Below, piece by piece: positions 1 through 64,000 of a DNA stretch of 64,000 nt. Position 1 is the stretch's first letter; every line of letters starts with the position of its first letter. The stretch spans positions 51,410,019-51,474,018 of the forward strand of contig CM049306.1 in assembly GCA_026874595.1 (NCBI GenBank), given 5' to 3'. The notes under the pieces were generated by a model. The model did not search any database. It had not been told where the DNA came from and saw nothing but the letters and a program-made list of their open reading frames with translations. The stretch comes from Sipunculus nudus (Eukaryota; Annelida; Sipuncula; Golfingiida; Sipunculidae). The translations under genes were made by a program, and so were the position numbers.

Positions 1-1260
1 CTTTGAAAATATTTTCATAAACTCACAGATTAATTCTAAAAGGTTTGCTGCAATGCAGGAATGGGGCATAGACCTATTTAACTATTATGAAATTAAAGCC
101 ATAACTTGTATTCTATTGAAGTAAGGCAACAGAACCAATACCTAAGTAAACAAACTACTTTTACAATATTATCAACCTTACTGAGGAAGGTCAAGATCAT
201 TTTTCACATGCTGAAATAACTACACTTTAAAGCTCTTGATTAGATGTTTGGTGTAATAGATATTATAAATGAAGCAACCATCAAAGTTAGGCTGCCAACC
301 AATGACAGACGCCACGGCACTCTCTTACAAGTTTCAGATGTACCAGAATGTTGCAAAATATAAATGTTGGTTTTTGTTATGAAGTTTTACACATCATATT
401 GGGCCGTTGGTCCCTCTTCAGCTTTCGTGTCATAGTATGTGATATTATATCTAAGGTTATGAGGACAACAGCCAAATTTCAATGGGCACCTACTGGTGGA
501 ACAGACTATAGACAAGTTTTCTAAAATAAACAACCCGCCACATATTTGACAAAATAGGCTACGAAATATGTGAGAAGGATTGAGAAGTGAGAAGGAGAAA
601 ACTTTGTGACCGAACAAAAATCTAGATATGTTTTATGTATATTTTTAAGTTTATATTATTGTCAAGTGCACATCTGTTTCCAGATGTGAATCATATCTCG
701 TGTTTTGTGGGAAAAATTAATTAACCACTGGCTGTTAATATGTCTACGTTAGCCTGTTGCCCTAGTCGCAGAAGCTTTCGATAAAAAATATGGCCGCCAG
801 ACGACAGAAAATAATCATTGAACTGACATTGATTTGATATGCGAATGAACGTGAAAGGTTCTATGGTAAATTCGCAACAAAATGCCACATTCCATTAATA
901 TGGGCATACAATGAGAATTACTGAGGTAAATAAATTGCCACTCATTTGCATGAAACCATTTATCATTAGTTAAGTCAAATGATCCTGACATTTATCTGCA
1001 CCTTCAGAGTAGCAAGATATTACTTATGTCTATACCGCCTTGATTTCAGACACAAGATTTATAAAGAAAAATGTGTACTGGCTCTGTGTTTAAAAATCGC
1101 CCATAAGTGACACTTTGAATTCGTATTAGTCTCTGCATGTATTTGCAACGTGTTCGAGTATTATTGAAATTGTCTCTTTTATATTTCATTTTCCCCCGAT
1201 TCACCTTTTACTGCAACATAAGTCATAAACTAATTGTTTTTTCCTTTTTCTAAATTGCAG
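1..1260. other. Intron or upstream flank without recognised gene
   Basis: No exon of the receptor gene was recognised here. A 76-codon open frame on the - strand (387-617) has no visible homology, and I do not support it as a gene. Confidence 0.5.
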
Positions 1261-1287
1261 CCAGGACAGATTCCGTGGATAATAGCG
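1261..1287 (+). CDS. Micro-exon 1 (27 nt linker)
   Basis: The acceptor taaattgcag ends at 1260 and the donor gtgagt starts at 1288. With one base borrowed on each side it reads xRTDSVDNS and then G. It has the same phase (1-1) and position before a CUB module as the micro-exons at 3341 and 8463. Its existence rests on this pattern. Confidence 0.55.
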
Positions 1288-2712
1288 GTGAGTTTATGTT
1301 GATACTGCAGTTTTGTCCATTACGCATACAGGGTTTCCATTGAAAATAAGTGTATTGTGTCATGTTCATAAAAACGTTGCTTGACCACTCCCTGCTACAT
1401 CTGAAAACCTTCCCATTCACACTCAAAGGACAAAGCATTTATAAGCATATATTTAAGACAAAATACTTAAAGAGACAATAATACCGCAGCTTTACGTTCA
1501 ATTGGAAAATCCTTGATATCCTGTAAAAGTTAATACTTTATACACGTTCTGTAAGACAACGATAAATTGAACATGAAGTTTCGATTATAAACTTGTAAAG
1601 GATTGCAAGTTTACGGAGTCAATCAAATTTAAAGAATCAAATGTAAACAAAACACTGTTGACCCTATGGGGCACGTTTGTATGGCTTTATTTGAAAGGTC
1701 ACATTCTTGGGGCACTCACAGCAATACTAGAAATAGCACAAGACGTTCTCCGGCAGCCGCGTAGAACAAGTGTATCGAGCAATTTCATTAGTCTTATTTG
1801 TCATGTATTCATGAAACAGATACCAGAGCTGATCGATGAATAAAGGTCTTCTAAATCGTAGCTTCAGAGGCTTGATAGTACGAAGGTGCTCTTTAAAGGG
1901 GGGGGGGGGGGGGGTTACTGCGAACTCGCCTGCTCCTTTGAACAGACATATATGTCTGAAATAATGCTGCTTGTATTATGTTCAGGCTGCAACAAAACCT
2001 TCATCCAGCCGACGGGGGAAATAACAAGTCCGTTCTACCCCGCCCCGTACGATCCAAGTATGAAGTGTAACTACACCATCCTCATGTCCAACCCGACTAG
2101 AACCATACAGTTAACCTTCGTCCATCTTGATATGGAGGAGTGCTCTAACTGCCAGTGTGACAGCGTGAAGGTGAGATTTTAGCTTATTACAGAAATAAGT
2201 CTTCCAAACATATATATCATTTATTAACGAACCGGTTATTCTCAAAGAAAACAATGTTACAGGTACAGAGTCAAGTTTTAATCGTGAAATCAGTTGTTTA
2301 CGAAACTGAAATGCTAGATAAAGAACTGTTCAAATAGTTTAATCATTGACTGAACAATATTCATGCATGATATTCAGAATGATAAATATCCTGAGATAAA
2401 GAAAATTACTAGTTTATTATCAGGGAAAAATAAGCAATGTTATTCATTCAAGAAATGTATACCTCTGCGATACTTCTTCGTTACGAAACAAGGAAATATC
2501 ATAAATAACGTGGCGTTTTGTGTACACCATATTACGTTGGGTATTCATAGATCGCATCGCATATATTGAAGTTAAAACATGTTCTAAAATATCTGATCGC
2601 AGAAGAACGTGGGTTTATTTATACACGTGCGCGCAGCTTAACAGCGTGTAAACATAACACTACATCGGCGTTCCATATAGGGAAGTGATCACAGATGTAT
2701 CACAGAGGTTGC

Positions 2713-2800
<88 letters not shown>

Positions 2801-5800
2801 CTGACTTTAGCAACGTCTTCATCCTTTAGATATATGATGGTTCTCCTGCCAATAAACTCCTTGACATTTATTGCGGAAAACTTGATATCCCGCAAGTGAT
2901 TCAGTCAACGGGACCATTAATGACTGTGGTCTTTTCTTCGGATTATGTGCAGGGCGGTATCGGGTTTAGAGCTCTTTGGAACGGTTAGTAATTGCTCCAA
3001 GGTTTACGTACCATTTGGTTACATATTAAGATACTAGTTCTAATCATTATATACTATCCTTTAATGTTCTAGTTCAGACACATAACAACTTTCAGGATAT
3101 TGAGCTTGTATGTATGTAAAGTCATCAAGTAATGGTATCTTTTAACTATTCTCATTCAACACTCAAAGAAATTTCCATTATCCGTATGTTTATTTGCAAA
3201 TACATTATCGGTCTAATGTAAACTTAATTATAAAGAGAATTCATTCACTGAATTTTACGAAAAACCATTAAACAGATAAGAGGAGCATAGTCGTGCACTG
3301 TCGATTCATATTAATAATTTATTTTAAAATTTATTTGTAGAAACCTTTCTTGAAAAATTACCCCCTTCCGGTAAGTCGCATGTTATCAACACGAAAAAAT
3401 CAGCATCGTTAATATCGTTACATATTTAAGAACTTTATTCAGATATCTCCATTTAATTTATAAATGAATTCAGATTCCTAACAAAATTTCTCCATATTTC
3501 TAGGCCAGTACAATTAATGGGCATAAAACCAGTAGGAATATACTATATATTATGTTTTGACCATCTTTGACAACTGAATGTGTTTACTTTACATTAATTT
3601 TAAATTGATATTTTGTTCTTTGAGTGACTGATTAAAAAAAAAAAACTATTGAGGTTTGTCTTGATCTAATTTGTGACGTCTTTATACTTGCGATACACAG
3701 TGCTTGAAGTTCAAAGGTTATAAGTTTGGAATGTAATATATACAGGCAGATTTAATATCCATATGTTGATGGTTAACGTTAATATAAAAGTGTTGGGAAA
3801 GGACCGAGAATTTATTGTGATGACTGTTCAGGAGAGAAAAGGTAATTTTTTGTTCATTCAGTGTATTAGGTTTACATTAATTTTTGTGAAATGCCTTTTC
3901 ACTCAGACTGCAACTCGACCATGGGGTCTGATTTTCGCCTTGTATCGGTGCCTCGTTCTAAAGGAAAGTACTTGCCGAATCAAGATTGTTACTACAATAT
4001 CAACATCCGTAACGACCGGAGAATAATCCTTGATATAGAGGTTTTTAGGCTGGAAGGCGGAGGGTGCAATTTCGATTATATCCAGGTATTTAAACTTTCC
4101 CCCTGCAGTCTGTGTTATAAATTCTATAAACGCACATACGATAGAGAAAATTGTGTTTTTTTATAACTAGATATAAATGCATGAAACATTGTATCCCTGT
4201 GTGTATTTTACCTTTTATGCCCCCAATTATCATTTTTATGCCTAATTAAGAGAGAGAGAGGCTTATATAGGGGTTGATATACCCCAATCTATAATATTAT
4301 AAGCTACATGGTCTGTGCGGGCACTCCATATCTCTGATCACATGAGGGTAACCGGGGTGGGGGGGGGGATGGTTGTTTGTTGAAAGAATATTTTGATGTA
4401 TTTAATGCAGTAAACAATGTCTCTGTTATATTTAAAGATTTTCGCAAACAATTCCGAAAGGTCGATGTTACGGCTCTGTGGCGAAGGCTTTGACAGAGTT
4501 GTGGTGCCATCTAGCGGCCTCTTACTGCACTTCCATTCAGATTCAAGCATTCAGTTTTATGGGCTTGATGCAACCTGGAGAGGTAAAATCTTGAATCGTT
4601 CAAATATGGATAGCTTTATCGCAATTCTGTTTCGTGTAATAGGTACATTAACCTGTGTTGATTAAATAAGGCCAAAATAAAAAAAAGGTATTGTTCTAAG
4701 GCACTTTTTTTTCAGAAACCAGTGCGGGCGGGCGATATTTTATTTTACGTTTTTTTAGCTCAGCTGACTGAAAGTCATCTGAGCTATAGCGATCACTCTT
4801 TGTCCGTCGTCCGTCTGTCCGTCTGTCCGTCTGTCCGTCCGTTAACCAGGCACAAATCGTAACCGCTGGACCTAGAACCTTGTAACTTGGGATTCTGAGA
4901 GGTCCATAAAAAATCTCCTTGGAAACCAGAAATTAGGTCTCTGTTACCCATATCCTTCGAGCTATGTGGCCCCAAAGTACCCCCCAGAAAAGTCAAAAAT
5001 TTCATACAAAAACTTCAATATCTCATTAACTACTTGACTGATGGTCATGATTTTTGGCATACATATTGATCATGAGATGTTACATCACTTCCTGCAGACT
5101 GGTGGCGCCACCTGTATTTTTTTATTTTTTACGAATTTTTTTCTCTATTTTTGAGACCTCTAAAAATGTGAACATCTGTTAACAAGGCACAAATCATAAA
5201 GACTGGACTTAGAATCTTAATTCTTGACACACTGAGAGGTCCATGAAAAATCTCCTTGGAAACCAGAGATTAGGTCTCTGTTACCCATATCCTTTGAGCT
5301 ATGGGGCCCCAAAGTACCCCCCAGAATAGTAAAAAATTTCATACAAAAACTTCAATATTTCAATAACTACATCACTGATGGTCTTCATTTTTGGCATACA
5401 TATTGATCATGAGATGTTCGATCAGTTCCTGCAGACTGGTGGCGCCACCTGTACTTTATGATTTTTTACGATTTTTTCCTCTATTTTTGAGACCTTTGAG
5501 GATGCTGTCATCTGTTAGCGTGGCACAAATCGTAACGACTGGACCTAGAATCTTCATTTTCGACACACTGAGAGACCTATGAAAAGTCTCCATGGAAACC
5601 AGAAATTAGGTCTCTGTTACCCATATCCTTCGAGCTATGGGGCCCAAAATTACCCCCCAGAATAGTCAAAAATTTCATACAAAAACTTCAATATCTCATT
5701 AACTACATCACTGATGGTCATGATTTTCGACATACATATTGATCATGAGATGTTTCATCAGTTTGTGCAGACTGGTGGCGCCACCTGTATTTTTCAATGT

Positions 5801-8800
5801 TCACGAATTGTTTTCTCCATTTTTGAGACCTTTAAGGATGTAGTTATCTGTCAACAGGGTACAAATCGTAAAGACTGGACCTAAAATCTTCGTTCTTGAC
5901 ACACAGGGAGACCCATGATAAGTCTCCATGGAAACCTGAAATTTGGTCTCTGTTACCCATATCCTTTGAGCTATGGCACTCCAAAGTACAGCTCAGAATA
6001 ATGGAAAATTTGATACAAAAGCTAAAGTAACTGAACAACTAATGCAGAGATAACCATATTTGTTTGCATGGATATTGATCATGGAGTGTTTCATAAGTTT
6101 CTGCAGACTGGTGGCACCACCTGTATTTGTTCGTTTTTTTTACGAAATTTTTCTGTATTTTTGAGACCTTTAAAGATATGAACATCTGTTAACAGGGCAC
6201 AAATCATAAAAACTGGACCAAGAATCTCCATTCTTGACACACAGGGAGACCCATGAAAAGTCTCCATGGAAACTTGAAATTAGGTCTCTGTTACCTATAT
6301 TCTTTAAGCTGTATGGGTCCAAAATACCCCCCCCCCAGAATAATGGAAAATTTGATACAAAAACTGCAGTATTTCAATAACTACAACACTGATGGTCATG
6401 ATTTTCGGCATACATATTGATCATGAGCTGTTCCATCAGTTTCTGCAGACTGGGTGTGCCACCTCTATTTTTTTTCAAATTTTTACGAATTTTTTTCTTT
6501 TTTTTGAGACCTTTAAAGATGTGGTTATCTGTCAACAGGGTACAAATCGCAACAACTGGACCTAGAATCTTCATTCTTGTCATGCAAGGAGGCCCATGAA
6601 AGGTGCCTGTGGAAACTTGAAATTAGGTCTCTGTTACCCATATCCTTCAAGCTATAGGACTCCGAAATTATCCCTCAGAATAATGGACAATTTGATACAA
6701 AAACTGAAGTATCTGAACAACTAATGCAGAGATCACCATGATTTTTTGCATGGATATTGACCATTAAGTGTTTTTATTAGTTTCTGCAGACTGGTGGAGC
6801 CGCCTGTATTTTTGTATCCACCAAAACGAAGTTTTGCGGATACTATGTTTTTGACCGAGTTCCTCCGCCGCGGCGGCGTTCGTTTCCAGAGAGCTCCTTG
6901 GAGACTAATGGACCGATTTTTCCCAAACTTACATCTATTATCGGGTCACATGTGAACTGGTGCCTAACCAATTTGCATTGACCTCTGACCTTTCCTCTCT
7001 ATCCAGTGTCCATTTGTGGGTCTGTTTCCACTCATAAACCCTCATATCTCGGGAACCGTTTGACCGATCAGGAAATAAAATTGATACAAATGTAGCCCTT
7101 GGATTGCTTTATAACATACACAAAAAATGGTGGCGCCACCTGTAACCATGTTTGCACAGTGTCCATCTGTTCATCTGCCTTGGGTTAAAATCACTCATAT
7201 CTCTGCAGTGAATTGACTAATTCACCTGAAATTCGTCATGTGTATACATCCAGGATAGCTTTCTTGATTTTATGACAGGTGGCGCCACCTACTTTCACGT
7301 TCACGCTGATGACATCCAAGCTTATATCTCGGGAACCGTTTGACCGATCAGGAAATAAAATTTATACAAATGTAGCCCTTTGATAGCTCTGTAACATACA
7401 CAAAAAATGGTGGCGCCACCTGTAACAATGTTTGCACAGCGTCTGTCTGTTAGTCTGCCGTGGCCTAAAATTACTCATTTCTCTGTAGTGGTTCGACATA
7501 ACTGCCTAAAATTTTGCAGGTTTATACATCGTGGACAGCTTTCTTGATTTTATGACAGGTGGCGCCACCTACATTTTAGTTAACGCTGGACACATCCAAG
7601 CTCATATCTCAGGAACCATTTGACCGATTGGGCCAAAATTGTGCATGTGTTTAGATCTCACATAGGTCTTTATCATACACAAAACTGGAGGGGTTACCTG
7701 CAAAGATTTTTGCACAGTGTTTGTCTGTTTGTCTGCCATGGGCAAAAATCGCTCATATACATGTAGTGGTTTGACTTATCTGCCTAAAATTTTGCAGGTG
7801 TATACAACTTGGACAGCTTTCTGGATTTGTGGTAGGTGGCACAACCTACATACACATTTAGGCTGCAGAAATCCATGCTAATATGCAACATACCTCACTC
7901 TATTTCCCCTTGCCACTCAATCCATGCCTCACTATCCGATTTTGGCAGATACATGTAGTCACTTGTCGGTTACCCGTATTCTAGTTTTAAAAGTTTACAC
8001 ATTTTTCTCTATTTTTTAGATATATAAATACAGACTAAATCTTGGCCTGTTGGTTAATCTGTTTGATGCTTCAGTTGAATGGGTATATACTACCATTCTG
8101 ATGATAAAATTTCCTTTTGCGAATCTCTTCCCAGTCAGCTGAGCGTCATGACCCATGGGTCACTTGTTGTATATTTCGATAAAATTGTCATATGATCAGG
8201 GAAAAGCATGAAAATAACATAATTGTTTTGACAAACAGGCAAAAGCAATAACATAACAAAGGAAATCTTATCAAAATTGTATTATTTTATCTGGGGGGTT
8301 AAAAAATTGAAACGGGCGGTGCCTGAAAACCATACCGTTTATTTTTTTGGCCCAATGGGAAATATGTGGTGCTTTTTGTGATCTGTTTATAATGGCCTAA
8401 TGGCTATATGTAAACAATATAGAGATGACGTATGTTAAATGTAAGTTCACATCACTTTTCAGGAGTGGAAACTAAAGGACCCCCTTCAGGTAATGTCTTT
8501 TGTATTACACATGCCGCCTTTATACAGAAATCGTAAAATACATATACAGTGTATATTGCGGTAGGTATTTAATTCAGAATACTTTTAAGCTGATGTTATA
8601 TATTCTCACTTTAACGTATATATATATATATGTATATACATATAATCGTTCCCTTAAACCTCTTACAGGAACATGTGCCAAATAAACCTGCAAAAGTTAT
8701 AGTATTCGTGTCAGATGTATTTATTATTGCATGCAGTGGCGTCAATTTATCTTCCCGGGAGGGGGGGGGGGGGGTAACTTGCACACGCTCACACAAACAT

Positions 8801-11456
8801 TCACACACATATATACCTTTTTAGCGTCTGTGTGACACATTTCAAATATGTATCCACTTAATCTCATATCAAATATTTAAGTATAAGGTTTAAGAAAAAT
8901 AAAACTGTTTAGATATAATATTTCATTACTCATAAACGGAACCAAAATCTTAAGGCCTGATTCTATATTTAAAATATTTAAGTATAAGGTTTAAGAAAAA
9001 TAAAACTGTTTAGATATAATATTTCTTTACTCATAAACGGAACCAAAATCTTAAGGCCTGATTCTATATTTAAAATAATTAAATATATTTTTCTGTAAAA
9101 GTTGCCAAAAAGTTTGTGGGGGTATATACCCCCCCATACGTACACACAAACACACACACATATATACCATTTTAGCGTCTGTGTGACATATTTTAAATAT
9201 GTATACACTTTATCTCTTTTCAAATATTTTAAGTATAAGGTTTTGGAAATAAAAAAAACTGCTAGATATAATATTCCATTACTCATAAACGGAACCAAAG
9301 TCTTAAGGCCTAATTCTATATATATAAATAATTAAATATTATTTTCTGAAAAAGTTGCCAAAAAGTGTGTAGGGGATATATACCCCCTCCCCCACACCCC
9401 TTTATTGACGCCCCTGATTGTATGGAGGGATCATCTTTCTGTGACAAAGATTAGTCTTTTGCGCCTCACTTTAAAATAGTTTAAGGTATCATTATCAATA
9501 AGACCAAGAGTTTTCATTTAAGAATATATAAAGTATCTTAACATCGTAGAGGAAACAATCATGGTTTCCAGTGAGAACGACTGTTCTTTAAAATTTCTAA
9601 AGAAAACACCTTTAACCCGTGTCCTGAAAGCATAATTAGATAGGTCCAACCGAAATGCCACTAATGCTGCGACTAGGAAATAAAAGTTTTGTCTTGTTTA
9701 CTACAAATGCTATCCTTTGTTCTTTCAATTTCAGACTGTGACGTTATAAAGATAGGAAGTGCAAAGACAGATAATATCATTTTTTCGCCTGGATATCCAA
9801 ATTATTATTACGGGGGATTAGAATGCAGCTACAGGATTGTAAACGAGGATAAGCACACAAGCATCAGAGTTGTATTTCTGGAATTTCAACTCCAAGACAA
9901 CATTAACTGCTCTGCTGACTTGGTCAAGGTTTGGGGTTTGACTGTTACTTTTAAGCGTACTTACTGGTCTACACACATACACACACAAACACAAACACAG
10001 ACACGCACCAATATTGATATAAGGAGCTTATAATATTCTCTGTATTTGAATACACATATAATTAATTACGTTATAATATCCATAGGATATTTAAACTATC
10101 ACACATTAACGGATTATATGTTAAGAGTTTTTTCCTTATGACAAAGTTGTTGAAGAAACCGAGAAAGTTCGGCTTGGAAGGCTGACCCTTATTTCTTCAA
10201 CAATTTATATGCGTTAACTATACAGTACTTAACAGGAATATAGAATTAGTTTTTCTGTTGTTATACCTGGTCATACCGATGTAGTTTCGGTTGTTAAGGT
10301 TTTCGGGGACTCAGGAGAGCAGGAGGTATCGTTGGGGAAGTTCTGCGGACGCCGAGAGCCTTTTAACGTCACCGGGGAGAAAGGCGCAGACATCATTGTG
10401 AAAATGAAAACGGACAACACCTGGGAGATGAAAGGGTTTCTCGCAACATGGATAAGTTGGTTTAAAATCTATATACAATATCTAAAATTGTATTTTAAAA
10501 AATAAATATATTTAATTTTCCGTAACAGATTATGGTTGCATATTAAGGTAGTAAGAGCTATACTCATTGCACTAAAAAAATTCTGTTAATATTAAGTTCG
10601 AGGTGATTTTTTAATTTTATAAATATAAATATAGAAAATAAGTAACAAGTTCTTTTAATTCCCTATTAAAGTGAAATTACTTTTGCAGCGCCGGCTCTAA
10701 TAGGAAAGGCTATCATGGTTTTTAAAGATAAGTGTAAACTTTTTTTCAGCAATCTGCAACAGATTGACATACACGGTCTGTGTTGATATGAGACGCATTG
10801 CAGTTATTGATACCTCCGCCAGGTGGCGAGAGGCATTGGTTTGCTTGTGTGTAATTTTACATAAACGCTCTTAACAGATTTTGAAGAAATTTTGTGCAGG
10901 ATTAGGAAAAATCCCGAGGAATGCTGCTTGGAGATGACCAGCCAATTGAGTCGTTGAACGGTGCAAGCACTTCCTTGTTTAGCTTGCTTAAAAATTTTGT
11001 TTGTTTTTAAGGTATAGACACCTCAACGGAAGTGCCTTCCGCACTCATCAACACGGTTCTCGTAGCTCAATCAGGAGACGACAGTCCAAACTGTGGCACG
11101 GAATATCCATGCAGAACCTTAAAGTGAGTGAAATTTTTATACACATATTCTATCACAATATTAGAAAGGTTATTGTTCTACTCGCAGTCATATAAGGTAA
11201 TTTCTTTTCTTAAGGAAAATTGAAATTTAACAGTTTTGACAGTGTTTCAGTGAAACGAAACCACCATAGTTTAAATACATATTTATTTTATAATTTCAAA
11301 GATAAAATATAACATCACAATATATTAACAAAAATAAAATACACGTATCACATATATTACAGGGTTGAGATATTTGTCTGGGAAGTATATCTTCGTTAGA
11401 AGCCCCTTTTGATATTATTAATAAGATGCATCAGATGGCATCAGTATAAGGTAGAT

Positions 11457-11511
<55 letters not shown>

Positions 11512-14500
11512 CAGAGAAATCACAGAGGTTCTTTAGAACGCGTATGATTTTCTTCCTTTTTTTTGTTTTCCACACATACAGGACGGGGCTGGATAGGGTA
11601 TCTGATGGCGGTACGGTTGTTGTGGATGCAGAAGATACGAACTTCAACATTGAGATCCAGGGCATCTTCACCAGGAGCGTCTTAGTGCGCGGTGAAAACG
11701 GAAATGTCACCATTAACTGTAATAAAGTGAAACTTGTGGGAAACGAGTCCAAACAAATAACTGTGGAATTGCGGTCTGTGACACTTAAAGGAGACATTAT
11801 AGCAATGAATACCAATTTAACGCTACTCGGAGTGAAAACAGAATATTTTTATCTTAACATCAAACGAACCTTAGCCGTGGCGTCTCGTAAGGGTTTACTA
11901 AAATGTAGAAACTTCGATCTGCACATCCTGAATTCTGTACTTGAAGGTGCAGTAGAAACTTTATGTGAGCAAAGAGAGGGCTGTCGTCCTGTGTTTGCGT
12001 CAATAATAGACGGCACATGTGATAACTTTGTATTTGTCAGCCGAAGATCGATATATGATACAATACAAATATTTCTTAAAGGAAGGAATTCAACAGATAT
12101 CTTTCTCCAAGGTGTGAACTTCCAGAGAACAAGAAACACGAGTGCTGAAACGGCATCATATGGCGTGTCATTTGAACTTGGGGAAACTGAAAACACGGTT
12201 TTTGTCCGTGACAGCCAGTTCTCGGGACAGGTCGGCAACAGCTATTTCGGAGCGGCTTTGTCGATCGACAACCCGAAATATGACGAACAGGAAACCAATA
12301 TAAGGATACTGGACACCACTTTCACGGGGAACAGGAGGGCAGTGCAAATGAACCTGAGAGGTAAAAACGAGGTAAGGATTACTCGGTGTAGGTTCATTAA
12401 CAATACCGCGTATGGATCAGGAGGTGCCATCCGGGTCGCTCAGAGCCCAAATAGATATTTACCAGATAACAACGATGAGTTCATCAAACTGGCGATAACT
12501 GGATCTTTATTCTTGAAAAACCGCGCCACGTCGTATACATTCACAAGCAGCGAAACCAATCAAAACCTAACGGCAGCTGGAAGCGGTGGCGCAGTTGACA
12601 TGGATGTGCAGACGAGAACTTTCCCCAATACCAACCTTAATTTGCAGGAGTGCACTTTCGACGGCAATAGCTGCAGTCTGTACGGTGGTACGTTACACTT
12701 GAACAAACAAGTGGCGGCTCAGATCACAGATTCAAATTTTACCAATTCCAACATCAATACAGATCATGCTCTATTTGGAGATTTTATTCAATCTGGGGGT
12801 TACATTAAACTCAGTGGTGTCAATTTTCATGTTGTCAGTGTTTTTGGCGCGGGTACTTCACCGTTGATCAGCTTCAGTACCCAGCAATCCGATGGCTTTC
12901 TGTTCCCCCAGAATATTAGTCTGTACTGCCCAAAGGGTTACGAAATTACCAAATTTAAAAGTTCAAAGGCATTTTCGACAGTAAGGGCTTATCTTGAGCG
13001 TTTAACACTGGGTTGTTTGGCCTGTTCACGTGGCTCATATAGTCTCATCGATACGGAAATTTCACTCAGTTCTGCGTCCATTAAACGTCTACAAGATGGG
13101 ACATTATATAACGCTGAACTGCTGGAATATGACAAAAACCTTCAATGTTTCGATTGTCCATACGGTGCTCAATGCTTGGGAGCTGCGTCGATTTCAACTA
13201 AACGTGATTACTGGGCGGCCCCGAACACAGTCGTCGTAAAGCCGCACAAATGCCCTGAAGAATATTGCTGTGAAAGCGGTAACTGTAAGTTGGATCAAAT
13301 TTGCAACGGTGAAAGAACAGGTGTTCTTTGCGGACGTTGTAAGCCTGGTTATTCCGAAGCCTTGTTTTCTGAAGACTGTATAGAAAATTCCCTCTGCCAT
13401 CAGTACTGGGTGGTGAGTCTCATCCTGGTCTATGCGCTCCTGTATCTTGCTTTCTTTATGCTGGACGACGAAAGACAAAGATGGTTTGCGGGCAAATGCA
13501 GGGAAGGAAGCAGTGAACCTAATGACACTGGTTATTTCAATATATTTATGTACTATGTCCAGACTGCCCCGCTGCTTAAAGTAAACATCCCAGACAGCAC
13601 AGTTAATAGCAACCCGCTCTACCCCATGAAAAAAGCTGTCAAGAACTTTGTTAATTTTGCTGCTTTCGCTGTGCAGTCGCGCACCTGCTTTCTCCCGGAT
13701 CTCACCCCCGTTGTCAAAATCGGTGCGCAGGTCAGCGTTGTTGTGCTAATGTATATTATACTGGCTATCATGTACCTGTTTACACTTTGCATGTCTTGTA
13801 AGAGGAAAAACAACCAAGAAGAAGAAAGCGATAAGAAAGCAAATACTGGTTGCCGTTCAATCTTCAGTAATATCAAATTCAAGACCCGTCTCCTACTGAC
13901 ACTGATATCACTGATCATTTATACATTTGAGAACGTAGCCGAAAGCACTTTCACTCTCCTGAACTGTACCTTTGTGGATGGTGTACAGGTGCTTTTCCTG
14001 GATGGCAATGTCACATGCTTTGACAATATATGGCAGTGGGTGCTTGTTGGTGTTGCCGTGGTAAATATAGCTCCTTTGTTCGTTTCTCTTCTGACTGCAC
14101 CTTCGTTACTCAAAGCTCGGAAGACAACGGTTACCATAGTTGTGTTTTCTTTTATATTTCCAATCATATTTGCCCCAATTTTCACCGTGAAGTATGTTAA
14201 GCATTTCAGAGAAATCAATCACCAAAAGAAAAGCCAGGATGATAACCACTTGCAGACTGATGATGGGATAGAAAAATCCAACGAAACATCTGACCAGGTG
14301 GTGGATCTGTTGACTGGGCCGTACCGTAAAGAGATTCTAGGGGGACTGTGCTGGGAGGGACTCATGATCATGCGCCGTCTGGTAATGGTTTTGTTTTGGT
14401 CTTTCATCACAGACCGAATGATCAGACTGAGTGCCATGTTTGCTTTTGGCCTGGCGTGCCTCGTCCTCCATCTGGGTTTGCGTCCGTTCCTCATGCCGTT

Positions 14501-14930
14501 CTCAAACGTCCTGGAAGCAGGCTCTCTCACGTTGCTGCTGTGTTTAACAGCCGTCGGTCTCGTTAAAGCAACACTGTTTGAGCTGCAGACGCCATTACAA
14601 GGTGGAAGTGTCAATCTGATCAATGTCTATGAGTGGTTTGAACTGTTATGTGTCGCGGTAGTACCGATAGTCATAGTGACTTTCATAGTCCTGGTACTAC
14701 TTTTTAGAATCATACGTGGCTGTTGCTTGGGTGGTCGGCAAAATAGCCAACCGGAAAAGTTCAGTGACCATCGCACCAACCATATGGCCCGACTAGGCTC
14801 GCCACAGGATGTTGTATTCAATAGAAATACAAATGGAGCAGGCAGGAGATCATATACTGACGATGACTGGTTCACACGTGGTTATGCTCCTTTTCGTCCT
14901 GGGAATATTACAGGTTCACACGCTTTTTGA
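1261..14930 (+). CDS. CUB / beta-helix / polytopic membrane receptor-like gene (5' partial)
   Basis: Exons read by eye: 1261-1287, 1986-2170, 2830-2983, 3341-3370, 3907-4085, 4438-4582, 8463-8489, 9735-9928, 10299-10455, 11012-11123 and 11582-14930 (stop TGA at 14928). All phases agree: micro-exons are 1-1, the first half of each CUB is 1-0, the second half 0-1, the 11012 exon 1-2. The 5' end lies before the window, since exon 1261 needs one base from an earlier exon. The product has three CUB domains, a short spacer with a PCRTL motif, a beta-helix, a Cys-rich zone and about nine membrane helices. This suggests a cell-surface protein with a large extracellular part and a short cytosolic tail. 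I do not recognise a named orthologue. Similar beta-helix plus polytopic architectures occur in uncharacterised invertebrate proteins. Ligand and role are unknown. Confidence 0.8.
1986..2983 (+). CDS. CUB module 1 (exons 1986-2170 and 2830-2983)
   Basis: The first exon encodes the start of a CUB domain, with the hallmark SPFYPAPYDPSMKCNYTI and a second Cys cluster ECSNCQCDSVK. The second exon supplies IYDG, DIYCG and the closing GGIGFRALW. All expected CUB landmarks are present: an early Cys, SPxYP, CxYxI, DxVxIYDG, YCG and GFxAxW. CUB domains are extracellular beta-sandwiches that bind proteins or glycans, often with calcium. The Asp in CDSVKIYDG would suit a calcium site. The intron holds an (AT)n tract at about 2717-2800. 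Confidence 0.85.
2717..2800. repeat. (AT)n microsatellite
   Basis: Nearly pure alternating AT/TA in an intron between the two exons of CUB module 1. Similar tracts occur at about 11460-11510, 16135-16200, 22958-23000, 29586-29641, 30168-30210 and 44715-44752. Confidence 0.95.
3341..3370 (+). CDS. Micro-exon 2 (30 nt linker)
   Basis: The acceptor ttatttgtag ends at 3340 and the donor gtaagt starts at 3371. It is phase 1-1 and reads ETFLEKLPPS, joining the W-N end of CUB 1 to the D-C-N start of CUB 2. The PPS ending is shared with the third micro-exon. Confidence 0.7.
3907..4582 (+). CDS. CUB module 2, divergent (exons 3907-4085 and 4438-4582)
   Basis: It reads DCNSTMG at the start, then KYLPNQDCYYNINI, GGGCNFDYIQ, and in the second exon LRLCGEG and IQFYGLDATWR. 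The fold landmarks are kept (Cys pairs, DYI, LCG, final W), but SPxYP is lost and the calcium-type acidic residues are weaker. This CUB therefore probably diverged in binding. Phases 1-0 and 0-1 match modules 1 and 3. Confidence 0.75.
4800..6830 (+). repeat. Tandem array, six units of about 337 bp
   Basis: The landmark ttgatcatgagatgtt and its variants recur at about 5071, 5408, 5744, 6080, 6422 and 6761. Each unit also has a phrase like aaatctccttggaaaccaga and, soon after the landmark, ggtggcgccacctgta or a decayed form. Short open frames inside the array are chance products of the repeat. Confidence 0.85.
6900..7880 (+). repeat. Tandem array, about three units of 280 bp
   Basis: The phrase ctcgggaaccgtttgaccga recurs at about 7047 and 7329, and as a variant at 7607. 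Each unit carries two palindromic GGTGGCGCCACC sites, one in atggtggcgccacctgtaac and one in acaggtggcgccacctac. Confidence 0.8.
8463..8489 (+). CDS. Micro-exon 3 (27 nt linker)
   Basis: The acceptor cacttttcag ends at 8462 and the donor gtaatg starts at 8490. It is phase 1-1 and reads GVETKGPPS, joining TWR of CUB 2 to DCDVIKIG of CUB 3. It sits just after the nested repeat that fills the preceding 3.9 kb intron. Confidence 0.7.
8734..9416 (+). mobile_element. hAT-like MITE, copy 1
   Basis: The ends are CAGTGGCGTCAATTTATCTT and, inverted, CAGGGGCGTCAATAAAG. The flanking 8-mers attgcatg (8726-8733) and attgtatg (9417-9424) differ by one base, fitting an 8-bp hAT target duplication. Inside is a direct duplication of about 97 bp (about 8870-9070) with a third diverged copy near 9230. 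G-runs and C-runs lie next to both ends. It sits in the intron before CUB module 3. Confidence 0.7.
9735..10455 (+). CDS. CUB module 3 (exons 9735-9928 and 10299-10455)
   Basis: The first exon reads DCDVIKIG, SPGYPNYYYGGLECSYRI and CSADLVK, a canonical CUB start. The second exon reads VFGDSGEQE, KFCGRREPFNV and GFLATW, the expected CUB end. The phase-1 end (base a at 10455) joins to gt at 11012 to give Ser. This makes a direct join to the spacer exon without another micro-exon. Confidence 0.85.
11012..11123 (+). CDS. Spacer exon leading into the beta-helix
   Basis: This 112 nt exon (acceptor tttttaag, donor gtgagt, phase 1 to 2) encodes a stretch with NTVLVAQSGDDSPNCGTEYP and then CRTL. The pattern 'SG.D....CG....PCRTL' is typical of the opening strand of extracellular beta-helix proteins, where the two Cys usually pair. 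It joins in phase to the large exon (K-T-G-L-D-R-V-S-D-G-G). Confidence 0.75.
11582..14930 (+). CDS. Final exon: beta-helix, Cys-rich zone and about nine membrane helices
   Basis: An uninterrupted 3349 nt exon. About 11590-12900 encodes a right-handed beta-helix rich in N-glycosylation sites. It contains FTGN, CRFINNTAYGSGGAIRV, GSGGAVDMD and CTFDGN...YGGTLHL, the FxxN and GGA(I/V) pairs known from Pmp-type beta-helices. About 12920-13400 is Cys-rich, ending with GVLCGRCKPGYSEALF. Hydrophobic helices fall near 13408-13465, 13720-13795, 13885-13930, 14037-14100, 14127-14190, 14350-14410, 14425-14482, 14509-14570 and 14635-14706. A basic and polar tail follows. The sequence before 11582 is open but intronic (acceptor cacacatacag). 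The polytopic region is not a rhodopsin-type receptor by any motif I can see; a channel-like or adhesion role is conjecture. Confidence 0.88.
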
Positions 14931-15293
14931 AATTCGATGAATTACAGTTAATCATATGACGACGTCCATAATTGCTTTGAACAAGACTGAAGCATTGTTT
15001 ACTATCTATTGTAAAATATACTGCTCGTTCCGTATTGTACATGTCTTGTCTCTTTATTATTATGATTACAATAATCTGTAACGTTTTTAATATACAAAAT
15101 AAGATACAATTGGCAAATATAGCATAAATGAATATTGAGAATGAGCGAACAGGTGTCAATTATTACAATTCGTTTAACTTGGTAATAATTGGTTTGAGTA
15201 ATCAATTAAGAAATCATGATTCTTTATCTTAGGTTCGTTAGTGATAAAAAAATCAAAGGCGCCGGGATAGATCCCTTCGTAACTTTTTTTATA
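14931..15293. other. 3' flank of the receptor gene
   Basis: AT-rich sequence after the stop codon, presumed 3' UTR and flank. I see no well-placed AATAAA within it; the first clear AATAAA is near 15629, beyond a MITE. Confidence 0.4.
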
Positions 15294-15622
15294 CGGTACC
15301 TTTGAACAAGGTTATTGTTATTTACGTAACTCCCGCTTTTGCTTAACAGCGCCATCTTGTGTTCATTTAGTGAAAAACGTAACGTTCGAGTAAGGCATTA
15401 AAACTGGTAAATTCCTTTGTATAGTCTTATACATTCGAGTGGATCGCCAACAGGAATACATAAAGCTTCACTAGGTTGCGTTGAAATACGATTAATGTAA
15501 CGTTTAATCGAAAAGATAGATATCTTTAACTTCTAAATAGTTCAAAGTTTGAATACTAGATGGCGCTGGTAAGCAAATGCGGGAGTTACCGTAAATAACA
15601 ATAATCTTCTTCAAAGGTACCC
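15294..15622. mobile_element. MITE with long terminal inverted repeats
   Basis: The left arm reads GGTACCTTTGAACAAGGTTA, then TTGTTATTTACGTAACTCCC and CAGCGCCATCT. The right arm is the same sequence inverted with a few mismatches (AGATGGCGCTGG ... GGGAGTTACCGTAAATAACA ... TTCAAAGGTACC). Each arm is about 65 bp, around a centre of roughly 200 bp. No coding is visible. Confidence 0.75.
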
Positions 15623-15748
15623 CATTGCAAATAAAAATGTACAGCAATGAATACAGATGTAAACATGTTCAGTATTTTAAAATGTACACTTCTATCAGGT
15701 ATATAGTGTGTGGAAAGTTACCATCAGTATTAAATGCAAAGTCGGCTT

Positions 15749-15770
15749 GGGGGGGGGGGGGGGGGGGGGG
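15749..15770. repeat. Poly-G run
   Basis: About 22 consecutive G. Similar runs occur at 1897-1914, 8761-8774 and 48669-48695 (G), and at 50749-50772 (C). Most of these lie at or near transposable-element ends. Confidence 0.9.
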
Positions 15771-15839
15771 CATGGAACCCTGCGGCACCCCCTTGACGAC
15801 AATCTTATAGAAAAGGTCGGTTTAGTCTTTCAAAAAGTG

Positions 15840-16130
15840 TATGGGATTTATTTTAACGCAGCTGTATGGTACAAATGCCTGTAGACCCTGAAAAATACCA
15901 AAAGAACAGTCTGTTAATGATTATATCCTTACCAATGTTTATATCCTTATAAAGCTTCTTCAACATACAATGTAATAAGATGGTGTTCCGCAAGGTTCTA
16001 TTCAAAGTCCTTTAGTGCTTTTATTATATGTGAATGATAGGCTTTATGTTATAGGCTGATAACCACACACAGATAGCATATGCCGATATATGTGCTCTTT
16101 TAGAGTCAGGTAAAAATGTGTCAGATATTG

Positions 16131-16202
<72 letters not shown>

Positions 16203-16640
16203 AGATACTGATCTAATCAGTTCATAACCTTCTGTATATAAATTATATCTTCACTTTAGTTATAGTTAATAAGTTTACTTTGCAGAAATAGAAGGAAGAT
16301 TGGTATAAATATGCAATGTGAAAGGAATATTATTAATATTATTAAAGATAAATAAATATGAAATATTTCGGTTTATTTATAGAACAGGCATTATCCGCAG
16401 AATATATTTCAAATAAGATAATAATAGTTTTGTGTATCGACGTTGCAGATGTACTTCTCTAAGAAGTCTAGAATAACATGGTACTCCATAGTGCTAAAGT
16501 GCCATTTTTGCACATTATAATTTGTATGCTTCGCTTAATACATCCAGTAGAAACAAATTGCAAGTCTGTGAAAATACAATAACTGAATTTATTTTGAATT
16601 TAAGAGTTGGAGAGTGTCGGTGGTTATAAGTGGAAATCAG
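15840..16640 (+). pseudogene. Decayed non-LTR (LINE) reverse transcriptase fragment, copy 1
   Basis: At 15978-16040 the frame reads DGVPQGSI, then SPLVLLLYVND, the conserved LINE reverse transcriptase block. A decayed YAD motif follows near 16080 (AYADICALL). Stops and an (AT)n tract break the frame. The downstream part (16200-16640) matches 20620-21530 closely, so the two are copies of one element. A single TTAA at 16342-16345 marks the site occupied by a MITE in the other copy. Confidence 0.6.
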
Positions 16641-16689
16641 AGTATCGCAGCTTTAGTAAAATCATGTGTAATCAGGGTTAGATCCTATT

Positions 16690-17137
16690 ACAGTGGTTCT
16701 ATTATTATTACTATTACTTCTTAATCAATCTAATACTATTACTTTTACTTTTACAACATTTTTTCATTCATTACTATTACTATTACTATTACTTGGCTTC
16801 ATTAACTATAACTAATACTATTACTGTGTGGTACAAATGTGGTACAAATGCCTGTAGACCCTGAAAAAATACCATGAGAATAGTCTGTTAATGTTTATAT
16901 CCTTACTGACAATAAATTAAGAAGCCCAATAAATCCTCAACGCAAGACAAAAAAAATATATAGCTTGAACACAACTTCCGCAAAACTTCCTGAATTAATG
17001 CTGCACCCATTGCTGTATTCATTGACCACATTAACGGTCGTTCACTAACTTATATATCGGGCCAGTTGTATCCTCTGCGCCTAAAACAGCCGCGACATGC
17101 ATGGCTTGGAGTAAGATGATACAAAATTTTTTTTTAA
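16690..17137. repeat. (ATTACT)n-like microsatellite and unassigned sequence
   Basis: Clusters of attactattactattact lie between about 16700 and 16830. A partial repeat of the 15868-15940 sequence lies at 16830-16910. No gene was recognised. Confidence 0.6.
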
Positions 17138-18597
17138 CAGTGGCGTCAATTTATCTTCTGGAGTTGGGGGGATGACTGGAACACACACACCCTCACACAC
17201 ACGCACACACACATACAAGTTACACCTTTTAGCCTCTGTAAAACACATTTCAAATATATTACAATCAAATATTATGTTTTAAAAAATTAGGTATTTCGTT
17301 ACCAATACAGTTTAACTCTAAACAAGATTTAGATATATATTGCCAGGGTTCGAAATACTTTTTTTTTTGTTTTGGTTTTTTTGCCTGCCTGTCTGCCCGT
17401 CTGTCAGTCTGTCTCTCTGTCCGTCCTTCAGGATTTTTTTTCGTTTCCGTGCGATTACTTTCCTAAATTTTATCTGATTTCATTCAAGATTTTATCAGTT
17501 ATTGTTCTCATGCATGCTTACCTTGGTTGGGATTGGTTTTGGAGTGTCTGGCTTCTGTCTGTCTGTCTGTCACTCTGTCTGTCCGTCTGTTAGGTTTTAG
17601 TTTCCATGCGTTAACTTTCCTAAATATGATCCGATTACATTCAAATTTGGGTCATTGATTGCTCTCATGCTTCCCTTTGTTGGGATAGGTTTATTTCTAA
17701 ATGTGTTTTATTTTTTTATGTTTGCCTGCAGATGTCTCCACATGTCATAAGACATCTGTTAAGTTTTCATGTGCCCTCAAATTTTTCTCCACGTCTCAAT
17801 TTTGGTTGCTTATCAAGCATGAAAGACACAGAGATCCCAAAGCGGGGGACATTAATTCTACGAATTTGCTTGTAAATGTTTCCGTTGGAAGGCATCAAAC
17901 TAATTATGCATTTCCGCAGGAAAATTTGCTTTTCCGCTATAGATGCATCATATCATCATATCTAACTATTAATCAGTTACTTCCGTTTTGACGTTTGTAC
18001 GGAACGTTTACCTGTGTTGTTATAGTTCAGTTTCCGAAGGCGACACCCGACAATATTTTAATAATGTGATTGAATATAGGACTGAATACTCAATAACGTA
18101 TTTCATTACAAAGTAAGTATGGGGCAGGGGATTGGACTGATGCTCTGTTCTAATATGGCTTTGCTGCTCTGCAAATGACTGAGCTCCATGATTTCATCAG
18201 CGCTGCGAAGCCATAATAAGCGCGGGGTAGCTGGAGGTTTGCATGTTACCATGATCTTTCGTTTTTGTGTATTTTTTATTCATTTTAATTGGAGGAATGT
18301 CTCGGAGTTCTCCTTTCCAACAGATTGCTACAAAATGAAAACTGCCTTTCCGAGCATATCTTTGCCTGATTGAGAGACAAGCGGAAATGCGTTGTCACGA
18401 CCCCTGATTTCATAGTAAACCTAGAAATGGAACGAAAGTCTATAATTCAAATTGTTAATATATTTCATTTCCAAGATATAAATATTATTATCTGAATATC
18501 ACGGGGGATTATTGCATTGACCATTCCTCCTTGCTAAAAAGTGTGTGTGTGTGGGGGGGGGGGGATATATACCCCCCTCTCTATATTGACGCCCCTG
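17138..18597 (+). mobile_element. hAT-like element, copy 2 (longer, possibly composite)
   Basis: The left end CAGTGGCGTCAATTTATCTT and right end TATTGACGCCCCTG match copy 1. The next sequence on each side is also shared (G-run with acacac on the left; gatatataccccc on the right). The 1.4 kb interior is unlike copy 1. It includes ctgtctgtctgt tracts (17385-17410, 17550-17590) and a frame without similarity I can name, so another repeat probably inserted into it. The 8-bp flanks do not match well. Confidence 0.55.
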
Positions 18598-18966
18598 TAT
18601 TTATACTAATGCGCAGCGCTTTATACAGAAACAGATGGCTGAACCTCGTGATTGACACTCTCGTAGTTAATAACAGATATACTTTTCCGACTTAAATATC
18701 AGGAAAATAATGGTAATTTTAGTGATTCGATGTATGAGGTTGCCAAGGTGTATGGAGAAATCCCTTAAAGATAATAACTTCTGTATAAGAATCGCTGCTC
18801 TCGGAGTATCAATATTTGAGAATCAAACTCGTAGTGAATACCTCAAAGTAAAAGTTTCAGAAAATCGTTTAATTCACAATGCTGTATCATTTATATAACA
18901 ACCACAACGCACAATATTCAGGATTACAATAAAGGCAGAGCAAACTATTTTGATGCAGAGAAAATG

Positions 18967-19218
18967 AGGCAAAAAAATAAATAAATAAAAGGTATGGTTC
19001 TCAGGCACCGCCCGCGTAATTTTTCACCCCCCGGTCAACCATTTTTATTTTTATTTTTATCTCACAAGCAGTTAATACAATTTTGATATGTTTTCCTCTG
19101 TTATGTATTGCTTTTACCTGTTTAGAAAAAAAATATTATTATCATGCTTTTCCCTGATCATACGACATTTTTATAGAAACATACAAAAAAAAAGGTAAAA
19201 AAAAAAAAAAAAAAATAT
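18967..19218 (+). mobile_element. Family A element, truncated copy
   Basis: It begins with ggcaaaaaaataaataaata then aaaggtatggttctcaggcaccgcccg. It contains catgcttttccctgatcata and ends in an A-run. It matches the right part of the split copy at 4670-8353 in reverse orientation. Confidence 0.7.
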
Positions 19219-19861
19219 GCATACCATAATTTTTTCTGTCTCGTAGAATATTTGGCGCAACATAGGACAATCAGTTGAGCTTACATTTTTATAGAAATAT
19301 ATAGCAATAATAAGTAAAATTCACACGATCAGTCAGTTTACAGAGGACCCTGCTGTTCATTTTGAATTAAGTAAAATTTAAATAATTAAAAGGGGTTGTG
19401 GAAAGTATGTCTTATCACGCCCGGTATTAATGTTATCAATATCCTCCCGATAAAAGCATCCACTGTAGGCTATCAAACTACATGACCATTTAAGCGTCAT
19501 TCACCGGACATAAAAAAATAGCTTACCCTTTGAAAATATTAATCGCCTTGCTATATTTTTCGTGCGACTGACACAATAATGGTGGGACAGACAAGGCAGA
19601 TATGTTTGTTATTTTTTTCATTAAATTTAAATGTATATATATTGATATAAATAAAATGGAACAGAAGCTTTTCAATAAAAAAACAAAACATATGACCCAG
19701 AATTTCTCGATGATTTAATGGATTGTGCCTTGGATGTAGCCATAACAATCCACAACAGATAATCAATTTCTTAAGTTTTACGTACATTTGTTGACAGACA
19801 AACACACCAACAATTAAGGGGGCTATTATTGTACCTTCGCCTCCCTGCGGAGTTATTGTAG

Positions 19862-20115
19862 TCAGTCCATATCTATCTCGAGTGGTTCCAACCATGATGG
19901 GATGTAAGAAGGAATTTTATTGATCACAGCCCGAAATGGCACTGTGTACAGGCAGGTGGGTTGTGGTTCCTCCAAGGGTGTAATGGTACACAGCTCTCGT
20001 GCGATATGAAACGGTTTGTCACCGGAAGTAGGTCGTGAGAAAACGAACACCAGACGACTGAAGAAATGCCCAGCGTCACGCGGTTCAACTTTGACCTTTA
20101 ACTTACACTTGCCAC
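19862..20115 (-). CDS. MOV10-like N-terminal domain exon (terminal as read)
   Basis: On the - strand the acceptor ttatgcacctcag precedes the exon at 20115. The frame then runs to TGA at 19862. It encodes KCKLKVKVEPRDAG, HFFSRLVFVFSR, then PFHIARELCTI, and ends near YIPSWLEPLEIDMD. The pattern 'C..G.F...L.F.F......F.IAR.L' followed by a P.Y.P segment is that of the region before the helicase core in MOV10/MOV10L1 RNA helicases. No helicase motifs follow: the frame stops here, and the next 4 kb on this strand shows only repeats. It is either a truncated paralogue or a broken gene. Family assignment is moderate. Confidence 0.45.
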
Positions 20116-20329
20116 CTGAGGTGCATAAAAGAAAACGATAGTATTTATCCTTCATTTTTTTAAAATGAGTAATTTTCATACAAACGCCCATTTATAGGGG
20201 AGTGCTCAGATAATGAAAAAATGAAATACTTATAATACCAGCCAGATTTCAGTCACTTTCAACAGATTAATGTTTTACGTATCTAACAGATTATATAAAC
20301 ATGAATATGGAGAAAGGAGAACATACTGT

Positions 20330-21530
20330 ATGGTTAATTAGATTTGCATAAAGCATCTGATAAAGTTAATCATTATTTATATAATACAAGCCATATAAAA
20401 AAAGAAAACAACCATTAAATTGGTTCTCCTCCCATCTATCAAATAGGAAACAGATGGTAAACTAATATGAAACTTCTTCAACAGAAAATGTAATAACGTG
20501 GTTCTATTCAAAGTCCTTTAGTGCTTTTATTATATGTGAATGATATGGAAAAGGCTTTTAACCACACACATATGTAATTTGCTGATAAATGTGCTCTTTA
20601 AGAGTTGAAAATATATACCAGGTACTGATCTAATCAGTTCATAACCTTCTGTATATAAATTATATCATCACTCTAGTTACAGTGGATCAGTTTACTTTGC
20701 AGCAATAGCAGGATGATTGGTGTAAATATGCAATGTAAAAGGAATATTACGATTAAAGGGACCCAATCACCTTTCTCACCGTTATCATTTAGAGGTAAGC
20801 CCTTGGAGATTTCATCAAAATGGACCAGAGAACGTTGATATCACCGCTCACAGCCTGCTTGTTTTGTTTATATCAATGTGTTTATGATATGTGGGGGCCT
20901 GCAAAAAATAAAACAAATTCAACAAGGGCATTTGGCGGAAAGTCGGATAAGCCAGAGCTCTACAAATGATGTTTTGCAACAAGTGTCCTTTCTAACCCTG
21001 CTTATAAGCAACCTTCCACCTTAGGTTACATGTTTTTTCCATTTGTCAACATTGCTGTGTTTACAAACATGTTGTTGATAACCAACTTGACATCACACAT
21101 CCTTCACGAAGGCCTTAAAAGAACTTTTCACAGCCAAAATTACTCTTATAGATCATTAATATATACATGCACAGTGACAAAGGAAGCCAGAAATCACATA
21201 ACTTCAAAAGGTAGGTGATTGGGCACCTTTAAAGATAAATAAATATGAAATATTTATGGTGATTTATAGAACAGACATTATCCGGAGAATATATTGCAAA
21301 TTAGATAATAACAGTAATGTAACGACGTTGCTGATGTACTTCACTTAGAAGTCTAGAATAACATGGTGCTCAACAGTGATACGGTGCCATTTTTTGCATT
21401 TTATAATTTGTATGCTTCACTTAATACATCAGGTAGAAATAAATAACTCGATGTAGTATTGCCTAGAAGAGTTGGAGAGTTTCGGGTGGTTATATGTGGA
21501 AACCAGAGTATCACGGCTCAAGTTTAATCA
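20330..21530 (+). pseudogene. Decayed LINE reverse transcriptase fragment, copy 2, interrupted by a MITE
   Basis: Degenerate pieces of a LINE reverse transcriptase can be read. There is a D-K-V-N-H block near 20360, a block LNWFSSHLSNRKQMV near 20418-20462, and GSIQSPLVLLLYVNDM near 20500-20550, in shifted frames. The 3' portion matches 16200-16640. A 480-bp TTAA element (20753-21232) is inserted in it. It lies between two exons of the MOV10-like gene on the other strand. Confidence 0.6.
20753..21232 (+). mobile_element. TTAA-flanked MITE, copy 1
   Basis: It is bounded by TTAA at 20753-20756 and 21229-21232. The ends are TTAAAGGGACCCAATCACCT and, inverted, TTAAAGGTGCCCAATCACCT. The interior contains tgcttgttttgtttatatca and a short frame of no known function. 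The TTAA duplication and terminal repeats are typical of piggyBac-type non-autonomous elements. The related sequence without the insert is at 16342. Confidence 0.85.
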
Positions 21531-22074
21531 TGTGTAATATTAGACTATAGACTATATAAGCCGAGTGTCATTTGCTCTACATAAAACTTACTTTTTAGTT
21601 GAAAATAACTTTTACCTATTTATACGAAACTAAATAGATACAATATTATATGTTGTTGTATATAATATGTTTTGTATGTTAAGGCATGTACACACCTTGT
21701 TTCCCGTTATAAAATGATGTTTTATTATTTCTATCGCCTATATCTGCCATATCTACTTTTAAATCATATACTGTTAGTACTAGACATGCTTCATTGATTA
21801 AAACTTAACCACAAACACCTTTTTTAAATGAGTTTGTATTTTAATTTTTCTATAGTGTAGTCCATGGTTATGTCAAGATACAAGATATATTTTGTGAATG
21901 ACACGTATGTACGGAAGTACCTGACAAACGGAATCATTTTGGTCAATTAAACTATCTAATATTCAGATCTGTCAGACAAAAAGGGACATCATCTATAGCT
22001 AACGTGGTAGAATGTTGACATTTCTCGAACGGTCCATGACCCGGTACTCTAGAAGGTGTTCCCGAAAACCACAC

Positions 22075-22218
22075 CTTAAGAATGTGATAGATTCCCGAGC
22101 GTGACTGTTCGTGACTGTGAACATGACAGACTCCACAGAATCCCCTTCAAGATAGGGCTTGCTTGTATCGACACTGCTCTCAATAACCACGTCTCCCTTG
22201 TCCAACAGGAGATCTTCC
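22075..22218 (-). CDS. MOV10-like gene, internal exon
   Basis: The acceptor gttttatgcag precedes the exon at 22218 and the donor gtgtgg follows 22075. Length is 144 nt, phase 2 to 2. It encodes EDLLLDKGDVVIES, then GDSVESVMFTVTNSHARES and ITFLR. It joins in phase to the exon ending at 23378 (split Arg codon). 'V.F.V.N......I.FLR' fits the beta-sandwich strand preceding the C..G.F block in MOV10-family N-termini. Its phase-2 end does not match the phase needed by the 20115 exon, so an exon is missing or lost between them. Confidence 0.45.
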
Positions 22219-22950
22219 CTGCATAAAACAAACAAACAAAAACAACCATTTGATGATGATGATGGATATTTTTATTATTATTATTATTATTATTTTAAAT
22301 AATTTACTTAATAAGCCTTGATTGTACCGGATAATAAATAAGGTGTAATATATAAGCATTTAGGTATTAATAGACTTAACATGCTTCCACACGATAACAG
22401 CGATAAAGATAGCTTCATTTGCCTTATAACAAACGAATGAAAATTGAAGTGCAGTCCGATATTAGATATTTTATTCCTAACTTATGGTCCTCTCTCTCAC
22501 TAAAGTATAGCTACCTTTCGATAATTTTACATACAAAGTCTGTTTTACAACAGAATTCCTGTCAGTGACTGTACCGGTCGCACGCAGTGATTAGAAGGAA
22601 ACCTGTATAATACATCACACAGAGTTGCGTAAATCAAGGGTTGGATGATGGCAGCATTTATGGTACCATACATATTGTACATATTGTACCATACATATTG
22701 ACAGACGCAATCCTAAACACTGCTTAGTGTTGAAGCACCAAGAAAATGCAAAGTGTACAATTATTAATATTTGCTGAGTACATCCACTAATCTATATTGA
22801 CAGTGTCAAATATTAAACAAAGTTTTCTTGATGATTTAAGCGCCACCCTAAAAAAAGTGGCATTAGAGTTATCTAATCTGAACGCGAACCAGTTGAATAT
22901 TATTTTATGGACAGCTCTTATATAGTACTTTTACAAGAATGTTAATTAGT

Positions 22951-23005
<55 letters not shown>

Positions 23006-23377
23006 CAACTTTGATATCATTCATGTTGAATTTATTATAACAGTCTCAGTCTCATTTTATGTGCATTTGGCATTGGGAAAACACCAAAATGAAAAAGGCG
23101 AATGTAGACCGGTCCGGTTGATATTGCTAATAAGATTATAAAAATTGCTCCCGCTGAGAGAGCCATCAAACTTGCTCTCATTGTACCGCAACGCTTCGGA
23201 CAGGTACTGCCACCTTGCGGCAGATTATATAACTAATTTACAGCTCTTAAAGGTAAAACCGGGCAATGATTTACGTCTATCGGTGCATGGAATCACCGTT
23301 TATTATACACATTTTGGCAGATACTAACGCCTTAGCAGGACTACAGAGAATCCGTGACATTATATAGCACCACCAAC

Positions 23378-23627
23378 CTTTGTGCCTTGAAGTGCTGTAT
23401 CATTTCCAATATCCATAAAATATATGTAACATCTCCAGTAGACAGCACCAGCAATGGGTTACTCCGCACGGCAGCGTCGGCACTGGGCGAAGCTGAGCTG
23501 GATGACTGACTCAAATCCTTCCTTCCCAGATGCTGATCCACAGACACCTGTACGTCACTCGACGGAAAATTGAGCTCTTCACTAGGAAGGGTCGTCCACG
23601 CTTCCCTCGGAGCATTCTGAAGCGCTG
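23378..23627 (-). CDS. MOV10-like gene, upstream exon (5' boundary uncertain)
   Basis: An open frame ending at the donor gttggt after 23378 (CACAAAG), phase 2. It encodes a Ser-rich, polar region with RKDLSQSSSSASPSADAA, then a hydrophobic stretch and FKAQ. The acceptor could be actccag or cgcttcag near 23610-23627; neither joins cleanly to the exon at 23695-23895. No domain was recognised apart from its link to the next exon. Confidence 0.35.
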
Positions 23628-23694
23628 GAGTCAGTGATGGCAGATATTTGTGGAAGAAAATGAACAATACCTTCAGAAGTTAAAACTATGATAC

Positions 23695-23895
23695 CTCGGG
23701 TCCTTAATACATGGAGGACATTGCGGTACCTCTGAGGACGGGTCCCAGGGTGCTGACGTTTCCAGTTTCTCTTGCAGACGTTGTTGTAAATAGGGCGTAA
23801 TTCTTCTCCAGGTTTGGCCTGGATGAAATTCAGAAACGCCAGGACTTGGGGTAAGACTCTTCACCTGGGGTCGACATTTCCGTATATTTGTAGAA
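23695..23895 (-). CDS. Candidate exon 5' of the MOV10-like exons
   Basis: The acceptor attgtttcag precedes 23895 and a donor gtatca follows 23695. It encodes RKCRPQVKSLTPSPGVSEF, then RRITPYLQQRLQEKL and a Pro/Cys-rich end. I do not recognise the family. It is grouped by strand and closeness; the 67-nt gap to the next exon would make an unusually short intron. Confidence 0.3.
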
Positions 23896-23999
23896 CTGAA
23901 ACAATTTAAGCGACATACTCAATATTTACAGTTTTAAAATGATCGCTTCCTTATTTCCTCAATCATCCTGGATTATTAGTTTTCATTAAAATGAATCAT

Positions 24000-25580
24000 G
24001 ATAACCAGTCTCCTTGATACTCCCTGCTCTAAGTTCATCTGCGTAACCAAGATTTTATTGTCTTAAGATACACTTATTTATTTATTATCATATTATTTTA
24101 TACATCTTTCAATGTATTTCATTATATCCTAAAACTGCATTTCGTTTACTTGAATTGTCATTTTGTTCATAATATTGATCGTATATTGCAACTGGCATAT
24201 GACTCTCGTTATAACAGAAGTGCCCTTCTTGTACATGTAACCCTGAAGAATGGTATGCTAAAAAGGTAAATGCATGCATGGAGTTGTATGTTAATCAGGT
24301 TTACGACCATGGTGTTTAAGATAGGTTATTTGAATAGTACTCGGATGTTAGATTGTATCGACCAGCAAGATTCCTACGATCATGTATAAGTTTCGAACAA
24401 ATACCTGTCTAAAAGCATCAAAATAGCATTAAAATAAAAAGTAATTAAATAAAATTTATTATTATATCTTTATAAATAAATATTAGTCTTACCTGGGGAT
24501 GCTCCCTTCGGTGACTAATGTCTATACACAATATCGAGCGTTATATTCGAAATAACAAAGTAAGGGTTTAACCACGTTAGCATGTCCAATTATCAGGTAT
24601 AGCTGATGAGAACTCGGGCGTACTCAACAGAGACTACACATAAATAGCACTTCATGTATATCACTCAATGTATAGCATGCAGTACAAGTACAGAAGTCAT
24701 CTAAAGGCTACCTGTCTCGCTTAGTCTGGTGATAACGGCAGTTTCAGCCACTTACTCTACAGTGTTGGCTTACCTGTTAAAATGCTAACCTTTAAAATGT
24801 AACTTGAGCATGATATATAGCATACCTAAATACCAGGGTATATTCCCTCCTTTTTTCCAGAAAAATAATGGGTTTTCCCTCGACGCACGCTGATGCACCT
24901 AAACTACGTCATCACGTTCATGCAAATATGCAAAAGGTGCTTAATCTTTGATATAAAAGATACAAATTCCGTGTTATTGTTTTAATTAATGGTTAAGCAC
25001 ATTTGCATTGCACAGCTAGCTTTAGCCATGTAGATTTTAGATTTGGCGATATATAAATGTTAAGCTGGCTCATTGCTGAAAAAATGCATTTTGAAGAAAC
25101 AATACACAAATAAAAAAGCTCGTACCATGCACATGGTGTTACATGCTTCAGTATGTAGTCCATTGGACTACCTTTGAAAATTAATTGGCGTCAAAGGGCG
25201 ACGATCTGATAAAGAGATCTGATTTTTATGCAGGCTGGTATTTCCCCACACTCAGGTATATACTATGGTATGTGCGTAGGTGGTCACTATATGTAATTTC
25301 AAGCTGTACTAAGCACGGGTATGTTGATGTAATGCTGGTTATCTATCGCACAGATAAAATCAAATGATGTCATTGATGTATTGTCATTGTGTATACTACA
25401 TGAGGTCGGCCTATGACACACACAACCCGGCCCCGACACACAACACACCTACACACGCGCGCGGTATTGTTGACAGCTATGCATATAATAATTGTTTTCT
25501 GTCACAAAGTTTAACACTGTTTGTGTTATTTTGTCGGAAATCATGCCGGCTCATGGAATCCAAATTAATCCGTCACTTTT
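24000..25580. other. No recognised gene
   Basis: AT-rich sequence. A possible - strand donor (catccccag|gtaag, near 24493) could close an upstream exon of the MOV10-like gene. Otherwise nothing is supported. Confidence 0.4.
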
Positions 25581-25584
25581 ATCT

Positions 25585-25840
25585 TAGTTCAGCTGACTGA
25601 ATTTTTTCGAGTCCGTCAAATGACCGTAATCATGTAAGTTTCTAAGCAGTAGTTTCATCTAGTGTCCCGAAACCCGTTGATTTTATTGTTATGACTGGTT
25701 ACTTCAGTTCATGAAGACTGGTGGCGCCACCTGTATTTTTACATTTTTTCCCCCTTTATTCGAGACTGCCAAATTATATTGATACTATCCGATTCGCAAC
25801 TGTGGTTTCATCTAGTGTCCTGAAACCTTGTTTATTTATT
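25585..25840 (+). mobile_element. Fragment of the Helentron-like element family
   Basis: It begins with cttagttcagctgactgaa, the left end of the 4757 element, and contains gactggtggcgccacctgta with the palindrome at 25720-25731. The rest of the element is missing. Confidence 0.6.
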
Positions 25841-25849
25841 ACGGCCCGC

Positions 25850-26330
25850 TTGAATAAGCGGATGCCCTGTTGTGATCACCCTGTCAGTCGGTCTGTCCGT
25901 CTGTTCGTCTTTCTGTATATCCATAGAATTTATTTCCTGATGATAACTCCAGTTTGGATTGACATATAGATTTCAAACTTGACTTATATATGGCCGAACT
26001 AAAGCTAGAACTCTATAGATTTTGGGTCACAGGACCCACTTATTTAGAAAGACTGTGGATGCATTTTAAGCCAAACTGTTCATCCATAACCTTCAGTCGT
26101 GCACATACAGTTTGACCTGCCAACAGGTGAAGCACCTGATTGGTTTTATGGGTCACAATGTCATAACTTCTTACGTATCCATTATCTCGTCCGAGTTCGA
26201 TTATAGGCAAAATCCACGGATATTTATAAGGTCAGAGGTCACCAAGCTACTTTTTGGTGTCCTACTGACCAAGCAAAAATCTGATAGGTTTTAATGAAGG
26301 TCATAAAAATAATTACTAAGAGAGTTTTCT
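25850..26330 (+). repeat. Fragments of two satellite-bearing repeat families
   Basis: The stretch 25840-25925 (cggcccgcttgaa ... tgatcaccctgtcagtcggt) matches the start of the repeat at 41165. The stretch 26200-26290 (aaaatccacggatatttata then aggtcagaggtcac) matches 39300-39340 and, inverted, 51545-51600. Confidence 0.6.
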
Positions 26331-26728
26331 CCTTAATTTAATTCTCGGCAAAACATATATACATATATATTAGTGGTGTATATAGACGGAAATATTAATG
26401 TTTGCTGTTGAAACTGATATCGTTATTTTGCCCCTACTGCAAGACAGCAGCTGAATGTGCCGGAAACGTCACAGTGTGTACTCCTTACTTATCAACCGAC
26501 GTCATTGCATATTTACCACATGTTGTTAGTGCCATTTATCAACAAGCCCCACACTAATTCCTCTGCACCACCTAGCCCTGGCTCTCTGTGTTAATAGTGT
26601 CATGGAACCTAATATCAACAGATCACGTATGCGTGACGAACATAAACTTTGTCATGGAGAAATCACCTTCTGTAACACAAGGCAGCGTGAAATGTCTAGG
26701 GGAATGAATAAAGAAGTCAGTGGTTTTT

Positions 26729-27402
26729 TGTTACCTATTAACTATAATTTATTCTTAAAACAACCCTAACATTATAATACACTAAATCAATACAATTATA
26801 CAGTAAAACAGCGGTATAAACAACAAGTCAATACAATCACATAGAAAAATAATGTGCACAGTACCTTGATACCAACAGCATCACAACGATAAGTCCTTTA
26901 AATGTAAACTATCGGAGAATGACAGTCCAATGTAAAGCTCTTGCAACAATCCAGAAAGTATACTGAAGTCCAAATGCATAAAATCCAGGAGAAAGTCTTT
27001 GAAAATCTATAATTGCCGCATTTGTCGGATAAGGTCCTAGAATCTGACACACGCTTCTGCGTCCGCTGGAATCTGCTCTGCTGCTCTCTCTCCCGTTCTT
27101 AAACACAGCCCCTTTATATACCTTCACACCTCAAACCGAGAATTTTCCACTCCTCGAACAGTCTATAAAATCTTGCACAGTAAGCACGCGTTTCAGGAAT
27201 TCTCTAGAAAAACAGCGCTGTGTGTATCTCTATACATACCAGGCTCATCACGTGACCCGGCAAGGCGTGAAAACCCAAGGCTAAACATGACAACGACAGT
27301 TCAAGCAGTACGGATTAAACATAGAATCTAATACGCGGCAAGACACGAGTGCCTCAACAGGAGTTACGCCCGTGTCACATAATAAAAAGAGCACCTGTAA
27401 CA
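26729..27402 (-). mobile_element. Long terminal repeat of a Ty3/gypsy-type element
   Basis: On the - strand it begins TGTTACAGGTGC (27402) and ends GGTAACA (26729), matching inverted ends TGTTAC...GTAACA. A TATA-like GGTATATAAAGGGGC lies near 27115-27130, and AATAAATT lies near the end. A purine-rich tract AGGAGGGGGAG directly adjoins its start (27403-27413), as expected for the 3' LTR primer. Length is 674 bp. Confidence 0.75.
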
Positions 27403-27539
27403 CTCCCCCTCCTGTAAGAAAAAAGAAAGTTTTCACAGATAACTTTCTTTTTGCGATCACAATCACTAAATTTTTACAACATCTCAAAATTCTCTTATTT
27501 ACAACATTACATAAACATCCTGTTTACAACATTTCATAA

Positions 27540-27975
27540 ACATCTCGATAAGCAATCAGCAAGTACATTGTCTTTCCCTTTAATATGTATGATATCAAGA
27601 TTGTAATCCTGTAAGAACAAACTCCATCTCAACAATCTTTAATTTTTACACTTCAACTTGTTCATGAACGTGAGGGGATTGTGATCACTGAAGACAATGA
27701 TAGGCCGGACTGATGAAGTAACATAAACTTCAAAATGTTGCAACGCAAAATCAAAGCCAAACATTCTTTTTCAATAGTGGAGTAGTTTTTCTGGTTTGCA
27801 TTAAACTTTCTTGAGAAATAACAAATTGGATGATCTATGCCATCATCGCCTTCTTGTAACAACACAGCACCAGCAGCAGTGTCACAAGCATCCACAGCTA
27901 ACTTAAAAGGTACAGAAAAGTCTGGAGCTGCTAAAACTGGTGAACTTTGCAGAATTGCTTTCAAATTAGTCTTAA
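27540..27975 (-). pseudogene. Gypsy-type RNase H remnant
   Basis: Read on the - strand it carries AVDACDTAAGAVL, then ICYFSRKFN and YSTIEKECLALI, the RNase H region of gypsy-type polyproteins. A frameshift near 27740 moves the rest to another frame, which ends with a block like [13 protein letters not shown] near 27560. Together with the adjoining purine tract and LTR it is the 3' end of one element. The rest of the polyprotein is absent, so it is a truncated and inactive copy. Confidence 0.75.
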
Positions 27976-29019
27976 GAATTTAGAACTAAAAGTGACATAA
28001 TTCCGTGTTCTTTCTTTTAAGTTATGAAGCAAGTCTAAATTATTGCTTTTTTTTCAACAAAATCTCTTTTACGTATTTCTATAAGAGTTTGCATTATAGA
28101 CACTTGGTTAAATATGAAATTTCTTTCAACAATTTAGTTTTTTAGTTTTTTAATTAATTGAGATGCATTTCATTTTAATGTGTGTAACATATCATTGAAA
28201 TTTTAACATTTATGATTTGCAGAATAACACCTGACAATTAAATTACATTCATATTTGCCAACAAATTTTCAAAAACATAAAAATTTACAATTTTCTGCAG
28301 ATAAAATGTTGAACTAGTTGATTAATAATTTTGAAAATTTATATGCTGAACATAAGACAACTTAAAGTAGCACAACAATGGTGAGGAATAATTTGACAGC
28401 GCTTGAGTCCTTATATCAGTAGATGGTTTGCATCTCATATGTGAGCTCTGGTTTTGTGTCCATACATGATCATGCAGAGCCTCAGACGAGCCTCAGAGCC
28501 TCACCTCTTAGCTCAGAATATTACGGTAAGTAAAGTCTGTTTAACTAAACTGGCACCTGCTACCCCCGTAGGTTGTTGTTTCAGTAATTTACCATACCAT
28601 GCACTGATTACATATTGATCATTTTGAATTATGTTAATGTGATGTCAAAAATAGGTGTAAATATACAAGCAACATAGGATGCTATATAAGACTATTGAGA
28701 CTATACCGGTAGATATGCATCTCAAAGGCAAGACCGATAAAATTCATGATTTAACATATATTTGTATATATATATATTCATCATTGTTATCCTAAAGAGC
28801 TGCTCTAAATGAAATCTTGTTCGAACAAACACTTGAACAAACACTATCGAACTTTGGGAGTGGTAACGCCCAGGGGGGAGAGGAAAAAAGCACTTCGATA
28901 TGATAATGAAATTTACCAAATGTTAGTGATAGTACTAGATAAATATTATATTTATTATAAATTATAATGTGAAGAACAATAAATATTTGCCTAAGCCTCC
29001 TATTTGTCATTCCATGATC
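27976..29019. other. No recognised gene
   Basis: AT-rich. It has one short degenerate direct repeat (gagcctcagacgagcctcagag, about 28475-28500), and I see nothing else to annotate. Confidence 0.5.
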
Positions 29020-29504
29020 TTAAAGGGGCCCAATCACTTATCTGACCTTTATAGAGTAATATAAACTAAAGGTAATCCATTTGATTTTTTATAAAAAATA
29101 TGCCAGAAAACATGGATATCACTGCACACAGGCTGCTTGTTTTGTTTATATCAATGTGTTTATGATATATAAGGGCCTGCCAAAATAATCAAAACAAATT
29201 CATCATGGGCATCTCACAGCAAGTCAGATAAGCCTGAGCTTTGCAAATGGCTTTTTACAACAAGTGACATTTCTACCTCCACATATATGCAACCCACCAT
29301 CTTAGGTTACATATTTTTCCCATTTGTCAACATTGCTTTATTTACAAACATGTTGTTGATAAACAATTAAGTTCTGAAATCCTTCACAAAGACCTTATTA
29401 GAATTTTTCACAACCAATATTACCCTTCCATCATTAATATATACACAGAGGAAGCCAGAAATCACATAATTTTTTTCAAAAGGTAGGTGAATGGGCAGCT
29501 TTAA
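29020..29504 (+). mobile_element. TTAA-flanked MITE, copy 2
   Basis: It is bounded by TTAA at 29020-29023 and 29501-29504, with ends TTAAAGGGGCCCAATCACTT and, inverted, TTAAAGCTGCCCATTCACCT. The interior matches copy 1 throughout (gctgcttgttttgtttatat, acaaacatgttgttgataa). Confidence 0.85.
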
Positions 29505-29537
29505 GACTTGGATTAACAAATAAATATATAAAAAAAA

Positions 29538-29583
29538 TTAAAGGTGCCCATTCACCTACCTTTTGACACAGAATTCATGTGAT

Positions 29584-29645
<62 letters not shown>

Positions 29646-29998
29646 CATTTATGATCTCAGGGTCATTTTGGTTGTAAAAAGTTCTTATAAGGCCTTCGTG
29701 AAGGATATATGAACCTGTTTTTTTTTGTAAACTCAGAAATGTTAACAAACGGGAAAAACATGTAATCTAAGAGGTAGGTCACTTGTTGCATCTCGCCATT
29801 AAATTGCAAAGCTCTGACGTATATCTGACTAGCTGCCAGATGCGGGCCCCACATATTATTAACACGTTGATATATATACCGCAAAATAAGCAGCCGGTGT
29901 GCGGTGATATCCACGGTTTCTGACTTGTTTTTTTTATAAAAGATCCAAGGGATTACCTTTAGTTTATTAAGGTCAGATAGATGATTGGGTCCCTTTAA
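29538..29998 (-). mobile_element. TTAA-flanked MITE, copy 3, inverted beside copy 2
   Basis: It is bounded by TTAA at 29538-29541 and 29995-29998. It reads as the reverse complement of copies 1 and 2 and holds an (AT)n expansion at 29586-29641. Only 33 bp separate it from copy 2, so the pair forms a large imperfect inverted repeat of nearly 1 kb. Confidence 0.85.
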
Positions 29999-30167
29999 TC
30001 AAGTCATTCAACTTGAATAAAGATTATAATAATAAATGAAGCGATTTCCCCAAAGTTGAACATACTTGCACATTATTCATGCATGAATTAGAAGCAAAAA
30101 GGATCATAAATATTGGAACTATACCATGCATACTGATATGAAATTTTACTAAAATTTTATCACCATG

Positions 30168-30212
<45 letters not shown>

Positions 30213-30497
30213 CTATATATATATATATCATATCATATATTTATCATATATGTATGTGTGTGTGTAACTGCATACTAGTATATGTAAACATTTTATCAAT
30301 AGACGTGTTACTCTTATTAAATGATCGATCGAGATCGAGAGAGAGAGAGACAGAGAGAGAGAGACAGACGGACCGGACAAACAGGCACACAAAACATCAA
30401 AACATCGAGTCAGGTGGACTCAGTATTGATTCAGCCCTTTCAAAGGGAACTTCTCCGCTTTTTACATTCATGAATCAAGTGTTTTCAGGCTGTAGCT

Positions 30498-30510
30498 GAT
30501 ATATAAGGCC
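30498..30510 (+). promoter_or_regulatory. Possible TATA box
   Basis: The sequence atatataaggcc lies about 40 bases before a candidate signal-peptide exon. Such sequences are frequent in AT-rich DNA, so support is weak. Confidence 0.25.
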
Positions 30511-30548
30511 TAAAATTACAAGGCGGCCGGCCATGGATGGTTTCAGCG

Positions 30549-30591
30549 ATGTTTCAACACATACTTGTTGGTATCATTTGGGCTCTTTGCG
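30549..30591 (+). CDS. Candidate signal-peptide first exon
   Basis: ATG at 30549 encodes MFQHILVGIIWALC, a plausible secretion signal, followed by a donor gtaacc in phase 1. Phase-1 signal exons are usual before CUB or EGF modules. I cannot find its downstream exons before the B4GALT7 gene, so the gene it would belong to is unknown. Confidence 0.25.
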
Positions 30592-30899
30592 GTAACCAGT
30601 AAATGGCAAAACACTGCGCCTTCCACACGGTGTCATATGTGGCAGAAGCAAACCATATCGCGTATATCGCCGAAGATGTTATCGTAAATCATGTTGCAGC
30701 CACTCAACAATTATCCAGTCGACGGAATGACAGCGTGGCATTGACACAGTTTAGAAAGTACAGTAGAGGTGAACGGATACAGACTTACACGAACTTTTTT
30801 TCGACCCGAACTGTACAACAGATCATTCACGGATGTATCGTTACTTTGGCCGGGTAGAAATCTTTCCACTCTGGAAGCTACACAACGCTAAAACTGTCA

Positions 30900-32940
30900 G
30901 TACTTTCAGGTAAAGAAATAAATTTTTTTGTTTACATATTATCCGTTAAATATTTTTTCGTAAAATGAGGCCTGGTTCGAATCTATATTACTATAATATT
31001 TGACTCTATTAATACCAGTATGAGACGGTCGATCGAAGCTAAAATTTCCAGTTAGATGCCTGTCAGTGTGTGTGTGTGTTAGTTAGAGAGAGAGAGACTT
31101 AATGGAATATTATGATTTATGTATAAAATTGAATTTAACCATATAAAGTGGTATTTTATTATTATTATAATCACAATACTTTTTTGTTCATCACACTTTT
31201 GAGAACACCCAATTGTTTTTGACAATATGTTTTTCTAAAAGTCTGTTTATTTTGAAAAACACCTCGTCAGAAAATCAGCCAGGTACTTCAGTGAATACTT
31301 AAAGGAATTAGCTAAACTGCTGGCAGGGAAATTTAATTACTTGTGAACAGCTGTGTTACAAGACTCAACTGCCGGCAAAAATATATTCTCAATTGGAATT
31401 GGATAAACATACATGTAAGGGTCGGCAGTCTTCTGGGAAGATAGGTATTTTTCCCCTTTCAAGGGAAGTAAGGGAAATTTCCGGGAAGAAAAGGAAGTTA
31501 GGGAAGTTTCTGGGAAGAAAAGGAAGTTAGGGATAACTTGATAATTATCACAAATTTTTATTAAACATATTTACACATATTTAACAGGGAATCACTGAAT
31601 AATGTAATACAATGATTCTTAATTTACACATTGATTTTTTATTATTTATACATTGAATTAGTCTGAAATTTTATCAAATTAATTTAATAAATAAAACTTT
31701 AGACAGTAACACTGACACTATGCCTCACTCATTAAGACTGAGACAGATCAATTCCCATTGGGTTCATACCCAAAAACATCTACTCCCAAAATGTCTACTG
31801 CATGTTTTTTGTTTAGTGGTTGTGTATCAAAATCTCTACTCATTGATTTGAGTTTTTTTTTCCGATGTCTGCTGGATATGATCTACCAGTAATAGGATGG
31901 TAATCAGTTGTTTCCCACATTCCTAAAATTTCTAGGTATTTATGAATTATGATAAACATATAATTATTAATTAGCCAGTGAGTAACAAAATTCATTTATG
32001 TAGCTACTCACAACCTTAAAGTTTGATAATCATTCATAGCTGAATGGATTCCCACATGTTACCAATGCTAAATAATAGAACAAATTTTTGTTAAAGATTG
32101 CTTAAGTGTAAACAGGCTTTGATCCTTAAATTTGATCTTTAAAAATAATAAGTTATATATTTGTTATTAAAGCATTTAGACATTTTTCGATTCCACTCAT
32201 TTTCTATAGTAGATATTTTGGGAGCAGACATTTTAGGGAGGCTCCAGTGTTTTGTATCAACAGGTTAGATTTGCTCATTACTTGACAAGTAAAGAAGCAG
32301 TCTAATCAACAGTCAGTGAAATCTCAAACAGTTTATGCTTCTGTTTAACCAAATTAAAGTTATGTGATTTTTTTATTTACTTAAAAGTATAATTACTCAA
32401 CTTAAGGCTAACCATATAAAACACACCTGGAGTATATATACTGTAATTAAGATGACCTTTAATACTCAACTGAAGACTATTAACTGTACAAACCACTTTC
32501 GGTCCCTTGGACCGTGTTCATCATTCGACTAAAGACTACCTCACTGAGCCCACAATTACCCCAGAATCACTTTCTCAAACACCCAAGGGGTTTGTTTGCA
32601 CATCCTTCACAAATTAAGGTTTGTAAAACAGTCACCCTGATTTTAACTGACTTAAAAGACCAAAATATTATATGAAAAACAAAAATGACATATATGTTGT
32701 GACTGTATTTCTTCCCTTGGAAGAAAATGGTGGGCAGGAGGAAAGTATTTCTTCCCTTCCTTTCTCTGAGGGGAAGGTTGTGCCAACCCTGAATTTAATG
32801 ATAATTATAAGGAAACCACATCCAGGACAATACAAACAATTTCTTATCTGAAAAAACATATTTTTGTTTGACAAATTACCAGAAGTGACAGTCTCAAGAA
32901 CAATTTTTTTACAGACATTAATTATAATGATGATACTACC
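30900..32940. other. Intergenic, no gene; possible hAT-like ends
   Basis: The end at about 31418 (agggtcggcagtcttctggg) and the inverted end at about 32791 (ccccttcccc... read as CAGGGTTGGCACAACCTTCC) look like imperfect terminal repeats of a decayed hAT-type element. No coding was recognised. Confidence 0.35.
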
Positions 32941-32941
32941 A

Positions 32942-33175
32942 CGTGGAGCTTGGTAGTGTAATGATTAGGGGGCTGGAATTGAGACCATAAATTGTGGGTT
33001 CATGTCTCATTCTGACCCCCTTCAGTGCCAGAAATAGATCTATATAGTCTTTACCACTAAGATGCGCTCTCTACACCTAGGAGAGAATGGGTACTTTTCA
33101 TGCCCCTGATGGGCAGCAGACACGAATGACTTTTAGTTCTAGACTATCATGCCTGCTAACTAGTGGTGGGAGACA
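32942..33175 (+). mobile_element. tRNA-derived SINE
   Basis: The head has an A-box-like tggtagtgtaatgattagg and a B-box-like gggttcatgtct about 35 bases later, the spacing of a tRNA gene. A non-tRNA body follows (gggtacttttcatgcccctg, then gcagcagacacgaatgactt). The cloverleaf is degenerate, so this is a SINE and not a tRNA gene. Confidence 0.55.
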
Positions 33176-34800
33176 GTTCCTTTTTCATAATCAATCATCA
33201 GTTTCAGCAAACTGATCGATTATTAATCGGTTCAGACAAATATAAAGAAATATACAGTCATCTGTGAAACTGTACTTCTTTACCCAGCCCGCATGTCTTA
33301 ATAATTCTACCATAGGAATAGAAGTTTTTGCCTTTTTTATATTTTCCTATTATAACTAAGAAATGTTATTCAAAGTTTCATTTTAATAAATTATAATAAT
33401 CAAGATTTTAACTACAATTCAGGATATCTACTGGCTGACCCCTATGAATACTCATGCATATTATTTTAAAATTCACCACCAGCAAGGATTTTCATTTTAT
33501 CGAATTATGACAACTGCCGACATGCATACATAGGCCTATATCAAGATTATGATGTAATCGATAGTTGCCTTTGGTAATCGAGTGCTTGAAAGTTGCAGCA
33601 AAGCGACTGACTTTTGATAAAACTCAATGATCGGCACACCACTACTGCTAAATTGCTAAGGTTGTACACTACCCATGAGGCTAGGAAAGCTACAAGAATC
33701 TACAGGCTAGACAGACAGATGAGACCGATCAAGTTGGTGATATTGGACTATAAACCCCCATATTTATTACATCATTTTACGAAAGAATATATATAACAGA
33801 AATAGCCATTCACAAATAGATTTACTTCATTCTTATTTCCAGACCCATAAACATGATCTGACCATTTCATCAAATAGTGCAATTTCCAAATCATTTATGA
33901 GAGGTCCAATAAAGGCTGCATTCACATCTGAATTATCATTAGATACTGGGCATACTGATGACCTTATTATATCCCTGGCTCTGTCTGTATATCAGGTCAC
34001 GTCATGCTCTGATAGTCTGATACCTACTGAATGAAATGTTACTGTCACTCTGTGTATCTGAAGTTTTTGCTTAATAACTACCAGTATTTAAAGTTATTAA
34101 TTACATCGGCTGAAGGTGTTCATCTATTTGATATCTGACACAGGGGTTTAAAAAAGGATCAACAGTTAAATAAGTTAAATCAGTCCACATATATGATTTC
34201 ATTCATATGAATAAGCTAGTTCATATGCTGTGGTTCACAGTTGCACTATCTCTGGCCCGCCTGATTGAGGGGTGGCACATTGGCATTAGTTTGGCAGCTC
34301 CTGTCTCATACCTGGCCTTAGTGGAAATGCTGGATATTGTCTGCTTACTAGTACATGAAAACCCCTATATAGTGGACAGTCATATGACAATTTGTCCATT
34401 ATTTATAGCGGGGTGTCTGCCCCAGAGGGGGTTGGGTTTGGTGGTCCTGTTTGGACCAGATGTACGAGTTCTAGTTCAGGGACATAAACATCAATGAAAA
34501 CCTGCTTTAATTTTTTTTTATCTTTGACTGGTGAACAAATTATTGATTGGGTCAATAATGCAGTCTTTTTTGTAATCATGAAAGCATTTACTAAAACAGT
34601 TTCTACCAGACTACCACTCCTCATCATTTCTCATTCTTGGTTAACATTCTTTGTGATGCCAAAGTTAATAAAGACAAATGAATCAAAGGTATATTTTGCA
34701 TCCCTTGTGATTGGTCCATGTGACTCATATCCATAGCTGTTATTCAATCAGTGATTGGCCCATGCTGGGGGCTTAGGGCCATGGGCACAGCCTGCATCAA
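33176..34800. other. Intergenic, no recognised gene
   Basis: Phrases such as gcggggtgtctgccccagagg (34408) recur near 35700 in similar form, suggesting another dispersed repeat. The open frame at 34207-34497 overlaps this and shows no family. Confidence 0.4.
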
Positions 34801-34814
34801 TATTACCCCCCCCC

Positions 34815-35100
34815 CCGGCTTAAAATAATTATTTTAATTTTCAAAAGAAAATTACCAAATTTGAGTTCCAGCTGCCCTGACTTTTTTTCATGAAGATAAA
34901 ATTATACAATTTTGATAAGATTTTCTTTGTTATGTAGTGCTTCTACCAGTTTAGCACCAAAAAAAAATTCCTGTTATTATCATGCTTTTCCCTTATCATA
35001 TGATATTATTATTGAAACATACAAAAAAAGGTAGAAAATATCACCTGCCAGCACTGATTTCTGAAAAAAGTGCCTTAGAACCATACCTTTTTTTTTGGTC
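34815..35100 (-). mobile_element. Family A element, near-complete copy
   Basis: It starts after a C-run and contains attatcatgcttttccctta. It ends with aaaagtgccttagaaccata then cctttttttttggtc, matching the left terminus of the copy at 4670 in reverse. It supplies the uninterrupted reference showing where the 4757-8168 element inserted. Confidence 0.7.
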
Positions 35101-36080
35101 TAACGGGGCTGAAACATGAACAACTCTGAGAAATTATGAGTTTATCATTTTTAGCAATTAATGACCATATCAATCACCAAACAGGTGAATAAAAAAGTCA
35201 TGGATTGCCTTTTATCTAAAGCCCAATGGGGTGTCTGTTCCTACGGGAGGTCATTACCTGTGACCCTTCATGTGTGTAACACCTGAAAACTACATTATCA
35301 TCCTTCATCCAGGGCCAATGACAGAATAATATCCCTCAAAATCATGATGACTATTTCACTGCAGTTAAACCTTAGCATAATTTGAACACGTAATGGAAAA
35401 GTACATCATGTAGTGGTAACAACGTGGTCAATGGAGCAAAATGTCTTTTGTTTTGTCAGTTGATAAAGTTAAACGTTTGAAAATAACAAAAACAGTTTGA
35501 AGGTGATAAGAAGCTTACTTGACGCCTTATTAGAAGTATTTGTCCTGTCGACGGCCAAGGCGGCTGTTTCTGACAATTTTCAGTGTCCGTTAGTCGGAGT
35601 TGTTTAACTGTTGAGAGGATAAAAAGTGTCTATTTTCCTGAACAGCAGGGTGTCTGCCATGGACGGGTTCTTAAAGTAGTAAAAAAGTTTGGTAATACCT
35701 AAGAATGTCTATTTCATTGGGTGTCTGGCAGACTGTCTGCCCAAGAGGGGTGTCCACAGCTCAGCATTTCACTGTATTTACTAAGCATATAAAATCTTTG
35801 GAACACACTCATTTGTCCTATTTCACAACCAAATTAAGACTTTGTTGAGACATCATCAGGTTATCATGAAAACAAAAAACAGCCACTATGACACATTGCG
35901 ACATCTTCAGGCCAGAATAAAAACTAAAACATTAATAAGGCAAGCATGAATGACATTAAGAAGCGGGAGTGGGGGGCCTTTAATTCCACAAATTTGCTTG
36001 TAGTTTTTGATGTAATGAATTGTGAGCCAAGCATCTTCATGTGACATGCAGTTGTTAATACTAGGTCATAATGTCATGCT

Positions 36081-36115
36081 TATCAGCTGAGCATCATGAC
36101 CCATGGGTCACTTGG
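36081..36115 (+). mobile_element. 3' terminus of the Helentron-like family next to B4GALT7
   Basis: The sequence tcagctgagcatcatgaccc followed by atgggtcacttgg matches the right end of the element at 8135-8168, including the TGACCCATGGGTCA palindrome. Ten bases further lies the acceptor of the first coding exon of B4GALT7. Confidence 0.65.
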
Positions 36116-36126
36116 TTTCTTTTCAG

Positions 36127-36519
36127 ATGTACTTGAGCCAAGCATCTTCATGAAGAGCGGCTGAAACCTGGGAGCCGTGTGGATATCTTAATGACAAGAA
36201 TTGGTTGGAGACCAATCACTCGGGCCCTAGTACTATGTATTGTCACCTCCGCCTTCATCTCTCTGTATCTAGGACTTGTACAGCTCAGTGGCAACTGCAG
36301 TGTCACCCCTTCAGGTGACAAAGTGAAACGAGAGTTACAAGACACGCGCTCCACAACCACAGAGGAAAAGCCAGAGAGTGGCCACAAGCTAGCTGTAGTA
36401 GTGCCAGTACGAGACAGATTTGAAGAGCTACTAGTTTTTGTACCACACATGCACAATTTTTTAAAAGCGCAAAATGTTGACCATCACATTTTTGTTGTAA
36501 ACCAAGGAGATTCCCTAAG
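36127..36519 (+). CDS. B4GALT7: B4GALT7 first coding exon (with 5' UTR)
   Basis: The acceptor ggtttcttttcag ends at 36126. The exon carries 64 bases of 5' UTR, then ATG 36191 and the membrane anchor, stem and first catalytic block. The donor gtaagg starts at 36520, phase 2. An upstream non-coding exon is implied by the acceptor but not located. Confidence 0.85.
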
Positions 36520-39500
36520 GTAAGGAAAGTGGAAAATAAATCTAGCAAAACATTTTAATACCATGTATAATTCATTGTTCCCTGAAGAGTACAACAATAG
36601 TGTCCAATACTGAAAATTAACAGAAGAAAAGGGGATGTGAAACCCAATAGATAAGCAAAACTTTCAAATCAGAAGCTATTACATTAAATGCAGATATTTC
36701 ATTAATAAAAATATAAAAGTGTGTCTTATCAGGTTTGCAAGTATATCTCATCCTTTCAGTCAGTTAAAGCACATAAATTTTGCATTTACAAACTGTTCAC
36801 CTCCATGAATTGCATTTAAAAGGTTATAAACATTATCTGCATCATAGAGAATACCTCATTCATGTAACTTTCAATTTATTTTAAATATCTTTGATTTTCT
36901 GATGTACAGAAACTCTTAAGCTGTGTTTCCGTGTGTATGTATATATGCATGAAAAACGCTCATGATTTTGTAACTGTGGTGTGTTCATCTGTCCATCAGT
37001 ATATACCCCATATATGCAGTTAGTTTTTGTGTAATGGTTCACCAGTACATCCGTCTGTCAACTTCCTAACAATTCTGAGGGCCTAAAATATGTTTCCCAA
37101 ATAGAGGAAATAAATAGCTTCTTTTAAGAAATAATTCTGAATAAGTTTGAAATTTTGCTATGAAGAAGCAGCCACTCTTAATGGTGTAAGAACAATTATA
37201 AATAATATTATCCAAAAGTTCCAACAGTATTAGAAAAAACAGCTTATGATCTTCATCTTAAGAGCAGGTGATACAAAACAAATGTTGTTATTCAAATTCC
37301 AGAAAGATCTGCAAATTAATACCTTTGATGTAACTTATTCGAAGGGTATATCAGTGTTCACTAACTCACTATCAATGCCAGACAATTGTACATCATTATC
37401 CACATTGTTACTTAATCACAAGTAAGGGAATTCAAGTTTTCCAGGGGACATTCATCATACCATGACCAAGGAAAGGTTCTATATTTTACAAAGTGAAAAC
37501 ACATTAATTAATGGAAAAAAATATATAAAAAAAAAATCTAGTTTATACTTGTAAAATAGTATGATGTAAAAACTTTGGTAATAATGTAGTGCAGGTGACC
37601 TGCCTAAAACAAATCTAATTACTGATAACCTGACCTTAATATTCTTGCTCCCACATGGAGCTTGCTTTATGCTCCCATCAGCATGCACAATGCACAAAGT
37701 TTTATAAGATTCATATGAAAATAAAACAACACCAAACTTGATTCAAATAAAAAAATAAGTATGAGTTATGTCAGTTTGTTTCAGGTCGGCTGTCCTGCGC
37801 TTTTACCAGAATTTTTCTATTTTCGGTATATTTTACTATCCAGTACTTCATATGGATCTAAGTATTGATGAAACCCTTTGTTATATCCAGGTTTAACAGA
37901 GCAGCACTGATCAATATAGGATACCTAGAGAGCAGACAGGAGTGTGACTACATAGCAATGCATGATGTGGACCTGTTGCCTTTAAACAACAAGTTAAACT
38001 ACAGCTACCCGGAGGACGGTCCCTACCATGTGGCTGCTCCTCACTTACATCCACTGTATCATTACCCTACATTTGTTGGAGGTATTTTACTCATCAGGGG
38101 AGACCATTTTAAAAAGGTGTGGATCAAGATGTATTCATTTGTCATTTAAGATGTAGAATTACACGTTGTTTGTTTATCTGTTTAAGATTTCAAGATATCC
38201 AGATGAATACAAATACAATAAATACTAGAACCAGTAAGTTTTAATAAAAGAAAGTCAGTTTATCATGTCTTGCACATGAACAAGCAAGAACCTACATTAA
38301 TCTGGGTATGTTTTATTCTATCCCTGGAGATATCATAAGGTTGGTAAAAACATTTAACTCAGGGATTTATAAATTTGAGCTGTATTTTTTTACCATGTCA
38401 ATCAGTCATTGTTAGACACCTGGCATGCTTGACAATGGATTAGTGGCAGATCCCAGGATCTACAACCAGTTGTTGTCACATGATCCTGTAGGTCATGTGT
38501 CAACCCCTGAGCTGTGCTGTTGTCAGGCACATCAATCTGTAGCCATGACAACCCTGCTCAGTAGGCAATAATAATTGGGCTGGTAAGCCTGCTTGAGTTG
38601 TGATACAAGCAATATCGAGGAATGCATCGCAGTGGTCTCCTATCATGTTGCATTCATTTTATTGTAAACAACCCATAATCTTAACATTATGCTACTAATG
38701 ATGCAATAATGCAAGAGAATACAGTGAACTCACAACCGAAACTGATACCCTGTCTCTATGGTAATGAGTCATTTCCTGTATCAGGTACAAGTTTACAGCC
38801 CCCAGTAACCTGTGCGAGTTATTTACCAATATGCTGAGTTAGAACAAAACTTTTCTCATTCATGTTTGCTGTTGTTAGAAAGTACACTAAAAATCTAAAG
38901 ATGAGTCTGGTCTATGTGTATCTGTTGGCCATGAGGCATTATCAGATATGACAAAAATATTTGCATCCCCATGCAGCCTTATAATGCATTCTTCAGACCT
39001 AGATGTAAAGGCACTCTGGCAGGCCAGAAATCAGGCCATGATGTCAGAGGGCCGATATGGAGCTTATCAATCTGCTTATGATAACTGTGTGATATGGTTT
39101 AAAGCTATAGCTACAAAAATGTCCTTTAGTTGAGAATTTTTATATGCCCATATATCATGGGACTTATAATGGTATACCCGCCGTCTGTCCGTTAACTTTA
39201 TGTGTCCCCAAGATAACTTACCAGAGCTTTGATGGATTTTCACTAAACTCACTATAACTACTAACCAAAAGATAATCTTGCTCGAGTTTGATTATGGGCA
39301 AAATCCATGCATATCTAATAAGGTCAGAGGTCACTTAGCTACTTTGTGGTGTCGCCATGATAACTTACGAGGAATATGATGGATTTTCATAAAACTCAAC
39401 AGATATGATAATCAGTAAAATATCTCACCTTATTTAAATTCTTAGCAAAAGTCATGGATATTTAATAAGGTCAGAGGTCTGATGGATTTTCATATAACTC

Positions 39501-42500
39501 CATAACTTTTCATAACTGGCTTACTTTTTAAAATACTAAGTGAACGCAATACTATGTACTCTGCAATTCATTGACGATTCTGTTTGGATAATGGGGAGCC
39601 ATTCTGTCAACCAGCATGAGGCTTAGAAGTTAGACACCTAGAGTAACATGTATTTTCATATGCATTATCTTAAATGAGTAAAACTATCTGTTCTTTTTTG
39701 CATTTTCTATTGTATAAAGCCTTTCCTTTTGTCCTCTCTATAGGTTAAAGGTTTATCAAACAGATACTGGGGCTGGGGAAAGGAGGATGATGAATTCTAT
39801 GTCAGGTTGAAACAAGCTAATATACAGGTAAGAACGCTTTCTTTAATTGTTAAGTGAATATAATTGTAAAATTAAATTCTCTTTAGCTTACCCTATATTT
39901 TGAGTTGAAACAAGACATACTATGTTTGTGTTATTTATGTGATTTCCATACTGTTAAAAATGAAGGTTAAGATGATAATGTTCATCACAATATAAATACA
40001 ACTACACCATAACAGTGCGAGAATGGAATGATTTTTATGAAATTTCAAATCTTATTTGTCTTTTATAATACATTTTTTCCGGATGTTTATATAAATCTTT
40101 GCTAAAAACTAAATCAAAATTTTGTCATTTAAAATTTTTATCTTTAAGATATCTTGTGAGAAATATAATCAGTTCTTCACTTAATACTCTTGTGGTTAAC
40201 ATATGATGCTAACTGATGTCACTAACTTCAGATTAACAGACCAGGTGATATAGGCACCGGTACAAAGGATACATTCCGTCACCTACATGATCGTATAAGA
40301 AGACCAAGAGACCGCAAACGTTATGGAGATCAGAAAAAGGTAATGTTTGATGCAAATACTGAAGAAAGTTACATCCAAAACATTTAATTTTGAGTTCATT
40401 TAATTCCTTTGCTGTAGTAAGTGCCATTGATGACTAGAGAGTTTATTATATTGTCATAAATTTTGGATTTTAATCATTCTTTTATATTTTTATTCTTTCT
40501 TAGAAATAGCTTGAAATTTATTAGAAACTTTTTTTGGGTGGAGGTTACTGCCTCCATTTTTCTTCTGACTTGTCTAATTCTAGTGCTAAGTATATACATC
40601 GGCAGAGTTCCATTTCGTTTGGGACTATGTGACAGGGCTATAGCAAACGCTGCCTGTCATTTTTTTATTTTATACCCTTGTGTTGCTCAGGCCTGTTGTC
40701 TAGTGCACCTGCAGTTCCAGGGTGTGTTATCATCCCTGTTGCTTGGTCATAACAATGAGGAACCTCCTAAAGACCCACTCATTTGTGAGTGATACTAGGC
40801 TGTTTTGTACGGCCTACCCATTAAGCCTGCAGAGCACTAACCCTGAATTGGGGCCTACCGTGAAAATCTCATAGCTTCTAGACTGAGATTTGAACCCACA
40901 CCCTTCTGGCTTTGAGTCCTGTGCTCTATCCCTGAGCTACAGAAGCAGGTTTGATTTTAATCAATCTTCCTTTCAGGTCCTTCAAATAAATAACTAAATT
41001 AAATTATATATCCAAGTACATCTCTTCCAGTACTGTTATTAAGTAGTTCATATATAAACATTATTTGTTGATAGTCTGTCGGGAGGAAGCAAACCTCTGT
41101 TATCCCTACAATGGCTGGGTGGCCAACAAAAAAGGTACAATCATCAAAGTTTAATTATTAGGGCCAAGCTTGAAACGACGTGCCCTATTTTGATCACCAT
41201 GTCAGTCCGTCCATCCGTCCGTCTGTACTTCCTTCAGTGACGCATTCTTTGCATGCGATATCTCAACAAGAACATGTTTAATTTTTCTCAAATTCACAGG
41301 GATGATTGGTACCTGTCAGGGCTCAAGACCTATTGAAAAAACAGACCTGTCAGACTTCCAATATAGCTGCCAGAGCACAATCAGTGATTTTCTTTCAAGT
41401 GCGATATCTCAACAAGAACATGCTTGATCTCTAGTAAATTCACAGGGATGATTAGTACCTATTAGAGCTCCAGACTTATTGAATAAAACACCTGTCGCAA
41501 TACCAATATGGCCACCAAAGTACAATTGGTGATTTTCTTTCATGTGCAATATCTAATTAAGAACATGCTTGATCTTTCTCATATTCTAAGGGATTGGATA
41601 CCAATGAGGACTCAATCCCTCTCAGATTACAGGTCTGTCAGAATTCCAATATGACTACCAGGGCACAATCTGTGATTTTTTTTCATGCTCGATATCTCAA
41701 AAAGAAAAAGTTTGGTCTTTCTCATATTCATAGGGATGAGGACTACATACCTATCTAATCACAGATTTGTCAGAATTTCAGTATTACTGCCAGACAACTT
41801 TCAGAGAATTTCTGTCACAAACATTTTCACCAGGGATGATTGGTGCCTATGAGGACTCAATCCCTATTGAATTACAAACTTTCTCAAGATCAAATATGGC
41901 TGCCAGAGTACAATCGATGATTTTGTATTGCACGCATAATTTCAAACATACCTTCTTGAATATGATTTGAATCAGTAGGATTTGTATTCCTTCATGCACA
42001 TTGATAAAAAACCTGTTTCTGTGTGTCATATTTTTAAACTATAAACTAACATTTTACTCATATGTGAACTCGTCCAGCACTATCAGAAATGCAGGGCCCT
42101 CTGAGGACCATTGTCCGACAACATCTAGCTTTATTTGGTCTGCCTCATTTTCCAACAGCACAGAGGTGCTTGTGAAAGATATATGTTAAAATATATGTTT
42201 CCCTTAATTAGTGAAGGCTGATAGGGATTTTGGTGAAAATGCTTTATTGGGTTACTCTGTTGTGATTAGTAGTGGTAGGGTCAAATAGCCCATGAGAATT
42301 AATCAGGATTTATTTGATTTTAACATATGAGGTAACTGTCTACAATGAGTATTACTGACAGTGTTTTTGTAAAATTCAGAATGTTAGGAGGGAAACAGAA
42401 TATTCAGACTAAGAAGTACCAAAATTTTAGTATTTAAGATTACATGTTTACTTGAAATTTGGAAGTAAATGCTGGATAATTTGGTGTGTTTAAAAGTGCA

Positions 42501-42767
42501 AGTATGCATATTTTCTACAGTAAATGACCCTGATGATTATATGGTTTCATTAACTCCCTTATTCTTTTACTTCATGTTTACTTTTTTTATAATGTTTAGA
42601 TTTCACGCAGAAGAGACTACGATACAGGAGTCCATAACGTGAAGTACACGATCCACACACAACATGAACTGTCAATAGAGGGGGCGCCTGCCACTGTGCT
42701 GAACGTACATCTGTTTTGTGATCAGCAGCTTACCCCGTGGTGTGTCCATCCTCCACCCTCAGCCTAA
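36191..42767 (+). CDS. B4GALT7: Beta-1,4-galactosyltransferase 7 (xylosylprotein 4-beta-galactosyltransferase)
   Basis: Five coding exons: 36191-36519, 37891-38116, 39744-39827, 40232-40339 and 42600-42767, all with GT-AG borders and matching phases (2, 0, 0, 0), giving 304 aa. The protein is a Golgi type II membrane enzyme with its anchor at about residues 11-33. It transfers galactose from UDP-Gal to xylose on the core protein, the second step of glycosaminoglycan linker synthesis. Family motifs in order: [38 protein letters not shown] (metal-binding DVD, residues 135-137), [27 protein letters not shown] (residues 192-206), FRHLHDR, VKYTI and the C-terminal TPWC. Length is close to the family's usual 320 or so, shorter in the stem. 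No damage is visible, so it is probably functional. The start is ATG 36191; an in-frame GTG at 36179 is not needed. Confidence 0.96.
37891..38116 (+). CDS. B4GALT7: B4GALT7 coding exon 2
   Basis: The acceptor gttatatccag and the donor after AAAAAG (gtgtgg) bound a 226 nt exon. It completes the split Arg codon and encodes [10 protein letters not shown], the DVD metal site and the [12 protein letters not shown] block. Confidence 0.93.
38570..38860 (+). repeat. Dispersed repeat shared with 60860-61175
   Basis: Phrases such as gatacaagcaatatcgagga and atttaccaatatgctgagtt occur in both places in the same order, about 22 kb apart. One copy lies in a B4GALT7 intron, the other just before an EGF exon. 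The element type is unknown. Confidence 0.65.
39141..39500 (+). repeat. Repeat family with cccgccgtctgtccg start
   Basis: It begins near tcatgggacttataatggta then tacccgccgtctgtccgtta, followed by two or three loose copies of aaggtcagaggtcac and gatggattttcat. An inverted copy lies at 51520-51756 and a fragment at 26060-26330. Confidence 0.65.
39744..39827 (+). CDS. B4GALT7: B4GALT7 coding exon 3
   Basis: 84 nt, phase 0 to 0, acceptor cctctctatag and donor gtaaga. It encodes [20 protein letters not shown], the acceptor-substrate and catalytic segment. It is too short to stand out as an open frame. Confidence 0.93.
40232..40339 (+). CDS. B4GALT7: B4GALT7 coding exon 4
   Basis: 108 nt, phase 0 to 0, acceptor cactaacttcag and donor gtaatg. 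It encodes [20 protein letters not shown] and a basic stretch rich in Arg and Lys, matching the family. Confidence 0.92.
40610..40950 (-). mobile_element. tRNA-derived SINE in a B4GALT7 intron
   Basis: On the - strand the head (about 40947-40872) reads GCTTCTGTAGCTCAGGGATA then GAGCA, and later GGGTTCAAATCT, clear A and B boxes. Its ends GCTTCT and AGAAGC pair. The anticodon and T stems do not pair well. A body without tRNA similarity continues towards 40610. Confidence 0.55.
41165..41960 (+). repeat. Satellite-bearing repeat, about five units of 145 bp
   Basis: It begins with gggccaagcttgaaacgacg and a ccgtccatccgtccgtctg tract. It then repeats a unit whose landmark gatatctcaacaagaacatg appears at about 41257, 41403, 41545 and 41690 in varying form. 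It fills part of the last B4GALT7 intron. Confidence 0.75.
42600..42767 (+). CDS. B4GALT7: B4GALT7 last coding exon
   Basis: The acceptor ataatgtttag precedes 42600 and the stop TAA is at 42765-42767. It encodes [23 protein letters not shown] and [12 protein letters not shown], the conserved C-terminus. A possible polyadenylation signal AATAAA lies near 43030. Confidence 0.92.
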   Translation: MSRRRDYDTGVHNVKYTIHTQHELSIEGAPATVLNVHLFCDQQLTPWCVHPPPSA

Positions 42768-44711
42768 TGACCAGTCACAGAATGTTACAGAAACCAAGGT
42801 AGAAGTAATCTTATAATGGTGTAAGGATAAGAAGATTGGTCCAACTTTGCTGTTGAATTTTTTTCTGGCATTATAATGTTGTTTGTTAGGTTAAAGTAAT
42901 AATGAAATATAGCCCCTCGATGTTCTTAATTATATCAAATTCTGAATTCATTAGGGTATTTTGTTAAATATATAAATATATATTTATTACAAATATATAT
43001 ATATATATTTATATATTTATTACAAATCAAATAAATCACAAAAGTGGTAAGTTTACACAGTAACTTGAAATTCACTGGTCATTTGTGGAAACTGAATGTC
43101 TCAAACATTGAGGCACTGTTGTATCAACCAGTATATACATACAATACAGATCAAATGATCTTCTAGATAAATCAACCTAGATACCCTTTGTATATACATA
43201 AGTCCAGTTTCTGTGACATTGGGCATGTGTTTGTTAGAGAGCAATAAGTCATTCAGTATAATCAACACAATGTAAAAGCCAGTACATTGTGCTTTTACCT
43301 GTTTAGCAAAACAATTCTGTAATGATCATGCTTTTCCCTGAACATATGATATTTTTATTGCGACATACAAAAAAGGTAAAAAAAAAGATTGCTCTCACAC
43401 ACTCATTTCTGAAAAAAGTGCCTGAGAATCCAACCCTATTTTTGGCCTCACCAGTCCAATTTCTGTTGATCTGCCTTCTTTCTTTTTAGATTATTTTAAA
43501 CTGAGATGTCATAAACATGTTTGTGTGCATGGTGGAAATTTGGAAAACTGGATTTAATTCTAACCATAAGGAGCTTGTGGCCTTCTTATGAAATGATAGA
43601 TACATGCATGCTTTCACCACAATAAAAAGTAGAATTGACCTGAGATAGAAACTCCCCAAGGTTTAGACCCTACACTTTCAGTGGCTGTAGAGAATCATGT
43701 ATTACAATGTAAACCTTGCACTGTTTTAAAAAGAAGTGAGGTTTCAAAAAGAAGAAATATGGTATATAGTCTTCCAAGGTTCTGTAATTATTGCAATTCA
43801 AAGTACTGGTGTAGTTGCACAGTATTTGCCTTAATTTGTTTACAAACATTCACTCATTTTAACTGAAGAACCCTGCAGGGTGTATTGTTTGAAAAATTAT
43901 CATTTGTTCATCATTGTAACTCGTCATCAATACACTGTGGAATGTATGTATAAACAATGTGTGTGTACGTATGAATTTGCCTTACTCAAGTGTGGTTTTG
44001 TCTGAATCTCATAGAACAGTTTTGGGACACTGCTGTTGTTATGAGATAAAATCTTTTTGTAATATTTCTGGGAAAAAAACCTTGGGGATAGCAGACAAAA
44101 GGTCATACATAGGTCTTGGGACCTAATGTACACATAAACTACTGGGACATGGGCAGCAGAGAAACAGAAAGTTCAGCAAACAATAATGAGAATAAGTAAA
44201 TGAAACTGAAAGATATTCATCTGCCTTATTTGTAGAATTCATGGTATTTCTTACTTACTCTTGGTACATATTGATGATCTGCAAGTAATTCTTGCTGAGA
44301 AAAGATCTTTTACCACCCATGTGTTTGGTATATCTATAAGGTTTAACTTTTAGTAAATACAAATAGTACTTGTGCCCATGTTGACAAACAGAAAAACCAT
44401 ATCACGCAGGTTGGTTGATTGTGCTTGTGAAGAAGCTGAAAGCTCACTTTTTATTGTCAGTGAGAGCTTCTGGTGCGATTGGTGTGTTTCGTCAATTGTA
44501 AACTCATCTGATTTGCCACCAGATGTCCTTTTTGGACATGTTTTAGTTATGACCTGTGGCCGTTTTTCTGACCCCCCACATGTTTTAAACAATGATATAA
44601 ACAAAATGGATAAGCTTCGCGCCCTGAGATCAGGGCTTTTTGGCTTATTTTAATAAAAGGTTGAGAAAATATCTTTATCTATATATGTCAGATATCAGAA
44701 TGGGCCCAAGG

Positions 44712-44758
<47 letters not shown>

Positions 44759-46049
44759 TATATACCATATGTACTCACATGTGGTCAGAAACTGATGGTG
44801 TGTATTAAGTTTAAGGCATTTGGTTACTCTGTAATCGGTCACCACTTGTCATGTCTGTAATTAATACCAGTAAATCTGTCTCATTGTTTAATGTAGATTA
44901 TTTAGTTTAGATACAAAATAAATATTGTTTATTATTGAGAATACACAAATTCGTTGTGATAGATGAGACCTAATTCTTGTGTATATACAATGGTTGAACC
45001 AGGGTCAGCTTGTTCAAGTCGATAATTTATGGCAAAGGTCTGCTTGTATTATGTATTTATGACCATTGGTTCTGTGTGGAGGGTTCACTCATGTAAATAA
45101 TGCTCACACTTAATGAGTCTTAATCGTCTCACTGTTATATAAATGTAGATAGAGACATAATGGTATACACAGGAATGTATATTTTATTTTAATTATGGAA
45201 ATAAAATACAGGAAGATTAGATATTAAGAATATGCAAAAAGTCAAATAGTTGTTTGCTTAAAAGCATTCCACTGCCCATTATTTTCAAAGTTTTTTAACT
45301 TCGGAGTCACATACATATTTTAACCATTACTGCTCTTTGATAACTTAAGGATCTTAAACAAATTTCTTATGCAGAACGACTAATGCCAAACTGCAGCATA
45401 TACATATTCACTTGAAATACATCTTTCTACATGTTTCTTCAATATGCATTATGTGCTGCTTATACATTTCTTTAATTTTTGACAAAGATCAGAGTATTCA
45501 TTTAAATTTGAACATTGTCTGTATGAATTAAAAGATTGTCAGGTGATCATAAATCATAAATTTTGTGAGACACAAGTCCTGTTTTATTCTTCTGATGACC
45601 TTGTAAAACAATCCCACCAGAAGCTCCACCTATTGTTTTAAAATTTAAAACAACTTTGTTTTTGTCATGAAAATTAAAAATAATTTCTTCAGTATTTATG
45701 ACTGTATATTAAGAGTATATCACAGAAATATATACAACCAGTGCCTTTAGTTTAAGACAGGCTATGCATGATGAAAAGGTCAGATGCATGAAAATGTACT
45801 TTGCAGTTTTGACTGTCATCAATTTTAATTTGCAATTCCTTGTTTAATTTTTTTGTGTACTCAGTTCTTTAGTATTTGCATGATCATTATATGTACAGTG
45901 TATGGGCATGGAATGCACAGACCATGTGTGGATAACTGCATTCTGTAAGAGACACTGTCACCCACATCCCCATTAAAGACACACCTGTCTGTTTAATTTA
46001 TAACTCCAGAAATTATTTGAATCTTCACTTGCCATTGTGATATCTTCTT
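42768..46049. other. B4GALT7 3' flank and intergenic, no further gene
   Basis: It contains a family A fragment (43287-43451) and (AT)n at 42968-43018 and 44715-44752. Open frames at 44350-44653 on both strands overlap each other and show no family. Confidence 0.5.
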
Positions 46050-46449
46050 TATCAATCCCCCTTCAGAATGACTATCATGTTATTATATCCTTGATCTGCA
46101 TATTGTCATAACCTTTGAACCTTCATGATATCATATACCTGAGCTTTCATCTTCACAACCACTCAACACCTTTGACCTTTGAACCTTCACCTTTGAACCT
46201 CCAAGAACTTCAAAGTGGCAGGTCATTCTCTGGAAAATCTGTTGTCATTCCAGTGGAGCAGTGCATGACACATCAATATGGCAGTGGTTTTTTATTCAAT
46301 TTTTATTTATCACAAAATAGCAAGAGGTTTTGAATAAGGGATGCAGTCCAGTATTAATTCCCCTCCATATTTAAAAAAAATATCAACATGATTTTATCAA
46401 GTTATGTTTTTCATGATTTATTATATCGATTTAAAAATAAATTGTACTA

Positions 46450-46637
46450 CAGTGACCCTCCATTTGTGGGCATCTCAATAAAGGGGACCCCTTTACATAG
46501 TAACCAGTTTTTGACCAACCCATGTTTTCTGCTTATTATTTATGTTTCAGTCATGATTTATATGACCCCTATACAATGGGCACCTCTATATAGTGTACAG
46601 TTTGGCCAAGGGTGCCAACATGATTGAGGTTTCACTG
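46450..46637 (+). mobile_element. TA-flanked MITE (pogo/Tc1-like), unit A copy
   Basis: The ends are CAGTGACCCTCCATTTGTGG and the inverted CAGTGAAACCTCAAT, with TA on both sides. It has a counterpart at 53068-53246, so it was present before the segmental duplication. Confidence 0.65.
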
Positions 46638-49600
46638 TATATTAATATGTATTTAACATTGCTAGGGGGAATTTGAAGGACCCATTTGTATGTTATCATG
46701 TGATAAACATTACTGTACATTAATGTATATTGTTTTTTTGTTTTTCATGATTTATTTAGCACCTCAAAATTTTGTTTCATGGATTGTGCAATCATTAGCT
46801 GTAGAAAACATATCAAATGCTTGACCCTCATCCCTGCAGTCCTTTTTAATCACTGGTTTGTAAAAGCACTATTGTTCTACTGGGTAATTGTCAAAACCTG
46901 ATACAATCAAGCACTTGTCAGTAGTTGTATTCTACCTTTCAAAATACTGTCAAAGTTAACTTGGTTCTCAGGAAATCATTAAACATAGTTAATGCAGAGA
47001 TTATTATTATTATGTTTCTATTTTAAAAAAAGGTTAAATAGTGCTTATCATAGTTTTAGGTCTTATATGGATATTTTTTTGTGCACGGTGCTGCTAGGCA
47101 ATTTTAAATGATGTCTAACTCTTGTCCAGGATAATTCTATTGTATGTGTCAGAATACATGCAGGGTTATATCTCATGTTGTTTAGATGAACCACCGAGCC
47201 TATGTAAACATAGTATACACATATCTAATACCTGTAGGGTTATAGGTACATGTCTAGTCCATATTTGTATCATGTTCACCTCAGATACATATGTATATGC
47301 ATGTATTGAATGTTGATGGGAAATAAATGATTGGAATTATTTCTCTGCTTTTTGTTGTTCTTTAGGGTCATCTGAGGTAGCTCATAAACTGTATAAACTA
47401 GAAATCTGCATTCTAAGGAATGCAAGCTTCCGCCATGTGTTTGCATTTACTTATTCAGCCAATATTTCCAGGTTAATTTGTGCATAAGTGACTTTCTATT
47501 TGTGAATATTTCTTGATGTTGCACCAAATTGTAATTGATTCTTCCTTGGCCCACTCCAAGAAATGTCCTGAAAATTTAAGAAGATTCTCTTTATGACTGC
47601 ATGAGTTATTTTGTTCACAAACAAAAAAGGCACAAACAAAACACAAACACACGGATGGGGATGAAAGCATACCCTCTTGGTGGAGGCAATAAGAAAACCA
47701 CTTTAAATACACACGTAAAAGTTTACAACAATATTTTACTCTCTAAAAGAACCGATTCAATTAACAATAATGTAAAAGAAAATTTAGGTAAGTAAAGGTT
47801 AATACAAAGAAACTGAAGAGATTTGTAAATTTGGTAAGAAAATAAATTTACAATTGTTCTGATGTTTCGAATCACTGAATATGCCTGATGAATGGAGTGG
47901 CTTGTAGGTCTCAGAATACAATGGATCAAATATATTTTATATTTACATGAACAGAAGGCAATAGCAGTATATACACACGAGTTTAATATGTATTTTTGGC
48001 ACATAGGCTAGGCCCTACCATTCGAATATGAAGTCAAACAACAACCCGGAAGACACAGAGCAAGACAACGTGTTTCGATATAAAATCAGAAGTGTCTAAC
48101 TGGGAGGCCATGTTCATAACGATTAATTCTTAAGGAGATCATCCCGGGCGCAATTTCATCCTGCAATGTGGGGATGGGGGGTCTCCCCCTCCCCCTCCTT
48201 AACCACCTACACATAGACTCTTGTGACGGGATTTACCATGTTAAACAACAAAAGCAACCCCCCCCCCCCCCATTTTCTCAATATGGTTTAGTATTTCTTA
48301 GTTTAGTGTTTTTAAATAATAATGTCATCAGTAGTGAATATAGAACTCATTTCTATGGAGGCAATTATTTTCCATGGAAGCGCAGGTATGTATCGGCCGA
48401 TTGTGTTGAGGACGTTGGTGGCCGTGCGAGTGAGGAAAATTTAAAATTTAAAATATACGCAATATTGAAGCAGTATGGATATAGAATAACAGGAAAAAAT
48501 TATCAGTCATTTTTGTATTTTATTCATTTTATAAAAGACGGCAGTTCATTGATATTTGAGGAACATTGCAACACGGTGACACATTATTGTTAATAACATA
48601 CGGATTGCAATGAGAGCCTAATTTGAATGACAAAATAACACCTATTTTAATAGCAAAATGTTTGGGTGTCGGGGGGGGGGGGGGGGGGGGGGGGGCTTGC
48701 ATGATCCCTACGAATTGAGCCCATGAAAACATCTTATACGCCATATCAGTCAGCTGGGTACAGAAAGGCAAGACCTAATAACATTTCTGGAAACTGCAAA
48801 TGAAATATCTGGACATTCGAGATCAGCTAAATAAAACGGACAGTGCACTTGTTTCCATGACGGGCAATGGGCATGTAACCGATGTGACACTAATCAGCTT
48901 ATCTGTTGTATATTTTTAATCAATGATACACTGTTTTAACTGCGTTTTAGATAATATAGAGATATGCAAAGATTGGCCTTTAAACAAGGAAGCAACGAAA
49001 CTCCTAGCGACCATGCCATTAAGGTCGAAGCAAATTAACTTCACGTTTACTCACATCCTTTACAAAATCGTTATTAACCAAAATGCACTTGTGAACAGGA
49101 GGCAGAGACTTTCCGATATGTGGATATGCTTATGCGTGGTTATCATATAGAAAAAAAGATTTTTGTATATGACAATGGATTTGCAGCTTTGCTTAGATAA
49201 ACAATGGCTAATTTCTGACTAATTTGTATAAAGATTGATGCTTATGAAAATGTAGACGTTGTAATGCACCGTCTCTTTTGGTTTGCTTGAAATTATCGAG
49301 TCATTAAAAAAAAAGATTGGTTTCAAGGCAAAGAAGTTAAAGGGTAAAACGGCATGCACTCGTTCTTTTTTAAGGGGTTATAAAAATGGCCAGCCCCAGA
49401 AAATTGGTAAAAAGATCTAAGCTGAAAAAATAGTATTGAAGAGCCATGGAATGTTTGGTGTTGTAAGGTAGGAAATATTTTAAAATCTCAATATGTAACC
49501 TCATCATGAGGAAATAGTCCATAAAAATAACAATTTTCCCCATTTTGCGTCTGCAAATTTCATTTTACTTGATATTCAATTCAATATTCATCATCAACTT

Positions 49601-49771
49601 CTAATATATTGCGTGTGATAATGTAATGGGATTTCTGCAGAACAGCTCAATTGTTGTTCAAACGTTTCTCTTGGCACAGCCTACGATAAGGCATCCATCA
49701 GTCGCTCAGAAAAAAATATAACAGCTCCCAACGTCCTGTGTACAATTAAGTCGGAAGGGGTGGGTGAGGAG

Positions 49772-49934
49772 ATGGATCGCAGGATTTTCCTTGTGGTAAT
49801 AATTCTGCTGGCCAGCCCGGCGTTTTCCGCAGACAATGCAGAAATATGCGAGGAAGGGTTCTACGGTAAAAACTGTGACCAACTTTGTGATGGTGGTTGC
49901 CTGGGATGTAACCGGACCACAGGCATTTGTACGG
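49772..49934 (+). CDS. Multiple-EGF protein, first exon (unit A): signal peptide and first EGF-like repeat
   Basis: ATG 49772 encodes MDRRIFLVVIILLASPAFSA, a signal peptide likely cut after Ala20. A repeat of the MEGF/scavenger-receptor-F type follows: CEEGFYGKNCDQLCDGGC, then NRTTGIC. The donor gtaaga is at 49935, phase 1, as expected for 1-1 EGF exons. It differs from the unit B exon at nine of 54 residues with no damage. No second exon is visible before unit B, so it either starts a gene fragment or is an alternative first exon for the exons from 61212. A GTG 12 bases upstream in frame is less likely to be the start. Confidence 0.65.
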
Positions 49935-50348
49935 GTAAGAAACAGGTTATATTATTCATGAAGAAAACCTTGTTCTCTTCTTTATACGTTCTCTTCTTTA
50001 TACACTCAATAAAGGTAAAGCAATGCTGGAGGTTTAGAAGGGATAGAAATATTGTTAGAAATTTATAAACCTACTTTCATTGCCTAAGTTTTCAAGATGT
50101 CATCCAGAACATCCTCAACATAAATTTAAAACGTTATATGCAAGGTCCAAATACTTTTCTGCCTCTGAATTTGATAGCTACCCATTATGAATATTGTAAA
50201 TTGATTACATTTCTTTACGACAGTAGGCCAAGGCCACACAGCTGCCTGTTCTACAGCCCGCTCAGTCCATTTATAATTCCAGCAGAGTATGCCTTTAATT
50301 ACAGATAGAAAACACTAAGTTACACAGAGGGAAAACGCAGTTTATGTC

Positions 50349-50794
50349 CAGGGGTATCAATATGGGGGGGGGGGGGGGGAGGGATGGGTATATATATTCC
50401 CCCACGTTTCGGCAAGAGGAGGGGGGGGGGGTGGTCAATGTAATTATCACCCCACTATTCAGAGAATAATATTAATAGTATCGCAAATAAAATGTATTAA
50501 TAAATAGATGTATATAGACTTTGGTTCCGTTTATGAGTTTACTATGAGATATGTTTCTAAACCGAACATATACCGGAAACATACTAACTTATTTTCTTTA
50601 ACCCTTTCTTAAACATTTTCTAACCTAATTGTAATGCATTCGAAATGTGATTTATATGTTTGAAATGTGTTATACAAACGCTAAAATGATATAGGGTTAT
50701 ATATAAATATATATTATATATGTGTGTCGATGTGTGTGTGAGTCAACCCCCCCCCCCCCCCCCCCCCCCCCCGGAAGATAAATTGACGCAACTG
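50349..50794 (-). mobile_element. hAT-like MITE, copy 3
   Basis: The right end, read in reverse, is CAGTTGCGTCAATTTATCTT, followed by a long G-run (C-run at 50749-50772). The other end is caggggtatcaatatggggg. The interior tttggttccgtttatgagt matches copy 1 in reverse. Confidence 0.65.
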
Positions 50795-51519
50795 TGTGAG
50801 TCAGTATTACTTTGGTTACACATACAAGAATTACGTCATTTCCTCCTTAAATTAATAATTTATGTAAGACTCGTGTAGGATGCTATTTACACCCTCAAAC
50901 TATATATTGGCAAATTCAGTTATATATTACACATTGGCTGTTAAATGCCCCTAACGTTACTTTTTGTCACTACGGTTGGTGACAGATGCACTGCGTGATA
51001 AAATGAATTGATAAACTGATTATATAATCAGTAATATAATCGTAATATTTCTTGGAAAGCATGCGGATAATATCATTATCATTTTTGGTAAAATCAAGTT
51101 AAATCTGTGGATTTTGGGTTGGCACATATGGTATTTTGATTTAAAAAACTCATAATGATGAAAAAGCACACTTATTCATTCTGATAGCACACTTATTCAT
51201 ACTATCATATCCCGTCATGGCCGTCTCCACAAGTACCAGGATGTACAGGCTAGCGTGCTATAAATCCGTATAAGAAAATTATGGCTGTGAAGTTGATTAT
51301 ATCTCCCTCTTCAATGAGGAAACATAAAAATTAGAAGAACAACTGTTTAAGTGTATACTTAAAAATGAGCAAGTAAAGAAATTGAAAACAAAAATTCTGC
51401 TTCCTAGGGCAGCAGAAGAAATTTAATAACGATGAAATTCTTAAATACTTAACTACTATGTAGTAATTTAATTTTAGGTAATTTATTAATTGACATTTCT
51501 GTAGAATTTTATCAAAATC

Positions 51520-51756
51520 CATCATATCCCTCGACACAACAAAGAAGCCTAGTGACCTCTGACCTTATTAAATATGCCTGGATTTTGCCCATAATCGAAC
51601 TCGGGCGAGATACTCTATTGGTAATTTGTTATGGTTAGTTTCATAAAAATCCATTTTAGCCTTGGTAAGTTATCGCGGTGAAACTATAAGTAAACGGACG
51701 GAGGGACGGATGGTGGGTATACCATAAAACGTCCCGTCATAGACAGGCGTATAAAA
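51520..51756 (-). repeat. Inverted copy of the 39141 repeat family
   Basis: It reads in reverse as ttatggtatacccaccatcc and gtccgtttactt, then aaggtcagaggtcactaggc. The order is the same as at 39141-39500. Confidence 0.6.
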
Positions 51757-51772
51757 TCATTTAAGATTGCTA

Positions 51773-52108
51773 TTACATTGGCTGAAGTCTGCAAAATGTA
51801 GTTGAAAACTTGTCTCTGTCGCTTAGCAAGGGCTTTGCTGAGCTGAGGTTAGGTGAAGCAGCTCTCTTCTTGGCAGAAGGGTTTATGGGAGCTGACACAG
51901 AGATGTCTGCTGAGCCCTCAGTACTCTGGGAACATAGATGGTGGTGCTGCTCCATGCGTGCCACAAGGCCTGTCAAGTCTATGTCACAGCTTTTAAAACT
52001 TAGCACGGCATCCAGTCTTCCTTGGTATAAGAATCTTCCCAAAGTACGTCCAGACACTATCTTCCTTTCTACCTGGCATTGTTTGGGATAAGTATTAAAC
52101 AGTACCAA
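51773..52108 (-). CDS. Unrecognised 111-codon open frame
   Basis: An open frame on the - strand, followed on the opposite strand by a 93-codon frame. The product would be basic, with segments like VERKIVSGRTLGRFLYQG and ending RDKFSTTFCRLQPM. I do not recognise it. Length above background and a balanced composition are the only arguments. It lies directly beside a dispersed repeat and may be part of a mobile element. Confidence 0.2.
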   Translation of the reverse strand: MVLFNTYPKQCQVERKIVSGRTLGRFLYQGRLDAVLSFKSCDIDLTGLVARMEQHHHLCSQSTEGSADISVSAPINPSAKKRAASPNLSSAKPLLSDRDKFSTTFCRLQPM

Positions 52109-53067
52109 GATGTTGCTTCATATTAATCAAATCTAGATATATGACCTACTGTGACCACTCAGGTATTTATTATTCATCACAACTGTGCCCAGTTTCTACT
52201 GGCCAAGGTCTGTAACAGGGCTAAGCTATGATATGGTTGGCTGGCTTAATCAGTGTTACACAATAAACCCCACCTACCAGTTTCCACCTTGAAAATACAC
52301 AGATGAGGGGCCTCTCAAAACCTGAGACTGAAACTGATACAAAAGCCAGTTAGCTATGTGTTAAGATAACAAGACAGCCAGTCTGCAGACCACCAGATGA
52401 GGTAAAATGCATCGACATGTGTACTACAGTCAAAGGTGACACCGACTCAATGTGATCCAGTCAAAACAGCCGATTTGTGTCATAGATACTGCTAATATCA
52501 TCAGTGGTATGTAAATTGGAGCTTTTGTCCATTTAAATACTTTGTAAACCAAAAATAAAAAAATCATAAAAATCATAAAATATGATTTTTAGGATGATTT
52601 AAATCAGGATTAAAATCATTAGTTCAAATCATTTGATTTTAATCAGCCAATCCTTTTGCCCTTTCAGAATCACTATCATAACATAATATCCTGGACCTGC
52701 TTATCTTCATAACCTTTGAACCTTCATGATATCATATCCTTGACCTTTAATCTTCACAACCACTCAATACCATTGACATTTAAACCTTCACCTTGGCATG
52801 TTCAAGAATATTAAACCTTTGACCTTCACAATGGTAGGTTATTCTCTGGAGAATCAGTTGTCATTCAACTTGAGCAGTGCATGACACATAAGTATGGCAG
52901 TGATGTTTTTGATTTAATTGATATTTATCGCAAAATAGCAAGAGGGTTTGAATAAGGGATGCAGTCCAATATTAATTCTTCTCCTTATTTAAATTAAAGA
53001 TCAACATGATTTAATAAAGTTATGTTTTTCATGATTTATTATATTGATTTAAACATAAATTGTACTA

Positions 53068-53246
53068 CAGTGGACCCCCTATTTATGGGCATCTGAATAA
53101 AGGGGTCCCCTCCACATAGTCAACAATTTTTAACCAACCCATGTTTTCTGCTTTTATTTATGTTACAGTCATGACCCCTATATAATGGGCACCTCTATTG
53201 AAAGGACAGTTTGGCCAAGGGTGCCCCCATTATGGAGGTTCCACTG
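53068..53246 (+). mobile_element. TA-flanked MITE (pogo/Tc1-like), unit B copy
   Basis: The ends are CAGTGGACCCCCTATTTATG and the inverted CAGTGGAACCTCCATAATGG, with TA on both sides (53066-53067, 53247-53248). The terminal repeats are better preserved than in unit A. Confidence 0.7.
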
Positions 53247-56200
53247 TATATTAAAATGTATTTAACATTGCTAGGGGGAATTTGAAGGACCCATTTGTAT
53301 TTTATCATGTTATAAACATTACTGTACACAAATGTATATTGCTTTTTTGTTTTCATGATTTATTTAGCACCTCAAAATTTTGTTTCATGGATTGTGCAAT
53401 CATTAGCTGTAGAAAACATATCAAATGCTTGACCCTCATCCCTGCAGTCCTTTTTAATCACTGGTTTGTAATAGCACTATTGTTCTGCTGGGTAGTTGTC
53501 AAATCCTGATACAATCAAGCACTTTCCGGTAATTGTATTCTACCTTTCAAAATACTGTGAAGGAGAAAGTTAACTTCTTATTATTTTATGTTTCTATTGC
53601 CAAAAAGGTTAATTAGTGCTTATCATGGTTTTAGGTCTTATATGTATATTTTTGTGTTGCACGGTGCTGCTAGGCAATATTAAATGATGTCTTGTCCAGG
53701 ATAATTTTATTGTACGAGTCAGAATACCTACAGAGTGATATCTCATGTTGTTTAGATGAATCACCGAGTCTATGTAAACATATTTTACACATATCTAATA
53801 CCTGTAGGGTTATAGGTACATGTCTAGTCCATATTTGTATCATGTTCACCTCAATTAAATGTGTATATGTATGTACTGAATGTTAAAGAGTTGATGGGAA
53901 ATACATGATTGGAATGTATTCTCTGCGCTTTGTTGTTCCTCAGGGTCAACATAGGTTGGTCATTAACTGAGTAAATACAGAAAAAAGAAGAAATCTGCAT
54001 TCTAAGGAATGCAAGCCTTTGCTACGTGTTTGTATTCATTTATTCAGCTAATATTCCCAGATCCATATATTTGTGCATGTGACTGTGCATTTGTGGATAT
54101 TTTACATTGACGCTCGTGAATCTCGATCATTTGCCGGAGACGCATCCAAATCTAATTGATTCTTCCTTGACCCACTTCAAGAAATGCCCTAAAAGGAGAT
54201 TTCGTTCATGATTGCGTGAGTTATATTGTGAACGAACACAAGTGCACACACAAACACAGAGACGGGGATGAACGCGCCCCCTGGTGGAGATGATAAGAAA
54301 GACTCCTCGCATATCAGCACAGGCCTACAACAATATTTGATTCTCTTAAGAAACCGATTCATTTAACAATAATGAAAAGGAATCTGCAGCTTCGTAAAGG
54401 TAATGCAAAGAAAGATACAAAATTTGTGAAGCAATTAAATGCTCCCATTGATATGCCTTATGGATAGAGCTTCACAAAAACCCAACAAGTTTTGTATACT
54501 CGTATGAATTCCGTGGCCGATAGGTGTCGCTGTGCACTGAATAAAAATGAACAGCAGTTTCATTTTCAGTTTTCAAATTTACAGGCTTTAAATCTTTTTA
54601 CATGAACAAAAGGCTATTAGCAATAAATCCACTTATGAGTTCATTTATATATGTTTTAGGCATATATCTCAGAACACATATATTATATAATTTATGCATT
54701 TCCTCAGGACCACCAGACTATGCTCTACCCCGAGAATATATACAAGTCTTATTATTCCAACAGCAACCCGGAAGTCGCAGAGCAAAATAACGTGTTTCGA
54801 TATAAAAAGTCAGAAGTGGCTAATAATTAATCTTCAGCCACAATCATCGAGTATTTCTTAAGGAGATGTCAAAACATCCCGGGCAAATCCTCCGGCAAGG
54901 AGGACGGGGGACGGGGTTTTCTAGTCCCGACATGCCCCCCCCCCTACACGCACACACAGGCATTTGTACCGGGGTATACTATTTTCAACAACAGTAACCC
55001 CCTCCCCCTTCTCAATATGGTGTAGTATACGTATATCAGATAATAAAGTCATCAGTGGTGGATCCAGAATCAATTTCTGGGTTAGGGGGGGGGGGGGAAT
55101 TATTTTCAGGGAAGCTCTACTGTCACGAGTATGTTTAGGCCGAGGCGGTTGAGGACCTTGTTGGCCGTGGGTTGAATATTTCAAATTCAAAACATAGATA
55201 ATATTGAAGCAATATGGGTATAGAATAACAGGGAATTATTTTGCTTCAGAAACAAAAAAAAAAAAAAAATAAATAAATAAAAAATAGTCGTAAAATTTCT
55301 AATCTATTAAAGATACATGAATTTTTGTATCAGTTTGAGCGTTTATTGGTTGGGTATACCAACATGTCATGAAAACAGGTGATTCATATCATGTTATCAG
55401 TCATTTTGGTATTTTATTCATATATAAAAGACAGCAGTTCATTGATCCCTTTTTGAGGAACATTGCAACAGTGTGACACTGTTTTGTTAACAACTTACGG
55501 ATTGCAATTAGAACCTATTTTTATTATTAGCAATATTGGCGGGATATGACGTGATGGTCTCCCTGGGACGCGGACAGGCACAGATGGTGCACTCCATGAG
55601 GGACAATATGGGCAAAATCGATGTGATACTGATCAACCTATCTGTTGCAAAATTTCCTCAATGATGCATTGTTTGACCGCATTTTGATAATAAAGTGATA
55701 TGACTGCTAATCAAGGAAGCAAAGAAAGCACTGAGCGTCAATTTCATTAAGGTCGTAGCGAAGAACTTCATGTTTACTCACATATATTAAAACAAAATTC
55801 TTTATAAACCAAAACGCATTTGTGAACAGGAGGCAGAGTCATTCCGACATGCAGATAGTCTTGTGCATGGTCATCATATAGAGAAAAAAATATGTATTTT
55901 TGACAATGGATATGCAGCTGTGCATTTATAAACAATGGTTAATTTCTGACTATTTTGTATAAAGATTGATGTTTATGAAAATGTAGAGGTCATAATGCAC
56001 CGTCTCTTATGGTTAGCTTGAAGTGATGGAGTCAATCAATAAAGATTGGTTTCAAGGGCAAGGAAGTAAAGGGGTAAAACGGGATGCTCTCGTTCATTTA
56101 ATTGTTCTAATAAATGACTAGTCCCAGAATATTGGTAAAATATCTCAGCAAAAAAAAAAAATAATAATAAAATTGAAGGGCCATGCAATGTTTGGTCTTT

Positions 56201-56502
56201 TAAAGTAAGAAATATTTTCACACCTTAGACATATCACATTATCATGAGGAAATAGTCCATAAAAATAACAGTTTCCCCCAATTTATGTCTGCTCGTTTAA
56301 ATTTACATCCAATATCCATCATCAACTTTAAATATATTGTGTGTGATAAAGTGGAATTTCTGCAGAACAGTTAAACTTTCGTACAAACGTTTCTCTTGGC
56401 ATGGCCTATAATGAGGCATCCATCAGCCACTTAGAAAAAAAAAATAAAACAACAGGTCGCAATGTCCTGTGTACAATTAAATGGGAAGAGGTGGTAGAGG
56501 AT

Positions 56503-56665
56503 ATGGGTCAGAGGATATTCCTTGTGGCCATAATTCTGCTGGCCAGCTCGGCGTTTTCCGCAGACAGTGCAGAAGTTTGCGAGGAAGGGTTCTACGGTGA
56601 ATACTGTGACCAACTTTGTGATGGTGGTTGCCTGGGATGTAACCGGACCACAGGCATGTGTACGG
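56503..56665 (+). CDS. Multiple-EGF gene, first exon (unit B)
   Basis: ATG 56503 encodes MGQRIFLVAIILLASSAFSA and an EGF-like repeat ending NRTTGMCT. The donor gtaaga is at 56666, phase 1. The frame is open upstream to 56401, but the unit A exon aligns only well from this Met, and the upstream part lacks a signal peptide, so I choose 56503. Confidence 0.7.
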
Positions 56666-59600
56666 GTAAGAAAAGGTTCATAAAGAACCTTGTTCTCTTC
56701 TTTTTACATCCACTGAAAGTAGAGCAGTGCTGTTTTCTTAGCATTGGCTGAGAGATAGTTAGAAATTATAAAACCTATAAAAAAGTTTTCAAGAAGGTAT
56801 CATTGAAAACGTTAACCACAGCATATTGGACAAATTTTATATGCAGGACATAGTTATAAGAGTTTCTGCCTCTGAATTCGATAGCTTCACATTAAATATG
56901 GTAAATATATTATATTTCTTTATAAACGAAGGCGAAGGCCACCCGGCTGCCTGTTCTTCAGTCTGCTTAATCCATTTGCAATTCAACAATGTATGTTTTT
57001 ATACATATGGGATTTTGATTGTGGTTATTTTATTTGCATCCATATTGATTGGGCTTAATATATTTATTCCTTGAAAATTCAGCAGTTACCATAACAACAG
57101 GTAATCCTTACCCATATCCTTACTGTAAATTCTAACCCTGGCCCTACCCCAACAAACGACCGTTGTTTATCAGGACCCTGATGGTTTTATTGTTTAATTT
57201 GTGCATGCCCTAACTGTGATTTGGTGGTTGCTTCTGAGGCATAAGCAACAAGCTTGCCCTTCTGGATGTATGCAGCTCCTGGGCGATGCTGAAATCATCT
57301 AATGTGAATATTACAGGATTTCGAAATAGGCTTACAAGCAGGGACAGGTGATGGGGTGACCTTTTGTGGATTTCAATTCCATTCCCAATCAGTAACGATG
57401 TGCACCAGAGTCACAACCTTCTAGGTTCTTGGTAATATCTAGCCGAGATTCAATGACATGTTCTTTGCTCTGATAAATTTGCAAACAGAAACCACCAATT
57501 CAGAGATTATAATATACATAAAAAATATGTAAAATGCACTTTTTCAATCTGTGTGCAGTCATCGATAATCATAAAGAAATAATGACAAACAGAGTCAACA
57601 CAAACAGTCCTGATACTTAAGTGCCTCCAATGTAGCTGACAGTTCTTGAAACACTGAAAACATAGTCCACAATGTACCAACCCATTAACATTTCGTCCCC
57701 ACAGCTAACTGTTAACACCATCCTCTGCTCTTTTCCTGTCATTATTTGCCATGGTGATACTTTTGACACGTGTACACACAAATGCTTTTTCCCTGACTGT
57801 ATTGTGACCACTCACCTCTGCACCACGTACTTTACTTAAGCTTCCTATGTGAAAGCACACACTACACGTATTTCGGGAATGTCTCTTATTGCATCACGAC
57901 GTGCCTACACTCAAGACACGCGATCTCAGGGATAATCCATAACGATCCTATCGGTACATCAAATACCTTCCCTGAAACAGGGCACGGCTCTCTGTGTTTA
58001 ATACGAACCTGGTCTCACATTGACATGTAACAAGTCAACACAACGATGTCCTTAATCTAGACCAAGTGCTCAAAGAATATCCTATGTATCCTTCTATCGT
58101 CTAGCCCTACTTCACGCTGCAGTGATATAGTCCTGACTCTAGTTCACTTTTTCAGGGACATGGACTAGAGGATCCTGGACACTAAATCGTACTCAAAATC
58201 GCAGGGCAGGACTCGAGAAATAAGATCGAGTCAATGTCGAGTCCAGCAGAAAAGAACAAAATCAGTGCTTTGGATGATTAAGTTTTGACTCGGACTTGGA
58301 CTCGAGTGTCGAAAGACTCGGTCTTGAACTTGGACTTGAGTGGCTTGCACTCGGACTTGCACTAAAACTCCGATATTGTGGACTCGAATACATCACTGTC
58401 TTGTCGTCATGGCTTAGCTTCGCGCACGAAGATCAAGGAGGTGGTCGTTCACGTCGACTACAGGCACGTTCGTGACCGACTAGGCCGACACGGAATTTAA
58501 ATGTCCGATTGCAATGGCGGCAACTGAAATCCTGGTCAGGATTTTGGGCTGCAGCTGCAAGAATTTCCCTCCTGTGTCGTTTTCCTCAAGGGTGACCTTT
58601 CGGGTGTTTTCGGAGGAAACAGCCCTGTTGATGGTGTACCGGTCTGCAGCAAGTATAGCCCACTGCCGACAGTCGATGTGACAGGCACTGAGGCACCTCT
58701 TCAGACAGTAATTGTAGCGTTTCTTTGGTGCCCCTCTGCCGCAGTGGCCAGTGGGAAGTTCACCGTATGTGATTATCTTTGGCAGGCGATGATATTTCAT
58801 CATGGAAACGTGCCCTAGACTGCGTAGTTGTAACTTCATTAGCATTGATTCAATGCTGGAGACTCCTGTCTGTTAGAGGACCTTTACGTTTGTAACGATG
58901 TCACTCCAGTGGACGTTCAGGAAGGTGCGGAGGCAGCGCTGATGGAAAGCTGAAGAAGTCGAAGGTGGCTGCGGTGGGTGACCCACGAATCGCAGCCATA
59001 TAAAAGGGTGGAAAGTACGACAGCCCTGTAGCCGCTGAACTACAGTTGCTTGTTGTTCCACACATGTTTGTACAGTCTACCAAATGCGCTCTTCGCCGCC
59101 AATCTGTTGTCGATTTCCTTCTTAACCCGGGCGTCGGGCGCACCCCAGGTACGTGAACTAGCTCACTGAATTGAGGTCTATTTTGCCAGCGGTGATATGG
59201 GGAGGGGGTATTCTCCCCGAGGTGCAGGTAGGTGGAGGACTTCTGTCTTTTTCAAGCTGACTTTAAGCCCGAAGAACTTGGCAGCCTCTGCAAAGCAGGA
59301 TGTGATGCGCTGCAAGAGGCTGTCTCTGTTTGGGCAACAAGGGAAGCATCATATGCGAAGAGGAGGTCCCGAATCAGTTTCTCAGAGGTCTTCGTTTGTG
59401 CCTGTAGGCGTCTGAGGTTGATAAGGTTACTGGAAGGCGGTATCTGATGTAAAGACCGTCTTCATCATCAAGGTTTTCTGTAACATGCTTTAGCATCATA
59501 CTAAACAAAATGGAGAAGAGAGTTGGTGCCAGGTTTTTGTATAGGGTGATGATGATTGCATTGCGGAGATCTTGTGATAGTTTGTCCCGCTCCTAGCAAC

Positions 59601-62600
59601 AGGCGACAAGCTCGTTGAGTTTGATGTGTAATGCAAAACCCCAATGCTTCCAAATTTAAAAAAAATGTGGATAAGACTGGCAAAACTCTCAAAGTAATTA
59701 GACCACGGTTGCAATGTGGACAAAGAAGTCTGAGGGAGCTCAGCCGTAAACATGAGATCATCATTTCAAAGTAATATAGGGTACCAGCGAATATGGCGAT
59801 TGCGAAGTATCTTGGACTGGAACCTGTCTAAACGTCCGCTTAGACGGATTCATCGGATACTTCTGAGGTAGCTACAGTATTCCTACGAATCACCATGCTA
59901 TAACAATTAAGAAAATTGTGGTTGCTTTGGGCTAGGCAGTGCAGACACCACAATTTGGTCTATTACCTCGACTCTCTACCCAAATTACAATTGCCATATC
60001 AATGTTATGGAAGAACATACAAGGAATGAGTGCTCGACTTATTTCAAACACATGAAAATAGACGGCCTTAATACAACGGTTCGGCTGTATTCGAAGTCGT
60101 ATTCGTACACTCTAGGATCTAGTTTTTTTGAGTCATTGGACAGACACGGTGGAGGTGATCGGGGATCACCGCCCCGGTTGTCTCTTTAGACTATGAAATT
60201 ATGGATGAGCCAATAGACGTGATGCCACCAAGCCGAGCCAGCGAGAGCCGAGAGAGACAGCCATTTATCCGCACTGATGACCCAGATGATAGAGAGGAGT
60301 CGAAGTGGAGAGAGACACTACAGCACTGACACCCTCACAAAATAATATCATCATCACAATATTTTCGTACTCCATACAACATTTAACCTTATGAGGGAGC
60401 TTTCATTTGTGCTATCATCATGTTGCTTCCTTCCTGCAAACCAAGACCTAATGATTCTTTAGCTGACCGTATTATCTATACTCTCAGACGAACCGATATC
60501 AGTAGAATGAGCGCAATCGAACCGAGCAATCTACGTCTGGTTTCAAAGATATAGTAATGTTGGCTGACATGTTCTGATGCCACGACATCCTTTTAATAAT
60601 CTTATATCACCGAATTTATAGTGAAAAGATGGAAACACATGACAAATCATCTCGCTTACACGCGCTGTTTTGTGACAGACTGATTATAATTATTTTATTT
60701 GAATGTGTCAGGTTAGCAAAAATTAAACAGAAAAGTGAGCCTCGACCCTCGGAGTGAACGATTTGTTATACGGAGATACAAGACAACAAGTTGTCCAGTT
60801 GGTGTACAAAAAAATAAATGACGGGTTTAGCTAGCAGTGACAAACCGAACCAGAGGACACCTATTATTGGGTTGGTAAGCCTAAGTTAAATCGTGATACA
60901 AGCAATTTCGAGGAAAGCATTGCAGTGGTCACGTTGTATTCATATCCTTGTAAACAGCTCATTATCTTATCATCAGGCTACGAATGATGAGGAAACACAA
61001 AATGATACACGTGAACCCAAACTGAAACTCTAAACAAGTCATTTCCTGTACCACGTACAGGTTGGCTACGTCCAGTATCCCATGCGAGCCATGCTTGTAT
61101 TCATGCGGTCAGACATTCAACAAAAAATGCGGAGAGATTTACCAATATGCTGAGTTAAAACGGAACGTTTCTCGAAATTATAGAAACGTTTTATTTTTTA
61201 AATGTTTGCAGATTGCCGGGATGGTTGGTATGGACGAGGCTGTGATATGTCTTGTTCACCGGGCTGCCGATCTGGCCGGTGTGGAAGGCATTCTGGAGAT
61301 TGTGTACTAGGTAGGTGAATGCGATAAAGGATCATGTTGTTTGTTATAGCTCTTTAGTGGAAAAAAGCTAAACAGTACCCATTTGGACTCACAGTTCGCT
61401 CTAGGGATAGCATTGGTTAAACAAAGACGTATTGAAAATCCTGTTCGCTCTTAGCATCATCATTTTAACTCTGTCATCTGGTATAATCTTGAAACAAAAC
61501 ATGATAAAAATGTTCATGTTTGATAAAAATTACCTCATGTATCAAATATACTGATTAGGCAATTTGATTTGAAATGTTTTCATTGAACAATTACCAGTTC
61601 CTTGTCGTTTTAAGTATTATATAATAAAAGTCCATTTCCCTGATAGATGTTTAATAAAAAAACTGTGATTGTTGCGTTATCAACCTGATGTAAAACCTAA
61701 TTCTTAATCATACCAGCTGTAAAAACGCAATTAATATTCTGGAGGAACAAAGTGAATTTTACTTCTTCTAGCATCCTGTCCTACTTAGAATATCAGTCCG
61801 CCATTATAAAAGCGAATTATTAATGGATGTAAATGATTTATGTAAAGCCACCATAACACAAAACAGATACATGCAGATGTTCATTCAAAGGGTGCAAGGA
61901 CAAATGGTTTGGAAAGAAATGCAACAAGATTTGTTCTCCTGGTTGCCGAGAAGACACATGTGACAAGCTTTCTGGAGAATGTCAGAGTAGGTGCTGACCA
62001 TATGGTTTCTCTCTTTTTGCAGCAGACGCAGTGCCGTAGTTAAATGGATCATAACATTTTAAAAGTTTTGTAATGTAATCAGCCTGATTCTGAAAGTCTA
62101 ATGCAATTCAGATTAAAGAAATACCATAGGCCTAAGTATGATACTTTAAAAAATGCAGCAACTACAGATCTACTACGATAGATACTCTGACGTGTCCCTT
62201 TATTTGCCAGGTGCCAGATACATGATTACAGCAGTTTAATGAAAGAACGACAAATAGGGTTTCAAATCATGCTTGATATGTAAGATTAAGTGACAACTAT
62301 GATACAGAACACAGATTTGCGAGCCAGGTGATATATTCGACTGACTGGGAGTCTGAAACTTTCCTCCATTTAAAAATATTCTATTAATAATGTATCTGTA
62401 CTGTTAGCTAGAAAAGTCTGCGACAGCAGCTGAGCTGAAAAGCCCGATTCAAAACGCAGTCGTTATTCACTATAGCTATTCACAGTTGGGTTTCGTTCGG
62501 TCTCCTTGTTTAACACTGAAAATCAATATTAATGTTTGAATATATGATGAAGTACATCCACAGCATACATGTAGAATTACGTCCATATAGAGTCAAGCCA

Positions 62601-62814
62601 GGTTAAAGCACACTTATATTATAATTTGAAATCTAACATTTTGTTTAAATGGCCTCCATTTGATTTATTATTATTTTGCCGTTGTTGGTTTTAAAATGAA
62701 GACCTTGGTTATTTACAGACTGCAAGGATGAATGGTATGGAACGACCTGTGACATTCTCTGTCCACGAGGTTGCGAATCGTACCCATGCAACAGAACTTC
62801 TGGGCAGTGTTCGA
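56503..62814 (+). CDS. Multiple-EGF protein gene (MEGF/SREC-like), 3' partial
   Basis: Exons 56503-56665, 61212-61310, 61891-61986 and 62719-62814 all have phase-1 borders, and the gene continues past the window. Joined, it gives a signal peptide and four Cys-rich repeats. The repeats are CEEGFYGEYCDQLC..., CRDGWYGRGCDMSC..., CKDKWFGKKCNKIC... and CKDEWYGTTCDILC.... The W/F-Y/F-G-x-x-C spacing is that of MEGF10/11, PEAR1 and scavenger receptor class F proteins, which are surface receptors in clearance or adhesion. Whether this one has a membrane anchor cannot be seen. The long second intron contains a decayed LINE, and a possible terminal exon of another transcript at 60190 argues for a more complex locus. 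Confidence 0.65.
57001..58150. other. Intronic, no recognised gene
   Basis: Nothing supported on either strand. Short open frames at 57617-57811 show no family. Confidence 0.45.
58160..58398 (-). repeat. GACTCGGACTTGGACTCGAG-type repeat
   Basis: Degenerate repeats of gactcggacttg and gactcgag fill this stretch. Its - strand end reads CAGTGATGTATTCGAGTCC, an end seen on some hAT-like MITEs. The opposite end was not found. Confidence 0.45.
58400..59800 (-). pseudogene. Decayed non-LTR retrotransposon (reverse transcriptase and C-terminal part)
   Basis: On the - strand, pieces in shifting frames match the 3' half of a LINE open frame. There is a stretch near 59240-59330 corresponding to the block after the catalytic site (AAKFFGLKVSLKKTEVLH), then FHQRCLRTFLNVHWSDIV (58900-58970). 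Next come SLGHVSMMKYHRLPK (58770-58815) and APKKRYNYCLKRCLSACHID (58670-58740). Several frameshifts and stops separate them. It is inactive. Its position inside the intron of the EGF gene explains most of the open frames here. Confidence 0.75.
60190..60329 (+). CDS. Possible terminal exon encoding a cytoplasmic-type tail
   Basis: The acceptor gttgtctctttag ends at 60189. The frame (phase 1) reads DYEIMDEPIDVMPPSRASES, then RQPFIRTDDPDDREESKWRE, and stops at TGA 60327. It is highly charged, has a YEIM tyrosine motif and a Pro-Ser stretch, and looks like the cytosolic end of a membrane receptor. It lies between the first and second exons of the EGF gene. It could end a short isoform or a gene starting at unit A. 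No membrane-anchor exon was found upstream. It is a proposal based on frame quality and the acceptor only. Confidence 0.35.
60860..61175 (+). repeat. Dispersed repeat shared with 38570-38860
   Basis: It matches the B4GALT7-intron copy (gatacaagcaatttcgagga, atttaccaatatgctgagtt). It has about 60 additional bases (ccatgcttgtattcatgcgg...) not present in the other copy. Confidence 0.6.
61212..61310 (+). CDS. Multiple-EGF gene, exon 2
   Basis: The acceptor aatgtttgcag and donor gtaggt bound 99 nt, phase 1-1. It encodes CRDGWYGRGCDMSCSPGC, then RSGRCGRHSGDCVL, one EGF-like repeat. A longer open frame in another phase overlaps it and is spurious. Confidence 0.8.
   Translation: MAGMVGMDEAVICLVHRAADLAGVEGILEIVY
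61891..61986 (+). CDS. Multiple-EGF gene, exon 3
   Basis: The acceptor tcattcaaag and donor gtaggt bound 96 nt, phase 1-1. It encodes CKDKWFGKKCNKICSPGC, then REDTCDKLSGECQ. The GTAGGT donor is chosen over the nearby gtgctg because it keeps phase 1. Confidence 0.78.
62719..62814 (+). CDS. Multiple-EGF gene, exon 4
   Basis: The acceptor gttatttacag and donor gtaggt bound 96 nt, phase 1-1. It encodes CKDEWYGTTCDILCPRGC, then ESYPCNRTSGQCS. It is the last exon I can see in the window. Confidence 0.8.
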
Positions 62815-64000
62815 GTAGGTGAAAACCTTTTGTTTGACGTTCCGTGTAAAAGGATTAGCACGGCCTAAATTAATATCCAAACTACTATTCGTTTTGTTTC
62901 CAGTAGGTTTTTGTAACAACGATTCTTCTACTACAAGAACACCAACGATCCTGTTTGGTTCATCGATCACTTTTGTGCCAGTCATAGGGTTAACTAGAAC
63001 AAAATCCTCACTGTAAACATATTCAGTTCGGTTCTGAGCACCCTTGTAATCCAGGGAGCTATGTACTTGCTGCTAATTTATACAGGTGTTTCTGTCAGAA
63101 AGCATGGTGGCATTAGATAGTCATATTACTGGGCATTCGAATTCATTGACTGTTCTGGGATTGGATAAAAACTACGCAAAGTCATGGTTAAAAAGTCAGG
63201 GCTAGTAAATTGTTTTGGCATGGGTTGCTGCTGATAGATCTTTCCTGCACTGGTTCAAAACTGGTCCATAGTTCTATTATTGTGTTGGATCTGGTAGATG
63301 GTTACCTCCCTGTGTCAAACACTTCTTCATGAAACCTTGGAGATCTGGCTGATGTATATTTATTCTTTTAGCCCATTGGCTATGAAATCAAAGCGTGGTT
63401 TCCGGGGTTTGGTAAGGGGACACTTTTATTATCTCATGTTAACTACTATTCACAGCTCTTCAAATTTTATTCAGGACTTATTTATGTTAATGTGATGTAT
63501 CTATTATGGAAAAGCACGCATAACAAATGAGTCCGTCACAGTGCCATTCAAGTTAATATAACATCCTCTTTCCAAAATACCCTGTTAATGTTCCCCTCTT
63601 TCAATCATTTTGACAAACTAGATATTCAGATGTCGGCCATATCGTTAACCTGTCAGTTTAGAATCTTACATGTCACTGAATTGGGTATTTGGACTCTTTC
63701 GGCGCTGCTGTTGATCTTAGAATAATGGTCCAAAATATAAAGTGAATATAAATGGATGATGGATGTTTTGATTCTTTATTAGACTATGGACTATGGTTAA
63801 CTAAAATACGAAAACATATAGTATATATATTTATTAGTAGTTATTTTTTTGTGAATAATAAGCGTGTTTTATATCAATTTCACAAATCATATAATTTAGT
63901 ATATATAATGCAAATTCAGCATTATAGTTTTGGTAACCAACGTAAGTTGATATGCGAATGATGAATCATAAACGTAATTAACATAATCATAACATACATA
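62815..64000. other. Intron of the multiple-EGF gene, nothing recognised
   Basis: AT-rich sequence with no further EGF-like exon. The next exon should carry a CxDxWYGxxC pattern and begin in phase 1. Confidence 0.5.

What the first reader, a model, noticed from the sequence alone, without database searches (positions are those of the whole stretch)
1261..14930. Receptor-like gene joining CUB domains, a Pmp-like beta-helix and a nine-helix membrane region
The reading shows three CUBs spliced in phase to a 3.35 kb exon with beta-helix, Cys-rich and about nine hydrophobic segments. CUB domains with a polytopic C-terminus are not a standard receptor class I can name. This makes it the best candidate here for an undescribed surface system, possibly recognition or adhesion.
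Basis: partly seen in the sequence, partly recalled or inferred. Interest (0 to 1): 0.75.

Follow-up and report, generated by a model that had tools for sequence, protein, structure and literature searches.

The report
Modular multipass receptor-like gene, peanut worm
A peanut-worm gene appears to encode a large cell-surface protein in which lectin-like and CUB binding modules sit on a core made of a beta-helix, a cysteine-rich neck and about nine membrane helices, resembling the layout of a protein family described in single-celled parasites.

Summary
The window is Sipunculus nudus chromosome 1. The 11 exons from 1261 to 14930 splice in frame. Upstream of the window lie two exons of a C-type-lectin-like domain (just under Pfam's cut-off) and a candidate signal-peptide exon; the whole model reads 1,696 aa without interruption: signal peptide, CTLD, CUB x3, beta-helix, Cys-rich neck, nine or ten membrane segments, tail. 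The core is a real family: seven copies in this genome, 20-45% identical. No CUB or CTLD exon was found within 17-18 kb upstream of five of the six others; the sixth was not examined. The cores appear to be entered in phase 1, and the added modules are phase-1 bounded, so exon shuffling is likely. CUB plus multipass is not new in itself (ADGRG6). The closest published plan found is the protist CRMP family: Cys-rich, nine membrane domains, some with CLECT or beta-helix. Sequence kinship with CRMPs could not be tested. Best reading: a modular recognition/adhesion receptor. No transcript, structure or functional evidence was available.

The parts
1261..1287 (+). Linker exon (phase 1-1), joined upstream to CTLD exons at C1:51408065-51408232 and 51409659-51409961 and a candidate signal-peptide exon at C1:51397336-51397396, all outside the window
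   Evidence: Lectin_C 20.4 bits, under cut-off 22.6; signal-peptide scan
1986..2170 (+). CUB1, first exon (phase 1-0)
2830..2983 (+). CUB1, second exon (phase 0-1)
3341..3370 (+). Linker exon (phase 1-1)
3907..4085 (+). CUB2, first exon (phase 1-0)
4438..4582 (+). CUB2, second exon (phase 0-1)
8463..8489 (+). Linker exon (phase 1-1)
9735..9928 (+). CUB3, first exon (phase 1-0); weak donor gtttgg
10299..10455 (+). CUB3, second exon (phase 0-1); weak donor gttggt
11012..11123 (+). Exon with the linker and the N-terminal Cys-bearing segment of the core (phase 1-2)
11582..14930 (+). Core exon with stop codon: beta-helix, Cys-rich neck, membrane region, C-tail
11583..12926 (+). Pmp-like right-handed beta-helix (core residues 1-448)
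   Evidence: POMP_repeat 17.8 bits, cut-off 15; motif shuffles; Beta_helix over cut-off in three paralogues only
12927..13409 (+). Cys-rich neck (core residues 449-609), 15 cysteines invariant in seven members
13410..14723 (+). Membrane region (core residues 610-1047): ten hydrophobic segments, read as nine crossings and one Pro-rich, possibly re-entrant segment
   Evidence: inference
14724..14927 (+). Charged C-terminal tail (core residues 1048-1115), presumed cytoplasmic
   Evidence: inference

Best explanation
A single Sipunculus nudus gene encodes a cell-surface receptor: signal peptide, C-type-lectin-like domain, three CUB domains, Pmp-like right-handed beta-helix, Cys-rich neck, about nine membrane helices (N-terminus outside, C-terminus inside) and a short tail. 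The beta-helix/neck/membrane core is an older family with seven members found here. A phase-1 intron lies in front of the core, and phase-1-bounded CTLD and CUB modules were inserted there by exon shuffling, giving one member a longer binding arm. I propose that the CTLD and CUBs bind an extracellular or microbial protein partner, the beta-helix holds the arm off the membrane, and the neck passes binding to the membrane region, which pairs with a partner or signals. Shown by sequence: the exons and phases, the CUBs, the Pmp-like motifs, the paralogues. Supported, not proved: the CTLD and signal-peptide exons as part of the same transcript, and the topology. Inferred: shuffling as the route, ligand binding, signalling.
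For: 14-exon model in frame, one stop, at the end; three CUBs at 192 bits; seven core members with 58 positions invariant in all seven, 17 of them cysteines; 7 of 7 cores entered in phase 1 with acceptors chosen by eye (six, this one); a stop in frame just before exon 11012 and no alternative first exon found in 10456-11011 or 11124-11581; one signal-peptide exon with a 9/9 donor in the 58 kb scanned, among three candidates; loop charges partly fit an outside beta-helix: TM3-TM4 net positive in 6 of 7, TM4-TM5 net negative in 5 of 7 with an invariant Cys pair and sequons in 3 of 7, TM9-TM10 net negative in 6 of 7.
Against: No transcript evidence. The CTLD is under Pfam's cut-off and its best PDB row is E 0.023. 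Two CUB3 donors are weak. Loop charges do not all fit: the H6-TM7 loop, taken as inside, is net negative in this protein (with one sequon) and in the chromosome 7 copy, positive in the other five; the TM2-TM3 loop, taken as outside, is mixed and net positive in this protein. The membrane region matches no family over its cut-off, so signalling is a guess. In paralogues A and G the frame runs open upstream through a Met, so their acceptors and phases are not certain.
Confidence: 0.57

Rival explanations
1. Two genes: a CTLD-CUB protein ending near 10500, and a separate core gene with its own start.
For: An ATG at 11544 in frame with the large exon is followed by a short hydrophobic run. Five paralogues show no CUB or CTLD within 17-18 kb upstream.
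Against: The Cys-bearing start of the core is on exon 11012, which has no Met and a stop just upstream; no alternative first exon was found in 10456-11011 or 11124-11581, nor a strict one in 1-11011; phases fit the fusion throughout. The run after 11544 is a translated pyrimidine-rich acceptor tract.
Confidence: 0.13
2. An animal member of the CRMP superfamily of protists: a homologous nine-transmembrane core with exchangeable ectodomain, acting in a paired complex.
For: Same plan in the paper: Cys-rich domains, nine transmembrane domains, conserved core of two EGF-like domains plus the membrane part, CLECT and parallel beta-helix repeats in the domain legend (PMC9815656).
Against: No sequence or structure comparison with any CRMP was possible. 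DUF7630 matches to the neck are all under its cut-off, and that model rings as weakly at four other places in this genome. The same plan could arise independently. The helix count here is nine or ten, not settled.
Confidence: 0.42
3. A multipass transporter or channel with an adhesive ectodomain, not a signalling receptor.
For: Invariant polar and Pro residues in membrane segments (Q660, R932, P860); a Pro-rich, possibly re-entrant segment; a LysE translocator match in one paralogue at E 0.014, under its cut-off.
Against: No channel or transporter family over its cut-off; fungal TRP gave no hit in this genome, in a search without a positive control.
Confidence: 0.25

Closest known systems
CRMP family (cysteine repeat modular proteins) of apicomplexans, Chromera and Paramecium, with Dictyostelium homologues
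   Same: Modular ectodomain, Cys-rich/EGF-like part before nine transmembrane domains, CLECT and parallel beta-helix repeats among the domains listed (PMC9815656: passages, section 6, part 1 of 2 of the Discussion).
   Different: Animal gene; CUB domains; a Pmp-like beta-helix fills most of the core ectodomain; tail about 68 residues against 565 and 478 in T. gondii. Sequence homology untested.
Chlamydial and trichomonad Pmp proteins
   Same: FxxN and GGA[ILV] motifs in a predicted beta-helix (motifs as in PMC10715098, passages).
   Different: No autotransporter match; trichomonad Pmps end in a transmembrane domain, often single (PMC6701047, passages), here nine or ten segments.
Adhesion GPCR G6 (ADGRG6/GPR126)
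   Same: CUB ahead of a multipass region (6v55 matches CUB1; the rest of the plan is recalled).
   Different: No GAIN/GPS or seven-helix family match at E up to 1.
Polycystin-1
   Same: CTLD in the ectodomain of a multipass protein (recalled).
   Different: No REJ, PLAT or polycystin channel match at E up to 1 in the window's part; its eleven helices are recalled.
Cubilin
   Same: Tandem CUBs; best solved match to the CUB part, 3kq4, E 2e-45.
   Different: Cubilin has no multipass region (recalled).

Membership tests
CUB domain proteins | Pfam CUB over its cut-off | tested here: met
   192 bits, three stretches, cut-off 21.4
C-type-lectin-like domain | Pfam Lectin_C over its cut-off | tested here: inconclusive
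   20.4 bits against 22.6, E 0.00087; best PDB row tetranectin, E 0.023; cysteine order read by eye against a recalled pattern
Ca-dependent sugar-binding C-type lectin | EPN or QPD and WND motifs (recalled) | tested here: not met
   QPM and WEP at these places in the translation (by eye)
Pmp-like repeat proteins | POMP or Chlam_PMP repeats | tested here: met
   POMP_repeat over cut-off in 3 of 5 cores scanned, this one 17.8 bits against 15; Chlam_PMP 19.7, under 20.6, here
Pmp autotransporters | C-terminal autotransporter beta-barrel | tested here: not met
   no such Pfam match at E up to 1; helical hydrophobic segments instead
CRMP family | nine transmembrane domains | tested here: inconclusive
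   ten hydrophobic segments; nine crossings is the reading preferred, but two loops do not fit by charge in this protein
CRMP family | two EGF-like domains just before the membrane region | tested here: inconclusive
   Cys-rich neck in 7 of 7; DUF7630 in 6 of 7 and DUF7631 in 2 of 7, all under cut-off
CRMP family | sequence or structural homology of the core | not testable with these tools
Adhesion GPCR | GAIN/GPS and 7tm_2 | tested here: not met
   no match at E up to 1 in core or CUB part
Polycystin-1 | REJ, PLAT, PKD_channel | tested here: not met
   no match at E up to 1 in core or CUB part
Fungal TRP-like (PF06011) | Pfam TRP match | tested here: inconclusive
   no match in this genome, and no control genome rang

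The most novel reading that the evidence does not exclude
Animals keep a CRMP-like family of nine-pass surface receptors built on a Pmp-like beta-helix, and the phase-1 intron in front of the core is a docking port into which recognition modules are shuffled. In the peanut worm one member has taken up a CTLD and three CUBs, each skippable in frame, giving a variable recognition arm on an ancient sensing platform that I found discussed only in protists.
Probability: 0.3. Interest if true: 0.72.

Novelty: new variant of a known kind. Interest (0 to 1): 0.5.

Why it matters
If the core is homologous to CRMPs, an animal would let the open question of how that membrane platform senses contact be tested outside parasites. 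Even if not, it is a clear candidate case of receptor building by phase-1 exon shuffling onto a multipass core, and it marks a core family whose membrane part no Pfam family covers over its cut-off.

Tried and rejected
Two-gene model: disfavoured by the place of the Cys-bearing segment and the missing alternative first exon. Recent copying of CUBs from clusters elsewhere: the 15 non-self rows are 29-42% identical and cover CUB1 and CUB2 only (82 of 139 candidates scored). Viral or prokaryotic relatives of the core: none confirmed in viral contigs (35 pattern matches) or prokaryote genomes; both rest on a few short patterns and are weak tests. PDB relatives of the core: none at E up to 1 for the single protein; two rows at E 0.053 and 0.3 for the profile, taken as chance. 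Pfam in the membrane region: EphA2_TM 19.7 bits, cut-off 28.9, and LysE 15.3, cut-off 25.6, both not believed. Fungal TRP: nothing, uninformative. DUF7630: weak and unspecific. Upstream modules in paralogues: as a control my exon scan found 4 of the 10 small exons of this window (two exact, one with a wrong left border, one two codons short) and one false one; in the paralogues it gave tandem repeats and a few unconvincing exons judged by eye, so modules could be missed. Signal-peptide exons of the paralogues: none for A, B and D, weak candidates for E and F, G not examined beyond 450 bases. Tree: this core joins the chromosome 7 copy at 98/98, but both are long branches and the program warns of it.

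Literature (listings of an open-access library, capped at 5-15 rows; searches had over 12,000 papers each): searches showed me no description of CUB or CTLD on such a core in an animal; this is not proof of absence. The PANTHER name 'G protein-coupled receptor-related' for such proteins is recalled; no listed paper held its number.

Full report
WHERE IT IS. The window is C1:51410019-51474018 of a genome of 1,426,538,692 bases in 153 contigs. Contig C2 is 98,497,835 bases long, exactly the N10 scaffold length printed for Sipunculus nudus, 1,426,776,655 bases in all (PMC10212961, passages). C5 (93,055,055) is 6,200 bases short of the printed N30 value and the total differs slightly, so this is probably a revised form of that assembly.

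GENE MODEL. The 11 exons from 1261 to 14930 have AG/GT borders and join in frame. Each CUB is split by a phase-0 intron and bounded by phase-1 introns; three short linker exons are phase 1-1. Upstream of the window two more exons encode a C-type-lectin-like domain: Lectin_C 20.4 bits, just under the 22.6 cut-off, E 0.00087. The recalled sugar-binding motifs are absent (QPM and WEP in place of EPN/QPD and WND), so calcium-dependent sugar binding is unlikely. In the 58 kb before the CTLD three signal-peptide-like exons with a phase-1 donor passed the scan; one, MCQLVTYVLLLATVVCSARA, has a 9/9 donor. With it the model is 1,696 residues with one stop, at its end. CTLD and signal peptide have no transcript support. 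No further CUB or CTLD exon was seen in the 60 kb upstream of the window.

ONE GENE OR TWO. Five of six paralogues start with two cysteines 5 to 7 residues apart before the beta-helix; the C5:24.1 copy does not show it clearly. In the window gene this segment (CGTEYPC) is on exon 11012-11123, which has no Met and a stop directly upstream in frame. No alternative first exon with hydrophobic start and suitable donor was found in 10456-11011 or 11124-11581, nor with stricter limits in 1-11011. An ATG at 11544 is in frame with the large exon, but what follows is a translated acceptor tract and the product would lack the segment. One gene is favoured; cDNA is needed.

THE CORE FAMILY. The membrane region found six places including itself; the chromosome 7 copy and the whole window core each found the same seven. 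Each has a large exon with an open frame of 1,092 to 1,201 codons. Pairwise identity is 20-45%; 58 positions are invariant in all seven, among them 15 cysteines of the neck and two in a later loop. No CUB or CTLD exon was found upstream of five paralogues (16.7-18.0 kb each). For the sixth only 450 bases upstream were held.

BETA-HELIX. POMP_repeat is over its cut-off of 15 in 3 of 5 cores scanned (17.8 here, 23.7, 17.3; 14.1 and none in the others). Chlam_PMP is 19.7 here, under 20.6, and over it in three paralogue stretches (22.2, 21.2, 29.7). Beta_helix has no match in the window core and is over its 25.9 cut-off in three of five paralogues (34.2, 28.5, 27.5). Two GGA[ILV] motifs occur in 7 of 7 cores against shuffle means of 0.03-0.05, reached by 0 to 5 of 5,000 shuffles; FxxN counts are 4-6 against 0.9-2.7, here reached by 196 of 5,000.

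MEMBRANE REGION. Ten hydrophobic segments can be drawn. Net loop charges: TM3-TM4 positive in 6 of 7; TM4-TM5, with the invariant Cys pair, negative in 5 of 7 and with sequons in 3; TM9-TM10 negative in 6 of 7 with sequons in 2; H6-TM7 positive in 5 of 7 but -4 here, with a sequon, and -9 in the chromosome 7 copy; TM2-TM3 mixed, +3 here. With the beta-helix outside, most of this fits if H6, which has the invariant P860, does not cross: nine crossings, C-terminus inside. Two loops of this protein do not fit well, so nine is preferred, not settled. Low TM1 scores of some members come from loop residues aligned into that segment.

PHASES AND ORIGIN OF THE ARM. In 7 of 7 members the exon that opens the core is entered in phase 1 (six, this one). 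I chose the acceptors by eye, and in A and G the frame runs open upstream through a Met. CTLD, linker and CUB modules are all phase 1-1, so insertion before the core would keep the frame, and so would skipping any module. CUB1 and CUB2 match other CUB exons of this genome at 29-42% identity only; CUB3 and the CTLD find no other relative at E 0.001. The gain is therefore not recent. The genome is rich in CUB exons: of 745 candidates 150 were scored, and all 150 matches are over the cut-off.

COMPARISON. CUB before a multipass region exists in ADGRG6 (6v55 matches CUB1; plan recalled), but no GAIN or seven-helix match was seen. CRMPs have Cys-rich domains and nine transmembrane domains, and their figure legend lists CLECT, Ephrin-receptor-like, EGF and parallel beta-helix repeats (PMC9815656: passages, section 6, part 1 of 2 of the Discussion). 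The authors suggest environmental sensing in free-living protists and predict pairing through the membrane domains. The likeness is of plan only. DUF7630 matches the same place of the neck in 6 of 7 members (E 0.0076 to 5.1; the seventh had it at 0.023-0.038), always under its cut-off, and it rings as weakly at four other places of the genome; I do not use it as evidence of kinship.

VERDICT. A real, intact, complex gene model, most likely a modular surface receptor; a new variant of a known kind. The main surprise is a Pmp-like, about nine-helix core in an animal, with seven copies, and the accretion of CTLD and CUBs through a phase-1 port. Function is inferred.

Noticed in passing
L010 about 7000-8046 (upstream of the window): A minisatellite whose unit of about 40 bases contains a copy of the intron/exon junction of the CTLD exon (tgttgtgtag, then GCTGCCCTGAGGACACT), so many decoy acceptors precede the true one (by eye).
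   Followed up: no
G000 C1:50.67-50.92 Mb, C17:22.14-22.20 Mb, C5:25.68-26.04 Mb, C2:24.48-24.52 Mb: Dense clusters of CUB exons. The C1 cluster lies about 0.5 Mb before the window gene and one core copy lies about 1.6 Mb from the C5 cluster; no closer link was seen.
   Followed up: no
window 36137-36520: Open frame that looks like part of a beta-1,4-galactosyltransferase 7 gene (pattern recalled).
   Followed up: no
window 49622-50065 and 56350-56748: Two similar open frames with a signal peptide and an EGF-like start, apparently tandem copies of a scavenger-receptor or MEGF-like gene (recalled pattern).
   Followed up: no
window 27665-27979, minus strand: Fragment like the RNase H part of a retroelement polyprotein (recalled pattern).
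   Followed up: no
L023 about 4543-6467: Tandem repeat that is open in frames of both strands (RRTTCTQGYPSVLF repeats), a minisatellite rather than a gene.
   Followed up: no
window 4841-6813: Tandem array of a 336-base unit, 5.8 copies, inside the large intron after CUB2.
   Followed up: no
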